From NCBI RefSeq assembly GCF_023161965.1, contig NZ_JALNTY010000001.1, positions 788,501 through 852,500 of the forward strand: DNA of 64,000 bases, in the 5' to 3' direction. How positions within the stretch are numbered: the first letter of the stretch is position 1; each line of letters starts with the position of its first letter. This document shows, in pieces, positions 1-64,000 of the stretch. This DNA is from Anaerosoma tenue (GTDB lineage: Bacteria; Actinomycetota; Coriobacteriia; Anaerosomatales; Anaerosomataceae). Position numbers and translations under genes: made by a program. The notes beneath the pieces were generated by a model. The model had not been told where the DNA came from, searched no databases, and worked only from the letters and a program-made list of their open reading frames with translations.

Positions 1-33
1 CCATGGGGTTCATCCCCCGGCCGGGCCATCGGG

Positions 34-2571
34 TCACGCGTCGGACGGCTTCTTACGTGCAGCCCGCTTGGCGCCGGTGGTCTTCTTCGCGTCCGCGGAC
101 GATTTCTTCCCCGCCGAGGACTTCCTGCCGCCCGAGCCCCGCTTGCCCGACGAGGAGGAACCCTTGCCGCCGCGAGCGCCGCGGGAGCGCTCCGGCTTGA
201 GCGGGCAATCAGGATCGACACAGATCTTCCACGGGCCCTTGCGGGTATGGACGATGACTTTGGGCGAGCCGCACTCGCACCGCTCCTCGGTGGCTTCGAT
301 CTCGCCCTGCTGCGGCAACGGGTACGCCGTCTTGCACTCCTCGTAGTTCGTGCACCGGACGTACCGGCTCCCCACCTGCGAGTACGCGACCTTGAGATCC
401 CCGCCGCACGTGGGACATCCTCCGGGCGCCACCATGATCTCGGGGCCCTTCTTGGTGGGGCAATCGGGATTGAGGCACATGATCCTCGGCCGCTTCTTGA
501 ACTGGATGACACGCACCTGGGGCGTGCCGCACACCTCGCACAGCTCGTCCACCGCCTGGTACTTGGCGTTCTTCGGCAGCGGGTAGGTGACGGCGCATTC
601 GGGATAGCCTGAGCACCCGACGAAGTAGTTGCGGTTGCGGGGCGAGTACTTGATCAGCAGGTCGTGCCCCGACTCGGGGCACTTCCCCACCTTGGCATCC
701 TCGTCGACGGCGCCCTTCAGCAGCTCGGCGATCGCCTCGACGTTCTCGAGCAGTTCGTCCACAACCGTGGCGAGCGCGTTCTGGGAGTGCCCCACAACGA
801 CCGGAAGCGAGGAGCGGCCGTTGGCGATCGCGTCCATCTCACGCTCGAGCGATCCGGTCATCTCCGGGGTGGTGATCTCCACCGCGTACGTGGACAGCGC
901 CTCGATCACGGTGCGCCCCTTGTTGGTGGGCTCGATGGGGTCGTTCTGCACATACTTGCGGTCGTAGAGTGTCTGGATGGCGTCGTGTCGTGTCGCCTTG
1001 GTGCCCAGGCCCAGCTTCTCCATCTCCTGGATGAGCTTGCCCTGCGAGTACCGGGCGGGAGGCTGGGTCTGCTTGCCTTCCATCTCCGCTCCACGGAACT
1101 CGATCTCGTCGCCCTCGGCGATCGTGGGAAGATTCTCGTCCTTGCGCGACCCATACGGGTAGATCGCCCGGAAGCCCGGTGAGACGACGACGTCGCCCTT
1201 GGTCTTGAACTGCTCCCCTGCCACGTCGAGCGTGACCTTGGTGCTCTCTACGACGGCAGCGTCGGAGAGCGTCGCCATGAACCGCCGGGCCACGAGGTTG
1301 TAGAGTTTCCACGCACGAGGCTCGAGCTTGTCGGGATCCGGCGCGCCTGTGGGATGGATCGGTGGATGGTCGGTCGACTCCTTGGAGCCCTTCGTCGGCT
1401 CCAGCTTGCCCTTGGCGAGCAGCCGCTGGGCGTGCTCATGGTAGAAGGGCACATCGGACAGCGTCTTGAGGATGCCGCGCAGATCGAGGCTCGGTGGATA
1501 GACGGTGTTGTCCACGCGTGGATACGACATGTAGCCGCTCATGTACAGAGACTCGGCGATGCGCATCGTCTGCGCGGGCGTGATGCCTTCCGAGGCCGCG
1601 GCGGCCATGAGCGCGGTGGTGTTGAATGGCGCCGGAGGCTGCACCTTGCGCCGCGAGCGGTCGACCCCGGTGACCTGCGCAGTGGAGGCGCCCGCGATGG
1701 CGTCCATCACAGCCCTGGCGGCGGCCTCCTTCTTGAACTTCTCGGTCGCATGTCCGGCAAGGAACTCCTCGTCGGCAGCGGCGAACGCACCGCGCACCAC
1801 CCAGTAGTCCTCGGGAACGAAGGCGTCGCGCTCCTTCTCCCGGTCGACGATCAGCTTCAGCGTGGGCGTCTGCACACGTCCTGACGACAGCACATCGCCG
1901 AACGGCTTGCGGGTCTTCGTCTGGAGCGCGAGCGTCAGGTACCGCGTGAGCACGGCGCCCCAGATGAGGTCGATATCCTGGCGCGTCTCACCCGCCTGCG
2001 CGAGTTCCTCGGACAGCGTGTCCTCCTCGGCGAATGCGCGCTCGATCTCGTCCTTGGTGATGGCCGAGAACCGCACGCGCGATACCGGGACGTCCTTGTT
2101 GACCGACCGGACCACGTCGCGCGCGTCGGCGCCGATGAGCTCGCCCTCGCGGTCGAAGTCGGTGGCGATGATGACCTTCTCCGCCTTCTTGGCGAGGTTC
2201 TTGATCGACTGGATGATGCCCTTCTCCTTGGGCACCTTCTCCACGTGGACCCGAGTGAGCACGGGAAGGGTCTCCAGGCGCCACTTCTTGAGGTCGATCT
2301 CGCCGTTGGCCTCAAGCAGGTCTTGCGCTCCGGCGCCCAGGACGCGCGGGTCGTTCGACGCGAGCTCGCGCACCGCCGTCTCGTCGAGCACCGGCGCGAA
2401 GTCGACCTCCATGATGTGGCCCTTGAGGCCGATGGAGACCCAGTCCTCACCGTCGCGGCGGAACCGGTAGACGGGCGTCGTGTAGACCTTCTCGGCCGTC
2501 GGCTTGCCCACCGCCAGGATCTCTGCGATGCGGCGCGCTGCTATGTTCTTCTCCGAGATGATGAGCTTCAT
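34..2571 (-). CDS. topA: DNA topoisomerase I, archaeal type (type IA)
   Basis: Relaxes negatively supercoiled DNA by transient single-strand cleavage. The protein of about 845 residues starts with an archaeal-like Toprim beginning (MKLIISEKNIAARRIAEIL). It has ATDFDREGELIG near residue 145 and the catalytic tyrosine block SGYMSYPRVDNTVYP near residue 350, followed by STDHPPIHPTG and PARYSQGKLIQEMEKLGLGT. These blocks match archaeal topoisomerase I better than the usual bacterial TopA as I know the families. From about residue 630 there are four Cys-rich zinc-ribbon modules (for example CPESGH...CSGYPEC and CPTCGG...CTNYEEC), then a Lys/Arg/Ser-rich basic tail. An in-frame opening extends 62 codons further upstream, but homology begins at this ATG. 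Transcribed away from the HD-domain gene, 98 bases downstream of that gene's stop. Confidence 0.93.
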   Translation of the reverse strand: MKLIISEKNIAARRIAEILAVGKPTAEKVYTTPVYRFRRDGEDWVSIGLKGHIMEVDFAPVLDETAVRELASNDPRVLGAGAQDLLEANGEIDLKKWRLETLPVLTRVHVEKVPKEKGIIQSIKNLAKKAEKVIIATDFDREGELIGADARDVVRSVNKDVPVSRVRFSAITKDEIERAFAEEDTLSEELAQAGETRQDIDLIWGAVLTRYLTLALQTKTRKPFGDVLSSGRVQTPTLKLIVDREKERDAFVPEDYWVVRGAFAAADEEFLAGHATEKFKKEAAARAVMDAIAGASTAQVTGVDRSRRKVQPPAPFNTTALMAAAASEGITPAQTMRIAESLYMSGYMSYPRVDNTVYPPSLDLRGILKTLSDVPFYHEHAQRLLAKGKLEPTKGSKESTDHPPIHPTGAPDPDKLEPRAWKLYNLVARRFMATLSDAAVVESTKVTLDVAGEQFKTKGDVVVSPGFRAIYPYGSRKDENLPTIAEGDEIEFRGAEMEGKQTQPPARYSQGKLIQEMEKLGLGTKATRHDAIQTLYDRKYVQNDPIEPTNKGRTVIEALSTYAVEITTPEMTGSLEREMDAIANGRSSLPVVVGHSQNALATVVDELLENVEAIAELLKGAVDEDAKVGKCPESGHDLLIKYSPRNRNYFVGCSGYPECAVTYPLPKNAKYQAVDELCEVCGTPQVRVIQFKKRPRIMCLNPDCPTKKGPEIMVAPGGCPTCGGDLKVAYSQVGSRYVRCTNYEECKTAYPLPQQGEIEATEERCECGSPKVIVHTRKGPWKICVDPDCPLKPERSRGARGGKGSSSSGKRGSGGRKSSAGKKSSADAKKTTGAKRAARKKPSDA

Positions 2572-2609
2572 GAAGGCGTTCTCCGCCCGGTCGGTGGCGA
2601 CTCCTGCCG

Positions 2610-2615
2610 AGTATA
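2610..2615 (-). promoter_or_regulatory. Candidate -10 element of topA
   Basis: On the minus strand this reads TATACT, which would put transcription start about 30 bases before the topA ATG. No convincing -35 hexamer lies 16-18 bases upstream, so the call rests on the -10 match and position alone. Confidence 0.3.
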
Positions 2616-2669
2616 TACGGGGCGTCAAGCCGGAACCGGAACGGATCCTTACCGGAGACGGATCACGGG

Positions 2670-3224
2670 CTAGAGCCCGACATCCCCGGAACGCGCCTTC
2701 ATGGCGTCGAGAGCCAGGGCCAGGAACTCGTCGCGCTCGAGGCCGATCTCCTCGCAAGCGGCCATCTGCTCGCGGCTCGCTCCACGGGCGAACGCCTTCT
2801 CCTTCCAGCGCTTCCTGAGCGACCTCAACTCGACGTTGGCAAGCGCCTTGTCAGGCCGCACGAGCGCCGCAGCCACGATGAAGCCGGTGGTAGGGTCGGC
2901 GGCGTAGAGAGCCGCGTCCATGACCGTCTCCCGCTCGACCTTCCCGGCGTGCGCAAGGATGGCGTGGATCTGCTCGTCGTCGAGTTCGTCCGCCAGCAGC
3001 TCGGCGGTCACCACGCCGTGACGTTCGAAGTCCTCCGCCGTCTCGGCGTAGTCCAGGTCGTGCAGCAGCCCTGCAAGCGCCCAGCGCTCCACGTCCTCAT
3101 CAGGCAGTCCAAGGTGGCGGGCGAGCGCCTCCATGATGATCTCGGTCGCCACGCAGTGGTTCACGAGATTAGCCGAGGGGATCCGCTCGCGTACGAGCTC
3201 CAGCGCCGCGGCCCGGTCCATCAT
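2670..3224 (-). CDS. HD-domain phosphohydrolase family protein
   Basis: A 184-residue protein with an HD-domain core: NHCVATEIIMEALARHLG, then LAGLLHDLDYA (the HD dyad) and HAILAHAGK. This fits a small metal-dependent phosphohydrolase of the type often annotated as HDIG/HDOD-like; the substrate cannot be told. Its ATG overlaps the hypB stop codon (ATGA), so it is probably translated together with hypB. A second ATG one codon later is an equally good start. Its place beside hypA-hypB is the only hint of role. Confidence 0.75.
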   Translation of the reverse strand: MMDRAAALELVRERIPSANLVNHCVATEIIMEALARHLGLPDEDVERWALAGLLHDLDYAETAEDFERHGVVTAELLADELDDEQIHAILAHAGKVERETVMDAALYAADPTTGFIVAAALVRPDKALANVELRSLRKRWKEKAFARGASREQMAACEEIGLERDEFLALALDAMKARSGDVGL

Positions 3225-3889
3225 GACGCGTCACCGTCCCTGGCGGCATCGATACGGGCGGCAAGCCACTCGGTCCACGCCGCCACGCCGTCACCCGTGG
3301 TGGCCGACATCGGGAACACCGGCACCTGGCCGTTGAGACTGCGAACGACCTCACGGAACTCCGTCTCGTCGAAGTCGAACACGCTGAGCGTGTCGTACTT
3401 GTTGAGGATCACGGCCTCCGAGACCTGGAAGATGTTCGGATACTTGTACGGCTTGTCGTGCCCCTCGGGCACGGACAGGATCATGACCTTGGCACTCTCT
3501 CCGAGATCGAAGTCGGACGGGCAGACGAGGTTGCCCACGTTCTCGATGATGATGAGGTCGATCTCGTCGAGGTCGAGCGTCTCCACTGCCCGACGCACCA
3601 TCGCAGACTCCAGGTGACACGCGCCTCCGGTGTTGATCTGCACCGCCGGGATGCCGTGTGCCCGCACCTTCTCGGCGTCCACCTTGCTTGCGATGTCGCC
3701 CTCGATCACCGCGATCGAGTAACGGTCGCGCAGCGCAGCGATCGTAGCGAGGATGGTGGAGGTCTTGCCGGCGCCGGGAGACGCCATCAGGTCCAGGACG
3801 AACACGCCGTGCTCGGCGAAGAGCCGCCGGTTGGCTTCGGCGAGCTCGTCGTTGACCGCGAGGATGCGCTGTTCGATGTCGACCTTCAC
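3221..3889 (-). CDS. hypB: Hydrogenase nickel incorporation GTPase HypB
   Basis: HypB is the SIMIBI-class GTPase that, with HypA, delivers Ni to [NiFe]-hydrogenase precursors. The 222-residue protein has the P-loop LMASPGAGKTS near residues 34-44, the conserved metal/nucleotide segment GGACHLESAMV with its Cys and His, IIIENVGNLVCPSDFDLGE, and a late NKYDTL guanine-specificity motif. There is no N-terminal His-rich nickel-storage stretch. The start is GTG and overlaps the hypA stop (GTGA). No hydrogenase structural genes are in the window, so the target enzyme lies elsewhere. Confidence 0.95.
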   Translation of the reverse strand: MKVDIEQRILAVNDELAEANRRLFAEHGVFVLDLMASPGAGKTSTILATIAALRDRYSIAVIEGDIASKVDAEKVRAHGIPAVQINTGGACHLESAMVRRAVETLDLDEIDLIIIENVGNLVCPSDFDLGESAKVMILSVPEGHDKPYKYPNIFQVSEAVILNKYDTLSVFDFDETEFREVVRSLNGQVPVFPMSATTGDGVAAWTEWLAARIDAARDGDAS

Positions 3890-4245
3890 GCGTCGCCCTC
3901 CTCATCGATATCGATGCTGTCGATCTTCAGCTCCCGCCCGCGAAGCAGCGCCACGACCCATCCTTCGCATGACGGGCACTGCGCGCCGGAGTAGCGGTCG
4001 TGGGCCCACTCGTGACCGCAATCGGCGCAGCGCGACACCGGTGCAACCATCGTGACCGTGAGCGCAGAGCCCTCGGCCATCGTCTCGGGCGTTATCGCCT
4101 CCCACGCGAACTGCAGCGCATCCTCCATCACCTCGGTGAGCTCACCGATGGTCACGAAGACGCGGGTGATACGCGTGGCGCCAGCGTCTTCCGCCGCGTC
4201 GAGCGAGGATGTGAGGATGCCTTCTGCGATGCCCATCTCATGCAT
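3886..4245 (-). CDS. hypA: Hydrogenase maturation nickel metallochaperone HypA
   Basis: Small nickel chaperone that partners HypB. The 119-residue protein begins MHEMGIAEGIL, the N-terminal Met-His-Glu nickel site. It carries a structural zinc site of two Cys pairs, CADC near residue 73 and CPSC near residue 90. The ATG was chosen because the family always begins with MHE; the longer open frame upstream runs into tatC. Four-base overlap with hypB. Confidence 0.93.
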   Translation of the reverse strand: MHEMGIAEGILTSSLDAAEDAGATRITRVFVTIGELTEVMEDALQFAWEAITPETMAEGSALTVTMVAPVSRCADCGHEWAHDRYSGAQCPSCEGWVVALLRGRELKIDSIDIDEEGDA

Positions 4246-4256
4246 GCGATGACCCG

Positions 4257-5030
4257 CTAATCGTCTTCGTCTTCGTGTTCGATGTCCGGTATGGCTGACG
4301 CCTTGATCTTGCGGCGGAGCATCAGCCGCACGATGAGCATGCTGGCCTCGAAGAGCGCGATCATCGCTCCGGAGAGCGCCGCCATGCTCCAGGGGTTCCA
4401 GTCGGGGGTGATCATCGATGCGATGATCACGATCGCCACCCACACGACCCGCCAGTTCTTCCGGAGCTTCGCGTAGGGGACCACGTTGAAGTAGACGAGA
4501 TAGAAGACCACCACGGGGACTTCGAACGCGAGGCCGAAGCCGGCGAGGAACCACATCGCGAACGTCATCGCGCTCTGGGCGCGCAGCATCAGCTGGAAGG
4601 TCTCGCCGCTCTGGTCCACGAGCCACTGGGCGCTCGGCTCGAGGATGAACGCGTAGCAGAAAGCGACGCCCGCCAGGAACAGGAGACCCGCCGCGATCGC
4701 CGTCCACCCGAACCAACGCCGTTCTTTGCTCTTGAGCGCCGGAACGAAGAACGCCAGGGCCTCGTAGATGATGAGCGGGCTGCTCACCACGACCGCCCCG
4801 AAGATGCCGAGCCGGAACCGGTTGGCCATGGCCTCGAGGAGGTCGATCGTGTAGCCGCCCTTGTCCCCCATGACCGGGAGCATCGGCCCCAGCAGGAGGC
4901 GGTAGATCTCATCGGAGTAGTAGTAGCCCACCAGGGTCAGTACGCTCAGAACGGCTATGACCACGGTGAGGCGCTTGCGGAGTTCGTTCATGTGCTGCAT
5001 GAACGGCATACGCTTGGGAGAGATGGGCAT
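4257..5030 (-). CDS. tatC: Sec-independent protein translocase TatC
   Basis: Core membrane receptor of the twin-arginine translocase. The 257-residue protein opens with MPFMQHMNELRKRLT, matching the cytoplasmic TatC N-terminal motif. Several hydrophobic helices follow, with the typical LIIYEALAFFVPALKSKERR and FGLAFEVPVVVFYL segments and an acidic C-terminal tail. It sits just downstream of the TatA/B gene (17 bases), forming a tatAC-type unit. Many anaerobic redox enzymes need Tat export, which suits the cytochrome-rich context. Confidence 0.95.
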   Translation of the reverse strand: MPISPKRMPFMQHMNELRKRLTVVIAVLSVLTLVGYYYSDEIYRLLLGPMLPVMGDKGGYTIDLLEAMANRFRLGIFGAVVVSSPLIIYEALAFFVPALKSKERRWFGWTAIAAGLLFLAGVAFCYAFILEPSAQWLVDQSGETFQLMLRAQSAMTFAMWFLAGFGLAFEVPVVVFYLVYFNVVPYAKLRKNWRVVWVAIVIIASMITPDWNPWSMAALSGAMIALFEASMLIVRLMLRRKIKASAIPDIEHEDEDD

Positions 5031-5047
5031 GGTGTCGCGGGGGAAGG

Positions 5048-5545
5048 CTAGGCCTTCTCCGCTCCCTCCTCTCCGTCGTCGGAGGCTTCCGGCTTCACAT
5101 CAGGCGCAGCCGTGGCCGCTTCGGCGTCTTCCGCCGATGAGGTGGACCCGGAGGCCCGGTCCGGGCTCTGCGCGGCAGGCGCCTCGTCAGACGATGTGGC
5201 GCCCTCGGCGGCAGGAGTCTCTTCAGACGAGGTAGCACCCTCGGCGGCAGGCGTCTCGTCAGACGCGCTCTCCTGCTTGGCCTCGGTGGGACCCGGACGC
5301 GTGAAGCCGCCGCTGCCCACCTTCTCCCCGAACTCCTTGCCCTTCTTGAAGGGGTCCTTCTGGAGCTTGGGGTCAGCGGTGAACACCTCTGCGCGGATCG
5401 TCGACTCCATCATCGACTGATAGCGCCGGAAGTCGCGCATGAACCGGCCGATGGTACGGGCGAAGTCCGGAAGCTTGTCGGGGCCGAACAGCAGCAGCGC
5501 CAGCACCGCGATGATCATGAACTCCCAGCTGCCGATGCCGAACAA
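5048..5545 (-). CDS. Twin-arginine translocase subunit, TatA/TatB family
   Basis: The 165-residue protein has the TatA/B layout. A single N-terminal helix (MFGIGSWEFMIIAVLALLLF) is followed by the FGPDKLPDFARTIGRFM hinge and amphipathic helix, then a long acidic, Ala/Pro/Ser-rich tail. Length and the long amphipathic region favour TatB, but the family split cannot be made by eye. The start is TTG with a strong AGGAG seven bases upstream. The tail contains near-identical 12-residue repeats (see the repeat entry). Forms a pair with tatC. Confidence 0.9.
   Translation of the reverse strand: MFGIGSWEFMIIAVLALLLFGPDKLPDFARTIGRFMRDFRRYQSMMESTIRAEVFTADPKLQKDPFKKGKEFGEKVGSGGFTRPGPTEAKQESASDETPAAEGATSSEETPAAEGATSSDEAPAAQSPDRASGSTSSAEDAEAATAAPDVKPEASDDGEEGAEKA
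5183..5270 (-). repeat. Short tandem repeat in the TatA/B tail
   Basis: Two full copies and a diverged third of a roughly 36-base unit encode the 12-residue unit S-[DE]-E-T-P-A-A-E-G-A-T-S. Because the unit length is a multiple of three, copy-number change would keep frame. Boundaries are approximate. Confidence 0.55.
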
Positions 5546-5633
5546 GGGTCAACTCCTCTGTGTAGTACCTGGCCGGTGCACGGCCCTGACGTGAGTCACG
5601 AAGCCTGCTGAGCGCGCGAGCAAGACCCGCGAA

Positions 5634-5969
5634 CTAGAAGCCTCTGGCCTCCTCGACGCTTGCGAACAGCGGGAAGACCTTGTCGAGTCCGGTGATCCGG
5701 AAGATCTTGAGGATCGAATCGGCGGTGCACACGAGGCGCATGGTGCCGCCTTGTTCCTTCACGGCCCGCAGCGCGCTCACGAGCACGCCCAGACCGGAGC
5801 TGTCGATGAAGCCTATCTTCTCGAGATCGACGATCACGTCTTCGCAGCCATCGTCCATCACCTGCGCGATCTCCCGCTTGAGCGTGGGCGACGTGTAGAC
5901 GTCGACCTCACCCGCAACGGTGATCACGCAGCTCCCGTTCTCGCGTTCAGTCTTGATGTCCAGTTCCAT
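5634..5969 (-). CDS. STAS-domain anti-sigma factor antagonist
   Basis: A 111-residue single STAS domain like SpoIIAA/RsbV: KTERENGSCVITVAGEVDVYTSP, then FIDSSGLGVLVSALRAV with the serine that is phosphorylated in the family, and RLVCTADSILKIFRITGLDKVFP. Such proteins release a sigma factor by binding an anti-sigma kinase when unphosphorylated. No such kinase or sigma gene is nearby. Divergently arranged with a second STAS gene at 6119; they share a 149-base promoter region. The start is the ATG where homology begins. Confidence 0.88.
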   Translation of the reverse strand: MELDIKTERENGSCVITVAGEVDVYTSPTLKREIAQVMDDGCEDVIVDLEKIGFIDSSGLGVLVSALRAVKEQGGTMRLVCTADSILKIFRITGLDKVFPLFASVEEARGF

Positions 5970-6006
5970 GACCGGGGCACCGCTTTCTCCCGAAGGCACG
6001 TGCGTG

Positions 6007-6058
6007 CACGATTGTACCCGCACCCCGTGCGAGTGACCAGCGCACCCCCGCAATCGTG
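6007..6058. promoter_or_regulatory. Inverted repeat between divergent STAS genes
   Basis: Perfect 8-base inverted repeat CACGATTG (6007-6014) and CAATCGTG (6051-6058), 36 bases apart, in the shared promoter region of the two STAS genes. The left arm overlaps the candidate minus-strand -10 box. Candidate operator for a dimeric or looping regulator; the regulator is unknown. Confidence 0.35.
6011..6039 (-). promoter_or_regulatory. Candidate promoter of the minus-strand STAS gene
   Basis: On the minus strand, -35 TGGTCA (6034-6039), 17-base spacer, -10 TACAAT (6011-6016). Four and five of six positions match the vegetative consensus. Predicted start of transcription is about 35 bases before the ATG at 5969. 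Confidence 0.42.
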
Positions 6059-6118
6059 TGAACGCATGTGGCAAGGGGTAGTAACAGGGTGGCCGGTTCG
6101 CCGTTCTGGGGGTTGTGT

Positions 6119-6469
6119 ATGTCGCTTACGATCCACCTCGATCAGGAAGAGCAGCGGTGGACTCTCTCGTTGCAGGGAGAGCTCGACTACAGCGAGTGCG
6201 CCGCATTCCGCATGACGATCGACCGCATACTCAAGCATGCGCCGCCGGCCACCGTCGTGGATCTCTCCGAGTTGGACTACCTCGACAGCTCCGGCCTCGG
6301 ACTGTTGTTGGCCCTATCGAAGGAGTACACCGCGCTCGGCGGGAGGCTCATCCTCGTGACCAACGAGTCGGTGGACAACATCCTCGACCTCACGCGGCTC
6401 TCGGGCATCTTCTCCTGCGCCTCAACGGTGGATGAAGCGTGCCTGATGCTCGAAGACGTGGACGACTGA
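6119..6469 (+). CDS. STAS-domain anti-sigma factor antagonist
   Basis: A 116-residue STAS domain: MSLTIHLDQEEQRWTLSLQG, DYLDSSGLGLLLALSKEYTAL with the family phosphorylation serine, and LILVTNESVDNILDLTRLSGIF. Related to but clearly diverged from the divergent neighbour at 5634-5969, so a duplicated antagonist pair is likely. The ATG at 6119 fits the start of the domain; an upstream in-frame GTG at 6068 would add 17 residues unlike the family. The ribosome site (GGGGGTT) is weak. Ends before a bidirectional terminator. Confidence 0.87.
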   Translation: MSLTIHLDQEEQRWTLSLQGELDYSECAAFRMTIDRILKHAPPATVVDLSELDYLDSSGLGLLLALSKEYTALGGRLILVTNESVDNILDLTRLSGIFSCASTVDEACLMLEDVDD

Positions 6470-6498
6470 GATCGCTCCGGGATCATCGCGTACATGAA

Positions 6499-6528
6499 GA
6501 ACGGCCGGCCCTCATGGACCGGCCGTTC
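6499..6528. terminator. Bidirectional intrinsic terminator hairpin
   Basis: Perfect 10-base-pair stem GAACGGCCGG (6499-6508) with CCGGCCGTTC (6519-6528) and a 10-base loop, placed between convergent genes ending at 6469 (+) and 6549 (-). T-rich tracts are short on both sides. Confidence 0.7.
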
Positions 6529-6548
6529 CTGCTTCTCAGGTGCGATGA

Positions 6549-7121
6549 TCAGGGTGTGGTGGTCGTTTCGCCCGATGCTTCGACCTCGGCAAGCATTCCG
6601 CGGGCGTTCTCCACCTGCTGCGCCAGGTCGGCGTTGTCGGCCGCCCCGTCGATGAACGCGCGCAAGCCTTCTGCGGCGCTCTCATCCTGCGCGTAGTACA
6701 AGGCGAACGCCTTGTTGCCGAGCGCGATGTCGTTGCCCGGATCCAGGGCGAGCGTCTGGTCGTAGAAGCTCACCGCCGCCAGCCACATCGGCACCGAAGC
6801 CGGGTACTGGCCGCTCTCGTACAGGGCCACCGCCCACTCGAAGTACGCGTGCCCCACCTGGATCACGATGTCCGGGTTCTCCGGGTTGGACTCGACGGCG
6901 ACCAGCGCCGCGTCCACTCGCGGCTGGAACTGCGACGTGATGGTGTCACCGCTCGCGGCGCCGCCGTCGGCAGGGGCGGCGCTGCCGCCGATCCCTGCGG
7001 CGACCACGGCCACACCGCCAAGACCGAAGGTGATAGCCAGCAGGATGACCACCACGCGCATCCACGCCGGGGTGTTCGACTTGTCCACGGCCATCGGTGT
7101 GCGTGTCGACTTCTTCGCCAT
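6549..7121 (-). CDS. Membrane-anchored TPR-like protein
   Basis: A 190-residue protein with a short Lys/Arg-rich N-terminus, one hydrophobic helix (MRVVVILLAITFGLGGVAVVAAGIGG, residues 21-46), then an extracytoplasmic helical region with TPR features. These include HAYFEWAVALYESGQYPASVPMWLAAVSFYDQTLALDPGND and IALGNKAFALYYAQ. Probably a scaffold; no enzymatic motif. It resembles in layout the TPR protein at 24152-24835. Good start: AAGGAG a few bases before the ATG. Confidence 0.7.
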   Translation of the reverse strand: MAKKSTRTPMAVDKSNTPAWMRVVVILLAITFGLGGVAVVAAGIGGSAAPADGGAASGDTITSQFQPRVDAALVAVESNPENPDIVIQVGHAYFEWAVALYESGQYPASVPMWLAAVSFYDQTLALDPGNDIALGNKAFALYYAQDESAAEGLRAFIDGAADNADLAQQVENARGMLAEVEASGETTTTP

Positions 7122-7176
7122 TGCGCTCCTTACACGATCACAGGCGTGGACCGTCCGGCCCCGCCCTCTGATATCA

Positions 7177-7617
7177 CTACTCGCCGGTGGTCGGCGCCTC
7201 GTCCGTGGCCGACGCGTCCGTCGATCCGCCCATGTCGCCGACCGGAGGATGTCCTTCCGGCAGTTCGCCAGTGTCCAGCTGGTCCGGACTGAGTTGTGGC
7301 GCTGTAGAGCCCGTAGCAGGCGTCGCGGTCCCTGAAGACGAGACCGTGCCGCCGTCGGGGATCACGAACCCGATGATGACACCCAGAAGCAGACCGATGA
7401 CCGTCATCAGGGCCGCCACGGTCAGACTCACCTGCTTCTCGATGAGGCTTCCACCTGCGGCAGGAGCTGCAACGGCTGCCGAGCCGCGCGGCGCCGCCTT
7501 GGGTTCGCTCTTGCCTGAACGCTTCGGGGCGCTTTTCTGGGGCTGACGGGACGAGGGCTTCGGGGCCTTCTCGGCCACCTCTTCCTCCTCGTCGAAGAAG
7601 AAGTCCTGGTCGCTCAA
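7177..7617 (-). CDS. Single-pass membrane protein of unknown function
   Basis: A 146-residue protein. The acidic start DQDFFFDEEEE is followed by a Lys/Ser/Pro/Ala-rich cytoplasmic stretch, one transmembrane helix (VSLTVAALMTVIGLLLGVIIGFVI, about 63-86) and a Thr/Pro/Gly-rich outer tail. I do not recognise the family. The start is TTG, chosen because a perfect GAGGAGGT (7627-7634 in complement) lies nine bases upstream and the segment before it is out of character. It lies between the TPR-like protein and the RseC-like gene. Confidence 0.6.
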   Translation of the reverse strand: MSDQDFFFDEEEEVAEKAPKPSSRQPQKSAPKRSGKSEPKAAPRGSAAVAAPAAGGSLIEKQVSLTVAALMTVIGLLLGVIIGFVIPDGGTVSSSGTATPATGSTAPQLSPDQLDTGELPEGHPPVGDMGGSTDASATDEAPTTGE

Positions 7618-7655
7618 CGTACCGATACCTCCTCGATAGTAGGACGACCGCCAGC

Positions 7656-8093
7656 TCACGTATGGCTGCGGTCCCGCGAGATTATAGCACCGACCTTCGG
7701 GGCGAACGCCGCGTCCCCGGCCAGCCTGTGCTCCGCGTTGCGGATGCCCAGCATGGCGATGGTGGCGGACACGAGCGCTCCCACGACCCCGGCCGTCTCC
7801 GGCTCGAGACCTGCCCACGGTCCAAGCAAGAAACCCGCCAAGTAGCCGGCGAGAAGCGAGAAGACCGGCACCAGGAAGACGGCGGCGGCGGCGCGCGCGC
7901 GGATCGTGTCGGGGATCACCACGTCCACCACGTCGCCGACAGTGGAACCCAGCGCGTCGGCGACCTCGTGCATCACCGTCTCCCCGCCCTCTTCCCTCGA
8001 GCAGAGCGTGCACCCGCCGCATCCCGCCGAGACCTGCATCAGGACGTCCACCGACCCGTCGTGGACGGTGATGACCTTGCCTCGCTCACGCAT
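7656..8093 (-). CDS. RseC/SoxR-reducing-system family membrane protein
   Basis: A 145-residue protein with an N-terminal cysteine cluster (CGGCTLC, about residues 25-31), a short beta-rich domain, then two hydrophobic helices (AAAVFLVPVFSLLAGYLAGFLLG and AGVVGALVSATIAMLGI). This matches the RseC family, whose E. coli member works with the Rsx/Rnf electron transport complex to reduce SoxR. Here only the family can be stated; no rnf genes are in the window. It may be a redox-linked membrane protein. Confidence 0.75.
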   Translation of the reverse strand: MRERGKVITVHDGSVDVLMQVSAGCGGCTLCSREEGGETVMHEVADALGSTVGDVVDVVIPDTIRARAAAAVFLVPVFSLLAGYLAGFLLGPWAGLEPETAGVVGALVSATIAMLGIRNAEHRLAGDAAFAPKVGAIISRDRSHT

Positions 8094-8098
8094 ACGTG

Positions 8099-9448
8099 TC
8101 AGTCCCTGATCTTCCGCCGGATAGCCTGGAAGCGTTCGCGCATCGGCTCGGTCTCCACAGACAGGTGTTGACCGCGCTCGTAGAGCGCCCTGCCGTCCAC
8201 CATCGTCAGCAGCACGTCTTCCTGGTTGGACGTGTGCACGACAGCGCTGTACGGGTTCTCGGTGGGCACCTGATAGCTATGCGAGAGGTCCACCGCGATG
8301 ATGTCGGCACGCTTCCCCGGCTCAAGCGAGCCGGTGATGTCGTCGAGCTTGAGCGCTTGCGCACCGCCGATCGTGGCGAGACGCAGGAACTCCTCGGCGG
8401 TGAAGAAGCCCTTGCTGCCCAGCAAGCTGCGCTGGACGAGCAGACCCGTGCGCATCTCGGCGAAGAAGTCGATCGTGCTGTTCGACGCCGGTGAATCGGT
8501 ACCGATGCCCACGCGCAGCCCCTTGGCAAGGAAGTCGCCGAGGGGGGCGGTGCCCATGGCGAGCTTGGCGTTGCAGCGAGCGCACAAGGCCACCGCCACG
8601 TCTGTGCGCTCAAGGATGGCGATATCATCCGAGTCGACGTGCACGCAGTGGACCGCGAGCACGTTGGGGAGCTCGAGCACGCCCCACTGGTACACGTACC
8701 GCACCGGGCTCACGCCCGTTGGCATCCATGCCTCTTCGCCCCATCCGGACTGTGTTCGGAAGTCCTGCCCGAGCGGAGACGATCCGTACTTCACGAAGTC
8801 GTACTCGTCCCTGCTGCCGGCCAGGTGGAGCGAGACATGCGTGTCGTTCGTTCCCACAGCCTCCGCCACCGCCTGGAACAGCCGCGGGTGGCACGTGTAC
8901 GGGCCATGCGGCGCGATACCGATCGACATGCGCGCCGAGTTCGATCGCGCCTCCCATGCCCGCATGTCGTCGAACGCGGCGGCCACCTCGGCCTCGGCCT
9001 TCCCGGCGTCCATCGACGAGACCTCGCGATAGATGACCGCACGCAGGCCGGCGCTGTCCGCCGCCTCAAGGGATGCGCCCGAGTACGTCACGTCGGCGAT
9101 GGTGGTGATGCCCGAGCGGATCGCCTCTGTCGAACCGAGCACGGCCGATTCGCGCCAGTCGTCCTCGGTCAGCCGATCCTCCAGCCGCTGCACCTCCATC
9201 TTCCAGCGCGTGTACGGCAGATCGTCCACGACACCGCGGAAGACCGAGTACTCCAGGTGGGTGTGCAGGTCCACGAAGCCGGGCATCAGAGCCGCAAGAC
9301 CGTAGTCGGTGACCCCCTCGTCCGGATACGCGGCGAGGAGTTCCGCCCGCGTGCCCACCGCGACGATGTCGGAGTCGCGGATGACGATGCCCCCGTCCTC
9401 GATGTACGGAGCGCTCATGGGAAGAACGTATCGCGCCAGAAGAAGCAT
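8099..9448 (-). CDS. Amidohydrolase-family deaminase
   Basis: Metal-dependent hydrolase of the amidohydrolase superfamily, about 449 residues. Visible ligands are FVDLHTHLEYS (HxH), HLAGSRDEYDF, AVHCVHVDSDD and GTDSPASNSTIDFF with the catalytic Asp. The layout is that of the adenosine/S-adenosylhomocysteine/chlorohydrolase deaminase group (MtaD/SsnA/TrzN). Because it lies next to a menaquinone methyltransferase, 6-aminodeoxyfutalosine deaminase of the futalosine menaquinone route is a reasonable but unproven alternative. The ATG at 9448 is preferred over the GTG at 9454 because GGAGG lies eight bases before it. Confidence 0.8.
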   Translation of the reverse strand: MLLLARYVLPMSAPYIEDGGIVIRDSDIVAVGTRAELLAAYPDEGVTDYGLAALMPGFVDLHTHLEYSVFRGVVDDLPYTRWKMEVQRLEDRLTEDDWRESAVLGSTEAIRSGITTIADVTYSGASLEAADSAGLRAVIYREVSSMDAGKAEAEVAAAFDDMRAWEARSNSARMSIGIAPHGPYTCHPRLFQAVAEAVGTNDTHVSLHLAGSRDEYDFVKYGSSPLGQDFRTQSGWGEEAWMPTGVSPVRYVYQWGVLELPNVLAVHCVHVDSDDIAILERTDVAVALCARCNAKLAMGTAPLGDFLAKGLRVGIGTDSPASNSTIDFFAEMRTGLLVQRSLLGSKGFFTAEEFLRLATIGGAQALKLDDITGSLEPGKRADIIAVDLSHSYQVPTENPYSAVVHTSNQEDVLLTMVDGRALYERGQHLSVETEPMRERFQAIRRKIRD

Positions 9449-9530
9449 CGTCACGACCTCCGCAGGTGGGTTCGCCAGGCTCCTATCCTACATGCTCGCG
9501 CACGCGCGCTCCAACGCGGAACGGCTCGCG

Positions 9531-10262
9531 TCACTTCACCGCCACATGCACCGCCACGATACCGAAGGTGAGGTTGCGCCAGGTGACCTCCGAGAAGCCC
9601 GCCTTGTGAAGCTCGCCCGCGAGAGCCACCTGTCCGGGGAACGAAAGGATGGACTCGTTGAGATACTCGAACGAGGCGCGGTCGCCGGTGAGCTTCTCGC
9701 CGAGGAGCGGGATGACCGTGCGCAGGTAGAAGTGGTAGAGCACACGGAACGGCGGGAACAGCGGGCGGCTGAATTCGAGCACCACATAGCGCCCTCCGGG
9801 GCGCAGGACCCGGAACACCTCGCTGAAGTTCGCGGAGCGATCGGGCATGTTGCGCACACCGAAGCCGACGGTGACCACGTCGAAACTCTCGTCGGGCATC
9901 GGCAGCGCCTGTGCGTCGACCACGTCGAACTCGATGGTGGTGGGGCCCTCGTAGACCGCGACCTTGGTCTTGGCGACCTCGAGCATCTCGGGGACGAGGT
10001 CGGTGGAGAGGACCCGCGCCGGACGCCCTTGCTCTGCGAGGGCGAGCGTGAGGTCGCCCGTGCCCGCCGCCAGATCGAGCACCTCTGATGAGCGCCTCAA
10101 GCGCGCGAGCCGCACCGTCGTCCTCCGCCAGAGGCGATCGAGCCCCATGCTGGAGTACTTGTTGAACCGGTCGTACTCGGATGCGATCGTGGAGAAGATG
10201 TGCCTGGTGCGCTCCTCGCTCGGGCGCCCCGCCTCGGACGCGTGCCGTCCGCGCGCCATCAC
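9531..10262 (-). CDS. menG: Demethylmenaquinone methyltransferase
   Basis: SAM-dependent C-methylation of demethylmenaquinone, the last step of menaquinone synthesis. The 243-residue protein has IASEYDRFNKYSSMGLDRLWRR near the start, the SAM site VLDLAAGTGDLTLAL, FDVVTVGFGVRNMPD, EVFRVLRPGGRYVVLEFSRP and a C-terminal NLTFGIVAVHVAVK, all typical of UbiE/MenG. The GTG start overlaps the stop of the radical SAM gene (GTGA); an ATG one codon later is equally plausible. A menaquinone pool would feed electrons to the cytochromes encoded downstream. Confidence 0.93.
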   Translation of the reverse strand: MMARGRHASEAGRPSEERTRHIFSTIASEYDRFNKYSSMGLDRLWRRTTVRLARLRRSSEVLDLAAGTGDLTLALAEQGRPARVLSTDLVPEMLEVAKTKVAVYEGPTTIEFDVVDAQALPMPDESFDVVTVGFGVRNMPDRSANFSEVFRVLRPGGRYVVLEFSRPLFPPFRVLYHFYLRTVIPLLGEKLTGDRASFEYLNESILSFPGQVALAGELHKAGFSEVTWRNLTFGIVAVHVAVK

Positions 10263-12031
10263 GCACCCTGCTTCATGTAACGCGTGTCGCGCTCACGGAG
10301 CGCCGGGATGAGCGTCTCGGCGATGACCCTGAAGAGCAGGCCGGCGTTGTTGAAGATGTGGCCGGCGTTCATCTTGGCGGGCCAGTTGAGCTCGGTCTTC
10401 TCGCACACCGTGCTCTCGTTGAGGAGGGCGATCTCTTCCTTGTACTCACCCAGCAGCCGCCCGCGCTCCGGCTCCTCGTGGCGCATGATGTCGTCGATAC
10501 GCGCCATGGCGATCTGCGCCTCGAGGATGCGCCGCTCGGTGGCCATCGCGGTCTTCTGGTCGATGGCGCCCACCTTGGCCTTCACGCGGTTGATGCCCAC
10601 GGCGGCCTCATAGGTGGCGTCCACCATCTCGTCGAGCGTCATGGCGTCCGGGATGTAGTTGAGGATGTGCTTCCACGAGGGCTGAAGGAGCAGCTGGCGG
10701 TGCTCCTCGAGCGTGCGGGCGCGGAGCGTGTACCCGAACTCCTCGGGGTTCTCGAAGACACGCGATCCCGGATCCAGGAACGGAGCCATCGGCCCGATGA
10801 ACGGCAGCAGCTTGGGGTTGTTCCCGATGCGCGCATAGAGTTCCTCAACGGCCGCCGCCGTACCGAGCACCGACTCGGCCGTCTGGGTGGGGATGCCGGT
10901 CATGAAGTACAGGTCGAAGCGCTGGCAGTTGTGCTTGAAGGCTTGCTCGATCGACTCCGACAGCGCCTCCCACGTGTACGGCTTGCCGAAGGCGGCGCGC
11001 ACCGCGTCGTCGTGGCTCTCGGCCGAGACCTCCACCGAGTAGTCGTTGAGGTTCTCATCGAGCAGCGCGTAGAAGTCCTCGCTCGGCGGCGTGAAGAACT
11101 CGAAGCCGATCGGATTCTGGAAGTCGATCTTCCGGAGACCCGTGATGAACTGCTTCACGTAGTCCTCGCCCGCCTGGCGGAAGTCGTTGAGCACGAAGAC
11201 CGGCCCCGGGATGTGCTTGGCGATGTGCGCGATGTCCCTCACCAGGAGGTCGGGATCGCGGAACGCCACTCGATCGCGGCCGAAGTGCTCGCGGAACGCG
11301 GTGGCCGAGCCGCCGCACGTGGCGCAGTTGCGCGTGCATCCGCGACAGGTGAGCGACGCGGAGACCGGGTAGCTCAGCCAGCCCTTGAACGGCAGCGACG
11401 AGGACATGTCAGCCGAGCGGATGACCGAGCGCATCGAGAAGCTGTAGTCGAGCTTCACGTGATCGAACTCCGGGGGCACGCAGGTGAAGGGGTTCACCAC
11501 CACCGCGCCAGAGGCGTCCTTGTGCGTGAGGTTGGGGATGTCGGCCACGCTGCCTTTGCGCTTGAGCGCATAGACGAGCTGCGTGAAGGGGTCCTCGGTG
11601 GAGTCGCCGCGGATAACGTAGTCCACGCAGTCGTACCGCACGAGCTCCTCGTGGAAGTACGACGCGCTGAGGCCGCCGAACACCACCGGCGTGTCGGGAT
11701 GGTGCTTCTTGCAGATGCGCGCGATCTCGATGGAGCCGTGCGCGTGCGGCGCCCAGTGCAGGTCGATGCCGAAGGCCACCGGGTCCATCGATGCGATCGC
11801 CTTCTCCACATCGAACTTCGGCTTGGTGAGCATCAGTAGCGCGAGGTTGCTGACCTTCACATGCAGGCCGTGCCGCTCGAGGTACTCGCCGATGGTGGTG
11901 AAGCCGAGCGGATACATCTCGAAGATGGGGCTCGAAGGCACGAGATCGGAGACCGGTCCGTACATGATGGACGTCTCGCGGAAGTCGTACACGCTCGGCG
12001 CATGGAGCAGGATCAGGTCCGGCTTCGACAT
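10259..12031 (-). CDS. B12-binding / radical SAM domain protein
   Basis: A 590-residue protein. The N-terminal part resembles a cobalamin-binding (Rossmann) domain (PVVFGGLSASYFHEELVRY). The radical SAM cluster motif CTRNCATC lies near residues 233-240, embedded in SLTCRGCTRNCATCGGS. It resembles the archaeal/bacterial family known as the Ta0216 B12-binding/radical SAM group; no biochemical function is known to me. The start is ATG with GAGGAGG about ten bases before it. It shares four bases with menG, so a role tied to quinone metabolism is possible, but only by context. Confidence 0.82.
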   Translation of the reverse strand: MSKPDLILLHAPSVYDFRETSIMYGPVSDLVPSSPIFEMYPLGFTTIGEYLERHGLHVKVSNLALLMLTKPKFDVEKAIASMDPVAFGIDLHWAPHAHGSIEIARICKKHHPDTPVVFGGLSASYFHEELVRYDCVDYVIRGDSTEDPFTQLVYALKRKGSVADIPNLTHKDASGAVVVNPFTCVPPEFDHVKLDYSFSMRSVIRSADMSSSLPFKGWLSYPVSASLTCRGCTRNCATCGGSATAFREHFGRDRVAFRDPDLLVRDIAHIAKHIPGPVFVLNDFRQAGEDYVKQFITGLRKIDFQNPIGFEFFTPPSEDFYALLDENLNDYSVEVSAESHDDAVRAAFGKPYTWEALSESIEQAFKHNCQRFDLYFMTGIPTQTAESVLGTAAAVEELYARIGNNPKLLPFIGPMAPFLDPGSRVFENPEEFGYTLRARTLEEHRQLLLQPSWKHILNYIPDAMTLDEMVDATYEAAVGINRVKAKVGAIDQKTAMATERRILEAQIAMARIDDIMRHEEPERGRLLGEYKEEIALLNESTVCEKTELNWPAKMNAGHIFNNAGLLFRVIAETLIPALRERDTRYMKQGA

Positions 12032-12143
12032 CGGATAGGGGCCTCCTCGGGCCATAACACGGGCGGCGATGCCGCCCGGGAAGAGACAACGGCGCAGTAT
12101 AGCACAGGCGCACGGCACGCCTGCCGCGGCGGACAGCGCCCTG

Positions 12144-12686
12144 CTAGCGGAGCTCTCCTTGTGCCGAGGCCTCCACGCGATCCACCAGCCAGCCGCTATC
12201 GTCCTTCACCAACGTGTACGTCGTCTCGTAGCTGACCGCGAGCGGCTCCGTGAGATACGTCAGCGTGTCCAACGAGAAGTACCGGTAGGTCCAGTCCTCA
12301 CGAGCCGCCACCACCGCGGTGGTGGCCTCTTCCGAGACGGAGCGCACCTCCATGTTCTCGATGGACTGCTCTATCCCTTTGCCGTCCATCAGGTTGAACT
12401 GGATGTACGCATCTACGCGCACGAACTCCTCCGGGGTCATCGTGGCGGTCGGGATGCTCGAATCCGCCATGCGATACGAGTAGCTGATCCAGTCGAGATA
12501 CGAGCGCACAGCCGATTCCGGCGTGCCAAGTTCGTGAGGCCGCGGTGCCACTGGCGCCGGAACCTCGCTCGCGGCCGACGACGCGGAGTCGCCGGGGTCG
12601 GTAGCGGCGCAACCGCTCACCAGGAACGCGAGCGTGACAGCGGAGCACAGCAGCACAGTGCGGCGGAGCAGGGCGGCCGGGGTCAA
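12144..12686 (-). CDS. Lipoprotein, probable NTF2-like fold
   Basis: A 180-residue exported lipoprotein: basic start, hydrophobic helix and lipobox LVSGC with the lipidated Cys near residue 26, then an Ala/Ser/Pro linker. The C-terminal half (PESAVRSYLDWISYSY to the end) looks like an alpha+beta NTF2-like domain, as judged by SYETTYTLVKDDSGWLVDRVEA. The TTG at 12686 puts the start after the end of the rex-like gene with an eight-base gap; a GTG at 12656 is also possible. Function unknown. Confidence 0.6.
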   Translation of the reverse strand: MTPAALLRRTVLLCSAVTLAFLVSGCAATDPGDSASSAASEVPAPVAPRPHELGTPESAVRSYLDWISYSYRMADSSIPTATMTPEEFVRVDAYIQFNLMDGKGIEQSIENMEVRSVSEEATTAVVAAREDWTYRYFSLDTLTYLTEPLAVSYETTYTLVKDDSGWLVDRVEASAQGELR

Positions 12687-12694
12687 CGTGCGGC

Positions 12695-13351
12695 CTATCT
12701 CGTCCCGACAGCGCCGGCGGAGACCCGGCAACGGCACGCGAGGCTCTTGAGGTCGCATGGCATGCGGAGCTGCGTGACGCTCATGCCCTCGGGCTTGCGC
12801 AGGCGGATGATCGGCGTGAGAAGCAACGCTCCCGTGACTCCCGCGTTGGACAGCAGGTCGAGGGTGATCTGCACCCATCCGGGCGAGCATGCCACAAGCG
12901 CCACGCGCGCGTTCAGCTCCGGGTCCAGACGAGGGATGTCGGTGAGATGCCGCACCGTGAGGTCGCCGATCACGGCGCCGGCGTCCTCCGGCAGCTCGGA
13001 GAAGTACGCCACGGGCTTCACGCCGTACTGCTCGGAGGGGAACACGACCTGGAGCGCCTGGAGCATCTCGGCGGTCCCTACCTTGATGACCGGGTACTCC
13101 TCGGACAGGCCGAGGAACTTGGTGATCTCGGCGTACAGGAGCACGGGGTCGTACCCGGCGCCCGGCCGCCCGATGTCGCCGACGAACGATATGTCGCGGC
13201 GTACCGTCTCCTCCTTGATGTTGAGCTCCTCGGCTATCTGGCGCGAGGTGATGCGCTCGGGGGCGCCCACGCGGAGCAACTCCCCGAGGTAGCAGTGGTA
13301 GAGCGAAAGGCGATACAGCGTTGCGTCGGGCGTGTTTTGCGGGTCAGCCAT
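12695..13351 (-). CDS. Rex-like transcriptional regulator with degenerate NAD(H) site
   Basis: A 218-residue protein with the Rex winged-helix DNA-binding domain: ERITSRQIAEELNIKEETVRRDISFVGDIGRPGAGYD, recognisable by VRRD and the GxGYD signature. The C-terminal half keeps the Rex length and the late GVTGALLLTP segment. Where Rex carries the Rossmann GxGxxG loop, this protein has VIKVGTAEMLQALQV, so NADH sensing may be lost. The end is Cys-rich (RMPC...ACRCR). The second of two nearby ATGs has the better ribosome site (GAGGGGG, six bases). A nested inverted repeat covers the promoter. Confidence 0.78.
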   Translation of the reverse strand: MADPQNTPDATLYRLSLYHCYLGELLRVGAPERITSRQIAEELNIKEETVRRDISFVGDIGRPGAGYDPVLLYAEITKFLGLSEEYPVIKVGTAEMLQALQVVFPSEQYGVKPVAYFSELPEDAGAVIGDLTVRHLTDIPRLDPELNARVALVACSPGWVQITLDLLSNAGVTGALLLTPIIRLRKPEGMSVTQLRMPCDLKSLACRCRVSAGAVGTR

Positions 13352-13371
13352 GCCCATCCCCCTCGAGTGAA

Positions 13372-13426
13372 GCCGATGATTCGTAATCTTACCGCGTCTT
13401 TACGAATCCGTGAACGAGTCATCGGC
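13372..13426 (-). promoter_or_regulatory. Promoter and nested inverted repeat upstream of the rex-like gene
   Basis: Minus-strand promoter candidate: -35 TTCACG (13409-13414), 17-base spacer, -10 TAAGAT (13386-13391). It is overlapped by a perfect 8-base inverted repeat ATTCGTAA (13379-13386) / TTACGAAT (13400-13407), nested inside an outer repeat GCCGATGA (13372-13379) / TCATCGGC (13419-13426). The geometry fits an operator, perhaps autoregulatory. It does not match the usual Rex box TTGTGA-N6-TCACAA. Confidence 0.45.
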
Positions 13427-13544
13427 CTGACGTGGGATGATTCTTGAGCGAGCGATGGGCAAGCCGTTAACTGCGAACGGACTCAGCCACGTTCAGGTTC
13501 GATGGGGGCCGGTTCACGGGATCCGGCAGGCCCGGATGCGACCG

Positions 13545-14372
13545 CTAGTGGAAGTACTCGGAGTGGAGTGATGTGGTGAGGAACGAGGTGAAGAACAGCG
13601 ACAGTATCGCAAGAACGAACCCCAGCAGGAGGAGCATCGCCGCGCTGCGGCCCTTCATGCCGTAGAAGCGACGCGCGTGGAGGTAGATGCCGTAGACGAA
13701 CCAGGTGACGAGCGACCACGTCTCGATCGGGTCCCACCCCCAGAAGCGGCCCCAGGAGTAGTACGCCCATATCGCGCCGGTGAGCATACCGATACCCCAG
13801 AACGCGAACGTGAGCCCGGCGAACCGATATGACTCACGATCGAGCGTAGCCGCATCCGGCACGTTCGCGATGCGTTGCACGAGCGTGGTGTCGCGAGCGA
13901 TGTACAGCACCCCGTGGCCGAGAGAGATCAGCGCCGCCGCGAACGCCACGAAGTAGAAGCACACATGCAGCACCAGCCACACCCCCCTGAACGTGAGGGG
14001 CAGCATCTGGACCTCAGGACCGGTGTAGACGGCGAGTCCGAGCAACAACAGGACCGCCGGGTAGATCAGCGTGGTGAGGTACGCGCTCCCGGGACGCCGC
14101 CAGCGCAACGCCTGCATGAACGTCATCGCAACCCAGGCGTTGGACGACAGCACCTCGTAGCGGGTGAGGTACGGCCCGTGCCCGGTGCCGTACCAACGCA
14201 GCCCGAGCGCCACGGAGTGCACCGCCAGCCCCACGAGCGCCAGCGTATGACCCGCGCGTGCGACACCCGGCTTCGACATCGTGACCCCGAAGACGACGCA
14301 TCCTGCCGCGATCGCATAGGCCACGAGCGCGAACACGTGCAGCGGAGTCTCGATCGCGAGGGCCTGCTCCAT
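13545..14372 (-). CDS. ccsB: Cytochrome c assembly protein CcsB/CcsA (system II)
   Basis: A 275-residue polytopic membrane protein that in system II handles and exports heme for attachment to apocytochromes. It has about eight hydrophobic helices. The heme-handling tryptophan-rich motif is WGRFWGWDPIETWSLVTW near residue 205, and conserved histidines sit in LVGLAVHSVALGLRW and VWLVLHVCFYF. The start ATG overlaps the resB stop (TGATG), so the two form a translationally coupled pair, directly downstream of the multiheme cytochrome genes that need it. Confidence 0.92.
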   Translation of the reverse strand: MEQALAIETPLHVFALVAYAIAAGCVVFGVTMSKPGVARAGHTLALVGLAVHSVALGLRWYGTGHGPYLTRYEVLSSNAWVAMTFMQALRWRRPGSAYLTTLIYPAVLLLLGLAVYTGPEVQMLPLTFRGVWLVLHVCFYFVAFAAALISLGHGVLYIARDTTLVQRIANVPDAATLDRESYRFAGLTFAFWGIGMLTGAIWAYYSWGRFWGWDPIETWSLVTWFVYGIYLHARRFYGMKGRSAAMLLLLGFVLAILSLFFTSFLTTSLHSEYFH

Positions 14373-15661
14373 CACACATCCTCTCCCGGACCGGCATCGA
14401 GCCCGAGTATCGCATCCCGCTCGGCCACGTACGCGCGTGACATCCTCGCCGCATGCCAACCGTACAGCACACCGTCGCCCGTCTCCACGAGCACGAGTTC
14501 GCGGGGGATCCACCCGTACAGCATCAGCGAGCCCAGCGCGATGATGCTGAAGCCGATCAAGAGGACGGTCATCCCCGGCTCGCGTTGGATGATGAAGCGG
14601 GCCCACTGCGCGGTCCCGATGTACTCGACGGTGAGCCCGGCCACAGTCCCGGTCCCGCCTTCGGCCAGAGTGACCGGCTCGGAGGAGTCGTCACCCGCCG
14701 GGCGCAGGCCGAGCGGCTCGGCCGCACGCACCGCGTACGGGTCCCACCGCGCTTCGACCGCCACGCCTCCAACGTCGTACGGCTCCTCCGTGTACGCGAC
14801 ATCACCCTGCTCGATGAACGGGAACTCGATACGGACGGGGTGCTCGACGCCTTCGTCCGTGCGGAAGACCACGAACGCAGCATCGCCGAACTCGCCGGGC
14901 TGGGCGTAGATGGTGTGGCCGTTGAGGCGGAGCGGATGATTCACGCTCACGACCCGGGGCGTCCAGGAACCCCTGCCGTCGCGCGTGGACAGCGTGGCGC
15001 TCACCTCACGAAGGCCGCCGCCCGGCCATGTCGCCACCGTCACGCCATCGAACCGGATCGGCACGCCGATCTCGGGCACCGCCTGCGCATCCTCCACGGC
15101 CCAGTATGCGTCTCCCGGAGAGTGCACCTCGCCCTCGGACAGGTCGAGGATCGCCCCCCGAGTGGACCCGAGAGCCACCGCAGCGGCGATGAGTGACACG
15201 AACATGCCCACGTGAAGGATCGCCGACGCCCATACGCCGACACGATGGCGTGCGAACACCCGCGCATCACCCGCGACCCGACGCTGGCGGTACCCGGCCG
15301 CCCGCGCCCGTGCCGCGATGTCATCAGCAGAGACCCCCGCGATCGCCGTGCGCGCGACGCGCCCCTCCCCCGACCAGGCGCGCCATGCGCCGGCAAGCAT
15401 GCGGTGGGTCGCGATGCCCAGGACCACAGCGAACACGGCAAGCATCGCGAGGAACCACCAGGAGCTGAAGATGGCGTGCAGCCCGAGCGCGTCCGCGACA
15501 CCCGCGAGCATCGGATTGCGCGCCCGCCAGGCGGCGATCGTCGCCTCACGCCCGGGTGACGACTGCGGGATGTACGCGCCGATCGCGCCGCAGACGGCAA
15601 CGAACGCCATCAGGGCGATGGAGGTGCCACGGGAGGTCAGGACGTCCAGTAGTCTGCGCAT
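14372..15661 (-). CDS. resB: Cytochrome c biogenesis protein ResB/Ccs1
   Basis: Partner of CcsB in the system II cytochrome c synthetase complex. The protein of about 429 residues has transmembrane helices near residues 12-30, 65-85 and 155-175, a large extracytoplasmic region (SEGEVHSPGDAYWAVEDAQ to PGEFGDAAFVVFRTD) and a final helix (PGMTVLLIGFSIIALGSLMLYGW). The LTSRGTSIALMAF start and the short LPHE-like end segment are typical. The ATG at 15661 was chosen; an in-frame GTG nine codons upstream cannot be excluded. It lies 48 bases after the largest cytochrome gene. Confidence 0.88.
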   Translation of the reverse strand: MRRLLDVLTSRGTSIALMAFVAVCGAIGAYIPQSSPGREATIAAWRARNPMLAGVADALGLHAIFSSWWFLAMLAVFAVVLGIATHRMLAGAWRAWSGEGRVARTAIAGVSADDIAARARAAGYRQRRVAGDARVFARHRVGVWASAILHVGMFVSLIAAAVALGSTRGAILDLSEGEVHSPGDAYWAVEDAQAVPEIGVPIRFDGVTVATWPGGGLREVSATLSTRDGRGSWTPRVVSVNHPLRLNGHTIYAQPGEFGDAAFVVFRTDEGVEHPVRIEFPFIEQGDVAYTEEPYDVGGVAVEARWDPYAVRAAEPLGLRPAGDDSSEPVTLAEGGTGTVAGLTVEYIGTAQWARFIIQREPGMTVLLIGFSIIALGSLMLYGWIPRELVLVETGDGVLYGWHAARMSRAYVAERDAILGLDAGPGEDV

Positions 15662-15709
15662 GCGGATGATGGTAGCAGGTGGCGGCACGGACGCATGCGG
15701 AACAGCCGG

Positions 15710-18700
15710 CTACCAGTTCTCCATCCCGGTCGCGGTGTTGCTCATCGTGTGCTTGTTCGCCCCACCGGAACACCCGCTCGAACTCGAAGAGACGAGGCAG
15801 TCCGAGAGCACGTAGTCGCTCGGGTTCTGGCGCTTGTTGAACCCGCTCACCCACATGTTCGAGAGGTTCCCCTGATACGCAAGCCTGCTTGGCATCGTCT
15901 GGGCGTCACCGATCAAACGGGACACCTTACCGCCGTGCGGCACCAGGATGTGGCACCGGATGCACGGGTAGTTGGAGTGGGCGCCCTTGCGATGGACGAT
16001 GTTGTCGCGCACCTTGTCGGCCGGATGGCAGTTCGTGCAGAAGACACCACCCGAGGTGCCCGAGAAGTTCTGCATCGAGCTGATCGTGATCAGCGTGCCC
16101 TCAAGGGCGCCGGTGCCGGGACCCCATTCGGGCCAGCTGGTATGCGGTCCACGGAGCGAGAACCGCACGGTCGCGCCATGCGGACCCTGCGGGACCGTGA
16201 CGGCCGCGGGGTTGGTGACCCAGTTGCCCGAGCCCGCAGGGCTCTCCACCATCGCGTACGGAGCGGTGGAATCGCCGTGGCAATCGGAGCACATCATCGT
16301 GTCGCCGGGATCCCAGCCATACGCGACCTGGTCGGCGATGAGCGTCGATGTCTGGTACGTTGCCGGATCGGACAGCTTGTCGAGGTAGCCGGGAATCCTC
16401 ACCTTCGAATCCGTGGAGAAGCCGTTGGCGAGGTCGTACTCATAATCGGCCTCGGACTCGTAGTAGTAGCCGTCGAGTGTTGCGAAGACCGGGTGCCGCG
16501 AGTTGTTGCCCACGTTGAAGTCTTGGGCGACGTTGGTCCAGTTGTCGACGGCCGCATTCGTGCCCACGGTCCACGACGACCCCGTCCAGGAGTCCCACAC
16601 CATGTCCCCGCCCCAGCCGGCGAGGTCGGTGTTGGCGCTCGAGTGGCACTTGAAGCAGACCTCGTACTCGTACGCGGCCATCTGCCTGTATACGAGCTCC
16701 ACTCCCGCTCCACCGTCGTGTGCGTAGTCGATCGTAGCGGGGTAGTTCTGCGTGAGCAGCGTACCCAGCGTCGTTGAGACCGCAGCCGCGTCAACACCGA
16801 ACCCGACACCGCGCACGCCCTTGAGGGCGTCGGACACGAGGTTGGTGGTGCCGTACACGTGACGCGCCTTGCCCACGATATGGTGATTGTGGCAGTCGGC
16901 GCACTCCACGTGTTTGTTTGCGCTGATGTAGTCCTGGGTCTCATCCACCGACGAGATCAGGTGCTTCATGTAGTAGTCGGCGGGCTTGTGCCCGAACGGG
17001 CTGTTCGCGGGATCCATCTGGTCGGCTATGGCGCGGTTCGCCGCACCCATCGCCTGCGAGCCGTAGTAGTCGTAGTTGCTCGCGCCGATCTTGTCCGTTG
17101 AGTTGCTGTGACACCGGAAGCACATGTCCTCTTCGTTGATCGCCGCTTCAGAGGCGTCGCGGATCTGACCGAGGGCGTTGAGGAGCCGCTGCTCGGGTGA
17201 GTAATGCACCGTGAACGAGAACGGTGTCGTCTCCGTGTACTGCCCGGGCTCGAGCGTCCCGTGGCACTTGGTGCAGTTGCCGTGGAACTCCGACCCGTCG
17301 GCGAAGTAGGCGGTCGCCGAGTAGTTGTGCGGGGAGTCCGCCCAGTAGTCGTCTTCAACGCGCATCACCGCGGTCGCCGGGAGCGCGTTGTCCGCCTGGC
17401 CCGGCGGCGTGGGGGTGATGCCGTCCACCGAGCGGAGGATCCTGAACGGCAGCGTGTACGAGTGGCAGCTCAGGCAGAGGCCCTCGTCCGTGTTCGATGC
17501 TGTGGGGTTGGCATCAAGGCCGCTGCTGCGCAGGTTGTACGAGTTGCCGAGGCCCTCCCATTCGGTGTGGTCCACGTGGCAGCTGATGCACGAGAGATCC
17601 TGCGTGGTCTCGCCGAAGACCGGATACAGGCCATCCTCGCCGGGCGCCTGATCGGGGTCCGCCGCGTTGAGCACGTGATGATACGACAGGGTGGAGTCCA
17701 CCATGTCGTGCAGCGCGCTGTGACACGCGCTCTCGAAGCAACTGGTCTGACCCGCGGGAGAGCCCATGGGAGCATGGACGTCGCCGTGGCAAACAGTGAG
17801 ACAGTTCTCGGTGTCGTCGCTGTCGTGGCCGGAGCGGATGTCCCACAACCGCAGCTGGTTCCTGTCCGGATCGCCCTCGGCCTTAGGTGCGGCCCGCAAG
17901 AGCCCTGCCACCTCGGCGGATGCGCTCACGGGCACGTAACCGCCGGCGCCGGAGTTCGCTTCGCTGTCCCAGCCGTACGGCCTCCCCGTGCCGGCATCCA
18001 CGTCGGCGGTGGTGTGACAGGTGAAGCAGAAACGCCGCACACCCGCGTCGGTGCCCGTTTCGAGCGACGAACCGAGCACGTCCGAGAACAGCGTGGCGTT
18101 GCCCCGCGTGGAGCCGTGCGGATTGTGGCACTCGTAGCATGGGAGCGGCGAGCCCACGGGCAGGTCACCGCCCGCCGTCATGATGCGGTGGCCGTTGGTG
18201 TCGTTGGCGTTGTGGACCGTGGTGAGAGCCGAGCTGGCGATATCGGCCGCAGCGGACGGCGTGTCGAAGGTCATCCCGCTTGCCGGTGTGGCCGAGTGGC
18301 AGCGGAAGCACACCGCCGCGTAGTCGCCGTCCACGGTATCCGCCGCGGTGCCGCTCGAGCCGCCGAACGTATCGATCAGGCCGTCGTACTCGCTCACGCC
18401 ACGATGTCCTGAGTGGCACCAGAGGCAGTCGCCGGCCACGCGTGTCGCCTCACGACTGGCGAACACCCAATCGTCCATGGAGCCCGACGGGATCGCCGTG
18501 TGCGGATTCGCCACCGGGTCCGCGTAGGTGGTGGCGCCAGGGAACGTGCCGAGGGTGGGATAGCCGGTGGCGTTGCGTGTAGGAGCCGCAAGACTCGGAT
18601 AGACTCCCGTGCCGCGCGAGCGATACCAGCTCTGATCGTCGTCATGGCACGCGTAGCACCATGTGTTGTCCGCACCCGTCACGGTGCGGGTCTCCACCGT

Positions 18701-19228
18701 GACCCCGTCCGGCAGCGTCACGTCTATCGACCGCTGCGGGATGCGGAACCACTCAGTGGAGTCTTCATGCGGATAATGGCAACTCGCACAGGTGTCGGTG
18801 AGATCGGCGCTGCCGCCGGTGCATGCCGCCGCCTCGAGCGCATGACCGCTCGTGCCCGCGAACGAAGCGTTGCTGGATCCCGTCTTCACGTTGACCGCTG
18901 CGGTGCCGTCGTGGCAACCGTAGCAGAACGTGACCCCGTCGAACTCGCCCGTTCCTCCGCCAAGGTCCCTGAGGATGTTGTCGCCGGCCGCCTGGTGAGG
19001 CACGTGACACTGGGTGCACGCGTCGGTCTCGCTCGAGTACGTGGTATGCGGCGTTGCCGCGAGGGCCGGTGGGGAATCGATCGCAACGAGCGCCAGGGCC
19101 CACACCGCCGCGACGATGACGGCACGCAGAACCCGGCGAGAGCGCGTCCGGGAGTCTGCCCCCGCAGTACACGCGCTATCCCCCAGCTGTGCCGATGGAA
19201 CCTCTATGCAACGGTCGATATGCTGCAA
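15710..19228 (-). CDS. Large multiheme c-type cytochrome (about 19 heme sites)
   Basis: Exported protein of about 1172 residues with 17 canonical CxxCH heme sites spread along its length, plus one CX3CH (17786-17803) and one CX4CH (17720-17740). Many sites are followed by PHG/PHE or HGD, and extra histidines that could be distal ligands are abundant. A signal peptide (RRVLRAVIVAAVWALALVAIDSPPALAA) precedes the first motif. Between motifs lie long Gly/Ser/Asp-rich spacers, unlike compact small cytochromes. The TTG at 19228 is favoured by AGGAG seven bases upstream; the frame is open up to 19384. The C-terminus has two non-heme cysteines around a serine run. Probably an extracytoplasmic electron carrier; partner unknown. 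Confidence 0.88.
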   Translation of the reverse strand: MQHIDRCIEVPSAQLGDSACTAGADSRTRSRRVLRAVIVAAVWALALVAIDSPPALAATPHTTYSSETDACTQCHVPHQAAGDNILRDLGGGTGEFDGVTFCYGCHDGTAAVNVKTGSSNASFAGTSGHALEAAACTGGSADLTDTCASCHYPHEDSTEWFRIPQRSIDVTLPDGVTVETRTVTGADNTWCYACHDDDQSWYRSRGTGVYPSLAAPTRNATGYPTLGTFPGATTYADPVANPHTAIPSGSMDDWVFASREATRVAGDCLWCHSGHRGVSEYDGLIDTFGGSSGTAADTVDGDYAAVCFRCHSATPASGMTFDTPSAAADIASSALTTVHNANDTNGHRIMTAGGDLPVGSPLPCYECHNPHGSTRGNATLFSDVLGSSLETGTDAGVRRFCFTCHTTADVDAGTGRPYGWDSEANSGAGGYVPVSASAEVAGLLRAAPKAEGDPDRNQLRLWDIRSGHDSDDTENCLTVCHGDVHAPMGSPAGQTSCFESACHSALHDMVDSTLSYHHVLNAADPDQAPGEDGLYPVFGETTQDLSCISCHVDHTEWEGLGNSYNLRSSGLDANPTASNTDEGLCLSCHSYTLPFRILRSVDGITPTPPGQADNALPATAVMRVEDDYWADSPHNYSATAYFADGSEFHGNCTKCHGTLEPGQYTETTPFSFTVHYSPEQRLLNALGQIRDASEAAINEEDMCFRCHSNSTDKIGASNYDYYGSQAMGAANRAIADQMDPANSPFGHKPADYYMKHLISSVDETQDYISANKHVECADCHNHHIVGKARHVYGTTNLVSDALKGVRGVGFGVDAAAVSTTLGTLLTQNYPATIDYAHDGGAGVELVYRQMAAYEYEVCFKCHSSANTDLAGWGGDMVWDSWTGSSWTVGTNAAVDNWTNVAQDFNVGNNSRHPVFATLDGYYYESEADYEYDLANGFSTDSKVRIPGYLDKLSDPATYQTSTLIADQVAYGWDPGDTMMCSDCHGDSTAPYAMVESPAGSGNWVTNPAAVTVPQGPHGATVRFSLRGPHTSWPEWGPGTGALEGTLITISSMQNFSGTSGGVFCTNCHPADKVRDNIVHRKGAHSNYPCIRCHILVPHGGKVSRLIGDAQTMPSRLAYQGNLSNMWVSGFNKRQNPSDYVLSDCLVSSSSSGCSGGANKHTMSNTATGMENW

Positions 19229-19380
19229 TCCCCAGCTCCTGTGCCGCACTGCACGCGCATGTGGCGCGCCGCCCCCGAAGCGCGCAGCGAACGGGACAAG
19301 CTCGATGCCTGCCTTCACTGACATTGTGACAGAGCCCACACGGCTCTGCCAGACGTCACGACCACTCATGGGGAGCCGCT

Positions 19381-20373
19381 TCACCGCGCTTCCCTGATCC
19401 CGTAGACCATCACACGCCCCGTGCCGGCGTCCGTGATGTAGAGACGGGAGTCCTCAGGCACCCACGCCATACCTCGTGGCGACACGAGGCCCCCCGACGG
19501 GACCGACACCTCGTCGATGGAGTCCACGATCATTCCATCGGCATCCACGATGGCCACCCTGAGAGCGAGGGCATCGAGGACCGCCATCCGGCCGTCTCCA
19601 AGCGCCGCGATCGAACGGGGGGTCATGTGAAGACCCTCGTGCAGAACCACCCGTTCCCCCGAGTCGGGATCGAGAACGATCAATCGACCGGCACCGGGGT
19701 CGGTCACCACGAGCCCCTCGGCCGTCACGGCGAGCCCCGCGGAGAATCCCATCGGGGCCTTAGCGTCGGCTCCCAGTACGCGGGTGTAGGCGCCCCCGGT
19801 GTCGTACACCTTGACCGTACCGTCGGCAGCGTCGGCCACGAAGAACTCGCCCTCGGCATACGTGACTGCGGTGGGCTGGCCAGGCGCCTGACCGCTTGAG
19901 CCGAGAGTAAGCGTGATCGTCGCGGGTGTGGCGGGCTCGGCATCCACCACCACCGCACGGTCCGCGGCGTTGTCTACCACGACGATCCGGCCGTCCGCCA
20001 CGGCGACCACCGACGGATACGCGGAAGCGACGCTGCTGGCCGAAGGGATGACGATAACGCCCGCGTCACCCCCCTCGGCATCGAATATGCGCACGACCCC
20101 CGCATCCGACTCGGCCACGTAGAGGAACTCGCCGTCCCAGGCTATCCCGATGGGGTTGGCGAGCGGCGGCTGCTCCGCTCCGGGGAACATGCCCGCAAGC
20201 ATCACCGTGGCCATGGTATCGCGTGAGAACTCCGCGAGCTCCACCTGCCCCGGCCTGCTCTCCTGCAGCAGGATCGAGACCGTCACCGCCACGGCGACGA
20301 GCACTATCACTGCGAGCATGGCGAAGACGACCGTGCGTGGACGCACCGCCCGTGGAACCCCCTGAGGCGCCAT
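19381..20373 (-). CDS. Membrane-anchored NHL-repeat beta-propeller protein
   Basis: A 330-residue protein with one N-terminal helix (TVVFAMLAVIVLVAVAVTVSILL, about 14-36), then repeated NHL/YVTN-like blades. Examples are PIGIAWDGEFLYVAESDAGVVRIFD, PTAVTYAEGEFFVADAADGTVKVYD and PRGMAWVPEDSRLYITDAGTGRVMVYG. About six blades can be traced, giving a closed propeller outside the membrane. No catalytic motif. The start ATG shares a base with the stop of the preceding cytochrome gene (TGATG), so co-translation is likely. In this setting it may be a scaffold for cytochromes; that is inference. Confidence 0.82.
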   Translation of the reverse strand: MAPQGVPRAVRPRTVVFAMLAVIVLVAVAVTVSILLQESRPGQVELAEFSRDTMATVMLAGMFPGAEQPPLANPIGIAWDGEFLYVAESDAGVVRIFDAEGGDAGVIVIPSASSVASAYPSVVAVADGRIVVVDNAADRAVVVDAEPATPATITLTLGSSGQAPGQPTAVTYAEGEFFVADAADGTVKVYDTGGAYTRVLGADAKAPMGFSAGLAVTAEGLVVTDPGAGRLIVLDPDSGERVVLHEGLHMTPRSIAALGDGRMAVLDALALRVAIVDADGMIVDSIDEVSVPSGGLVSPRGMAWVPEDSRLYITDAGTGRVMVYGIREAR

Positions 20374-21869
20374 CAGAAGTCGACACCCACGATATCCCCG
20401 GGGGTCACCGCATGGCAGATGAGGCAGTTCCCGTCGAGCGGGGAGTCGTAGTAGCGGAGCATGTGGTTGTGATCGGTGCCGTGAGGGCCATGGCACGTGG
20501 TGGTGCAGGTGAGATCGGTCTTCGCGTTCACGTCGTAGTAGACCGGCCGCACCGGATGGTTCTTGTAGCCGCCCGCATGATCGTCATAGTCCGCACGTTC
20601 GTGACACGGGAAGCACACCTCCGGCTGTGCGGCCTTCAGCAGCGGACCCCAGTCCGAGCCGTGCGGCGTATGGCAGCCCCAACATGGCGTGTCCACATGC
20701 ATCGAACGGTCGTAGCTCGCCTGGATCGGCGTGGCGTGGCAGTCGTAACAGATGCCGTTGTCATCGTCGTAGAGCAGCGCGCTGTAGTTGGTGGCGTGCG
20801 CATCATGACACCCCGTGCACTGCAGTGAGATCGTCCCCACCGGGTGGTGGCTCGCCTTGAGGAAGTCGGTCTCGATCCCGGGGTGGCACATGTAGCACAG
20901 ACGTGGCTCCTCGGCGCGCAGGAGCGGCATGTGGTCGGAGCCGTGCGGTTCATGACAGTCGGTGCAAGCGTCGTTGAGGTAGGGCCCGTGCTGCACCGCC
21001 ATGCCCGAGAGCCGGGCCACCGACGGATGACAGGTGAAGCACAGGTCGCGCTGTGCATCCACAAGGATCCCCTTGTAGGCCGAGCCGTGGGGGTTGTGAC
21101 AGTCGGTGCAGTGGAAACCCTGCACGGGCGCGTGCACCTGCATACGTGAGAGTTGCGGACCGAGAGGATGACAGGTGATGCACAGCGACTCGACATCGGC
21201 CGTGAGCATGCTCGCGAAGTCTGACGCGTGCGGATCGTGGCAGTCGACACAGTGACCGTTGGTGAACGGCGCATGCGAATAGGCGGTGTTGCGCATCGAT
21301 CCCATGTCGCCGTGGCAGATCCAGCACAGCTCGTTGCCCGGCAGGACGAGCTCGGACCGCTCACCCTTCACCGGCGTCTCGGTGACGCCCTTGATGTCGC
21401 CACCCTCGGACCCGCCTGCGTCATCCTCGGCGTCGAACACGTCAAGCGCGATCTTGAGGGGCAGCCATTGGACGAGCGTGCGGGTGCGGTTCCAGAACTG
21501 GGAGACACCCTCTATCACCGTCTCGGCCTCTATCAGCCCGTGCGGCGTGTGACACGTGGTGCACTGCTCGGCCATGAACGGGTTGTGGACCACATCGCGA
21601 TCGAACTCCGGGATGAGCTCGGCGTGACACTGGAGACACTCGAGGTTCTCGATGACTCCACGCACCACCTGGTCGTCTCCCTGCAGGACATACGTCTGCG
21701 CGATCGTGGTGACGGCGCACAAGAGGAGCAGGAGCAGCACGACGGCGGCGAACACGCCCCGTCCACGGCGGTCGCGCCCACCCTCTGTCACCGCTCCATC
21801 CGCGGCGTTCTGTACCGCCTCAGCGTCCTGTTCGCTCAACACGCCTCCCCCGGCGATCTGGTCGTGCAT
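20373..21869 (-). CDS. Membrane-anchored multiheme cytochrome (about 15 heme sites), paired-CXXCH type
   Basis: A 498-residue protein with a cytoplasmic leader, one hydrophobic anchor (GVFAAVVLLLLLLCAVTTIA, about 38-57), then 14 CxxCH sites and one CX3CH (20490-20507). The sites alternate in the doubled-CXXCH manner, with CHDPHAS, CHNPHGS, CHEPHGS and CHTPHGS after every second motif, as in NrfB-like and decaheme electron-transfer proteins. No reductase active-site motif (CxxCK) was seen. The anchor suggests a quinol-linked or periplasmic-face electron carrier. The start could instead be the GTG or TTG ten codons in, after a GGGGGAGG. Confidence 0.87.
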   Translation of the reverse strand: MHDQIAGGGVLSEQDAEAVQNAADGAVTEGGRDRRGRGVFAAVVLLLLLLCAVTTIAQTYVLQGDDQVVRGVIENLECLQCHAELIPEFDRDVVHNPFMAEQCTTCHTPHGLIEAETVIEGVSQFWNRTRTLVQWLPLKIALDVFDAEDDAGGSEGGDIKGVTETPVKGERSELVLPGNELCWICHGDMGSMRNTAYSHAPFTNGHCVDCHDPHASDFASMLTADVESLCITCHPLGPQLSRMQVHAPVQGFHCTDCHNPHGSAYKGILVDAQRDLCFTCHPSVARLSGMAVQHGPYLNDACTDCHEPHGSDHMPLLRAEEPRLCYMCHPGIETDFLKASHHPVGTISLQCTGCHDAHATNYSALLYDDDNGICYDCHATPIQASYDRSMHVDTPCWGCHTPHGSDWGPLLKAAQPEVCFPCHERADYDDHAGGYKNHPVRPVYYDVNAKTDLTCTTTCHGPHGTDHNHMLRYYDSPLDGNCLICHAVTPGDIVGVDF

Positions 21870-21901
21870 CGTGTCCGTGCATCATTCGTGTCGCGAGCAC
21901 G

Positions 21902-22978
21902 CTACCCTCGCGGCTGAGTGTGACAGTTCAGGCATAGGTCGTCATCGGTTTCCACGAGGAAGTACGGATTGTCCGACTCGTGAGGGAACACCTGATAGCG
22001 AGGGTTGTCTCCCTCGACGGCCCCATCGACACCGGTGATCGCGAACACCTCGGACGCATCGATCGTCTGGGCTGTGATGTCACCCACGCTCCGTGCGTCC
22101 TCGTGACACTGCTGGCAGATCGGATCGTGTCCGTTCTGGTTGCTGGTGCGTGGATGCGGCATCACGTAGCCGTTGTTGTTGTAGCCGAGAGTACCCATCG
22201 TGTTGTCGGGGTACACGATGTTCTCGTACGTGTAAGGACTGGCGGGGTCAGGCTGCGTGATCTCCGAGTCGACCGGATGGTTGTGGAGCGTGGTCTTCGA
22301 CAGCCGGCCGGCATGGCACGATCCGCACCAGTCGGAGCCGTAGACGTCGATGGCGGCCAGGCCGCCGGTAGGCTCTTGCCGGAGCAGACGGTTGGAGACG
22401 ATCTCGTTGCCTGTGGCGCTGGGCACGCTCGTTCCCGAACGCGCGCGATCCCCGGTGAACGCAGCGACCGTGCTCGCGCCGTGCGGGCTATGACAGTCGG
22501 TGCATGTGAGGCCTCCGGCGGTGCCGGAGAATGCGGCGGTTCGAGAGCCGCCGCTGGTCCCATCGCCACCAGGGATCGACGTGATGGGATCCACGGCCGT
22601 GTCGAGCATCGTGTGCTCAGCAGCCGGCGCTACGCCGGTGCGCGCCTCGATCACGCCGTACACGCCAACGCCGCCGGTCCCGTCGTGACACGTCTCGCAG
22701 GTCGCCAGGACGGTGGCGGCGGGGAGGAGCACGATGCCCCCGGCAGGCGCCTTATGGACCGAGTGGCAGGCTGAGCATTTGTTGCTGGTGGTGGTGTAGT
22801 CCGCATGAGGACCGTACGGCTCCGACTCCGCGAGAGCGGCCGACGTCCCGTGACAGGTCTCGCATGGCGTCTCCGACGTGGCCGCACCCGAGGGATCCTC
22901 CGTGTAATACGCATGCGCAGGCGCCGCGATGCACAGCATCGCGGCGGCGATCATGCTTACGGAGAGTATGCGCCTCAT
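21902..22978 (-). CDS. Exported heptaheme c-type cytochrome
   Basis: A 358-residue protein with a signal peptide (MRRILSVSMIAAAMLCIAAPAHA, cleaved before YYTED) and seven CxxCH sites: CETCH, CSACH, CETCH, CTDCH, CGSCH, CQQCH and CLNCH. Several histidines between motifs could be second axial ligands. No CxxCK or other catalytic signature was seen, so electron transfer rather than nitrite reduction is the best reading. An alternative GTG start lies six bases upstream. First cytochrome transcribed after the NHL gene at 23073. Confidence 0.86.
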   Translation of the reverse strand: MRRILSVSMIAAAMLCIAAPAHAYYTEDPSGAATSETPCETCHGTSAALAESEPYGPHADYTTTSNKCSACHSVHKAPAGGIVLLPAATVLATCETCHDGTGGVGVYGVIEARTGVAPAAEHTMLDTAVDPITSIPGGDGTSGGSRTAAFSGTAGGLTCTDCHSPHGASTVAAFTGDRARSGTSVPSATGNEIVSNRLLRQEPTGGLAAIDVYGSDWCGSCHAGRLSKTTLHNHPVDSEITQPDPASPYTYENIVYPDNTMGTLGYNNNGYVMPHPRTSNQNGHDPICQQCHEDARSVGDITAQTIDASEVFAITGVDGAVEGDNPRYQVFPHESDNPYFLVETDDDLCLNCHTQPRG

Positions 22979-23072
22979 GGCCACATCCCGGTACGACCGC
23001 CTCCCCCAGTCAACGGCGTGTGCGAAAGATCACATCGATGATAGCAAACGAACAGGTCGGAGACAGCACCGG

Positions 23073-24155
23073 TCAGTCGATCAGACGTACGAGTTGGATC
23101 CGCTCATTACCCTTATCGGCAACGACCAAGAATCCCCTGAAAGCAGCGGCGTCGTTCGCGAAGTTCCACTGGCCGGACTCCACACCGCGCTCCCCGTATC
23201 TGACCAGCACCTCTCCCTCGGCGGATATGCGTACGAGATCGAACCCGAACGCGTCCACCACCAGGAGCGATCCGTCCGCCATCACCTCGATGCCACGGGG
23301 CAGCTGCAGCTCGGCATCGCTTTCGGCACTCATGCCTTCAGGCGGCGAACCCACCTGCCACAGCACCGTTCCGTCCACGCTGAACGCGGTGACGCGCGCG
23401 TGATTGGTGTCCGACACGTACACCGTGCGCCCGTCCTCGCTCACCGCGATGCCGTTGGGGTGGTCGAGGTCTCCCGGACCCGCCCCGGGCTTGCCCCACT
23501 GGTCGAGCAGCTCGCCGTCGGTGGAGAAGACCAGCACCTGATAGGTGTCGGTGGCGTAGACGCGGCCGTCGCGCACTGCTACATCGGTGACCGCGATACC
23601 CCGGCCACCGAAGCCGGAGCCTCCCCGACCCACGATGATGTCGGGATCGGGGAACCGCCGGAGCGGCGTTCCGTCGGCGGCGTACACTTCGATCGAGTCG
23701 TTGTAGAAGCTCGCAACGTAGACGTTGCCGTCCTCATCCACGTCGATCCCCACCGGATAGTTGAGCTCGCCGGGATCATAGGTGGCGGGATTACCCGCCG
23801 AGGGCTTCGCGACCCCGAATCCGCCGAACTCGAACCGGAAGCGGCCTTGTTCGTCGAAGACGCAGACCCGGTTGTTCCCCGAGTCGGTCACGTAGATGCG
23901 ATCATCCGCGCCGACCGCGACACCCATCGGCCCGGCGAACCGCGGCGTCTCCCCTTCGCCGGGGCCGTACGTCTCCCAGACGCCCTGCACACCGGCTACC
24001 GAGTCGCCGGACACACCCGGAAGAGCCTCGGGTCTGCCGAGATACCAGTACAGGTAGACGACCAGCCCGACCAGGACCAGCGTCAACAGCACGGCGAGCG
24101 CGGAGAACGCCTGCCGCGCCGTGAAGGCCCCCCTGCGGATCCCGGGCGTCGTCAT
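23073..24155 (-). CDS. Membrane-anchored NHL-repeat beta-propeller protein
   Basis: A 360-residue protein: short Arg-rich start, one hydrophobic helix (ALAVLLTLVLVGLVVYLYWYL, about 19-39), then clear NHL blades. Examples are PMGVAVGADDRIYVTDSGNNRVCVFD, PVGIDVDEDGNVYVASFYNDSIEVY, PNGIAVSEDGRTVYVSDTNHARVTAF and PRGIEVMADGSLLVVDAFG. Paralogue in layout of the protein at 19381-20373. The ATG overlaps the stop of the TPR gene (ATGA). The propeller would sit outside the membrane next to the cytochromes; scaffold or ligand-binding role unproven. Confidence 0.85.
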   Translation of the reverse strand: MTTPGIRRGAFTARQAFSALAVLLTLVLVGLVVYLYWYLGRPEALPGVSGDSVAGVQGVWETYGPGEGETPRFAGPMGVAVGADDRIYVTDSGNNRVCVFDEQGRFRFEFGGFGVAKPSAGNPATYDPGELNYPVGIDVDEDGNVYVASFYNDSIEVYAADGTPLRRFPDPDIIVGRGGSGFGGRGIAVTDVAVRDGRVYATDTYQVLVFSTDGELLDQWGKPGAGPGDLDHPNGIAVSEDGRTVYVSDTNHARVTAFSVDGTVLWQVGSPPEGMSAESDAELQLPRGIEVMADGSLLVVDAFGFDLVRISAEGEVLVRYGERGVESGQWNFANDAAAFRGFLVVADKGNERIQLVRLID

Positions 24156-24835
24156 CGGTCGTCCTCCAGCCTCTCGAGACCCTCGCGCGCCTCCACGTGG
24201 TCGGGCACGTACGTGACCGCGCCCCGGTAGTAGGCGATCGCGGGGTCCGTCAGGCCGAGCTGCTCGCAAGAGTATCCCGCGAGGTACTGGAGGTCGGCGA
24301 ACTCGGGCCGCATCTCGATCACCGGCTCGAGCGCGGTGAGTGCCGACTTGTAGTGCCCCCGGCCGATGTAGTACTCGCCGAGCGCCTTGGCTGCGAGCAC
24401 GTGGTCGGGCGTCACCTCGAGCACGTCCCACAGCACGACCTCGGCCTCATCGCCCCGGTCGAGCGCAAGGAGCGCCACGCCCTTGTTGTAGAGCGCCCCG
24501 GGGTTGCCCGCATCGAGTTCGAGGGCCCGATCGTACATCTCGAGCGCCCGGTCGTAGTCGCCGCCCTGCTGGTACGAGTAGCCCAGGCCGATGAGCGCAT
24601 CGGGGTCAGAAGGATCCGCCTCGACCTCACGTTGCCAGTCCTCCAGCGCCATCTCGGCCACGCTGGCGGGCGGCTCATCGACGATGAGACCGCGGATCAC
24701 GAAGCCGGCGAGAACGGCCACGGCGAGCAGCAGCGCGAGGACGAGCAGGGCCAGCCACGCCGGCACGAGGTCGGCGTCCGGGCCGGATGCGATCTCGTCC
24801 GCATGCACGAGATCCGGGTCGTCGCTCACGCTCAC
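24152..24835 (-). CDS. Membrane-anchored TPR protein
   Basis: A 227-residue protein with one N-terminal helix (WLALLVLALLLAVAVLAGFVIRGLIV, about 27-52). At least four TPR-like repeats follow, for example PDALIGLGYSYQQGGDYDRALEMYDRALELDAGN, PGALYNKGVALLALDRGDEAEVVLWDVLE and AAKALGEYYIGRGHYKSALTALEPVI. Its GTG start overlaps the ligase stop and its own stop overlaps the NHL start, so it links the glycan and cytochrome genes in one translation unit. In cytochrome c maturation, TPR proteins of the CcmH/NrfG kind hold apocytochromes; such a role here is possible. Confidence 0.82.
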   Translation of the reverse strand: MSVSDDPDLVHADEIASGPDADLVPAWLALLVLALLLAVAVLAGFVIRGLIVDEPPASVAEMALEDWQREVEADPSDPDALIGLGYSYQQGGDYDRALEMYDRALELDAGNPGALYNKGVALLALDRGDEAEVVLWDVLEVTPDHVLAAKALGEYYIGRGHYKSALTALEPVIEMRPEFADLQYLAGYSCEQLGLTDPAIAYYRGAVTYVPDHVEAREGLERLEDDR

Positions 24836-27249
24836 GGCGTCTCCGTTCCGCTGGTCATCGCGGCCTCATAGGCCTCGATCGCCTCGAGGCCCGAGCTCGC
24901 GGCCGCGTTGCCCGGCTCACGTTCCAGCACGTACTCGTACGCCGTGCGGGCGTCTTCCACGCGACCCGCAACCCGGTAGGCGTCGCCCAGCCGTGCGTAG
25001 GCGGCCAGGAACCGGGGGTCGAGGTCCGTGGCGAACTCGAGATGCTCGATGGCGAGCGCGTGGTCGCCCAGGGAGAGCGCCGCCGATGCCAGCTGGAACC
25101 GCACCGCCGGACCGTACTCCTCCACCTCGATGCCGGCACGGGCCACCTCTATCGCGTGCGTGAAATACGCCGGATCGAGGTATGTGCCGGCCTCATTGTA
25201 GAGGCTCGCATAGAAGACGTACGTGTCATACTCCTCCGGCTCGTACGCCATCATCTCCTCGTACGCCAGCGCCGCATTCTGCAGCGCCGTCAGAGCGGCT
25301 GCCCTGGCCTGTTCGTCGGGCGTGCCCGCGTCCACGGACTCGGAGTACACGCGCGCGGTAGCACGCATGACGTCCTGCCACGCAACGCCGAGCTCGAGCC
25401 GGTACATGTCGTTGTACGGGTTCAGCGAGATCGCTCGCTGGATCGTCTCCACCCGGTCGTACCCCTGCTCGACCATTCGGCCACGGAGGTACACGTTGTC
25501 GGCAACGATGAACCGGACGTTCAGGACGCTTCCCGCCACCACCAAGGCCACGATGGCCGATGTCAGAAGGACCGGCCTACGCGCGGGAGCGGCCTCGTGC
25601 TCCGTGGCTCCCGGGCTGAGCAGCAGTCCCATGGACAGCCAGAGGAAGATCGTCGACCCCGTCACCGAGAGACCGAAGAGCAGATGCACCACGTATCCGG
25701 CGATCGCGGCCCAGAAGCCGGCGAGCAGCATCCGCTTGGCGCCCTGACCCCGCCCGAACACCATCCGTGCCGAACGCGCGAGCACCCATACGATGAGCCC
25801 GTACATCAGCAGGACGCCGGGGATGCCGATGCCGGTGGCCAGCTGGAGCGGGTAGTTGTGCACGTTGTCGGCCACCGACAGATAACCGGCAGCCTTCACG
25901 TACTCCGCCGGCTTGAACATCGGGAAGAGCAGTCTGAACGTGTCGGCGCCCCACCCCAGCAGCGGCCGCTCGGCGATGGCCGCAAGGGCCGCCTCCCATA
26001 TCTGGAACCGCGTGAGCGCGCTCCCTTGGTCGAACTGGAAGATGGAGACCACGCGCGTAAGGACGTTCCTCACGGCGTCTGGCCTGAGCGAACTGGCGAT
26101 CGCGGCCACTCCGATCGTGGCCGCGCCTGCCCCGATGAACGCCTTGTCGATGGTGGAAAGACGCGTCTCGGTCCCCGAGCGTGACCGCAGATACGAGACC
26201 ACCAGGAGGATGAGCGACACGGTGGCGCCGATCCACGCGCCACGCACATAGGATGTCACCCCCACGAACGCGTTGAAGAGCGTGAACACCCAGTAGATGG
26301 CACGCCACAGCCGGTGATCCTCGGACAGCGCGAGCCCGATCACGACGGCCCACGGGAAGATGAGGTAGCCGCCGAGAAGGTCGGGATTGCCGAAGGTGGA
26401 GAACGCGCGGTGGGTCTCGAAAGGCAGGGTCCCCCAGCGGACGGGGTCCAGTGCCACCACCGCGGCGCCCGATTGCACCGCCGCATCGAGGTTCTGCGCC
26501 AGACCGGCCGAGAAGAACACGCCCCCCACGGCGGCCAGCGCGGCGCCGATGAAGGCGGCCTGCCGGGCCTGGGGGTCGTCGTGCAGCTTCGTGAGAGCCA
26601 GCGTCACGAGGGCGACAGGCGCCCCGATCGTGAACAGCACGCTGACCGGCTGGAGCACGCGCGCCACGCCGATACCCACGGTACCCATCACCTGGATGGC
26701 GCCGTACAGGGCGACCACGAAGCCCGCGACCCCGAGCGAGCGCGCCAGCGAGCGGATACGGGATGCCCGGTCGCCGAGCTGCAATGCTAGGAAGAAGACG
26801 GAGGCATACGTGAGGAAGGAGATCAGCCCCTCGAACCGCCGGTACTTGCCGAAGATCGCCGTCGGCACATGCACGGAGAACGCGGTGGTGAGCACCAGCC
26901 AGGCGACGAACGCCAGCACCAGCCATCCCACGCGCGTGGTGCGGACCTTGCCGCCGCGGAGCACCAGCCCGATGATCCACGAGCCGAGCGCCAGGAGCAC
27001 GAGTCCTCGCTGCACGAAGACCTTCAGGATGTCGAACTGGTCGTAGGTTATCGGCAGGCCGTTGCCGCTCAGTGGACCGAAGTTCGACATCGCGAGCGGC
27101 ACCAGGACCACGAGCGCATGGAGGAATATCCACGCGATCCTGTCCCACACGTCCATCGTGCTCATGGGGGATACGTGCGTCGGCCGCTTCGCAGCCGCGC
27201 CGGACCTGGCCGGCTTCGCGCCTGCCGGTCGCTTCCGCTTCTTCGCCAC
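24832..27249 (-). CDS. O-antigen ligase/polymerase-like protein with C-terminal TPRs
   Basis: An 805-residue polytopic protein. A Lys-rich start is followed by about 12 hydrophobic helices carrying the Wzy_C/WaaL signature ALAAIAERPLLGWGADTFRLLFP near residue 425, then a C-terminal soluble domain of TPR-like repeats (from about 600; AIEHLEFATDLDPRFLAAYARLGDAY is the clearest). This family joins or polymerises undecaprenyl-linked glycans, or glycosylates proteins outside the membrane. The GTG start has AGGAG five bases upstream. The fused TPR part is unusual for plain WaaL and may recruit acceptor proteins. Confidence 0.83.
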   Translation of the reverse strand: MAKKRKRPAGAKPARSGAAAKRPTHVSPMSTMDVWDRIAWIFLHALVVLVPLAMSNFGPLSGNGLPITYDQFDILKVFVQRGLVLLALGSWIIGLVLRGGKVRTTRVGWLVLAFVAWLVLTTAFSVHVPTAIFGKYRRFEGLISFLTYASVFFLALQLGDRASRIRSLARSLGVAGFVVALYGAIQVMGTVGIGVARVLQPVSVLFTIGAPVALVTLALTKLHDDPQARQAAFIGAALAAVGGVFFSAGLAQNLDAAVQSGAAVVALDPVRWGTLPFETHRAFSTFGNPDLLGGYLIFPWAVVIGLALSEDHRLWRAIYWVFTLFNAFVGVTSYVRGAWIGATVSLILLVVSYLRSRSGTETRLSTIDKAFIGAGAATIGVAAIASSLRPDAVRNVLTRVVSIFQFDQGSALTRFQIWEAALAAIAERPLLGWGADTFRLLFPMFKPAEYVKAAGYLSVADNVHNYPLQLATGIGIPGVLLMYGLIVWVLARSARMVFGRGQGAKRMLLAGFWAAIAGYVVHLLFGLSVTGSTIFLWLSMGLLLSPGATEHEAAPARRPVLLTSAIVALVVAGSVLNVRFIVADNVYLRGRMVEQGYDRVETIQRAISLNPYNDMYRLELGVAWQDVMRATARVYSESVDAGTPDEQARAAALTALQNAALAYEEMMAYEPEEYDTYVFYASLYNEAGTYLDPAYFTHAIEVARAGIEVEEYGPAVRFQLASAALSLGDHALAIEHLEFATDLDPRFLAAYARLGDAYRVAGRVEDARTAYEYVLEREPGNAAASSGLEAIEAYEAAMTSGTETP

Positions 27250-27257
27250 TCGTTCTC

Positions 27258-28622
27258 CTATCGCGCACCGCGGCCGGTAAGGACCACGCGGATCGTCTCG
27301 GCCATGATCTGCACGTCCATCAGCAGCGTCTGATGATACAGGTAGATGAGGTCGAACTTCAGCTTGCGCTCGGGTGTGGTGGCGTAGCCGCCGCTCACCT
27401 GCGCGAGCCCGGTGACGCCGGGCTTCACGCGGAAGCGCTCGCGGTAGCCGGGGATCTCGCGCTCGAACCGCTCCACGAAGAAAGCGCGCTCGGGACGCGG
27501 CCCCACGAAGCTCATCTGGCCCACGAGGATGTTCACGAGCTGGGGCAGCTCGTCGATGCGGTACCGGCGGAGGAAACGGCCTACCGGCGTGATGCGCGGG
27601 TCGTCCTCGGTTGCGAGCACCGGACCCGACGCCGCCTCGGCATCGCGCACCATAGTGCGGAACTTGTGGACCTTGAACGGATGCATGTCCCGTCCCACGC
27701 GCTCCTGCGAGAAGAAGACCGGCCCGCCCATCGTGAGCAGGACCGCCAGCCCGGCGATCAGCAGCACCGGGCTGAGCAGCACGAGCAACAGCGCCGAGAG
27801 GGCCACATCGCCAAGCCGCTTCACCAGCCGGTACCAGCCCGGCACCGAGGAGTGTGTGAGCGCCATCAGCGGGATGTCGGCGATCGTGCTATCCACCGTG
27901 CCGATGAGGATCTCATAGAGGTCGGGGATGACCTCAACGCGAACGTCGCTCTCGTTGCCGATCGCCATGTCCTCGATCAGCTCTCGCAGAGCTACGGGAC
28001 TTGCCACTATCACGCGGGTCACGCGCTCGGCGGCGACGAGCGCGGGCACGTCGGCCACGGTCCCGAGAACGGGCACGTCGCAGTCCGAGTCCTCGGCCTC
28101 GATATCGTCGCGGCGGACGAGGCCCACCACGTGGTAGCCCCATCCCCGGCGCTCATCGATCTCACGCGCGAGGTCGCATGCGAGCGGCGTGGTGCCCACC
28201 ACGAGCACCCGCTGTTCCGGCCACTGGATAGACGTGGTCCGGAGCACGGCGAGCCGCCACAGCGTCAGGAGCGCGGCATCCAGCGCCCACGCGATCACGA
28301 TGGCCAGACGTGAGAAGCTGAAGAAGCGCGGTCCGGCGAAGAACGCCACCGCCGCCACCAGCACGGTGCCGAGCGTGACCGCCTGAACCGCACCCCGCAC
28401 GATCCCCCAGGCGCCTTCGATCCGCTCGGGCTCGTAGAGCCCGTAGATGTACGCGGACGCGAGGTAGAGCAGCGTGATGAGCGGCCACAGCCCCAGGTAC
28501 GCACCGAAGTTGAACCGGGGGAGCTCCCCGCCGAAGCGGAGCACGAAGGCCGTCACGATGCCCGCGTTCACCAGGATCGCGTCGAGCACCACCGAAAGCG
28601 CTATGAACCGGCCGCGGGACAC
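27258..28622 (-). CDS. Undecaprenyl-phosphate sugar phosphotransferase (WcaJ/WbaP type)
   Basis: Starts surface-glycan repeat units by moving a sugar-1-phosphate to undecaprenyl phosphate. The 454-residue protein has four N-terminal helices, a CoA-binding-like central domain (RVLVVGTTPLACDLAREID), a fifth hydrophobic segment, and the catalytic bacterial sugar transferase domain. That domain shows FFSQERVGRDMHPFKVHKFRTM, RRYRIDELPQLVNIL and MSFVGPRPE, then KPGVTGLAQVSGG. The GTG start follows the stop of the glycosyltransferase gene at 28623 with no gap. Nine bases before the ligase gene. Confidence 0.93.
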   Translation of the reverse strand: MSRGRFIALSVVLDAILVNAGIVTAFVLRFGGELPRFNFGAYLGLWPLITLLYLASAYIYGLYEPERIEGAWGIVRGAVQAVTLGTVLVAAVAFFAGPRFFSFSRLAIVIAWALDAALLTLWRLAVLRTTSIQWPEQRVLVVGTTPLACDLAREIDERRGWGYHVVGLVRRDDIEAEDSDCDVPVLGTVADVPALVAAERVTRVIVASPVALRELIEDMAIGNESDVRVEVIPDLYEILIGTVDSTIADIPLMALTHSSVPGWYRLVKRLGDVALSALLLVLLSPVLLIAGLAVLLTMGGPVFFSQERVGRDMHPFKVHKFRTMVRDAEAASGPVLATEDDPRITPVGRFLRRYRIDELPQLVNILVGQMSFVGPRPERAFFVERFEREIPGYRERFRVKPGVTGLAQVSGGYATTPERKLKFDLIYLYHQTLLMDVQIMAETIRVVLTGRGAR

Positions 28623-29804
28623 CTAGACACCACCCCGGGCCTCATCGTAGACGGCGCGCGTGTCGGCGACCATACGCGCGATGGTGAAGTCGCGCGCCGC
28701 CCGCTCCGCCGCCTGTGCTCCGAGGCGAACGCGGAGCGCATCGTCGGAGACGATCTCGTGAAGCGCCTCGGCCAACGCGCGTGCGTCGCCGGGCGGGACG
28801 GTAAGGCCGGTGACGCCGTGCTGGTTGACGAACGGCACTCCTGTGGTGAGACGCGTGGAGACCACCGGCGTGCCCGCAGCATGCGCCTCGAGCTGCACAA
28901 GCCCGAACGCCTCGGATCGGGCGACGCTCGGCAGACAGAAGACATCGGCTGCGTGGTACCAGGCCGCGAGCTCATCGTCACCCACCGGGTCGGTGAACCG
29001 CACGCGATCCTCGATGCCGAGCGACGACACCAGCTCGTCAAGCTCGGCGCGGAGCGGCCCGCTCCCGATCATCACGAGGTCGGCGTCGACCTCGGCCATG
29101 GCGCGCACAAGCACGTCGGCGCCCTTGTAGTAGATGAGACGGCCCACGAAAAGCACGACCGGCCGTTCACCGCGTGACGGTGTGCCCTCCGTGCGGAGCT
29201 CGGCGGCGCGGGTGGTGCGCTCGGGGGTGGCGGCGAACCGCTCCACGTGGATGCCGAAGGGCACCACGCGGCACTTGGACGCGACGGGCGCGAGGTACTC
29301 GCTGTGCTCGACCATGTCGGGCGATGACGCGATCACCAGATCCACGCGGTCGAGCACCCGCCGCAATAGCGGCGCATAGGCGCTGCCGAGCACCTTCTGG
29401 CGCACGATGTCGCTGTGATAGGTGAGCACGGTGGGGACGTCGCTCCGGGGACGCCAGCCCGAGAGGGCGCCGCGGCCGCCACGGGCGGCGAGCCACGACA
29501 CCTCGCCCCACGGATACGGGAAGTGCAGGTGGAAGACGTCGGGACGATCGGGGCGCGCAGCCTCCTCGGCGATGGCGCGCTTCATGCCGGGGGCCACCGG
29601 CGTGGACGCATAGGCGAAGAGCCGGGGCAGACGCGTGACCGCCACGCCGTCGAGCGTCTCGAAGACCCCCTCGGGGCCTTCGTTGGCGACGATGACGTGA
29701 ACGCCGTGACCGGCCTCGGAGAGCGCAACCGCGAGATCGCGCATGTGGTATTCGATCCCACCCAGATGTGGCGGGTAGTACTTGTTGAGCATCGTGATGC
29801 GCAT
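28623..29804 (-). CDS. Glycosyltransferase family 4
   Basis: A 393-residue GT-B protein: N-terminal MLNKYYPPHLGGIEYHMRDLA (acceptor-side loop), FVGRLIYYKGADVLVRAM, and the nucleotide-sugar site YHAADVFCLPSVARSEAFGLVQLEAHAAGTPVVST with the EX7E pattern. Retaining transfer from an NDP-sugar to a growing lipid-linked glycan is expected; sugar specificity cannot be told. Immediately precedes the sugar phosphotransferase in the same transcription unit. Confidence 0.9.
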   Translation of the reverse strand: MRITMLNKYYPPHLGGIEYHMRDLAVALSEAGHGVHVIVANEGPEGVFETLDGVAVTRLPRLFAYASTPVAPGMKRAIAEEAARPDRPDVFHLHFPYPWGEVSWLAARGGRGALSGWRPRSDVPTVLTYHSDIVRQKVLGSAYAPLLRRVLDRVDLVIASSPDMVEHSEYLAPVASKCRVVPFGIHVERFAATPERTTRAAELRTEGTPSRGERPVVLFVGRLIYYKGADVLVRAMAEVDADLVMIGSGPLRAELDELVSSLGIEDRVRFTDPVGDDELAAWYHAADVFCLPSVARSEAFGLVQLEAHAAGTPVVSTRLTTGVPFVNQHGVTGLTVPPGDARALAEALHEIVSDDALRVRLGAQAAERAARDFTIARMVADTRAVYDEARGGV

Positions 29805-29828
29805 GCGCGCCGGATCCTCCGTCTTCCG

Positions 29829-31232
29829 CTACGCGTCGTTGGCGAGCAGGCGCCCCGCGGCCAGCAGCTCGTCCACGAGCTTGAAGTCGGCGGCCTCGGC
29901 GTACACGCGTACGAGCGGCTCGGTCCCCGAAGCGCGCAGCAACAGCCAGGCGTCGTCGGGCAACAGGAACTTCACGCCGTCGGTGCGAATCACCTCGAGC
30001 ACCTCCATGCCGGCCAGTGTCGTAGGCGCGAGCGTGGGCATGGCCTCCACGAACCGGGACATCGCTGCGGGCTCCAGGCGCATGTCGAACCGGCCGTACT
30101 CCATGGCGCCCACGGTCTCGAGCAGGTCGTCAACGAGCGCGCCGAGGCCCTTCTCGTGACGCGCCATCATCTCCACGAGCAGGAGCGCCATGAGCAGGCC
30201 GTCACGCTCCCGCACGTGCGACGGGATGCCGATGCCGCCGCTCTCCTCCCCGCCGATGAGCACGTCGCCCTTGAGCATCTCCTCATAGATCCACTTGAAG
30301 CCCACGGGCGTGGTGGTGACCTCGCTGCCGAGGTGACGGGCGATACGGTCCACGAGCACGCTGGTGGAGAGCGTCTTGACGATGCGGCCGCTCATGCCGC
30401 GACCCTCCACGAGGTGCCGGGCGACCAGCGCGATGATGCGATGCGGATTGACGAACGTCCCGTTGCGATCCGCCGCGCCGATGCGGTCGGCGTCGCCATC
30501 GGTGATGAACGCGGCGTCGAGCCCGTGCTCGCGCACGTACTCCTGCGCCTCGACGATGTGCGGCGGGATCGGCTCGGGGTGCAGACCGCCGAAGCCGGGG
30601 TTGCGCTCGCCGTGCAGCTCGGTCACCTCCACACCGAGTCCGCGCAGGGTCTCGGCGAGGTAGGTCTGGCCCGCGCCGTACAGCGGATCCACCACCACGC
30701 GGAGCCCGGCCTCGGCGATTACCTCGGCGTCGACCATGGCGCGGAGCGCATCAAGGTACGGGCCCATCAGGTCCACGGTCTCAACGAGATCGTCGGCATC
30801 CGCCGGGGCCGCTGGCGGCTCGGCGGCGAGGGCGGCCTCAACGCGGTCGCTGAAGGACTTGGGGCTCGCTCCCCCGTCGGCCATCCGCAGCTTGAAGCCG
30901 AGGTACGGAGCGGGATTGTGGCTCGCGGTGAGCATCACACCGCCGATGGCCGCCTCGTCGTGCGCCACCGCCCAGCAGAGCGCCGGCGTGGGCAGGTAGC
31001 GGTCCGAGAGCCCCACACGCAGGCCATGCGACGCCAGGACCTCGGCGGCCGCCCGAGCGAAGCTCTCGGCCTCGAACCGGGTGTCGTAGCCCACCAGAAC
31101 GAGCCCGCCAGGATTCTCGGCGGCATACACGCGCCCGGCCGCATCGGCGACCCTGCGCAGGTTGTCGTAGGTGAAACCGGCACCGATCACGGCGCGCCAG
31201 CCGTCGGTGCCGAAGCGGATGTCGCTGGTCAT
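29829..31232 (-). CDS. Phosphoglucomutase/phosphomannomutase family protein
   Basis: Interconverts hexose 6- and 1-phosphates, supplying Man-1-P or Glc-1-P for nucleotide sugars. The 467-residue protein has FGTDGWRA at the start, the phosphoserine loop MLTASHNPAPYLGFK near residue 96, the metal loop DGDADRIGA, the sugar loop GGEESGGIG and the phosphate-binding RASGTEPLVRVYAE near the end. The ATG is preceded by GAGGAGGGG; a longer GTG-started frame reaches 31277. Divergent from manC, which uses Man-1-P, so phosphomannomutase activity is likely. Confidence 0.92.
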   Translation of the reverse strand: MTSDIRFGTDGWRAVIGAGFTYDNLRRVADAAGRVYAAENPGGLVLVGYDTRFEAESFARAAAEVLASHGLRVGLSDRYLPTPALCWAVAHDEAAIGGVMLTASHNPAPYLGFKLRMADGGASPKSFSDRVEAALAAEPPAAPADADDLVETVDLMGPYLDALRAMVDAEVIAEAGLRVVVDPLYGAGQTYLAETLRGLGVEVTELHGERNPGFGGLHPEPIPPHIVEAQEYVREHGLDAAFITDGDADRIGAADRNGTFVNPHRIIALVARHLVEGRGMSGRIVKTLSTSVLVDRIARHLGSEVTTTPVGFKWIYEEMLKGDVLIGGEESGGIGIPSHVRERDGLLMALLLVEMMARHEKGLGALVDDLLETVGAMEYGRFDMRLEPAAMSRFVEAMPTLAPTTLAGMEVLEVIRTDGVKFLLPDDAWLLLRASGTEPLVRVYAEAADFKLVDELLAAGRLLANDA

Positions 31233-31354
31233 GGTCCCCTCCTCGTGTCGGGTGGCCTCCACAGCATACCCGCACATTGTCGCCTATCGTGCGCCGGATG
31301 CCCAATCGCGACGCAGCGGCCCGCACCGCCGGCGGCTGCGCGCACGCGGCGCGG

Positions 31355-31360
31355 TATACT
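31355..31360 (+). promoter_or_regulatory. Candidate -10 element of manC
   Basis: TATACT in the 183-base divergent gap between the mutase gene and manC; transcription start would fall near 31367, about 50 bases before the ATG. No good -35 hexamer at 16-18 bases upstream. Confidence 0.3.
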
Positions 31361-31415
31361 TCACTCCTGTTCCATACACGTACCGGTTCCACGCACATCG
31401 GCACGCGGAGGCCCC

Positions 31416-32903
31416 ATGACCGAGCGCACACGCATCCCGCACCTGCACGCCCTGATCCTCGCCGGCGGGAGCGGTACCCGGTTCTGGCCGCTCTCGCGCG
31501 AGCTCTCCCCCAAGCAGTTCGTGGACATCTTCGGCGGCGTGAGCCTCATCACCCAGGCGGTCACCCGCGTCTCCCCGCTCGTGGCCGAGGACGGCATCCA
31601 CGTGCTCACCAACGAGCGTCTGCTCGACGAGCTCCGCAACCACCTCAAGTCGCAGCCGTCACTTGGCGACATGAGCGTGGAGTACCTCGCCGAGCCCACG
31701 CCCCGCAACACGGCGCCCGCGATAGCGCTCGCCGCCGCGTATCTCGCAGGCATCGATCCCGACGCGGTGATGGTGGTACTGCCGTCGGACCACGTGCTGG
31801 AGAACGGCGAGCGGTGGGAACGCATCATGCGTGTGGCGGCAGGTCTCGCCGCGCAGGACTTCCTCGTGACGATCGGCCTGGAGCCCACGCGGCCCGAGAC
31901 CGGTTACGGCTACATCCGCATGGGCGAGCGGATCGCCACGCCTGCCGAGAACGGCACGACAGGCCATCGCGTTGCCGCATTCGTCGAGAAGCCCGACCGC
32001 GCCACCGCCGAGTCGTATCTGGCCGAGGGCGGCTACCTCTGGAACTCGGGCATGCTCGTGGCCCGCGCCGCGACCGTGCTCGTGCAACTCGAGAGCGCCG
32101 GGAAGCGCGCGTCCACTCCCGACAGCGCGCCGGCCGCCGCTATCGCCGCAGCCGCACGCGACGTGGCGGCGATGCCACCTGCCGAATGGACCTCGGTGGC
32201 GGTGCGCGAGGCCTTCGAAGCGCTGCCGTCGGTGCCGTTCGACAAGGCCGTGCTCGAGGTCAGTGACGCCGTGGCCGTGGTGCCCGCCGACCTCGCGTGG
32301 TCGGACGTGGGCTCGCTGGTGGCGCTGGAGGACGTCGCCCCCGCAGACGAGCGGGGCAACGTGCTCGCGGGCAACGTTGTGGACGTTGATTCGCACGACA
32401 CGATCGTGTACTCGGCGGATCGGCTTGTGGCTACGATCGGGCTGAGCGGCCTCATGGTGGTGGACACCGCTGACGCCACGCTCGTGGCGCCCAAGGACCG
32501 CGCGCAAGACGTGCGGCTGGTGGTGGAGGAGCTGCGTGGCCGTGGCGCGCGCGAGATCGTGGAGAATCGCTCGTCGCTCCGCCCGTGGGGGTCGTGGACG
32601 ATGCTCTCCAAGGGCGCCGGCTTCCAGGTGAAGACGATCGAGGTGATGCCCGGCCAGCGGTTGTCGCTCCAGAGCCACCGGCACCGCAGCGAGCACTGGG
32701 TCGTGGTGGAGGGAGTTGCGCTGGTGGAGGTCGATGGCGAGACGTTCCGCGTGACAGCGAACGAGTCCAAATACGTGCCGTGCGGCTCGGTGCACCGGCT
32801 CACCAACGACGGCGACTCGGTGCTGCGCGTGGTGGAGGTGGCGGTGGGCGACTACCTCGGCGAGGACGACATCACCCGCTACGAGGACGACTGGGCTCGA
32901 TAG
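31416..32903 (+). CDS. manC: Mannose-1-phosphate guanylyltransferase / mannose-6-phosphate isomerase
   Basis: Bifunctional enzyme for GDP-mannose supply. The N-terminal nucleotidyltransferase shows LILAGGSGTRFWPLSRELSPKQF, the EKPDRA and GYLWNSGMLV segments and FDKAVLE. The C-terminal isomerase-like cupin shows RPWGSWTML, SLQSHRHRSEHWVVVEG and SVHRLTND. At 495 residues it has the usual length. The ATG has GGAG six bases upstream; the frame is open for 2 kb further upstream, but that part is antisense to real genes. Its product would feed the mannosyl/fucosyl branches of the glycan pathway. Confidence 0.94.
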   Translation: MTERTRIPHLHALILAGGSGTRFWPLSRELSPKQFVDIFGGVSLITQAVTRVSPLVAEDGIHVLTNERLLDELRNHLKSQPSLGDMSVEYLAEPTPRNTAPAIALAAAYLAGIDPDAVMVVLPSDHVLENGERWERIMRVAAGLAAQDFLVTIGLEPTRPETGYGYIRMGERIATPAENGTTGHRVAAFVEKPDRATAESYLAEGGYLWNSGMLVARAATVLVQLESAGKRASTPDSAPAAAIAAAARDVAAMPPAEWTSVAVREAFEALPSVPFDKAVLEVSDAVAVVPADLAWSDVGSLVALEDVAPADERGNVLAGNVVDVDSHDTIVYSADRLVATIGLSGLMVVDTADATLVAPKDRAQDVRLVVEELRGRGAREIVENRSSLRPWGSWTMLSKGAGFQVKTIEVMPGQRLSLQSHRHRSEHWVVVEGVALVEVDGETFRVTANESKYVPCGSVHRLTNDGDSVLRVVEVAVGDYLGEDDITRYEDDWAR

Positions 32904-32918
32904 GAGCCGCTCTCTGCG

Positions 32919-34070
32919 TCACGCACGACCGGCAACGTCGCGATAGACCGCAACGAGCTCGTCGGCCATCCGCTCCAGCCCGAAACGCTCGCGTACGATC
33001 CGTTGCCCCGCCTCCCCCATGCGGGCACGCATGGCAGGATCTTCGAGCAGCCGGACGATAGCGTCGGCGAGTCCAGCAGGGTCGCGAGGTGGGACGAGGA
33101 GGCCGCTCACGCCGTCTTCGACGACTTCGGGCAGACCGCCGGTGTTCGTGGCCACAACGGGCTTGCCCAGCGCAGACGCCTCGGCGGCAACGAGGCCGAA
33201 CGCCTCGGACAGCGACGGCACCACGACGACATCGAGCGCGTTCAGGAAGCCGGGTGCGCACGACACATCGCCGATGAGCGTGACGTCGGCTTCCGCCGCG
33301 AGATGCTCCAAGCGCGAGCGCTCGGAGCCATCGCCCGCGACTACCAGAGCAGCCTCCGGCACGAACTCATGCACGCGGGCCGCCGCAGCGATGAAGGATC
33401 CGGTGCCTTTGACCGGCTCGAGGCGGCCCAGCATCCCCACCAGCGGATGGCCCTCCGGAAGACCTGCAGGAGGTTGCTCGCGCGCACTGGCGATGAGCGC
33501 ATCGACATCGACAGCCGGGTATATTGTGCGGATCCGCTCGGTCGGTACGCCGGCCTCCACGAGCCCGCGCTTCACCGCATCGGAGACCGCTATGAAGCGG
33601 TCCGTGCGCCCCCGGGCCACACGCCCGGCCACCGCACGCGCCCAGGCGCCGAGCACGCGACCGTCGCTACGCGCCGCATCGGGCAGTACCTGCACGGTGT
33701 TCACCACAGCAGCCGTGCAGGGAGCGATCATCCGCACGAGCAGGTTGGTGAGCATACCGCTCCCCTGCACGATGTCCGGGCGAGCGTCTCGGACGAGCCG
33801 TCGGAGCGCGGGAAGCCGCGTGAGCACGCCCGGCGGCAACAGGTCATAGTACACCACCGACGAGCCCGCCGCGGCAGCGCGCCTTCCCACCTCCGCGTCG
33901 GGCAGGCACACCAGAGTGGTCTCGGCCCCCGCGGCCCGGGCCGCCTCGATCATCCGCAGCAGCACCACCTCGCCGCCACCGACAGTGGGTCCGCCGAAGA
34001 CGTTCAGATAGAGGATGCGCACACCCTCGAGGAGGGATGCATCTGTGCCGGTTGCATGCGGGTGGGCCAC
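32919..34070 (-). CDS. Glycosyltransferase family 4
   Basis: A 383-residue GT-B protein with GGPTVGGGEVVLLRMIEAARAAG at the start, VGMLGRLEPVKGTGSFIAAA, and the donor site LNALDVVVVPSLSEAFGLVAAEASALGKPVVATNTGGLPEVV (EX7E). The GTG at 34070 has AGGAG seven bases upstream; a longer frame to 34235 has no homology. Converges on manC with a 15-base gap. Specificity unknown. Confidence 0.9.
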   Translation of the reverse strand: MAHPHATGTDASLLEGVRILYLNVFGGPTVGGGEVVLLRMIEAARAAGAETTLVCLPDAEVGRRAAAAGSSVVYYDLLPPGVLTRLPALRRLVRDARPDIVQGSGMLTNLLVRMIAPCTAAVVNTVQVLPDAARSDGRVLGAWARAVAGRVARGRTDRFIAVSDAVKRGLVEAGVPTERIRTIYPAVDVDALIASAREQPPAGLPEGHPLVGMLGRLEPVKGTGSFIAAAARVHEFVPEAALVVAGDGSERSRLEHLAAEADVTLIGDVSCAPGFLNALDVVVVPSLSEAFGLVAAEASALGKPVVATNTGGLPEVVEDGVSGLLVPPRDPAGLADAIVRLLEDPAMRARMGEAGQRIVRERFGLERMADELVAVYRDVAGRA

Positions 34071-34247
34071 AGGCGCGCTCCTATGGTATGCGCTCCATGC
34101 CGCGCAGAGCGGCTGCAACGCGATGGACGGCCGACATCCACAGTCTACCGCTCGCGTCCTGACGCAACGAGAGGCCGCATGGCATGGTCCCGGTGCCCGC
34201 AGAGGCCGGCAACGGCATGCACCGAAGCGATGCAAGGGATGCCAGGA

Positions 34248-35294
34248 TCACCGCTCCGTGGACACGTATCGTGAGAGGGCATTCTTCCATGGGAGCGACA
34301 CTTCGCCAGACTCGATCGAGCGTGAGCCGAGCATGGTCTCGATCTGGACAGCCAACCATCTCGAGTGCTTCTCAGCGCCCCGCGTGTTCAGGTGCGTCCC
34401 ATCATAGAAGTCCGTGGCGTAATCGAGTCCGAAGTCATCAGTGAAGTCCTCGGCGTTCAGGATTCGCACTGAAGGGTAATCCTCGGCTAGATCAGCGCTG
34501 AATCCTTCCATCCATTCATCATGCAGGTGTGGACGGGAGCTCGGACTGACGAACAGCAGAACCTCAGCCTCTGCCGCGTGGGCCCGCTCGATGATTCGTG
34601 AGACGTACTCGTAGTTCTCCTCGTACAGCGTGTCGTCGTATGGCTTACGGGTGCTCGAGACCACCTGCGCCTCCACCCTGTCCGTGCTACGGAAGCCAAG
34701 GTACAAGTTGTCTCGCGTCCGGGTCCACTTCGCCGGATCGAAATCGGAACGTCGCAGCTCTGACCAACGCGAATGGAACTTCTCCAGGGGAATCAGATAC
34801 CTTGTCCACTCGGTACTCGGAAGCGCTTCAACCACAAGCCGCAGCTTCGCCTCACCGAGCGGCATCATCGTGAGACTGCTGTTCTTCTGGATCTCGGTGA
34901 ACTCGTGATTCTGACGGCTCAGCATGCGGAGCTCCAGAACCACGAGATCAGGCGATTGGGTCGTGAGCGCCTCCTCGAGATGCCAGTAGGTGAACAAGAG
35001 GGTTTGCGCAGAGCCAGACAGATCGTACGAGCGAATACCGGTCTCCTCCCAGATGATCACCGGATTGATGTTGGAGTGCACCGGCGAGGCGCCCAGGAAG
35101 AGCACCTCGACCGACCCCGCCGGAAGGCTTTCGTACTGCGCCCAGACCAGGTCACGGTCGTAGCGTGGGGTCATGATGAACTGCAGCGCCGCCATCAACA
35201 GCGTCAAGAGCGCAAGGAACAGGACCGGCCTTGCGAATCGACGGATCTTAGAACCGGAAGTAGACGAAGTCTGCCGCATTGTAGGTGCCTCCAT
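34248..35294 (-). CDS. SGNH-like protein, probable acyltransferase partner of the MBOAT protein
   Basis: A 348-residue protein with one N-terminal helix (PVLFLALLTLLMAALQFI, about 23-40) and an outer SGNH/AlgJ-DltD-like domain. The nucleophile-type motif is FLGASPVHSNINP near residue 66 and the C-terminal Asp/His pair is FYDGTHLNTRGAEKHS near residue 312. The gene overlaps the MBOAT gene by 47 bases (32 if the second Met is used), so the two are almost surely co-expressed. Such pairs O-acetylate or otherwise acylate exopolysaccharide; substrate unknown. Confidence 0.72.
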   Translation of the reverse strand: MEAPTMRQTSSTSGSKIRRFARPVLFLALLTLLMAALQFIMTPRYDRDLVWAQYESLPAGSVEVLFLGASPVHSNINPVIIWEETGIRSYDLSGSAQTLLFTYWHLEEALTTQSPDLVVLELRMLSRQNHEFTEIQKNSSLTMMPLGEAKLRLVVEALPSTEWTRYLIPLEKFHSRWSELRRSDFDPAKWTRTRDNLYLGFRSTDRVEAQVVSSTRKPYDDTLYEENYEYVSRIIERAHAAEAEVLLFVSPSSRPHLHDEWMEGFSADLAEDYPSVRILNAEDFTDDFGLDYATDFYDGTHLNTRGAEKHSRWLAVQIETMLGSRSIESGEVSLPWKNALSRYVSTER

Positions 35295-36783
35295 AGTGGC
35301 CGAACACCACTACCACGAGAATCAGGCCATAGTAGACGAGCCAGCGGAACAGCAGGTGCTGACGGTTGAAGTGTAAGAGCAGGTCGTAGCGGAGCGACAG
35401 CCAGTCGGTGATCCACACCACACCGATCGATGCGAGCGCCACCAACAAGTCAGCGTAGCCGAGTCCCTGCTTGAGCAACGTGCCGTCAGTGAAGATCCAG
35501 ACGGTGGGGATGAACATTCGCGGCACTATATACGCCGCGTCAGCGAGCGAGTCGGCCCGAAAGAAGACCCACGCGAAAGTGATCAATCCGAAGGTCAGGA
35601 CCGTTTGAGTGACTCGATGAGCGAATGTCGATCGGTCCACTCTCATGAAGTCGAGCACTCGCTGACGCACCGGCGCCAACAACTCCCCGGTGATCATATA
35701 GAGCCCGTTCAGCGCGCCCCAGATGATAAAAGTCAGGCCTGCTCCGTGCCAGATCCCGGAAACCAGGAACACGGCCATGACGTTGATGTAGCGCCGACGT
35801 ACTCCCCTGCGGCTCCCGCCCAACGGGATGTAGATGTAGTCGCGCAACCAGTCCATCAAGGAGATGTGCCACCGGCGCCAGAAGTCGCGGACATCACGAG
35901 CAAAGTACGGTGCCCGGAAGTTCAGGGGGAGATCCACCCCGAACAGCCGGGCCGAGCCGCGGACGATGTCGGTGTAACCCGAGAAGTCGCAGTAGAGCTG
36001 GATAGCGAAGAACACCGCGGCCACTGAGAACAGCAAACCATCGACGACGCCAGAATGGTCGTAGGGATTGTCGAAGACCGTGTTGACGAACACTGCGATA
36101 CGGTCAGCGACCATGAGTTTCTTGAAGAAGCCCCGGCCGATGAGAAGCAGACCCGACTGCATCTTGGAGGCGTCGAATCGGTGCTTCTCCTTGAGCTGCT
36201 GAAGAAGCACATGCGCCCTGGTGATGGGACCCGCAGTGACCACCGGGAAGAACATGACGGCCAGCGCGTAGTAGAACGGATTGCGCTCGGGGGTCACAAC
36301 GCCGCGATATACATCCACCAAGTAGGCGATCGTCTGGAAGGTCCAGAAGGAGATGCCGATCGGCAGCGCAAGTTGCAGCACAGGCAGACTGACCGGGGCA
36401 GGCAGGATCTGGAGGAAGCCATTGCCAAGCTCGGACAGGAAGCCCAGGTACTTGAAGACGATCAAGGCCCCGACCACGGGAATGATCCCCACAGTGAGCA
36501 AGATCCTGTCTCGTGCTCCCGGCGGCGCGTCGGCACGCGCTGAACCACGCGCGCCGATCACCCGGCCGATCACATAGGTGTACGCCGTCACCGCGATGAG
36601 GACCCAGAACCATCGTGGCGAAAGCGCCAGATAGAACAACGCGCTGAGACTCAGCAGCCATGCCGTCCGGGTCCTCACCCCGGGAAGAGCGAAGTACACG
36701 ACGACCGCGAGTGCGAGGAAGGCCAGGTACGCGATACTGGCAAACTGCATCAAGCCCGTAAACCCCTCGAAGAACTGCAGCAC
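35248..36783 (-). CDS. MBOAT family membrane O-acyltransferase (AlgI-like)
   Basis: A 511-residue polytopic protein with AlgI hallmarks: LPIGISFWTFQTIAYLVDVYRG, FFPVVTAGPITRA, FSGYTDIVRGSARLFGVDLPLNF, YIPLGGSRRG and the catalytic His in FLVSGIWHGAGLTFIIWG near residue 344. It carries acyl groups across the membrane for transfer to glycans by a partner such as the SGNH protein encoded next. The GTG start has GGAGG six bases upstream. Divergent from the ABC exporter gene. Confidence 0.92.
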   Translation of the reverse strand: MLQFFEGFTGLMQFASIAYLAFLALAVVVYFALPGVRTRTAWLLSLSALFYLALSPRWFWVLIAVTAYTYVIGRVIGARGSARADAPPGARDRILLTVGIIPVVGALIVFKYLGFLSELGNGFLQILPAPVSLPVLQLALPIGISFWTFQTIAYLVDVYRGVVTPERNPFYYALAVMFFPVVTAGPITRAHVLLQQLKEKHRFDASKMQSGLLLIGRGFFKKLMVADRIAVFVNTVFDNPYDHSGVVDGLLFSVAAVFFAIQLYCDFSGYTDIVRGSARLFGVDLPLNFRAPYFARDVRDFWRRWHISLMDWLRDYIYIPLGGSRRGVRRRYINVMAVFLVSGIWHGAGLTFIIWGALNGLYMITGELLAPVRQRVLDFMRVDRSTFAHRVTQTVLTFGLITFAWVFFRADSLADAAYIVPRMFIPTVWIFTDGTLLKQGLGYADLLVALASIGVVWITDWLSLRYDLLLHFNRQHLLFRWLVYYGLILVVVVFGHYGGTYNAADFVYFRF

Positions 36784-36972
36784 GCATCGCCTCCATCTTG
36801 CGGGTTCCTGGCATCACCAGCATGGACACTCGAGACCTGTCAGCAGAGATGAGGCGGTCATTGCGCTGGCATGCACCCGAGCGCCTCGCCGCGCTAGATT
36901 CTCACTCCCGATACCCGAGCGCAACTCGTGGAAGCCCGGGCACCGCCGCGGGCCAGCGAGAACGACGCCGTC

Positions 36973-36993
36973 CTCTCACGTATACTGTGAGAG
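36973..36993 (+). promoter_or_regulatory. Inverted repeat around a -10 box upstream of the ABC exporter
   Basis: Perfect 7-base inverted repeat CTCTCAC (36973-36979) / GTGAGAG (36987-36993) whose 7-base centre contains TATACT (36981-36986), a good -10 hexamer. Lies about 35 bases before the GTG start of the exporter gene. A protein bound here would block the promoter. No clear -35 element was found. Confidence 0.4.
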
Positions 36994-37024
36994 CATTTCA
37001 TGCCCCCACCATTAGGATCAGCCA

Positions 37025-38878
37025 GTGCCCAGCAGGATCATCCACTCGATCAACGAGTACCTCCGCATCAACGCCATCCGGCGGATGCTCCGCATAGTCG
37101 ATGTCACCCGCATCGAGGTCACAGGACTCGTGATCTTCGCCGTGCTCTTCGCAATCTTCGAAGGCATCGGCATCTCGCTGCTGCTTCCCATCCTCCAGTT
37201 CGCCGAGAGCGGCGGCGCATCGGCTTTCCAGGGATCAGGTTTCATATGGGAGGCACTCGACCGATTCATGGTCGTCCTGGGGCTACCGGTGACACTCCCC
37301 GTCTTGCTCGCCCTGGCCTTCCTGCCGATCCTTATGCGCCAGGTGGTCTTCTACTTCAAGACATGGTACTCGGCCGTGGTCTCCAGCCGCATCGGCATCC
37401 GGATGCGGATGCAGACGCTCGACACTGTACTCGACGCCGACCCGGAGTTCTTTGGACGCCACTCTGTGGGCAAGCTCGTCAACGTGCTGATCACCCAGAC
37501 CAATGCGGCCGGAACGGCGATCCTCAACGTGATCGGACTGCTATCGGTGGGGCTTCTGATGGCGCTCTACATGGCGATCCTCCTCGCAATCTCGGCCCCC
37601 TTGACGCTCGTGACACTAGTGTTCGCGCTTGTGGTGTCTCGCCTGATCAAGACGATCATCCGTCATATCCGCGAATTCGCCGTCGAATCCGCAGCGATCA
37701 GCCAGGAGATGATGGGCAAGATCGTGGAGCGCATGGGCCTCATGCCCCTGATCAAGCTCCGCGATATGAAACGTCATGAGTCGGAGAACATCCGCGAGTA
37801 CTCCGAGGAGATGCGCCAGCTCGGCATCAAGAAGTCCCGCCTAGGAGCGCGCATCGAGGTCACGACCGACCCGCTTCTCATGCTCTCGGTCTTCATCACG
37901 CTCTACATCGGCATCAGCGTGCTGGGGATGACACTCGCCGAGCTTGGCCTCGTCGTGTTCGTGCTGAGCCGCCTGAACGCCAAGATCAAGGAGTTCAACA
38001 ACGGCCGGCAGGAGATCTCCAAGAACATCGCTGGCCTGCTGCTCGTGCAGCAGACGGCCGAGGAGGCCGAGCGCTCCAACCGCATCATGAGCGGACCCGT
38101 GCCCTTCGAAGGGCTGCGGCAGGAGCTGGCGCTCGCCGATGTGTCGTTCGACTACCCCGACTCATACAACGCAGAGGGCAAGATGCTTTCGGCCGGCAAG
38201 CAGGTGTTGCGCGGCATCTCGCTCGAGATCCCCGCCGGCTCCTTCACCGCGCTCGTGGGACGCTCTGGGGCCGGCAAGTCGACTCTCGTGGAACTGCTGC
38301 CGCGGCTGCGGGACGCCACGAGCGGCACCATCACGTACGACGGCACCGACATCCGCGACTTCAATGTCGGCTCGCTCCGCAAGGGGATCGGCTACCTCAC
38401 GCAGCAGGCCATGCTGTTCAATGACACGGTGCGGGCGAACCTGGTCTACGGTCTCGACACCGAGCCGACCGAAGAGCAGGTCCGCGACGCACTCGAAAGG
38501 GCCTACGCAACCTTCGTCTACGACTTGCCCAACGGCCTCGACACACACCTGGGCGACCAGGGCGTGCGCTTCTCGGGCGGCGAGCGCCAACGGATAGGCC
38601 TGGCGCGCGTCCTGCTTGCCGACAGCAGCGTCCTCATCCTCGATGAGCCCACAAGCGCACTGGACTCGGAGTCTGAGGCGTACATCCAGAAGGCGCTGTC
38701 AGAACTGCACGGAACCAAGACCGTCATCGTGATCGCCCATCGACTAGCCACCGTGATCAAGGCCGACCAGTTGCTGCTCATCGACGACGGGCGCATCGTG
38801 GAACGCGGCACTCACGAGGAGCTCGTCGCCATGGGCGAGACCTATCAGAAGCTGTTCGAGACGCAGCTGCTCGCGTAG
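37025..38878 (+). CDS. ABC exporter, fused membrane and ATPase domains (MsbA-like)
   Basis: A 617-residue half-transporter. The N-terminal six-helix exporter domain covers about residues 1-330. The ATPase has Walker A ALVGRSGAGKSTLVELL near residue 412, the Q-loop YLTQQAMLFND, the signature RFSGGERQRIGLARVLL, Walker B VLILDEPTSALD and the H-loop IVIAHRLATV. It probably exports lipid-linked glycan or another lipid as a homodimer. The GTG start has AGGA seven bases upstream. Alone on the plus strand within minus-strand glycan genes. Confidence 0.93.
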   Translation: MPSRIIHSINEYLRINAIRRMLRIVDVTRIEVTGLVIFAVLFAIFEGIGISLLLPILQFAESGGASAFQGSGFIWEALDRFMVVLGLPVTLPVLLALAFLPILMRQVVFYFKTWYSAVVSSRIGIRMRMQTLDTVLDADPEFFGRHSVGKLVNVLITQTNAAGTAILNVIGLLSVGLLMALYMAILLAISAPLTLVTLVFALVVSRLIKTIIRHIREFAVESAAISQEMMGKIVERMGLMPLIKLRDMKRHESENIREYSEEMRQLGIKKSRLGARIEVTTDPLLMLSVFITLYIGISVLGMTLAELGLVVFVLSRLNAKIKEFNNGRQEISKNIAGLLLVQQTAEEAERSNRIMSGPVPFEGLRQELALADVSFDYPDSYNAEGKMLSAGKQVLRGISLEIPAGSFTALVGRSGAGKSTLVELLPRLRDATSGTITYDGTDIRDFNVGSLRKGIGYLTQQAMLFNDTVRANLVYGLDTEPTEEQVRDALERAYATFVYDLPNGLDTHLGDQGVRFSGGERQRIGLARVLLADSSVLILDEPTSALDSESEAYIQKALSELHGTKTVIVIAHRLATVIKADQLLLIDDGRIVERGTHEELVAMGETYQKLFETQLLA

Positions 38879-38887
38879 GGACCGGGA

Positions 38888-39166
38888 CTACCTGGCGCTC
38901 TCCTCTGCCACCCGCTCCAGGGGCTCCGAATAGCGCGCAGCCGAATCTGAGCGATCGAACTCGGACACGACATGCTGACCGGGTACCGGCAGATTCCCTT
39001 TCTGCCACTGGGTATGCAGGCGCTCCAGCGCGGCAACGGTACCGACCGTGTCGTCGGGGTACACCGCCCTCGGCAACGCTCGTGCGCGGCCCCCACACTC
39101 CTGTCCCGCGCGATCTAGAACAGTATCACCTAGGAGCCTCCCTGCCCCGAAAAGCCCTCGAGGCCC
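38888..39166 (-). pseudogene. Relic of a glycosyltransferase C-terminus
   Basis: Directly after the TAG stop of the glycosyltransferase at 39167, the same frame stays open for 92 codons. The last 60 residues (LPRAVYPDDTVGTVAALERL..., VPGQHVVSEFDRSDSAARYSE, PLERVAEE) read like the end of a GT-B glycosyltransferase. No start codon, ribosome site or donor-site domain precedes it. Best reading is a decayed gene or deletion scar; a short expressed protein from the TTG at 39076 cannot be ruled out. This is the only feature in this 288-base gap. Confidence 0.42.
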
Positions 39167-40330
39167 CTACCGGGATGCGCCGTCCAACACCCTCCCCACC
39201 TCGCGCAGCACGATCTCGAACCGAGCATCCCAGGAGTTCTCGCGGGCATATTCGAGTCGGCTCTCGATCTCCCCTGACGAGGATCCCAGGCCATCGAGCA
39301 ATCTCCGCAGCCGTTCACAGAACTCGTAGCGTTCGCAGAGATCCACCGGCGCCTTCATCGCTTCTAGCTCCGGCCAGCGTATCGCTACGACCGGCAATCC
39401 TGCTGCAAGGTACTCGTAGACTTTGATGGGATGGATCGCGTCCACCATCGTGCTGCGCACGAACGGCACGATTCCGACATCGCAATGGCGCATATAGCCA
39501 GGAACGCCCGCGTACGGTCGGCTGCCGAGGAGATGCACATTGCCGAGTCCTTCGACGGCCTTGGTCACACGCGCCGACTCCGGCCCCAGCAGCACGAACG
39601 ACACGTCAGGCAGCTCGCGGGCACACTCGGCTAATAGCGCGGCGTCGAACCAGTACTCCATCGCACCTACGTACAGCACACGCGGCCCGGGAATCGAGGC
39701 CAGGTCGGTCGGCTCGGCTACATCAACGTCGAAGCGTTCGAACTCCACGCCGTTCGGCAGATGCACGACGTTGGCGAAGCGTTGCGCGAGGCGATCGCGC
39801 ACCGAGGAGGCCACCGCAAAGATAACGTCTGCGGCGGCAAGCGCTGCTTCTTCGAGTTCACGCAGCGATTCGGGCACGTTCTCGAACGCGGTGGCGTCGT
39901 CAGCGACACGCACGACGCGACATCCCGCCTGAAGACGCTCAGCGAGCGGCTGGTAGATGGGGTTGGTGAGCCAAACGAGGTCAGGAGCGTCGAACCCGCG
40001 TCTTCGGAGCATCCGGTACGCGCTCGGCACTGTCAGCCTCACGCTCGTACGCGCCACCCCACGCGAGCGCAGTAGTGGGAGCGGAGCAGGAGGCAGCAGC
40101 GCCATCGGGTTGTAGTAGGTGAGTCGTCCGTAGTCGAGCGGACCGGCTCGCCACGAGCGCATGCGGACCTCAAAGTCCCGCTTGACCGGATGGACGACGT
40201 GCAGAGGTGATAGCGGGTGTGAGAGCCACATCGCGTCCCAGTCGTGCGCGAGCAGACGTGCCGCATAGTGATGGCTGCCCACACGGAACGCGCTCTCGTA
40301 CGGGAGCGACTCGAGGAGAACGGCTCTCAC
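39167..40330 (-). CDS. Glycosyltransferase (GT-B fold, family 4-like)
   Basis: A 387-residue protein with GSHHYAARLLAHDWDAMWL at the start, VVHLPNGVEFERFD, VLYVGAMEYWFDAALLAECARELPDVSFVLLGP, and a donor-site segment MRHCDVGIVPFVRSTMVDAIHPIKVYEYLAAGLPVVAI. The latter resembles glycosyltransferases whose EX7E motif is altered (PIKVYEYLA). The GTG start overlaps the heparinase-like stop (GTGA). Sugar specificity unknown. Confidence 0.85.
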   Translation of the reverse strand: MRAVLLESLPYESAFRVGSHHYAARLLAHDWDAMWLSHPLSPLHVVHPVKRDFEVRMRSWRAGPLDYGRLTYYNPMALLPPAPLPLLRSRGVARTSVRLTVPSAYRMLRRRGFDAPDLVWLTNPIYQPLAERLQAGCRVVRVADDATAFENVPESLRELEEAALAAADVIFAVASSVRDRLAQRFANVVHLPNGVEFERFDVDVAEPTDLASIPGPRVLYVGAMEYWFDAALLAECARELPDVSFVLLGPESARVTKAVEGLGNVHLLGSRPYAGVPGYMRHCDVGIVPFVRSTMVDAIHPIKVYEYLAAGLPVVAIRWPELEAMKAPVDLCERYEFCERLRRLLDGLGSSSGEIESRLEYARENSWDARFEIVLREVGRVLDGASR

Positions 40331-42456
40331 TGCGCACCACGCTCATCGCTCTCGCGCCAACCGTAGCCCGGCGAGAACGACGGAGTTGCCTGCGTATCCG
40401 GAGGCAGCAACTCGACGCCTGAATCCTCAGCCCAGTCGGTCACCACGACCTGACCTTCGTCGAACTCTACAAGTCGCCAGACCCGCACCCCATAGCCGTC
40501 GTGATACCCAGCGAACCCCTGGTCCCCGAAGTAGACGCACCGCGCCGCCGGATCGTCCAGACGGAAGACGTCGAAGTCCAGCGACGCGGGCTCGCGACCG
40601 GCAATGCGCGGCGCGTTGTGCGCGTGTACGGACCGATACCGATTACGTCGCTCAGGTAGCGGCGTGTAGACGTAGCTGCCCGGATCGCTCGCCTCGAGAC
40701 GCCCGTCGACCTCGAGCACGATACCGAGTTGATCGTTGTGCGCATGTCCACCGCGGCCACCCTGACCTACCGCCCCGCACCGCACCGCACAGTATGCGCG
40801 ATCACCCCGGAAGACGTACAGACCGAACGCCGGATAGCCACAAAGACTCGGAAACGGTGAGGCATGCTCCGTGCCGAGAGAGAAACGCTGTACCACACGC
40901 CTTCCCGCACCAAGGTCCTCGCACACCTGCACCGCGCGATCAAAATCGGCTCGGTCACCGATGCGTACCTGCCCAGCCACGTCCCGCTCCGCCACAGGGT
41001 CCAGCCGCCCCCCTGCCAAGCTCACCACAAGATGCCGGTCGACCCACCGGTCCTCACGCTCCGCGAGGTCGTGGCGCGCCACTAGGCCCGCGACCGCCGC
41101 AATCACGTGCCGATGGTCGCGCTGCTCTTCAAGCCAGTAGCGCGAGTCGGGCTCACCGTCCATGCCACGCAGGTTCTCATAGCGCGCCTTCGCTTCTCCG
41201 AGCGTGTCCCACCGATATCGCACACCCATCTTGAGCAGTCGGCCACTATCGGCATCCCCGATCTGTGGATCGCACCCGCACGCCATCGCGCTATCGCGCA
41301 CGAACTCCGCCATGCGTTCCAGACGGGCCACCGTCGCAGAGGGCACAGCCTCCGTCCCTTCGATCCTCACGATGAGCGCGATCGCCCAGACCGCCATCTC
41401 GGCTGCAAGGCGATGGTAGCCCGTGGATGCCTCGAAGCTCGTCCCTTCATCGTGAAACTGAGCTTCGATCTCAACGAGCACGGCAGCGGACGCGAACGCC
41501 CACCACTCACCAGTCTCTCCGGTTCGCGGCAGATATGCCGCACAGAACAGCAAGCCGACGAGGTCAGCGAGATAGTGATTGCCGCGGAACTCATCATCGC
41601 CTTCCAGGTTCCCCCGGACATGCCGCCCGTGTTCTAGAACCGAGCGCTCGAAGACGTCCTCGAACCCGTCGTCGAACTCCATGCCCGCAGCCCGGAAGAG
41701 CTCGTATGCCATGAGCCAGTTCGTTATTCGGATACCCACGTCCATTGCGCACGCCCAGTTCACGCCGAACCGGGGCGGGTTCGTTGCGATGAAGTCGAGC
41801 ACCTGATCACGAAACTCACGGGCAAGGTCGTCGCGCTCTCCAGCATCGGACCACGCGGCCAGCAGCGCCATCTGTGGGAGGTGATGGCAGCGTGCCAGCT
41901 CCCACGGCACCTTGATATCGGCACCGCGATCGGGCGCCGCCACGATGTCACGGTACCAGGTGCCCTCGTCCCATCGGTAGCCGGACTTGATGTCGAGGTA
42001 CCAGTCGATGGGCTCGTGAACCTCGCTTACGAGCGCCCATATCCGCCTGCTTTCCTCCAGGTTCGCCGCCGTGACTCGCCCAGTCAGCCATGAGCCGGAG
42101 CGAGCGGCCACCAGAGGTGCTCCCTGCTGGAACACCACGCCCTCGAGCCCGCGGCATCGCATGCCGTGGCGCACGTGCGTCCAGCCGGAGCCGAGCACGT
42201 CGAAACGGTGCGCCATGTACTCCTCACAGACCGGCTCGAGCCACTCAGTCCCCGACACGCGCGAGGGTACTGATACCAGCAACCGAGCGAGCGGCCCTTC
42301 GGGTGCCTTCGCTGCGTACGTTGTCGCGTTCGCGTCCGCCCGTCGCTGCTCACTGTCACGACTGGCGGCGCCTAGGCGCTTGAGCGCCTTCGCGCACACC
42401 ACCCTGAGCGGCAACTCGCGCAGACGATGCAGGATGTAGGCGGGACGTGGGATCAC
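40327..42456 (-). CDS. Heparinase II/III-fold protein
   Basis: A 709-residue protein. The N-terminal half is helical, with FEASTGYHRLAAEMAVWAIAL of the alpha/alpha-toroid. The C-terminal half carries the family hallmark GGHAHNDQLGIVLEVDGR...DPGSYVYTP and RYRSVHAHNAPRI near residues 570-620. The family includes polysaccharide lyases; members inside exopolysaccharide clusters may trim or modify the polymer. No signal peptide is evident, so a cytoplasmic or membrane-side role is possible. GTGA overlaps at both ends put it in one unit with two glycosyltransferases. Confidence 0.85.
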   Translation of the reverse strand: MIPRPAYILHRLRELPLRVVCAKALKRLGAASRDSEQRRADANATTYAAKAPEGPLARLLVSVPSRVSGTEWLEPVCEEYMAHRFDVLGSGWTHVRHGMRCRGLEGVVFQQGAPLVAARSGSWLTGRVTAANLEESRRIWALVSEVHEPIDWYLDIKSGYRWDEGTWYRDIVAAPDRGADIKVPWELARCHHLPQMALLAAWSDAGERDDLAREFRDQVLDFIATNPPRFGVNWACAMDVGIRITNWLMAYELFRAAGMEFDDGFEDVFERSVLEHGRHVRGNLEGDDEFRGNHYLADLVGLLFCAAYLPRTGETGEWWAFASAAVLVEIEAQFHDEGTSFEASTGYHRLAAEMAVWAIALIVRIEGTEAVPSATVARLERMAEFVRDSAMACGCDPQIGDADSGRLLKMGVRYRWDTLGEAKARYENLRGMDGEPDSRYWLEEQRDHRHVIAAVAGLVARHDLAEREDRWVDRHLVVSLAGGRLDPVAERDVAGQVRIGDRADFDRAVQVCEDLGAGRRVVQRFSLGTEHASPFPSLCGYPAFGLYVFRGDRAYCAVRCGAVGQGGRGGHAHNDQLGIVLEVDGRLEASDPGSYVYTPLPERRNRYRSVHAHNAPRIAGREPASLDFDVFRLDDPAARCVYFGDQGFAGYHDGYGVRVWRLVEFDEGQVVVTDWAEDSGVELLPPDTQATPSFSPGYGWRESDERGAQ

Positions 42457-43658
42457 TTGGCGCCGCCGTCGTTCACACGCAACCCCTCGTACATTGCGAT
42501 GAGCCGACCTGACTCAACCCCCCAGTTATAGCGCTTCTCGGCAAGACGCCGAGCCCGCCGACCCATCCGGTATCTTGACTCCGCATCACCGATGAGCGTT
42601 GCGAGTGCAGATTCAATCGAGTCCTCGTCGGCCGGATCGAACACAACGCCGACTCCTTGTCCGGCAACCACATCATGCAATCCCGGGAAGTCGCTCGATG
42701 CTACCGGGACACCAGCCATCAGGTATGCCCACAGCTTGTTCGGCGCGGCGTAGTAGTTGTTGAGAGAGATGTCCTCGTAGATGACGACGCCGACATCCGC
42801 GCCGCACGCATACGAGTGAAGTTCGCCAGGTGCTATGTGTCCCATGAAGTGGACTCGGTCGAGCACACCCGCATCGGCGGCAGCCTGACGCATGGGTTCA
42901 CCCAGAGGACCCGAGCCCTGGATGACGACGTGTACGCCAGGAATCCGCGCCGCGGCGCGCACAAGCCGCTCAAGCGCACGCCCGACAATGAGGATTCCCT
43001 GGTAGAGGACGATGGGCGAGCCCTCGCCAATATCCAGCTCGTCTCTGAGACGATCGGATCCTGACAAGGGCTCAATCTCAGGAAGGTTGAGGAGGGTCTC
43101 GAAAGGCACACCGTAACGCTCGCTCAGCAAACGCGCACGAATCCCGTTTGCGGCGATGCAGAGGTCGCAGCGAGGAATCCAGCGACTCTCCACGCGGCTC
43201 CAATGTGCTTGCGCGAATCTGCCCCTAGCGTGACCTCGAATCTGTTCCAGGAAGAGTTCGTGGGCATCATAGACCAGTCTCGCGTTCGCCGCGCGGGCCA
43301 CCGCTCCGCCTGCAGGCAGCGTATCGGTATCGTGGCAGTGCACGACATCGGGAGACTCACGAACGGCAGCGGCAATGAGCGCACGGTTGCGACGACGCAT
43401 CTCTGTGAGCTTCCCGAGCAAGTCGCCCGGAGGTGAGGATGTTGCATCGGCCACGCGTCTGATCGTGTAGCCGTCGCGAACCTCGACCTCGGGCAGACCT
43501 TCGCCTCGCAGGCACACCACGGTGACCCTCCAATTCGCCGAGGCGAGCGTCATGACTTCCTTCATCACGCGAGAATCAGCAGTGAAGTCGTTCAGGAGAA
43601 GCATGACGACGTGCTGCCTGCGGCCGACGTGTCCGCGCTCACACGCCACGCGACTCAT
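42453..43658 (-). CDS. Glycosyltransferase family 4
   Basis: A 401-residue GT-B protein: MLLLNDFTADSRVMKEVMTLAS (start), DVVHCHDTDTLPAGGAVARAANARLVYDAHELFLEQI, IVLYQGILIVGRALERLVRAA, and NNYYAAPNKLWAYLMAGVPVASSDFPGL at the donor site. Similar in build to the proteins at 43639 and 47124, suggesting duplication within the cluster. The start overlaps the preceding gene by 20 bases. Confidence 0.88.
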   Translation of the reverse strand: MSRVACERGHVGRRQHVVMLLLNDFTADSRVMKEVMTLASANWRVTVVCLRGEGLPEVEVRDGYTIRRVADATSSPPGDLLGKLTEMRRRNRALIAAAVRESPDVVHCHDTDTLPAGGAVARAANARLVYDAHELFLEQIRGHARGRFAQAHWSRVESRWIPRCDLCIAANGIRARLLSERYGVPFETLLNLPEIEPLSGSDRLRDELDIGEGSPIVLYQGILIVGRALERLVRAAARIPGVHVVIQGSGPLGEPMRQAAADAGVLDRVHFMGHIAPGELHSYACGADVGVVIYEDISLNNYYAAPNKLWAYLMAGVPVASSDFPGLHDVVAGQGVGVVFDPADEDSIESALATLIGDAESRYRMGRRARRLAEKRYNWGVESGRLIAMYEGLRVNDGGAK

Positions 43659-44880
43659 CGCCCATCACCGACTCAACCACCTCTACGAAGCTCTTCCCCT
43701 GCCTACCGGCGGCATACCGCGCACACGCAGCAACCGAGTTGGCCTTCATCATCTCAATAGCGTCACGATCCGAAGCGAGGGAGCGGATCGCGGCGGCGAC
43801 CGCATCCGATCCTGTCGGCTCGAACAACATGCCGCAACCCTCAGCCTCGACTATGTGCCGAATCCCCGGCAGGTCCGACGCCAAGACAGCTAGCCCCGCC
43901 GCCATGTAGTCGAGGAGCTTGATGGGCACTGTCATCTGCAGATTCAGGGTGTCTCCCCGATAGTTGATGACTCCGACATCATGGTCCGACGCGCACCTCA
44001 CCACTCTACGTACGTCACAGGGGGGGATGAACTCGATCCTGTCTTCTGCCTTGAGTTCCGAAACCAGCCGACGCAAACGCGCTTCCTCGACCCCGAAGCC
44101 CTGCAGGGCGAGCGTCACCTCGATGTCGTCGAGACCCGCGACGCCGATGATCAACTCATCCAGTCGACGGTTTGGTGCGAAATTGCCCTGAAAGAACAGC
44201 CTCAGCGGATGATGCACGGGCTGCGGCTCATCAACGCACTCAAACGCTCCACTGTAGATGGGCACCAGGCACGGAGCTGAAGGGTAGCGCGCGTGGAACA
44301 CCTCGGCGAACAGTGGACTGACCGTGGTCATGGCATCGGCGCGACGCACCATGAACGCCTCAACACGCCGATAGAGGCTCACGAAGAGCCCGGGGTAGGG
44401 TCGTCCAGAGTCAAGCGCCAGGTCGCGCACGTCTAAGACGAGCGGGGTCCTGACTCTTCGCTTCACGATGTATCCGGCTATCCATGCCGTGAGGTCTGAT
44501 GCGATTACGACGTCGGGTTTCGCTTTGACGGCGGCACGGGCGAGCAAGTGGTTCTCACGCAGCCTGCCCATGAACATACGGATACCGAGGAGGACCGCAC
44601 TTTGCCTTTCGGGCTGGCCACTCGACATGGCTACCGTGAGCTCCCGCTCCGCGTGGAGGTCTTTCGTGGTACGAACACGCACTACCCGCCCGAACTCATG
44701 CTCCTCATGAAGGGGTTGGGATGAGCGAGTCATTATCCCGATAAGGGTCACATCGAACCCGGCCACATGAAGCGCATCCGCCTGCTTGAAGACGCGCGAG
44801 TTGTGCGTCATGTCATGGAGTGCGAGGATCACGGCTCTGCGTGGCGTACTCGGATTCGGAATGGGTGGGCCTGGGCTCAC
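43639..44880 (-). CDS. Glycosyltransferase family 4
   Basis: A 413-residue GT-B protein: VILALHDMTHNSRVFKQADALHVAGFDVTLIG, KPDVVIASDLTAWIAGYIVKRR, LFFQGNFAPNRRLDELIIGVAGLDDIEVTLALQGFG, and MTVPIKLLDYMAAGLAVLASDLPGI. It shares the RLFFQG...NR and LQGFG segments with the protein at 47124, so the two are paralogues. GTG start. A 140-base gap without recognisable feature separates it from the methyltransferase gene upstream. Confidence 0.88.
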   Translation of the reverse strand: MSPGPPIPNPSTPRRAVILALHDMTHNSRVFKQADALHVAGFDVTLIGIMTRSSQPLHEEHEFGRVVRVRTTKDLHAERELTVAMSSGQPERQSAVLLGIRMFMGRLRENHLLARAAVKAKPDVVIASDLTAWIAGYIVKRRVRTPLVLDVRDLALDSGRPYPGLFVSLYRRVEAFMVRRADAMTTVSPLFAEVFHARYPSAPCLVPIYSGAFECVDEPQPVHHPLRLFFQGNFAPNRRLDELIIGVAGLDDIEVTLALQGFGVEEARLRRLVSELKAEDRIEFIPPCDVRRVVRCASDHDVGVINYRGDTLNLQMTVPIKLLDYMAAGLAVLASDLPGIRHIVEAEGCGMLFEPTGSDAVAAAIRSLASDRDAIEMMKANSVAACARYAAGRQGKSFVEVVESVMGDESRGV

Positions 44881-45020
44881 AAGTGTCTCCCCGTGTCCGC
44901 GTCAGTTCTAGCTTTGCCGCATCCGCGTTTCGAACGCATTCTCGCACAGCGCCGTGGACACAAGACCGACCGGTCACACGATCATGGCTCCGTGGCGGAT
45001 AACAGCGCGCGGCAGACCGC

Positions 45021-45584
45021 TCAGCTCCGCTCGAAATCGAACACGTACACGACTGTCGTGCGCGCATCTCTTACAAGCCGGTCCGGCACCCACACCGGCA
45101 AGACATGATCGCGCAACCTACCCGAACGCGGTACGAGGAACCTTCTGACAGGCCTGACGCCTAAGGTCCATTCCTGGAACACGCGGTGAGTAAGGCCGTG
45201 ATGATGTGGACTGTGCGGAGAGTGCCATAGATAGGGGAAGGAGAGTATGGCCTTGCGGCTCACTCGGACAACTTCACGAAAGGCGTCCTGTTGCCCCCCC
45301 TGCAAGTGCTCCCACACCTGCAGCGCGACGAACAGGTCGTACTGCTGATCGGGTATGGGAAACGGTTCTCTCGCATCGTGCTGGTAGGTCAACCCCGGAT
45401 ACGGCTTGATGTCCATCGTGTCGGAGTCTTTCACCAAGCGGAACCCATTCGTCCCGAGCTCAAGGCATGATTCGAATTCGATTCCCCTCATCACGTCAAT
45501 CACCGCGCTCATATATCCCCAGCGCCCCACGAAGTACTTGTCATCCAACTTCTCGAAATCCTCGCGCGTGGCAAATCGCTCCAT
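45021..45584 (-). CDS. SAM-dependent methyltransferase-like protein
   Basis: A 187-residue protein with a class I methyltransferase core: SCLELGTNGFRLVKDSDTMDIKPYPG, HDAREPFPIPDQQYDLFVALQVWEHLQGGQQDAFREVVRVSRKAILSFP. The first glycine-rich loop is shortened, so SAM binding is inferred from the overall pattern. Only the ATG at 45584 has a good ribosome site (AGGAG, five bases). Probably methylates a sugar or glycan end. Confidence 0.75.
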   Translation of the reverse strand: MERFATREDFEKLDDKYFVGRWGYMSAVIDVMRGIEFESCLELGTNGFRLVKDSDTMDIKPYPGLTYQHDAREPFPIPDQQYDLFVALQVWEHLQGGQQDAFREVVRVSRKAILSFPYLWHSPHSPHHHGLTHRVFQEWTLGVRPVRRFLVPRSGRLRDHVLPVWVPDRLVRDARTTVVYVFDFERS

Positions 45585-45779
45585 GTCGACTCCTACATCG
45601 ATCCGGTAGCCACTCCCCGTACGATGCGACCGGTGTCGCACCGTCGAGGATGTCACTCGACTGGACCCCACAGTACACACACGACCAATGAAGACGCTAC
45701 CCATGAGCTGTAACATCAAGGTCCACCCGGGGAGATCGAGGAACTGGGCAGCGGCTGAGACTCATCCTCGCCGGTACGG

Positions 45780-45809
45780 TTGACCGGCTCCCCGGCCTGA
45801 CCGTAGAGT
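45780..45809 (+). promoter_or_regulatory. Candidate promoter of the glycosyltransferase at 45850
   Basis: -35 TTGACC (45780-45785), 18-base spacer, -10 TAGAGT (45804-45809). Transcription would start near 45816, which supports the ATG at 45850 over an in-frame GTG at 45808 inside the promoter. The rest of the 265-base divergent gap (45585-45849) holds no gene. Confidence 0.42.
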
Positions 45810-45849
45810 GGGCAGCGCGCCGTCATCCGACTTCACCCACCCTAGGACC

Positions 45850-47127
45850 ATGACCATCGACGCAGTGCTCATAGTGGCCTTCAAGTACCCGCCGTACGCC
45901 GAGGTGGGCGGTCGGCGCTGGGCTCGACTTTCGCGTCACTTCGCAGATGCTGGCATTCAGGTTCATGTGCTCACCGTGAACTGGGGTGATGACGGCTTCG
46001 GGGCCATGGATCTGGTGAGACACCCCAACATCCACATCCATCGCATCCCGTCGCTCTGCTTCCACCGCCTGAGAAGCAACAGGCTCCACCTGCCGAAGAG
46101 AGTCCACGGACGCCTGGTGCGCCTCCTGAGGAAGCACGAGATGCTCGAGGATGCACGGCACTGGGGACTCGTGATGGTCCCTCACGCCCGACGTCTGATA
46201 CGTCGGCACGGCATCAAGCATGTAATCACCACCGGGGCTCCATACTGGGCGAATTGGTGGATTCTGAAGCTTAAGAAGACCGATCCCCATGTCGTCCTCA
46301 CCCAGGACTTGCGTGATCCCTGGACAGATCACCCCTTCCGAATGCGAAGCTACTCCCAGCGGGCGATTCTTCGCGCGCACAGGATGGAGGCTGAGGTTCT
46401 GGCAAAGTCGGACCTCATCGTCACGATAACGAATGCAGTGCGCGACCTGCTCTCCGCCAAGAGCGCCGCTCCCGTCCGAGTCGTGGAGAACGGATACGAG
46501 CCAAGAGAGTTTCCCGAACCTGGACCTGCCGCGCCAAGGCCGTTCTGGCTGATGCATGCCGGCACTCTGGCGAGTGGACGTGACAAGCCTCTGCGCAACT
46601 TCCTGCGTGCGGTTCGCACCGTGACTCCCGAGATGCCCGAACTGCGCATCCGCTTCTGGGGGCCGATGCGCCCAGACGTGACCGCGGAGTTTGCGGACCT
46701 CATCGAACGCCGTGTGCTCGAGTTGCACGACTGGGCCCCGGTGGACGAGATCACTGAGGAGATGCGCGTCAATACGTACGCCTGCCTGCACTTCATCTCC
46801 CGGGAACTGTCCCCTTTCCTCCAGTCCATGAAGGTATTCGAGTATGCGTTCTCCCACCGTCCTATTCTCAGTATCGATTACGGTGGAGAGATGAGGCGAC
46901 TGGTGGAGGAACACAGACTGGGATGGAGCGTAGATGGGGACGATCAGTCCGCGATGCAGGCAGCACTGAGGCTTCTTCACCGCGCGTGGGCCGATGATCC
47001 TAGCGCAGAGAATCAGCCACTGGACCTGGATAGATTCGCATACTCGAATCTATCGAAGAGGTACCTCGCACTCCTGGAGGAGGCCGAAACCGGTGGGGCC
47101 CAGAAGACCCTTGGCGTATCCAGCTAG
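45850..47127 (+). CDS. Glycosyltransferase family 4
   Basis: A 425-residue GT-B protein: VAFKYPPYAEVGGRRWARLSRHFADAGIQVHVLT at the start, HVVLTQDLRDPWTDHPFRM, LMHAGTLASGRDKPLRNFLRAVR and FLQSMKVFEYAFSHRPILSIDYGGE at the donor site. More AGA/AGG and A/T-ending codons than the housekeeping genes, suggesting transfer. Its stop codon and that of the convergent gene share one CTAG tetranucleotide. Confidence 0.87.
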   Translation: MTIDAVLIVAFKYPPYAEVGGRRWARLSRHFADAGIQVHVLTVNWGDDGFGAMDLVRHPNIHIHRIPSLCFHRLRSNRLHLPKRVHGRLVRLLRKHEMLEDARHWGLVMVPHARRLIRRHGIKHVITTGAPYWANWWILKLKKTDPHVVLTQDLRDPWTDHPFRMRSYSQRAILRAHRMEAEVLAKSDLIVTITNAVRDLLSAKSAAPVRVVENGYEPREFPEPGPAAPRPFWLMHAGTLASGRDKPLRNFLRAVRTVTPEMPELRIRFWGPMRPDVTAEFADLIERRVLELHDWAPVDEITEEMRVNTYACLHFISRELSPFLQSMKVFEYAFSHRPILSIDYGGEMRRLVEEHRLGWSVDGDDQSAMQAALRLLHRAWADDPSAENQPLDLDRFAYSNLSKRYLALLEEAETGGAQKTLGVSS

Positions 47128-48386
47128 ACGGCCTCACGGTTCAGGACACCTTCATACACACGAACGAGCCTGCCCGCCTGCACTGACCATTCGTGGCGCC
47201 GCGCTGTCTCCAACGCAGCCCGCTTCATGCCTGTGATGCGCTCGGGATCATCGATCAGGCGCGCCAGGTCGCGCGCGATCGATCCTGCGTCGCTCGGGTC
47301 GATGAAGATGCCGGCTCCCGTGCCCTCCAACACGCTTCTGTGCCCAGGCAGGTCGCTCACCGCAAGAGCTAAGCCCGCGCCGAGGTAGTCCATGAGCTTG
47401 TTGGGCACCGTCGACTCGAGGTTCAGCGAGTCGCCCCGATAGCAGATGACTCCCACATCGTACTCTGCGGCGCTCCTTACGACATCAAGCGGGGCGGCGG
47501 GCGGCACGAAAGTGACAACGTCACTCAGCGACAAGCGGGCGACCATGTCGCGCAACTCCTCCTCGACTCGCCCAAAGCCCTGCAGAGTGAGTGTCGCCCG
47601 TCCCTCAAGAATGCACATGGCTTCGATCAATGAACCGAGATTCCGGTTGCGCCTGTAGGCACCTTGGAAAAACAGCCGTACTGGTTCATGCACTGGACGC
47701 GGTGTGGGCACCACCTGATCCGGTCCGTTGTAGATGACTGTCGGCCGCGGGATTCCGTATCGCGAGCTGAGAATGTCGGCGAACACCTCAGAGACCACGA
47801 TGGTCTGATCGACCTCATGTATCGACGCCGCCTCTGCGCTGCGGAGTCGCTCCCGCGTCTCTTCATCGTAGTACTCGACATCAGCAAAGAGGTCCCGACA
47901 GTCATACACGACCCTCGCGCCCGATATCCGCTTAGCTCTCGTTCCAACAGCGATGGTGTGGATGTTGTGCGCGTGAATCACATCCGGCCTGGCCGCTATG
48001 GCGGCGTCCAGGAGTGCCGGACCGTTGAGCGTTGCCAGACTGGATGCCTTGCGCAAGTACCACTTCTCACGCGCCTTCGTGTAGGTGAGGTTCACTGCGA
48101 CACGCAGCGGCCACCAGATGTCTGCCTCGCCAAGCCGGGGCACCCTGAAGCGCTCGATGATGCGGACGTCGTAGCCGGCCGCCACCAGATCCTCAGGTGC
48201 CGAGGGGCCTACCCATACGATGGTGACCTGAGCACCGGATCGAGTGAGCGCTGCCGCTTGTTTGCGGACCCGTGCATCGACATGAAGGTCGGATACACCA
48301 AGCATACAGACCCGGACACCACTGAGGGGTCCGGCCCCACTTGTCGGCGGCTCCTGTGCATATGGACTCTCTTGACTCTGAGACAT
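47124..48386 (-). CDS. Glycosyltransferase family 4
   Basis: A 420-residue GT-B protein: VCMLGVSDLHVDARVRKQAAALTRSGAQVTIVWVG, DVIHAHNIHTIAVGTRAKRISGARVVYDCRDLFADVEYY, LFFQGAYRRNRNLGSLIEAMCILEGRATLTLQGFGRVEEEL, and STVPNKLMDYLGAGLALAVSDLPGHRSVLEG. Paralogue of the protein at 43639. ATG start. Specificity unknown. Confidence 0.88.
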   Translation of the reverse strand: MSQSQESPYAQEPPTSGAGPLSGVRVCMLGVSDLHVDARVRKQAAALTRSGAQVTIVWVGPSAPEDLVAAGYDVRIIERFRVPRLGEADIWWPLRVAVNLTYTKAREKWYLRKASSLATLNGPALLDAAIAARPDVIHAHNIHTIAVGTRAKRISGARVVYDCRDLFADVEYYDEETRERLRSAEAASIHEVDQTIVVSEVFADILSSRYGIPRPTVIYNGPDQVVPTPRPVHEPVRLFFQGAYRRNRNLGSLIEAMCILEGRATLTLQGFGRVEEELRDMVARLSLSDVVTFVPPAAPLDVVRSAAEYDVGVICYRGDSLNLESTVPNKLMDYLGAGLALAVSDLPGHRSVLEGTGAGIFIDPSDAGSIARDLARLIDDPERITGMKRAALETARRHEWSVQAGRLVRVYEGVLNREAV

Positions 48387-48466
48387 TCGCTCCCTGTTTC
48401 GCCTCGGAAGACGACTCCGGTGCGCCTACTCCTCGCACAGGCAGACGATCACCCACCACGTGCTGA

Positions 48467-48494
48467 CTGGCATCCGGCAAGCGGCAGCTATAAT
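48467..48494 (+). promoter_or_regulatory. Candidate promoter of the methyltransferase at 48580
   Basis: -10 is a perfect TATAAT (48489-48494); -35 CTGGCA (48467-48472) matches four of six, with a 16-base spacer. Lies in the 193-base divergent gap and would give a leader of about 80 bases. Confidence 0.48.
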
Positions 48495-48579
48495 GGTTGC
48501 ACCGCTGTGCGGATCATTGTGCTGTACTGATTCTATCAATGCCCTGCGACAATACCCTCCGAGACCTGGTGAGGCCATC

Positions 48580-49386
48580 ATGGGAAGACCGAACCATCAA
48601 GGTACTTCGAACCTGCGGGGCGGCGCGTACAGAGTACTGAAGGACGCCTATGTTCGGGCCAGTCTTAGACTGGCGAGACCGGTCTCGCGCGAGATTCATG
48701 ACGACGTATCACGCATAGTCGAGCGACACACCAATCGCCAGATGCGCCACACGCACGCGGTGGCACGGGAGTCGTACCGACAGGTCGAAGCACTTGTGGG
48801 GCTCTATTCGACTCTCGGCTTCACGCTGCCGCTCCCACCGATGCGCGGATACGCTCTTTCTCCCGATGCCGCAGTTGAGATCGTTAGACTGATACATGAA
48901 TCGAGACCGTCTACCATCCTCGAACTCGGCAGCGGCGTCTCAACGCTGATCACAGCATATGCGCTTAGGAGATTCGGTGGTGGGCGTGTCATCTCTCTGG
49001 AGCACGATGCCGCATGGCACGAGATAGCCACTGGCTACATCGTGGAACACGATCTTAGTGACTATGCTGAAGTCCGGTACGCTCCGCTGGAAGAGATTGA
49101 GATCCAAGGACACCCCTGGAAGTGGTACGACCCGTCAGCACTTCAGGGAATCGACTCCGTTGACATGCTTGTCGTCGATGGGCCGCCACGCAGTACCCAG
49201 CCTCTTGCACGATACCCGGCATTACCGCTGGTGGGTCATCTTCTCACACACGAGGCTATGATCGTGCTCGACGACACGGTTCGCGAAGATGAGCGGAGCA
49301 TCATCAGAATATGGGACTCAGAGTCGGGGCCGTTCCGCATAGAGGAGTTTGCCGCTGAAAAGGGTCTCACCGTGATGCGCCGCTGA
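48580..49386 (+). CDS. Class I SAM-dependent methyltransferase family protein
   Basis: A 268-residue protein. The N-terminal helical part (residues 1-90) is followed by a methyltransferase-like core: TILELGSGVSTLITAYALRRFGGGRVISLEHDAAWHEIATGYI, then VDMLVVDGPPRSTQPLARYPALPLV and AMIVLDDTVREDERSIIRIW. The LELGSGVST loop and the acidic residue after GRVISLEHD fit SAM binding; this is the build of predicted O-methyltransferases of glycan clusters. The ATG has GAGG about five bases before it. Slightly lower GC than the flanks. Confidence 0.8.
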   Translation: MGRPNHQGTSNLRGGAYRVLKDAYVRASLRLARPVSREIHDDVSRIVERHTNRQMRHTHAVARESYRQVEALVGLYSTLGFTLPLPPMRGYALSPDAAVEIVRLIHESRPSTILELGSGVSTLITAYALRRFGGGRVISLEHDAAWHEIATGYIVEHDLSDYAEVRYAPLEEIEIQGHPWKWYDPSALQGIDSVDMLVVDGPPRSTQPLARYPALPLVGHLLTHEAMIVLDDTVREDERSIIRIWDSESGPFRIEEFAAEKGLTVMRR

Positions 49387-49476
49387 GTGCGCCACAAGCG
49401 GGTCGTATCGGACAGACCGGGCGTCCGAGAAGTGTCTCGCTAGCCAGCGGGGACAGCATGTGCGGGATCTGGCTGT

Positions 49477-50436
49477 TCACTTGCCTGCGGCCCTGCTGCG
49501 TTTCCGTAGCCGCACGTTCTCAAGGACGGGGAACACCCGGCGAAGCCGCCTGATCGACTCGGCGACAAGTGCGCGCGCACGCACCTCAGCCGCGTCCGGT
49601 ATCGCCTGTCGGGCGCGGAAGGCGTCCCTGAGGAGATGCGTGCGGTCTCCGGCAGCCACTCTCCGCTCGAGATCGGCCCAACGCCTTGCGGCGATCCAGC
49701 GCCGCATGTCACGGTTCTTCGCCCTGGCGATCGCGATCTGCCGTCGACTCAGTGATCCCGACGCGATGAGATCGTTGCGCGCCTGGATGGCGCTAGCCTC
49801 GATCCGCATCCTATCGGAGGTCATCTGCCCTTCGCTCACCCTGTAACGGGCGAGCACCTTCGGAAGGTAGATGTGGGTCGCCCCGTGCGCCAGGGCCCGG
49901 ATCCACAGGTCGTAGTCCTCAACGTAGATGTCGGACCGGATCCCGCCGACGAGGTCGAGGATCGAGCGGTCGAACACGGCAGTAGTGAACACGCGGTTCC
50001 ACGCGAGCATCTCATCGAGATCGACAGAGACCACGCGCTCGAAGCGTGGTCCACGCAACCGGAGCATGGCCGAGCCGTCCGGATGGAACCGCTCCCCGTT
50101 GCACGAGTAGATCCCGTGACCGGGGTGAGCCTCGATGAACTCGGCGAACTCGGCCATGTACTCCGGCAGGTACAGATCATCGGAGTCGAGCCGGGCGATG
50201 TACGGTGCTCGAGCGATGCTGGCGCCAGCCCCGCGCGCCGCACCGCAACCGCCATGCTCCACACGTAACACGCGGATGCGTGGGTCACGACTGGCATACC
50301 CGGTCGCGATCTCCCACGTTTCGTCAGTCGAGCCGTCGTCAACGACGATGAGCTCCCAGTGACTGAACGTCTGCGCAAGCACGGACTCGATCGACTCGGC
50401 GATAGTCTCCGCCGAGTTGTACGCGGGCATCACCAC
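49477..50436 (-). CDS. Glycosyltransferase family 2
   Basis: A 319-residue GT-A protein: VMPAYNSAETIAESIESVLAQTFSHWELIVVDDGSTDETW, the DxD metal site in ARLDSDDLYLPEYM, and DIYVEDYDLWIRALAHGATHIYLPKVLARYRVSEGQMT. The C-terminal 90 residues are Arg-rich and helical. The GTG at 50436 is the only conventional start, but it cuts off the family's usual FFSV lead-in, which is open upstream. AGGAG lies six bases before an ATC codon, so a rarer start is possible. Confidence 0.88.
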   Translation of the reverse strand: MVMPAYNSAETIAESIESVLAQTFSHWELIVVDDGSTDETWEIATGYASRDPRIRVLRVEHGGCGAARGAGASIARAPYIARLDSDDLYLPEYMAEFAEFIEAHPGHGIYSCNGERFHPDGSAMLRLRGPRFERVVSVDLDEMLAWNRVFTTAVFDRSILDLVGGIRSDIYVEDYDLWIRALAHGATHIYLPKVLARYRVSEGQMTSDRMRIEASAIQARNDLIASGSLSRRQIAIARAKNRDMRRWIAARRWADLERRVAAGDRTHLLRDAFRARQAIPDAAEVRARALVAESIRRLRRVFPVLENVRLRKRSRAAGK

Positions 50437-50551
50437 CGAGAAGAACGGTGTGTCATTCGTTGCCGGGATGGTGCTCTCCTGCGATCTCGGTGCGGCTTCG
50501 GCGCACCTGTCGACATCTCCTGCCCATCTCTGCCGCGCCCGCCAGCCGCCT

Positions 50552-51439
50552 CTACTCGACCCGCGGCTCCACTGACTCCGTCACGGCTCCACCGAGCACC
50601 CGCTCGAGGCTATCCCGCAACTGCGAGCCGAACTCCTCGGTCTCGAGGGCGAGCGACACGTTCGCCTCAAGCCAGGAGAGGATGTTGCCCGTATCGTATC
50701 CCGTGGAGTCCATCGTCACCGCATAGACCTCCTCGTGCTTGAGAAGGTCCCTCAGGGCGTCGGTTAGCTGGATCTCGCCTCCCCTGCCTTCTTCCACGTG
50801 AGGCAGCAGCTCCATCACCTTGGGAGTAAGGAGGTATCGCCCGAAGATGGCGAGGTTCGATGGCGCCTCGTTGGCCGGAGGCTTCTCCACCAGATCGGTG
50901 ACCTCCCACACGCCGGGCTCGACCTCACGACCCGCTATCACGCCATAACGGCTCACGTACTCCCGCTCCACGGGCTCCACTGCGATCACAGAGGCGCCGT
51001 ACTTCTCATGGATCTCCTGCAGCCGGGGGAGCACGTTGTTGTCGGGGACGATCACGTCGCCCAGCATCACGAAGAACGGCTGGTCGAGCGTGTGCGGGGC
51101 GGCGCATAGCACCGCGTGGCCAAGCCCGCGGGGCCGGCCCTGCCGCACGTAGAACACGTCGGCAAGCTCTGAGATCTGACGCACCTGACGCAGCTTCTCG
51201 GTGTTGCCGGCCCTCTCCAGAAGGTCCTCAAGCTCCGCCGAGCGGTCGAAGTGGTCCTCGATGGCGCGCTTGCCGCGCCCGGTCACCACCAGCACGTCGT
51301 CAACACCGGCATCCACCGCTTCTTCGACCACGTACTGGATCACCGGCTTGCCCACCACCGGCAGCATCTCCTTCGGCTGCTCCTTGGTGGCCGGAAGGAA
51401 CCGCGTGCCGAGACCCGCCGCTGGGATGACCGCTTTCAT
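50552..51439 (-). CDS. galU: UTP-glucose-1-phosphate uridylyltransferase
   Basis: Makes UDP-glucose for glycan synthesis. The 295-residue protein has the full GalU pattern: KAVIPAAGLGTRFLPATKEQPKEMLPVVGKPVIQYVVEEA, FFVMLGDVIVPDN, VIAVEPVEREYVSRYGVIAG, LVEKPPANEAPSNLAIFGRYLL and GGEIQLTDALRDLL. The ATG has AAGGAG seven bases before it; the longer frame to 51517 lacks homology. Last gene of the glycan island on this side. Confidence 0.95.
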   Translation of the reverse strand: MKAVIPAAGLGTRFLPATKEQPKEMLPVVGKPVIQYVVEEAVDAGVDDVLVVTGRGKRAIEDHFDRSAELEDLLERAGNTEKLRQVRQISELADVFYVRQGRPRGLGHAVLCAAPHTLDQPFFVMLGDVIVPDNNVLPRLQEIHEKYGASVIAVEPVEREYVSRYGVIAGREVEPGVWEVTDLVEKPPANEAPSNLAIFGRYLLTPKVMELLPHVEEGRGGEIQLTDALRDLLKHEEVYAVTMDSTGYDTGNILSWLEANVSLALETEEFGSQLRDSLERVLGGAVTESVEPRVE

Positions 51440-51550
51440 CACATCTCTCCTTCGCTCCGCCCTGTGCGAAGCCGCCGGAACGCATGGCGCGGCACGGGTG
51501 CCCCGTGCCGCGCCCACTAGCCTACACCACGCGGCGCGGACTGCAAGAGA

Positions 51551-51576
51551 GAAGGGCCGCCTGAAGGCGACCCTTC
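51551..51576 (-). terminator. Intrinsic terminator of the heme operon (after hemL)
   Basis: Stem GAAGGG (51551-51556) with CCCTTC (51571-51576), one mismatch, then CGCC (51558-51561) with GGCG (51566-51569) and a TGAA loop. On the minus strand it lies 25 bases after the hemL stop and is followed by TCTCTTG. Confidence 0.66.
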
Positions 51577-51600
51577 CAGCCTGTGCGAGTACGCCATGCG

Positions 51601-52884
51601 TTACAGCCCCGCGAGCACCTCGGCCGCCGCTGACGTCATCGCATCGATATCGTCGTCGCTGTGCGCGAGGCCCACGAACGTGGCTTCGAACTGGCTCGGA
51701 GCGAGTACGATGCCGCGCTCCATCATGCCGCGGAAGTACGCTGCATAGCGGTCCGTGTCGCTCGTGGACGCCGTCTTCCAGTCGCGGACCTGCTCGGCGG
51801 TGAAGAACATCGTCGCCATGGCCCCCACACGCGTGAGGAACGCGTCGATGCCCGCCGCCTCGACTGCTGCGCGAAGCCCGGCCTCGAGCCGCGCGCCCTT
51901 GCGCTCCAGCTCGTCATACACCCCGGGCTTGGCCAGCTCGGCCATGAGCGCGAGACCGGCAACCATCGCGATCGGGTTGCCCGAGAGCGTTCCCGCCTGA
52001 TAGACGGGGCCGATGGGCGCGAGGTGCTCCATGATCTCGCGCTTCCCGCCGAAGGCGCCTACCGGGAAACCGCCGCCGATGATCTTGCCGAGCGTCGTAA
52101 GGTCCGGCATGACGCCATAGCGCTCCTGCGCCCCGCCGCGGGCCACGCGGAAACCGGTGATCACCTCGTCGAAGATGAGCAGCGCGCCGTGCGCGGTGCA
52201 GAGCTCGCGCAGCCCCTCGAGGAAGCCGCCGGCCGGGGGCACCACGCCCATGTTGCCGGCCACGGGCTCCACGATGATCGCGGCGATCTGCTCCGGATAC
52301 GCCTCGAGCGCCTCGCGGACAGCGTGGATGTCGTTGTACGGCAGTACGATCGTGTCGGCCACAGCGCCCTGCGTGACGCCCGGCGTGCCGGGGATGTTGA
52401 GCGTGAGCAGACCGCTGCCCGCCGCCACCAGGAGCGAGTCGGAGTGGCCGTGATAGTTGCCGTCGAACTTGATGAACTTCTCTCGGCCGGTGTAGCCGCG
52501 GGCGAGCCGGATCGCGCTCATGGTGGCCTCGGTGCCAGAGGAGACCATCCGCACCATCTCGATCGACGGCACGGCCTCCACCACGGCTTCCGCAGCGAGC
52601 ACCTCAACCTCGGCGGGCGCGCCATAGCTGGTACCGCGATCGAGCTGCTCACGCACCTGGTCGAGCACCACGTCCGGCGCATGGCCAAGGATCATCGGGC
52701 CCCACGAGGCCACGAAGTCGATGTACTCGTTGCCGTCGGCGTCCCACACGCGCGAGCCCTTCGCGCGGTCGTAGAAGATCGGATCGGTGCCCACGCTCCG
52801 GAACGCGCGAACAGGCGAGTTCACACCGCCCGGGATCGTCTTCTGGGCGCGAACGAACAGATCCGAGGAGTGTGCGTGCTGCAT
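51601..52884 (-). CDS. hemL: Glutamate-1-semialdehyde 2,1-aminomutase
   Basis: PLP enzyme making 5-aminolevulinate in the C5 pathway with HemA. The 427-residue protein has the N-terminal IPGGVNSPVRAFRSVG, FVASWGPMILGH, MVSSGTEATMSAIRLARG, LLIFDEVITGFRVARGGAQERYG and the PLP lysine in TTLGKIIGGGFPVGAFGG near residue 265. Last gene of the heme cluster, with its own candidate promoter upstream and a terminator downstream. Confidence 0.96.
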   Translation of the reverse strand: MQHAHSSDLFVRAQKTIPGGVNSPVRAFRSVGTDPIFYDRAKGSRVWDADGNEYIDFVASWGPMILGHAPDVVLDQVREQLDRGTSYGAPAEVEVLAAEAVVEAVPSIEMVRMVSSGTEATMSAIRLARGYTGREKFIKFDGNYHGHSDSLLVAAGSGLLTLNIPGTPGVTQGAVADTIVLPYNDIHAVREALEAYPEQIAAIIVEPVAGNMGVVPPAGGFLEGLRELCTAHGALLIFDEVITGFRVARGGAQERYGVMPDLTTLGKIIGGGFPVGAFGGKREIMEHLAPIGPVYQAGTLSGNPIAMVAGLALMAELAKPGVYDELERKGARLEAGLRAAVEAAGIDAFLTRVGAMATMFFTAEQVRDWKTASTSDTDRYAAYFRGMMERGIVLAPSQFEATFVGLAHSDDDIDAMTSAAAEVLAGL

Positions 52885-52926
52885 GTGTGCGATACCCCCT
52901 GAGGAGTGGTTGACGGTCGAAGCGCC

Positions 52927-52935
52927 AGTATATCA
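52927..52935 (-). promoter_or_regulatory. Candidate extended -10 promoter of hemL
   Basis: The minus strand reads TGATATACT, an extended -10 (TGn then TATACT), about 42 bases before the hemL ATG. No -35 match, as is usual for extended -10 promoters. Lies in the 155-base gap between ahbAB and hemL. Confidence 0.42.
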
Positions 52936-53039
52936 GCCAGCGAAGCGGACAGATGCCGAGGTCTCGAGCGAAGCCTCCGCAGGCGCGGTCCGTGCGCCGA
53001 GGACAGCGAGCGAGAGGCCTACGGCATCGGCTCCGCGAG

Positions 53040-54023
53040 TCAGTCCCCTTCGGAGAAGAACCGCATCGACGCGCGCTTCAGCTCCCGCAACGGATACGCG
53101 ATCCGGGGCGCGTCCAGGTTGGCGGCGCTGCGGATACGCTGGACGGTGCGGTCGAGAGCGGTCCGGTCGGGCGTCTCCACGATCGCCACGATCGCCCTGC
53201 CGCTACCGGGCACCCTGCGGTCGAAGCAGTGCAGGACTTCCGGGAAGGCGGAGATGAGCGCTCCTGCCTCACCGGCGTCGTGCGGGTTCACCCACACGGT
53301 GAGCGCTATGCGCCAGGGCTCCGTGCGCTCACGAACGGTGGCCGAGAATCCCCGGACCACCCCGGCGTTCACGAGCTCCTGCACATCCCGCAGGACCTGC
53401 TGCTCGTCAGCGTCGTAGCCGCAATCGGCGAGCGTGGCAGCCATCCGCGAGAACGGACGCTCCACCAGCGGCAGGTCGCCCTGGAGAAGACGCACCAACG
53501 CCCGGTGGTCGTCGTCGAGCGGCTCGACCGGCGGCACGTCAAGCCGCTCGGGCTCCGGGGCGCCGTCGGCGTCGAACGACGCCGTCACGCGATACTCCTC
53601 GCTCCGGAGTACCCGGAAGCGGTCGGCGGCGCCCAACCGCGCCGCCAGTTCGCTCTCGGCGATCTCCAGCCGCGCGGCCGACGGCGCGGAGAGCACGAAC
53701 CAGAGCCGGTAGCGATCGTCCATCTCGAACGCATGCGTCACGTTCGGCACGTCGGCCAACAGCGAGATCACGTCATCGACCCGCTCCTCGGATACTGCGA
53801 CGGCACACAGGCTCGCCTTGTAGCCGAGCGCAGCCGGCGCCAGCGTAGCGCCCACGCGCCGTATCGCGCGCGCATCGCGCATCGACCTGATGACGGCGAG
53901 CACCTCTTCGCCGGTCATCCCGATGCGTGCGCCCAGATCCGCGAACGGACGGAGCGTGACGGGAAACCCGTCCCCGAGCACGGCTCGGAGTTGCCGGGCT
54001 TCTGTGTCCAGCTGGTGATGCAT
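53040..54023 (-). CDS. Siroheme decarboxylase, AhbA-AhbB fusion
   Basis: Removes the acetate carboxyls of rings A and C of siroheme in the alternative heme route. A single 327-residue protein holds two Lrp/AsnC-like halves. The first (about 1-150) has IRSMRDARAIRRVGATLAPAALGYKASLCAVAV; the second (about 165-327) has VQELVNAGVVRGFSATVRERTEPWRIALTVWVNP and VLHCFDRRVPGSGRAIVAIVE. These correspond to AhbA and AhbB (NirD/L, NirG/H relatives), usually separate genes. The ATG at 54023 has GGAGG five bases before it; an upstream ATG at 54044 lacks one. Next to ahbD. Confidence 0.83.
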   Translation of the reverse strand: MHHQLDTEARQLRAVLGDGFPVTLRPFADLGARIGMTGEEVLAVIRSMRDARAIRRVGATLAPAALGYKASLCAVAVSEERVDDVISLLADVPNVTHAFEMDDRYRLWFVLSAPSAARLEIAESELAARLGAADRFRVLRSEEYRVTASFDADGAPEPERLDVPPVEPLDDDHRALVRLLQGDLPLVERPFSRMAATLADCGYDADEQQVLRDVQELVNAGVVRGFSATVRERTEPWRIALTVWVNPHDAGEAGALISAFPEVLHCFDRRVPGSGRAIVAIVETPDRTALDRTVQRIRSAANLDAPRIAYPLRELKRASMRFFSEGD

Positions 54024-54061
54024 GAGAACCTCCGGGGCCGACATGCGACCCGTGTACGTCC

Positions 54062-55471
54062 TTACTGTGCAGGTGTGGAGCCATCCTCGCCAGCATCCGG
54101 ATCCCAGCCGGGCGGCTCGTAGATGCAGTACGGCTCTGACGCGAGGTAGTCGCCGGTGACCTCGAGGGCCCGGGCGCGGCATCCGCCGCAGACGGCCTTG
54201 TACTCGCACGCGCCGCACTTGCCCTTGAGTAGCGAGTAATCCCGGAGCTCGTTGAAGACCTTCGACTCGGTCCAGATCTGCGAGAACGGCTGCTCTTTCA
54301 CGTTGCCGAGCTGCATGTCGAAGTAGCCGCATGGCTGGATGTCGCCCACGTGGCTGATGAAGCAGAACGTGATGCCGCCGAGGCAACCGCGGGTCATCGC
54401 GTCGAGACCGTACTCCTCGCGGGTGACCTTCTTGCCCTCGGCCTTGGCAAGCTGCCGGATGATCCGGTAGTAGTGCGGCGAATCGGTGGGCTTGAAGTGG
54501 AGCGGGCTCGTCTTCTGTCGGTGGTACGCCCAGGTGAGCACGCGCTCGTACTCCTCGGGCGGAAGCTCCTTGTCGAGCATGTCGCTCCCCCGACCCGTGG
54601 GCACCAGCATGAAGATGTGGAACGCGTCGATGCCGAGCTCCTCGGCGAGATCGTGAACGTCGGCCACCTTGGTGTGGTTGAGCGTCGTGACCGTCATGTT
54701 GATCTGCACGCCCACGCCGTGCGCCTTGGCCATCTTGATGCCGCGTATGGACGCGTCGAACGCCCCCGGCTCGCCGCGGAACGCGTCATGCTCCTCGGCC
54801 GTGGGGAAGTCGATGGAGACCGAGATACGCGGGATCCTGTGCTCGGCCATCTTGGCCGCGATGTCCTCGGTGATGAGCGTGGCGTTGGTGCCGATGACCG
54901 GCATCGCGCCCTTCTCGTGCAGGTAGTCCACGATCTCCCAGATGTCGGGCCGCATCAGCGGCTCGCCGCCGGTGAGGATCACGATCGGGTTGGAGATCGT
55001 GACGATGTCGTCGATCGTCGCCTTGATCTCGTCCAGCGACAGCTCGCCCTCGTATGCCCCGAACTCCGCCGCCGCGCGGCAGTGTGCGCAGCTCAGGTTG
55101 CAGCTGCGCGTGATCTCCCAGGCGATGATGCGCGGCGCCTTGATGCCCGTGCGCTCCTCGTACGCGAGCGCCTGCGGACCGCCGCCGGGCCTGAAGCCCA
55201 CCGAGCGCGCGCCGCCGTGGCGCTGGCGGTCCATGGGGATCCCCGCAGGGTGCCCGCCGGGGTGCCGCGCCGGGGAGGCCGGGAAGTCCGACGAAGCCTC
55301 TGCAGCCGCCGAAGGCGGCGAAGCCAGCGAGGAGGGCTTTCCGGCCTCCTCGGCAGAGGCCGTCAGCGGGATGCCCACACCCACCTCGCCGCACCCGGCG
55401 CCGGCATCGGCAAGCGTCTGCTCCAACTCGATATCAGCTCGCGTATCCGCATTGCCTACGTTCTCCGCCAT
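54062..55471 (-). CDS. ahbD: Heme b synthase, radical SAM protein AhbD
   Basis: Converts Fe-coproporphyrin III to heme b by radical decarboxylation of two propionates. In the 469-residue protein the cluster motif CNLSCAHC lies near residues 124-131 in IIAWEITRSCNLSCAHCRAA. GGEPLMRPDIW follows, then the AhbD-type HIFMLVPTGRG, SPHYYRIIRQLAK, LDAMTRGCLGGITFCFISHVG and a C-terminal auxiliary Cys cluster (CGACEYKAVCGGCRARA). The first 110 residues are an Ala/Pro/Ser/Gly-rich extension not expected in the family. The start follows the hemB stop directly (TAGATG) with GGAAGG upstream; an internal ATG at 55234 would drop 79 residues. Confidence 0.87.
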   Translation of the reverse strand: MAENVGNADTRADIELEQTLADAGAGCGEVGVGIPLTASAEEAGKPSSLASPPSAAAEASSDFPASPARHPGGHPAGIPMDRQRHGGARSVGFRPGGGPQALAYEERTGIKAPRIIAWEITRSCNLSCAHCRAAAEFGAYEGELSLDEIKATIDDIVTISNPIVILTGGEPLMRPDIWEIVDYLHEKGAMPVIGTNATLITEDIAAKMAEHRIPRISVSIDFPTAEEHDAFRGEPGAFDASIRGIKMAKAHGVGVQINMTVTTLNHTKVADVHDLAEELGIDAFHIFMLVPTGRGSDMLDKELPPEEYERVLTWAYHRQKTSPLHFKPTDSPHYYRIIRQLAKAEGKKVTREEYGLDAMTRGCLGGITFCFISHVGDIQPCGYFDMQLGNVKEQPFSQIWTESKVFNELRDYSLLKGKCGACEYKAVCGGCRARALEVTGDYLASEPYCIYEPPGWDPDAGEDGSTPAQ

Positions 55472-56455
55472 CTACTCGCCTTCCTTCAGCCACCGCGCCG
55501 CGTCCTTGGCGTGGTACGTGATGATCATGTCGGCACCGGCCCTCCGCATGCTGGTGAGCGTCTCGAGCACGACGCGCTTCTCATCGATCCAGCCGTTGCG
55601 CGCGGCGGCCTTCACCATCGCGTACTCGCCGCTCACGTTGTACGCGCAGGTGGGATAGCCGAACTCGTCCTTCACCCGACGCACCACGTCGAGGTATGCG
55701 AGCGCCGGCTTCACCATCACGATGTCGGCACCCTCGGCGATGTCGAGCGCCGTCTCACGGAGCGCCTCATCGCCATTGGCGGGATCCATCTGGTACGCAC
55801 GGCGGTCGCCGAACGACGGGGCGCTGTCGGCCGCATCGCGGAACGGGCCGTAGTAGCCGCTCGAGTACTTGGCCGAGTAGGCCATGATCGGCACGTTCTC
55901 GAAGCCCTCGGCATCGAGCGCCGCGCGGATCGCGCCCACACGGCCGTCCATCATGTCGCTGGGCGCCACCATGTCGGCGCCGGCCTCGGCATGGCTCACC
56001 GCGGCCTGTGCGAGCATCTCGAGCGTCACGTCGTTCAGAACGCAGCCCTGGTCGTCGAGGATGCCGCAGTGGCCGTGGCTCGTGTACTCGCACATGCACA
56101 CGTCGGTGATCACGGTGAACCCGGGGTCGTGCGCCTTGATCGTGCGGATCGCCTGCTGCACGATCCCCTCTTCGGCATAGGCGCCGCTGCCGGCCTCGTC
56201 CTTCGTATCGGGGATCCCGAACAGGATGACCGCCGGGATGCCGAGAGCCTTCAGCTCGTCGACCTCGGCGGGCAACTGGTCGAGGGAGACGTTGAACACG
56301 CCGGGCATCGACGAGACCTCGCGGCGAACGCCGGAGCCGAACTCCACGAAGATCGGATAGATCAGATCGTTCGCGTCCAATGACGTCTCACGCACCATCG
56401 CGCGCAGCGTCTCCGTGCGGCGCATGCGTCGTGGGCGATAGATTGGGAACTCCAT
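55472..56455 (-). CDS. hemB: Delta-aminolevulinic acid dehydratase (porphobilinogen synthase)
   Basis: Condenses two 5-aminolevulinates to porphobilinogen. The 327-residue protein has [18 protein letters not shown], the zinc cysteine cluster [16 protein letters not shown] near residue 120, active-site lysines in [17 protein letters not shown] and in [13 protein letters not shown], and [14 protein letters not shown]. The three-cysteine site points to the zinc-dependent type. Coupled to ahbD without spacing. Confidence 0.96.
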
Positions 56456-56495
56456 TCTCTGCCTCCTTGATCTGCTGATCGTGTTCGCGGTGGCG

Positions 56496-56777
56496 CTACT
56501 CGGCGCCTGTGGGCTCTTCGTCCGCGGCGGCCTGCGGTTCGCCCTGCTTCGGCGAGCCCTGACGGACGGCGGCCATGAACTCAGCCTGCAGGCTGTCGCG
56601 GACGATGTCCTCGGCCGAACGACTCTCGCCGGTCATGTGCTTCACGTAGTCGGAGTAGCGGCGCACCGCCACTACCGCTGCACCGGCGAGGACGACCCAG
56701 AACGCCATCTGCACGAACACGTACATCATCTGTCCGTACTGCGCGAACCAACCTACGAAGCCCGTTGCGGTGGTCAC
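56496..56777 (-). CDS. Small single-pass membrane protein of unknown function
   Basis: A 93-residue protein with one helix ([23 protein letters not shown], about 19-41), a basic inner segment, then an acidic Glu/Ala/Pro-rich tail. I do not recognise a family. GTG start. It lies between tRNA-Ala and hemB in the heme cluster, 40 bases before hemB, so a small accessory role in heme or cytochrome assembly is possible but unproven. Confidence 0.55.
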
Positions 56778-56819
56778 GTGCGATCACTTCCTCCCGCTTG
56801 GAAACCCTGTCCTAAACGA

Positions 56820-56850
56820 CCGGGGCGCCGCATGATCGCGGACGCCCCGG
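56820..56850 (-). terminator. Intrinsic terminator after tRNA-Ala
   Basis: Stem CCGGGGCG (56820-56827) with CGCCCCGG (56843-56850) plus an inner CGC/GCG pairing around an ATGATC loop. On the minus strand it begins 12 bases after the tRNA 3' end and is followed by TCGTTTAGG. Confidence 0.65.
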
Positions 56851-56861
56851 CATGGTATGTC

Positions 56862-56937
<76 letters not shown>

Positions 56938-56974
56938 ATCTTCTGCGGCCGACCCCATCGGGGCCGAACGCAGA

Positions 56975-57008
56975 TGTATACAATGCCGAGCCATGCTCGC
57001 TTTGTCAA
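56975..57008 (-). promoter_or_regulatory. Candidate tRNA-Ala promoter
   Basis: The minus strand has a consensus TTGACA (57003-57008) and TATACA (56975-56980), but the spacer is 22 bases, too long for a standard promoter; TTGTAT gives 19. The location just upstream of the tRNA supports a promoter despite the spacing. Confidence 0.33.
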
Positions 57009-57046
57009 TCGCACCGCCGCACTCTTCGCGGCGGCGCGTCACGCTC

Positions 57047-57808
57047 TCACCCGTAGTACTCCTCCAGCGCCGCCACGAGCGCCGGTGTGGTGTACTCGGC
57101 AGGCTCCACGTCCACGCGCAGCCCTACCGAGCGCGCCTCTCTCGCGGCGATCGGGCCGATGACCGCTACCACGAGATCGGACAGGTCGAGTCCTGCGGTG
57201 AGCTCGAGGAACCCTCTTACCGTGGACGGAGACGTGAACGTCACCGCGTCGGCCTCCCCTGCGCGTAGCCGCTCGAGCACCGCCGGGTCGCCCGGGCCGG
57301 TCACCGTCTGGTAGGCCGGCACCACGTCCACCCGCACGCCGCGCTCGCGCAGCCCGTCGGGCAACACCTCGCGAGCTTCGAGCGCCCGAGGAAGCAGCAC
57401 CCGAGTGCCCTCTCCCACCCCGCGTTCGCACAGCCCCTCGAGCACGCCTTCACCCACATGCTTGGCCGGCACGAAGTCGGCGACCACACCGTGGCGCTGG
57501 AGCGCACGCGCCGTTGCCGGGCCCACCGCCGCCACGCGCACGCCGTACAGATGCCGCGCGTCCTTGTCGGCAAGCGCCATGCGGGAGAAGAAGCGCCCAA
57601 CCGCGTTTCTCGAGGTGAACACGACCCAGGAGTACACGTCCAGACCCTTGATCGCCGTATCCAAGGGACCCACATCGGGCGGTTCGACGATCTGGATCGA
57701 CGGGAACACGAGCGGCTCGGCGCCGGCAGCCTCGAGCAGGGCCCCGAGCGTACCCGCCTGCTCGCGTGCCCGCGTGACCACCACGCGCTTTCCCGTCAGT
57801 GCGCCCAT
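57047..57808 (-). CDS. hemD: Uroporphyrinogen-III synthase
   Basis: Closes hydroxymethylbilane to uroporphyrinogen III. The 253-residue protein has KRVVVTRAREQAGTLGALLEAAGAEPLVFP, SWVVFTSRNAVGRFF, VAAVGPATARALQRHGV, DAVTFTSPSTVRGFLEL and VVAVIGPIAAREARSVGL, the two-domain HemD pattern. It is not fused to a uroporphyrinogen methyltransferase, as happens in some anaerobes, so siroheme formation must use genes outside the window. Follows hemC by 18 bases. Confidence 0.92.
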   Translation of the reverse strand: MGALTGKRVVVTRAREQAGTLGALLEAAGAEPLVFPSIQIVEPPDVGPLDTAIKGLDVYSWVVFTSRNAVGRFFSRMALADKDARHLYGVRVAAVGPATARALQRHGVVADFVPAKHVGEGVLEGLCERGVGEGTRVLLPRALEAREVLPDGLRERGVRVDVVPAYQTVTGPGDPAVLERLRAGEADAVTFTSPSTVRGFLELTAGLDLSDLVVAVIGPIAAREARSVGLRVDVEPAEYTTPALVAALEEYYG

Positions 57809-57826
57809 GGTCTCACCGGCCTCCGG

Positions 57827-58789
57827 TCACGTGCCGAGGAGCGAGTCGAGCGAGCCGTCGGGAGCCACTTCGCGGATCTCGGCGAGTATCTCATCCGCGC
57901 CGAGCGACCGCAGGACCTCCACCATCGCCTCGCCGAGCGCCTCCGGCTCGCCCGCGTCGCCGCACATCTGGTGCCGGATGATGCGCTCGCCGTCCACCGA
58001 GCCCACCATCGCGTCCATCGTGAGGGTGCCCTCTTCGTAGCGCGCGTACGCGCCGATCGGGACCTGGCATCCGCCCTCGAGCTTGCGCATGACCACCCGC
58101 TCGGCAGTGACGCACTCCATGGTCTCCGGATGGCCGATGCGCTCCAGCGCATGGAGCATGAACTCGTCGTCCTCGCGGATCTCGATGCCGATGGCGCCCT
58201 GGCCCACGGCCGGCACCATCTGGGTGACCGGCACGTAGCTTGTGATGCGGTCTCCCCAACCCATGCGCGTGATGCCCGCTGCGGCGAGTATCACCGCATC
58301 CACCACGCCGTCCTCGGCCTTGCGCATCCGGGTGTCGAGATTGCCGCGCACATCCACGATCTCCAGGTCGGGCCGGAGGTGCACCACCTGCGAGCGGCGG
58401 CGCAGGCTCGAGGTGCCGAGTTTCGCCCCCTGCGGCAGCGTGGTGACGTCATAGCCCGCGCCCGAGACGATCACGTCGCGCGGGTCCACCCGCTCCGGCA
58501 TGGCCGCGATGACGCACCCGTCGGGCAGCTCGGTGGGCACGTCCTTCATGGAATGCACGCACAGGTCCACGGTGCCAGCCAGCAGTTCGACCTCGAGCTC
58601 CTTGGTGAAGAGACCCTTGCCGCCGACTTTCGCAAGCGGCACGTCGAGGATCTTGTCGCCCGTGGTCTTGATGACCTTCAGGCTCACCGGAAGCCCGGTG
58701 ACCTCCTCAAGCTTCGCCTTGATGTACTCCGACTGCCACAGCGCGAGTTTGCTCCCGCGCGTGCCGATGACCAGCTTTCTACGCTCCAC
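57827..58789 (-). CDS. hemC: Hydroxymethylbilane synthase (porphobilinogen deaminase)
   Basis: Joins four porphobilinogens. The 320-residue protein has VIGTRGSKLALWQSEYIKAKLEE, the GGKGLFTKELEVELLAGTVDLCVHSMKDVPTELPDG block, TSSLRRRSQVVHLRPDLEIVDVRGNLDTRMRK and the dipyrromethane cysteine in LEGGCQVPIGAYARY. GTG start, overlapping hemA by 11 bases. Confidence 0.96.
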   Translation of the reverse strand: MERRKLVIGTRGSKLALWQSEYIKAKLEEVTGLPVSLKVIKTTGDKILDVPLAKVGGKGLFTKELEVELLAGTVDLCVHSMKDVPTELPDGCVIAAMPERVDPRDVIVSGAGYDVTTLPQGAKLGTSSLRRRSQVVHLRPDLEIVDVRGNLDTRMRKAEDGVVDAVILAAAGITRMGWGDRITSYVPVTQMVPAVGQGAIGIEIREDDEFMLHALERIGHPETMECVTAERVVMRKLEGGCQVPIGAYARYEEGTLTMDAMVGSVDGERIIRHQMCGDAGEPEALGEAMVEVLRSLGADEILAEIREVAPDGSLDSLLGT

Positions 58790-60149
58790 AGTCGCCGATA
58801 CCCTCCCCTGTCTCTTTCTGCTTCTCTACGATCTCGCGCGCACGAAGGTTGAGCAGGTTGCGGAATGCGCCGGGACCATGCTTGTCTTCAGAATCCTCCA
58901 GCCCGTACAACATCCGGGCCGCCTCCACGTACATGTAGCCGTCCTTATCCGACGACACCTTCTTGAGCCGGGCCGTGGGCCCGTGGAGCATCTTGTTCAC
59001 GATCGCGCACGTGAGCGCCTCCACGGTCTTGCGCTCCTTGTCGGTGAGGTCCAGCCTCTTGAGCGCCTTCTCGAGCTCCATCTTCCGGATGACCTCGGCC
59101 TTGGCCCGGATCGCCGTGACCGTGGGCACGACCTCCATCGACTCCACCCAGGTGAAGAACGCCGCCATCTCCTCGTCGATGATGGCTTCGGCGCGCCGCG
59201 CCTCGGCCATGCGCTCTTCGAGGTTCGCTTCCACCACGCCGGAGAGGTCGTCGATGTCGTACAGGAAGACGTTGGGGAGGTCGTTCACCGCAGGGTCGAT
59301 GTCCCGCGGCACCGCGATGTCGATCAGGAACAGCGGTTGCGCGCGATGTTTCGCCGAGGGTGCAAGAGCCGCTTTGGTGATCACGTGATCGGTGGCCGCC
59401 GTGGACGAGATCACGATGTCCGCGTCATGCATGCTGTCGTAGAACTGCTCGAACGGCACGGCCGTGCCGCAGAAGCGCGATGCCATGTCCTGCGCCCGCT
59501 CGAACGTGCGGTTGGCCACCAGCACGCCGGTCACGCCGTTGGACACCAGATGCCGCACCGTGAGCTCGCTCATCTCGCCGGCGCCGAGCACCAGCACCGT
59601 GCGACCGTCGAGCGTGTCGAACACCTTCTTGGCGAGCTCGACCGCCGCATAGCTGATCGACACGGCCGATTCACCGATCGCGGTCTCCGTGCGTACCCGC
59701 TTGCCCACTTCGAAGCTCTGACGGAACAGCTTGTTGAGCACCCTGGCGGTGGCTCCGGCCCCGAGCGCGTGCTCGTAGGCGGACTTGGCCTGGCCGAGGA
59801 TCTGGGCCTCGCCCACAACCATCGAATCAAGCGACGCCACGACCCTGAACAGGTGGCGCACCACGGCCTCACCGGTCTCGATGTAGAGGTAGCGCGCAAG
59901 CTCGTGGCGGTCGGCGTCGCAGTGGTCGGCGAGGAAGTCGATGACCGAGTCGACCCCGATGTCGGTGTCCGACGCCACCGCGTAGACCTCCGTGCGGTTG
60001 CAGGTGGACAGGATCACCGCCTCGCGGATCTCCTCGATGCCCGTGAGCGTCGCGAGCGAGCTCTCCTGCGCGTCGGCAGGGAAGGTGAGCCGCTCCCTCA
60101 CGACGACGGGCGCTGTCTTGTGGCTGAGGCCAACGAGTACGAAGTGCAT
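58779..60149 (-). CDS. hemA: Glutamyl-tRNA reductase
   Basis: First step of the C5 route: reduces glutamyl-tRNA to glutamate-1-semialdehyde. The 456-residue protein has GLSHKTAPVVVRERLTF, the catalytic cysteine in ILSTCNRTEVYAV near residue 50, the VVASLDSMVVGEAQILGQ segment, the NADPH site VLVLGAGEMSELTVRHL and a C-terminal dimerisation helix region. The ATG matches the family start; an upstream frame to 60260 lacks homology. A 213-base leader with strong potential RNA structure lies upstream. Confidence 0.95.
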   Translation of the reverse strand: MHFVLVGLSHKTAPVVVRERLTFPADAQESSLATLTGIEEIREAVILSTCNRTEVYAVASDTDIGVDSVIDFLADHCDADRHELARYLYIETGEAVVRHLFRVVASLDSMVVGEAQILGQAKSAYEHALGAGATARVLNKLFRQSFEVGKRVRTETAIGESAVSISYAAVELAKKVFDTLDGRTVLVLGAGEMSELTVRHLVSNGVTGVLVANRTFERAQDMASRFCGTAVPFEQFYDSMHDADIVISSTAATDHVITKAALAPSAKHRAQPLFLIDIAVPRDIDPAVNDLPNVFLYDIDDLSGVVEANLEERMAEARRAEAIIDEEMAAFFTWVESMEVVPTVTAIRAKAEVIRKMELEKALKRLDLTDKERKTVEALTCAIVNKMLHGPTARLKKVSSDKDGYMYVEAARMLYGLEDSEDKHGPGAFRNLLNLRAREIVEKQKETGEGIGDCGA

Positions 60150-60250
60150 CAGGAGCGGATCGCCTCCATTGACGGACTGTGGGCGGATGGTCTCGTGCGC
60201 TGTGCGCACGTTCGTGGGCTGGGACGCCCCCGCCGGTGCGGTGCGTTGTT

Positions 60251-60317
60251 GTTCAGGCAAGCAGGCCCGGCGGGGGCGATGTGGTGAACCGTACGCACCA
60301 CCTGCGCATGCCTGAAC
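60251..60317 (-). promoter_or_regulatory. Structured leader region upstream of hemA
   Basis: Nested inverted repeats in the gap between the SDR gene and hemA: GTTCAGGCA (60251-60259) with TGCCTGAAC (60309-60317), GCAGG (60261-60265) with CCTGC (60301-60305), and inner GTGGTG (60281-60286) with CACCAC (60296-60301). A further CGTGCG/CGCACG hairpin lies at 60194-60210. Could be a leader RNA, an operator or an attenuator; no T-box or known riboswitch motif was seen. Confidence 0.38.
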
Positions 60318-60362
60318 GTGATCCGGGTAGTGCAGACTGCGGGCGCCATCGGGCGTGTCTGG

Positions 60363-61205
60363 CTAGTGCGCTGCATCGGAGCGCACCCCCTCACGCCTCG
60401 CTGCGGCGACCTTGCCGTCGAAGAGCCGGTAGAAGAGCTCCGGCCAGACGCCCTCGATGCGGTAGAGAAGCCGATTCGACATCCCGTGAAGCACAAGGAA
60501 CCTGCCGCGCTCGATGTCGCGCACGAACTGCCGGGCGACCTCCGACGGGTCGATGGTCTTGGCGATCCCGTTGATGGCGGCCGTCTCGCGGGGCTCCGTG
60601 GCCACCTCCCGCGCGTAGCCAGGAGTGTCCATGTTGGGTGGGCACAGCAGCGTGACTCCCACGCCGTGCGGCCTGAGCTCGCTCCGTAGCACCTCGGCCA
60701 GTCCGGTCACGCCGAACTTTGCCGCGCTATACGCCGAGTAGCCGTACACGCCCACCAACCCGCCCATCGACGACACCAGCCCGATGTGGCCGCTCCCCCG
60801 CTCGATCATCGACGGTACGACGGCCTTGGCCGCGTACACGCTGCCGAGCAGGTTCACATCCAGGTGTCGCTGGAACTCCTCGACGGGGGTCTCGACGAAC
60901 CTCCGGGGCTCGCAGAAGCCGGCGCACGCGGCCAGCACGTCGACCGGACCCAGTTCGGCGGTCACACGGCCCACGACATCGTCGACAGCGGAGCGGTCCG
61001 AGACGTCGCACGCATACGACAGCACGCGCTGGGAGCCGGTGGCGCACCGGGCGCTCACCGCCTCGCGGGCGGCCTCCAGGCGAACCTCGTCGCGCGCCAC
61101 CAACGCCACGTGAGCGCCGGCGGCGGCCACGAACTCCGCGGTCGCAAGACCAAGCCCGCTGGAGGCGCCGGTCACAAGGACGTTCTTGTCAGCCCAGTAC
61201 GACAC
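60363..61205 (-). CDS. Short-chain dehydrogenase/reductase
   Basis: A 280-residue SDR: NAD(P) site NVLVTGASSGLGLATAEF, LAACAGF, the catalytic Ser in GLVSSMGG and the YxxxK pair in YSAYSAAKFG. The tail (RGRFLVLHGMSNRLLYRIEGVWPELFYRLFDGKV) resembles the membrane-facing end of 3-ketodihydrosphingosine-reductase-like SDRs. The GTG is preceded by GGGAGG, slightly too close. It lies between the HemX-like gene and hemA; a link to heme synthesis is not evident. Confidence 0.82.
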   Translation of the reverse strand: MSYWADKNVLVTGASSGLGLATAEFVAAAGAHVALVARDEVRLEAAREAVSARCATGSQRVLSYACDVSDRSAVDDVVGRVTAELGPVDVLAACAGFCEPRRFVETPVEEFQRHLDVNLLGSVYAAKAVVPSMIERGSGHIGLVSSMGGLVGVYGYSAYSAAKFGVTGLAEVLRSELRPHGVGVTLLCPPNMDTPGYAREVATEPRETAAINGIAKTIDPSEVARQFVRDIERGRFLVLHGMSNRLLYRIEGVWPELFYRLFDGKVAAARREGVRSDAAH

Positions 61206-61215
61206 TATCCTCCCG

Positions 61216-62061
61216 TCACAGCCCGAACACGTGGAAGCCGGCCGGGATCGTGCGAGCCACCACGGCGAGAACGACGACGAGCACGAAGCCCGCGAGCAGG
61301 AGATACGCGCCGCGCCGGCCCTGCCATCCATGGCGCCAGCGGAGGACGAGGTAGGCGGCGAACACGAGCCACACGAGCCCCGAGAGGACCACACGGATGT
61401 CGGCCCACCACAGGCTCACATCGGTCTCGATCGCCCGCAGGACGCCGAGTATCAGGCCCGCCGAGTACAGGGGGAACGCCCACAGGACGGAGCGCCAGGC
61501 AACGCGCTCGGTCTGGGCGAGCGAGGGCAGACGGCTGAACAGCTTCGTGGCCTTGCGCGCCTTGAGTTGCCGCTCCATCAGCACGTACATCAGAGAGGCG
61601 GCGGCGCCGATCGCATATCCGGCGTTGGCGAACGAGATGAGGGCGACGTGGATCCCGACCCGCCAGTTGTCGAGCAACACCGCCTGCTCGGGCGTCACGT
61701 CGGCAAGCACGCCCCTGCTCACGCCGAGCACCTGCGCGATGAGCATCATCACCAGCGCGGCAGGCACCAGGAGCGCCCCGTACGTCTTCACCTTCATCAG
61801 ATGCTCGACCAGGAAGTAGACGAGCACCAGCGCCCATGCCATCAGCACGAGCACGTTGGCGCCGGTGAGCTCCGTGCCATCGGTGGCCGACGAACGAAGT
61901 CCGATGGATGCGGTGTGCAGAAGGAAGCCCGCGCCCGTTGCGAAGGTCGCGTACCACGACAGCACGGCACGTCTGGTGACCACCTGATAACCGTAGAGCA
62001 CGGTCGCGGCCACATAGAACGCCATTGCCAGCCAGAATGCGACGAACGCTACCTCGAGCAC
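61216..62061 (-). CDS. CcsA/HemX-family cytochrome c assembly protein
   Basis: A 281-residue protein with eight hydrophobic helices: FAFAT...GAGFLLHTASIGLR, NWRVGIHVALISFANAGYAIGAAAS and FPLYSAGLILGVLRAIETDVSLWWADIRVVLSGLVWLV. The WWD motif is degenerate (WWADIRVVLSG). In Bacillus, hemX lies inside hemAXCDBL, and the placement here is the same apart from an SDR between. It may regulate HemA amount as HemX does, or serve heme handling. GTG start with GAGGAGG four bases upstream. Confidence 0.78.
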   Translation of the reverse strand: MLEVAFVAFWLAMAFYVAATVLYGYQVVTRRAVLSWYATFATGAGFLLHTASIGLRSSATDGTELTGANVLVLMAWALVLVYFLVEHLMKVKTYGALLVPAALVMMLIAQVLGVSRGVLADVTPEQAVLLDNWRVGIHVALISFANAGYAIGAAASLMYVLMERQLKARKATKLFSRLPSLAQTERVAWRSVLWAFPLYSAGLILGVLRAIETDVSLWWADIRVVLSGLVWLVFAAYLVLRWRHGWQGRRGAYLLLAGFVLVVVLAVVARTIPAGFHVFGL

Positions 62062-62095
62062 GGTGCCTCCTCAGTGATGCGCGGTGCCGGTGCCA

Positions 62096-62293
62096 TCACT
62101 CGTTGCCGGAACGACGGGCCACTGCGGCCTCAAGCACCTCGAGCTGCCGCGAGAGGGCGCCGAGGCGCTTGAGCGCCATGCCCACGTACACGACCATCCC
62201 CGCCCACAGAAGGGCGTAGGCGCCGGCCACGAGCGGCCACTGGGTCAGAACGAGCGAGTAGACCTCTTCGAGCGTGGGATTCACAGCGATCAC
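62096..62293 (-). CDS. CcmD-like small membrane protein
   Basis: A 65-residue protein with one helix (LVAGAYALLWAGMVVYVGMAL, about 21-41) and a charged tail (KRLGALSRQLEVLEAAVARR). Size, topology and position after ccmC match CcmD, which helps release CcmE or holds the CcmABC complex. The GTG start overlaps the ccmC stop (GTGA). Confidence 0.75.
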   Translation of the reverse strand: MIAVNPTLEEVYSLVLTQWPLVAGAYALLWAGMVVYVGMALKRLGALSRQLEVLEAAVARRSGNE

Positions 62294-63219
62294 CTCTCCA
62301 GCAGGGTCTTGGCCTGTTCGATACGGTCACGCAGCTGCACTTCACCCATCCGCAGCTGGTAGATGGCGTAACCGAGCGCGATCATCCCGATCTGGGCGAC
62401 GATGAACGAGATCAGCATCGGCCCCTCGAGCCCGCCGCGTTCGATGACGGGATGGTTCGACGGGATCAGCCGGGTGATGAAGAACGAGATCGGCACGTCG
62501 ATGAACGCCAGGATCGAGAACACCGCCCCGTACACCGCCCGGCGCTCCTCATCCTCGACCGAGTTGCGCAGCACGAAGTACGCGACCACGAGCAACGTGA
62601 GGATGAAGTAGGTGGTGAGCCGCGGCTCCCAGTCCCACCACACGCCCCATGCCGCCTTGGTCCACAGGATGCCGGTGGCCATCGTGAGGCCCACGAACAC
62701 CAACGTGACCTCCATCGAGACACGCCCCTTGGTGTCGTACTCGCGGTTCCGTGTCATGAGGAACCGGACCGCGTAGAACGCGGCGAAGGCGAACACGATG
62801 AACGAGATCTCGGCCACCGGGACGTGGAAGTAGAAGATCTTCTGACCCCAATCGGGACGGCCGTACTCCGAGCCGAAGACCGTGGCCGTCTCGAATGTGG
62901 CAGCGACGACCGTGACCGTCCCCGAGTCTGTATCCAGCGTCAGGGAGTCTTCGTCGGCGGAGGTGAGCTCGCCCCTGAACGTCTGGCCGCCGTCCCCCAC
63001 CACTTCGACGCGATATCCCACGTAGTTGCCGAGGTACCTCGCTTCGTCGATCGTCTGCTCGAACGGCCCCTTGTACCGGACCGAATCAACCTGCTCGGCC
63101 GTTCTCACGAAGCCGAAATCGGGCACACCGGCCCAGAAGAACGCGCCAAGGAACGCGCCGAGGGTCAGCACGCCTCCAAGCACGAGCGCGATCATCGCTC
63201 TCGTCGTGAGGGACTTCAC
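62290..63219 (-). CDS. ccmC: Heme exporter CcmC with an inserted extracytoplasmic domain
   Basis: A 309-residue membrane protein that carries heme for cytochrome c maturation. The tryptophan-rich heme site is WTKAAWGVWWDWEPRLTTYFIL, with His in QKIFYFHVPVAEISF and in LIPSNHPVIERGG. Between the first helix (about 10-30) and the conserved core, from about residue 40 to 120, is a beta-rich insert (VGYRVEVVGDGGQTFRGELT, SADEDSLTLDTDSGTVTVVA) not expected in CcmC of normal size. GTG start. Cluster order is ccmA-B-C-D. Confidence 0.88.
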   Translation of the reverse strand: MKSLTTRAMIALVLGGVLTLGAFLGAFFWAGVPDFGFVRTAEQVDSVRYKGPFEQTIDEARYLGNYVGYRVEVVGDGGQTFRGELTSADEDSLTLDTDSGTVTVVAATFETATVFGSEYGRPDWGQKIFYFHVPVAEISFIVFAFAAFYAVRFLMTRNREYDTKGRVSMEVTLVFVGLTMATGILWTKAAWGVWWDWEPRLTTYFILTLLVVAYFVLRNSVEDEERRAVYGAVFSILAFIDVPISFFITRLIPSNHPVIERGGLEGPMLISFIVAQIGMIALGYAIYQLRMGEVQLRDRIEQAKTLLER

Positions 63220-63255
63220 GGTATGGTCAGCCTCCTATCGAAGACGCGCCGACGC

Positions 63256-63960
63256 TCATGCGCCGACGATGAACTCATACAGACCGTACGATGCGAGGAG
63301 CATGATCACGTCGTATCCTACGACCCACCCCATGCCGGTCCAGAACACCCCCACACCCTCGGCCCCGCCCACGATCGCGCCTCCGGTGGCGATGACCGCC
63401 CCGAGCAGCAGCGGATACATCAACGGGATGAACAGCATCGCGAGAACGAAGTCCTTGCCCGATGTGTTGACCGACATCGTGGCCAGGAGCGTACCCACGC
63501 CGGAGATGCCCACCGAACCCGCCAGCAGGATCAGTGGCAGCAAGGCGAGCGAGGACGCATCCATCTGCTCACCCTGCAGGAACAGGAAGCCGAACACCGG
63601 CAGCGTCAGCAGTTCGACCGCCAGCAGGAAGATGAGGTTGCCGCCTGCCTTGGCGAAGAAGATCACCGGGCGGTCCACGGGCGAGAGCAGGAGCGCCTCG
63701 AGGCACCCCTGATCCTTCTCGTGGACCAGTGAGCGGTTGAGTCCGAGCATCGATGTGAAGATGAAGGCGAGCCAGAGCAGTCCGGCGGCGATGTCACGCG
63801 GATCGAAGCTCGAGCCCGCCTGCGACAGCGCCACGAAGTAGACGACCATCGTGAGCAGGGCGTAGAGGCCCATCGACATGATCATCTCCTTGGTGCGGAG
63901 CTCCATGACGATGTCCTTCCGGAGCATCGCCCGCAACTGCCGTCCGGAGAGTCCGGCCAT
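63256..63960 (-). CDS. ccmB: Heme exporter subunit CcmB
   Basis: Membrane subunit of the CcmAB ABC transporter of cytochrome c maturation. The 234-residue protein begins RAMLRKDIVMELRTKEMIMSMGLYALL with six helices, the LSPVDRPVIFFAKAGGNLIF segment, GISGVGTLLATMSVNTSGKDFVLAMLFIPLMYPLLLGAV and a final helical pair. The ATG directly follows the stop of the preceding gene. Confidence 0.9.
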   Translation of the reverse strand: MAGLSGRQLRAMLRKDIVMELRTKEMIMSMGLYALLTMVVYFVALSQAGSSFDPRDIAAGLLWLAFIFTSMLGLNRSLVHEKDQGCLEALLLSPVDRPVIFFAKAGGNLIFLLAVELLTLPVFGFLFLQGEQMDASSLALLPLILLAGSVGISGVGTLLATMSVNTSGKDFVLAMLFIPLMYPLLLGAVIATGGAIVGGAEGVGVFWTGMGWVVGYDVIMLLASYGLYEFIVGA

Positions 63961-64000
63961 CTACGAGACCCCCATTCCAACGGTGGAACGGTAGGTCTGC
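63961..64000 (-). CDS. C-terminal end of an upstream gene, probably ccmA (partial)
   Basis: The window ends inside this frame. Only the last 12 codons and the stop are present (...TVGMGVS), ending TAG directly before the ccmB ATG. CcmA, the ATPase of the same transporter, is the expected neighbour. Nothing in these residues proves it. Confidence 0.45.
   Translation of the reverse strand, partial: QTYRSTVGMGVS

Follow-up and report, generated by a model that had tools for sequence, protein, structure and literature searches.

Our understanding of extracellular electron transfer is most advanced for cells that have an outer membrane, in which the wire is held by porins. In OmcS, the nanowire cytochrome of Geobacter, a His is donated to the heme of the adjacent subunit (PMC9473688), and for OmcS homologues other than OmcS itself wire formation is not known (PMC12977616). 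Multiheme cytochromes have also been described next to NHL proteins in diderms: the Geoalkalibacter locus 02426-02431 encodes an MtoA homologue, a putative quinol cytochrome, an OmcE homologue and two NHL proteins (PMC12016550), and multiheme cytochromes adjoin NHL/β-propeller proteins in Desulfovibrio ferrophilus (DFE_0448-0465; PMC8322314, PMC9769857) and in Uet of Tenderiales/Gallionellaceae (PMC10734462). How electrons exit cells that have only a wall is an open question, and cytochrome nanowires, hardly studied in cells without an outer membrane, are not discussed for Actinomycetota in the literature that we compared. The clusters reported for Anaerosoma and Parvivirga combine multihemes of MtrA, OmcH and quinol-oxidising type with cytochrome c biogenesis genes (PMC9686372). 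Here we analyse a cytochrome cluster in a 64,000-nucleotide stretch (the window) of the genome of Anaerosoma tenue, a member of the order Anaerosomatales (Coriobacteriia).

Results

The genes of the cluster lie on the minus strand in the order TPR, NHL1, CytC (7-heme), CytB (15-heme), NHL2, CytA (19-heme) and ResB/CcsB. The gene for the TPR protein (24152..24835) overlaps that of NHL1 (23073..24155) by 4 nt; CytC (21902..22984, likely start ATG 22978) follows after 94 nt and CytB (20373..21869) after a further 32 nt, sharing 1 nt with NHL2 (19381..20373). The starts of NHL1 and NHL2 are most likely ATG 24155 and ATG 20373 rather than the GTG codons further upstream at which the open frames begin. 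A preliminary description had noted tight overlaps, and these junctions bear it out; the overlap of NHL2 with CytA (15710..19384) is doubtful because a leader probably precedes CytA (see below). The ResB/CcsB pair of that description is also present, as a ResB-type cytochrome c biogenesis protein (14372..15688, minus strand; PF05140, E=1.3e-27) and a CcsB/CcsA-type cytochrome c assembly protein of system II (13545..14375, minus strand, likely start ATG 14372 or GTG 14375; PF01578, E=2.5e-32), but at 13545-15688 it lies outside the interval 15710-24835 in which it had been placed.

CytB carries 14 CXXCH motifs and one CX3CH motif, and all 15, the CX3CH included, are invariant in 38 orthologues, which argues that the heme count is real and not due to chance. 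There are 14 invariant distal His for these 15 invariant hemes, the odd one being the C-terminal heme 15. CytB matched the MtrA chain 6r2q_A with E=2e-16 (phmmer) and, as a profile, with E=1.6e-25, and the same chain was the sole significant PDB match (Foldseek E=3.4e-7, TMt 0.58) of its AlphaFold model, in which core pLDDT values are mostly 77-93. By sequence and predicted fold, and in its paired CXXCH repeats, CytB is thus MtrA-like. With 15 invariant hemes it departs from the ten-heme MtrA/DmsE decahemes, and its score against the DmsE family TIGR03508 (167.2 bits) falls under the cut-off of 192.2. One uncleaved N-terminal transmembrane (TM) anchor is predicted in 39/39 orthologues. Among the genomes listed, none of the class outside the order encodes CytB.

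CytC has seven CXXCH motifs and so seven hemes: six of OmcS type, in OmcS order and spacing and with the last CXXCH C-terminal, and one extra N-terminal heme. A profile of 24 CytC-family sequences matched OmcS (6ef8) over its full length with the six heme motifs in register (E=4.2e-6), and a separate profile built from 13 sequences of other families placed OmcS at the top of the whole PDB (E=2e-16). When OmcS was shuffled 500 times with heme motifs and His preserved, none of the shuffles matched the real score with either profile (maximum 24.0 versus 27.1 for the first, 58.7 versus 63.0 for the second); when the three most OmcS-like rows were left out of the profile, the best of 500 shuffles (27.9) exceeded the real score (26.6). 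The likeness of CytC to OmcS is distant and based largely on the spacing of hemes and His. CytC belongs to a family of 6-7-heme cytochromes for which, by two separate profiles, the nanowire cytochrome OmcS ranks first among solved structures. All 37 aligned family members retain the CXXCH-xx-H found at the first heme of OmcS, and the CytC of the window carries an invariant Met273, from which a single heme of high potential is predicted. H75 of CytC, likewise invariant, aligns with His16 of OmcS, the His that is given to the neighbouring subunit's heme. Not all distal His positions of CytC and OmcS align, and the CytC-family profiles gave weak secondary matches to nitrite reductases. The predicted structure of CytC reached a pLDDT of only 40. 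A cleavable-type AxA signal in 16/17 orthologues predicts that CytC is exported.

CytA contains 17 CXXCH, one CX3CH and one CX4CH motif, so that the 19, 15 and 7 heme sites of the preliminary description proved exact by motif count. For the 19 hemes there are 19 conserved distal His, and the hemes' His are kept in 10 orthologues, so this count, too, is unlikely to be due to chance. The full bis-His set indicates no open catalytic heme. Consistent with the earlier observation that reductase signatures were not seen, CytA gave no profile match to a characterised multiheme reductase (NrfA, ONR, OTR, HAO) and has no heme lacking a distal ligand. Neither as a single sequence nor as a profile did it match a solved structure in the PDB, and its membership of a solved cytochrome family was rejected on this basis. 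In its first third, at the N-terminus of the mature protein (~18290-19111), CytA resembles the CytC/OmcS-like family. The place of CytA is taken in other families by different cytochromes, many of them far larger, and the giant counterparts carry carbohydrate-binding F5/8 domains.

The open frame of CytA begins at 19384. Its first ~80 codons show no conservation, and a signal peptide, with which CytA is predicted to be exported, occupies frame residues 83-109. The true start, though its position is uncertain, is therefore likely to lie downstream of 19384, behind a likely leader of ~150-250 nt. The NHL2-CytA gap is unconserved except for a short TCACAAT-like motif; no riboswitch (e.g. c-di-GMP) was matched there in Rfam, even at a relaxed threshold, and an Rfam scan of the window returned nothing but a tRNA.

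Among the cytochromes stand two NHL β-propeller proteins, predicted to be membrane-anchored as the preliminary description had proposed, and a TPR protein with a predicted anchor of its own. Both propellers pass the PF01436 cut-off of 20 bits, NHL1 with 85.6 bits (E=1.1e-24) and NHL2 with 31.6 bits (E=1.5e-7). A single uncleaved N-terminal TM is predicted for NHL1 in 25/26 orthologues, for NHL2 in 17/17 and for the TPR protein, which was assigned by TPR families, in 20/20. The whole host genome has three NHL frames above the Pfam cut-off, two of which adjoin OmcS-like cytochromes. GSU2505, considered as an NHL neighbour of omcS, was dropped from the comparison because its published listing is hypothetical.

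Directly upstream of the TPR gene, and also on the minus strand, lie genes for a Wzy_C membrane protein (O-antigen ligase/polymerase-like) with C-terminal TPRs (24832..27249; PF04932, E=1.7e-17), a WbaP-type sugar transferase (27258..28622; PF02397, E=5.6e-64) and a glycosyltransferase (28623..29804; PF00534, E=1.5e-39). Across the order and the phylum the Wzy_C+TPR gene is repeatedly found next to the cluster, and the other two are conserved neighbours. The Wzy_C protein and the WbaP-type transferase would act on a surface glycan.

A neighbourhood survey revealed the co-occurrence across order and phylum that the preliminary description had called for: the set of TPR, NHL, 6/7-heme and MtrA-like cytochrome genes recurs across the order and in ~12 other families of the phylum. 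Of 39 CytB loci in the order, many on incomplete contigs, an NHL1-type gene lies within 4.5 kb in 29 and NHL1 or NHL2 in 33; at 20 loci outside the order, where many contigs are likewise incomplete, TPR is found in 16, NHL1 in 14 and the 6/7-heme cytochrome in 13. NHL1 and 6/7-heme pairs with a TPR gene also recur at paralogous and distant loci, with glycan genes present or absent. A NapC-type cytochrome (Cyt11, PF03264), predicted to retain one uncleaved TM, adjoins CytB in 21/39 loci of the order. The host genome encodes its NapC-type (PF03264) cytochromes at loci other than the cluster in the window, and at such loci there are also no fewer than four additional OmcS-like proteins. Neither Omp85 nor an MtrB porin (PF11854) was found in the host genome, which therefore looks monoderm.

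Discussion

As CytB is MtrA-like and CytC OmcS-like, a long electron conduit, already raised in the preliminary description, is the best reading of the cluster, and we put the probability that it is an extracellular electron-transfer conduit suited to a cell without an outer membrane at roughly 0.7. Electrons would pass from quinol to a NapC/NirT-type multiheme cytochrome encoded elsewhere in the host genome and on to CytB, a putative wire of 15 hemes that is held in the cytoplasmic membrane by its anchor and would reach outward through the cell wall. From CytB they may reach the exported CytC and the exported, all-bis-His CytA with its CytC-like N-terminus, and from these a mineral, a partner cell or another acceptor. 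The membrane-anchored NHL propellers and the TPR protein most likely serve as holders or docking sites for the exported cytochromes; ResB/CcsB would attach heme to the cytochromes, and the Wzy/WbaP/GT genes probably make a surface glycan that houses them. The direction of electron flow and the contacts between the proteins are inferred.

The conduit possibly ends in an OmcS-like filament. For the filament idea of the preliminary description, CytC now provides a specific candidate. That monoderm Actinomycetota build true nanowires, with CytC as subunit, the CytA N-terminal domain as starter or cap, CytB as feed and the NHL/TPR proteins as an assembly platform in place of a porin, is a tentative and rather doubtful extension.

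Large multiheme proteins can be enzymes, and the cluster might instead form a terminal reductase system in which one cytochrome, most likely CytA, catalyses reduction of an acceptor, soluble or solid, in the cell wall space and is fed by the others. The weak matches of the CytC family to nitrite reductases point this way, and CytB heme 15, which lacks an invariant distal His, leaves a small opening. We consider it improbable, given that every CytA heme has a conserved distal His, that the CytA profile matches no solved enzyme and that the only fold match of CytB is the non-catalytic MtrA. The further OmcS-like and NapC-type cytochromes of the genome raise the prospect that the cluster is a network module, an electron store in the cell wall or redox hub for other surface cytochromes without its own route outside. 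The predicted export of CytC and CytA, with CytB remaining anchored, and the F5/8 domains of the giant CytA counterparts, which fit placement at the surface, speak against such a hub, and we regard it as unlikely. TPR and NHL proteins are found in many contexts and Wzy/WbaP/GT genes adjoin the cluster, so that NHL, TPR and glycan genes could serve glycan assembly and not electron transfer; yet NHL1, 6/7-heme and TPR genes recur together even where glycan genes are absent, and two of the three NHL frames of the genome adjoin OmcS-like cytochromes, which leaves mere clustering a very slim chance.

The view of the block as a candidate for an undescribed system was not supported in that form, since its components come from established families and similar clusters of cytochromes and NHL proteins occur in diderms (PMC12016550, PMC8322314, PMC10734462). 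The cluster is deeply conserved, and what is new is the monoderm version of such cytochrome-plus-NHL clusters. For the exit of electrons from wall-only cells it supplies a concrete parts list: a quinol dehydrogenase, an anchored 15-heme wire, an OmcS-like cytochrome, and propeller and TPR anchors. The cluster also points to the little-studied NHL proteins next to cytochrome clusters of diderms as a general component of such systems. The cultured relatives Parvivirga and Anaerosoma are places to seek filaments directly.

Compared with MtrCAB (PDB 6r2q), CytB shares sequence and fold with MtrA over ~220 residues, including the same paired CXXCH repeat, but MtrA has 10 hemes against 15 in CytB, which in addition keeps an uncleaved N-terminal anchor, and the host genome lacks both Omp85 and the MtrB-type outer-membrane porin partner. 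CytC resembles Geobacter OmcS (PDB 6ef8/6nef) along the whole OmcS length, with six heme motifs in register, and OmcE (7tfs) more weakly; unlike OmcS, to which its likeness is distant, it adds the N-terminal heme and the invariant Met273. The multiheme clusters reported for Anaerosoma and Parvivirga in the same order are probably the present locus; that account leaves NHL proteins, nanowires and a relationship to OmcS unmentioned (PMC9686372). Thermincola and Carboxydothermus are likewise Gram-positive, Fe(III) reducers with multiheme chains that cross the wall, some of them MtrA-like (PMC7911101, PMC7829351), but they belong to a different phylum, and NHL and TPR proteins are unmentioned in PMC7829351. 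The diderm NHL-cytochrome clusters sit in cells with outer membranes, some of them described with porins or peptidyl-prolyl isomerases, whereas the cluster of A. tenue would place its propellers in the cytoplasmic membrane and adds a TPR protein and glycan genes.

A cytochrome-NHL cluster shared within and beyond the order

The minus-strand cluster (window 13545-29804) encodes, in order of transcription, a glycosyltransferase, a WbaP-type sugar transferase, a Wzy_C+TPR membrane protein (Wzy), a TPR protein, the NHL beta-propeller protein NHL1, the cytochromes CytC and CytB, a second NHL protein (NHL2), the cytochrome CytA, ResB and CcsB. Motif counts, taking in CX3CH variants (CytA and CytB) and a CX4CH variant (CytA), gave 19, 15 and 7 hemes for CytA, CytB and CytC, in agreement with the preliminary description. 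Start codons were revised for NHL1 (24155), NHL2 (20373) and CcsB (14372/14375), and that of CytA is uncertain. A short TCACAAT-like motif 3' of the NHL2 stop (19310-19330) recurs in several relatives and could serve CytA as an internal promoter. A B12-binding radical SAM protein of the TIGR04190 family (10259-12118) also lies near the cluster in many relatives.

CytB was present in 50/61 relatives, the named ones being Coriobacteriia/Anaerosomatales MAGs, and a sample of the phylum revealed CytB-type proteins in 24/396 genomes (16/237 genera). The preliminary description, which proposed an electron conduit or filament, held that absent co-occurrence of NHL and cytochrome genes would speak against it; co-occurrence is present and the proposal is not refuted on this count, as NHL1-type proteins are encoded within 4.5 kb of CytB at 29 of the 39 loci examined within the order (CytC/6-7-heme proteins at 23, Wzy 21, TPR 19, NHL2 16) and at 14 of 20 loci in other families of the phylum (TPR 16, 6/7-heme proteins 13, Wzy 9), all of these being lower bounds because contigs end within loci and overlapping frames were dropped. 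Nearly all orthologues of TPR, NHL1 and NHL2 carry one uncleaved TM helix. Only three NHL frames in the own genome exceed the Pfam cut-off, two of which adjoin OmcS-like cytochromes. The own genome also holds a second module, NHL1 - 6-heme - 12-heme - 11-heme (C3:99-104 kb; L067:7169-12050).

CytB resembles MtrA and CytA would carry electrons

CytB matched MtrA (chain 6r2q_A, whose molecule name in the sequence file is a mislabel, the entry being named Mtr complex in the Foldseek table) in sequence, profile and predicted fold. A single uncleaved TM helix precedes its hemes in 39/39 cases, and its CX3CH is invariant in 38 orthologues. Fifteen invariant hemes face only 14 invariant distal His, the ligands forming seven pairs and leaving the C-terminal heme on its own; the last ligand may be Met470 (present in 35/38), a variable residue or one from a partner. 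A protein of 901 residues (L057:6250-8955) contains 28 CXXCH and 5 CX3CH; it retains the C-terminal VGVDF tail of CytB and looks like an internal duplication of it.

Cyt11, a multiheme cytochrome bearing a NapC/NirT domain, is encoded within 4.5 kb of CytB at 21/39 order loci, often as the adjoining gene; Cyt11-type proteins of the own genome are encoded away from the window cluster. At C3:310-312 kb of the own genome (L068:8378-10612), a NapC/NirT quinol dehydrogenase is fused to additional cytochrome modules in a 744-residue, 21-heme protein.

With 19 conserved distal His for 19 hemes, CytA would by this criterion be a pure electron carrier. The N-terminal part of CytA is similar to the CytC family: hhalign gave a probability of 99.3 (E=7.5e-21), and the score was 75.7 bits versus a shuffled maximum of 44.2. 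Other families have larger proteins at the CytA position, containing as many as 50 CXXCH, and several of these terminate in F5/8-type C carbohydrate-binding domains; three such giants beside CytB (L052:3-6179, L041:3710-9277, L034:4920-9032) have 33 to 50 CXXCH each and terminal F5/8-type C domains, and two of the three carry carboxypeptidase-regulatory-like domains.

CytC is distantly related to OmcS

As a single sequence, CytC, which bears a cleavable-type signal, had no PDB match. A profile of 24 family sequences placed OmcS at the top (E=4.2e-6, full length, six heme motifs aligned in register), followed by OmcE, and a profile of 13 members, all from outside the order, matched OmcS at E=2e-16, far above all other cytochromes. 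In control searches, the CytB profile matched MtrA, not OmcS, and the CytA profile matched nothing. None of 500 motif- and His-preserving OmcS shuffles reached the score of either profile; since the margins were modest in both cases and the top shuffle outscored real OmcS with one reduced family profile, we regard the relation as distant and as resting in part on heme/His spacing. In CytC of the window there is an extra heme at the N-terminus, and six distal His are invariant. Met273 (about 22160) is invariant too: it belongs to a GYVMP motif shared by 16 seven-heme orthologues and is a candidate ligand of a His/Met-ligated heme. Elsewhere in the own genome, a 7-heme OmcS-like protein precedes a protein of 2643 residues, in which 14 CXXCH motifs and a weak fn3 match were detected (C1:144-153 kb; L070:5024-14033).

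A probable conduit in a presumed monoderm and its known counterparts

Neither an Omp85 protein, a family detected in seven control genomes, nor an MtrB/PioB porin was found in the own genome, which we therefore take to be monoderm. The cluster is best explained as an extracellular electron-transfer conduit of a monoderm (probability roughly 0.72). A true OmcS-like filament is possible, at a clearly lower probability. The interface-heme histidine of OmcS is presumably His16. In OmcS and OmcE the interface heme is coordinated by the neighbour's histidine (PMC9473688); homologues of OmcS are known from diverse taxa (PMC12954529), and homology to OmcS does not prove a wire (PMC12977616).

Isolates of the Anaerosomatales encode 17-18 multihemes; gene clusters in which MtrA/OmcH-like proteins are accompanied by biogenesis genes have been described in this order, with no mention of NHL proteins (PMC9686372). 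NHL proteins adjoin multiheme clusters, as they do here, in diderm systems: in Geoalkalibacter (PMC12016550), in D. ferrophilus (PMC8322314, PMC9769857) and in Uet (PMC10734462).
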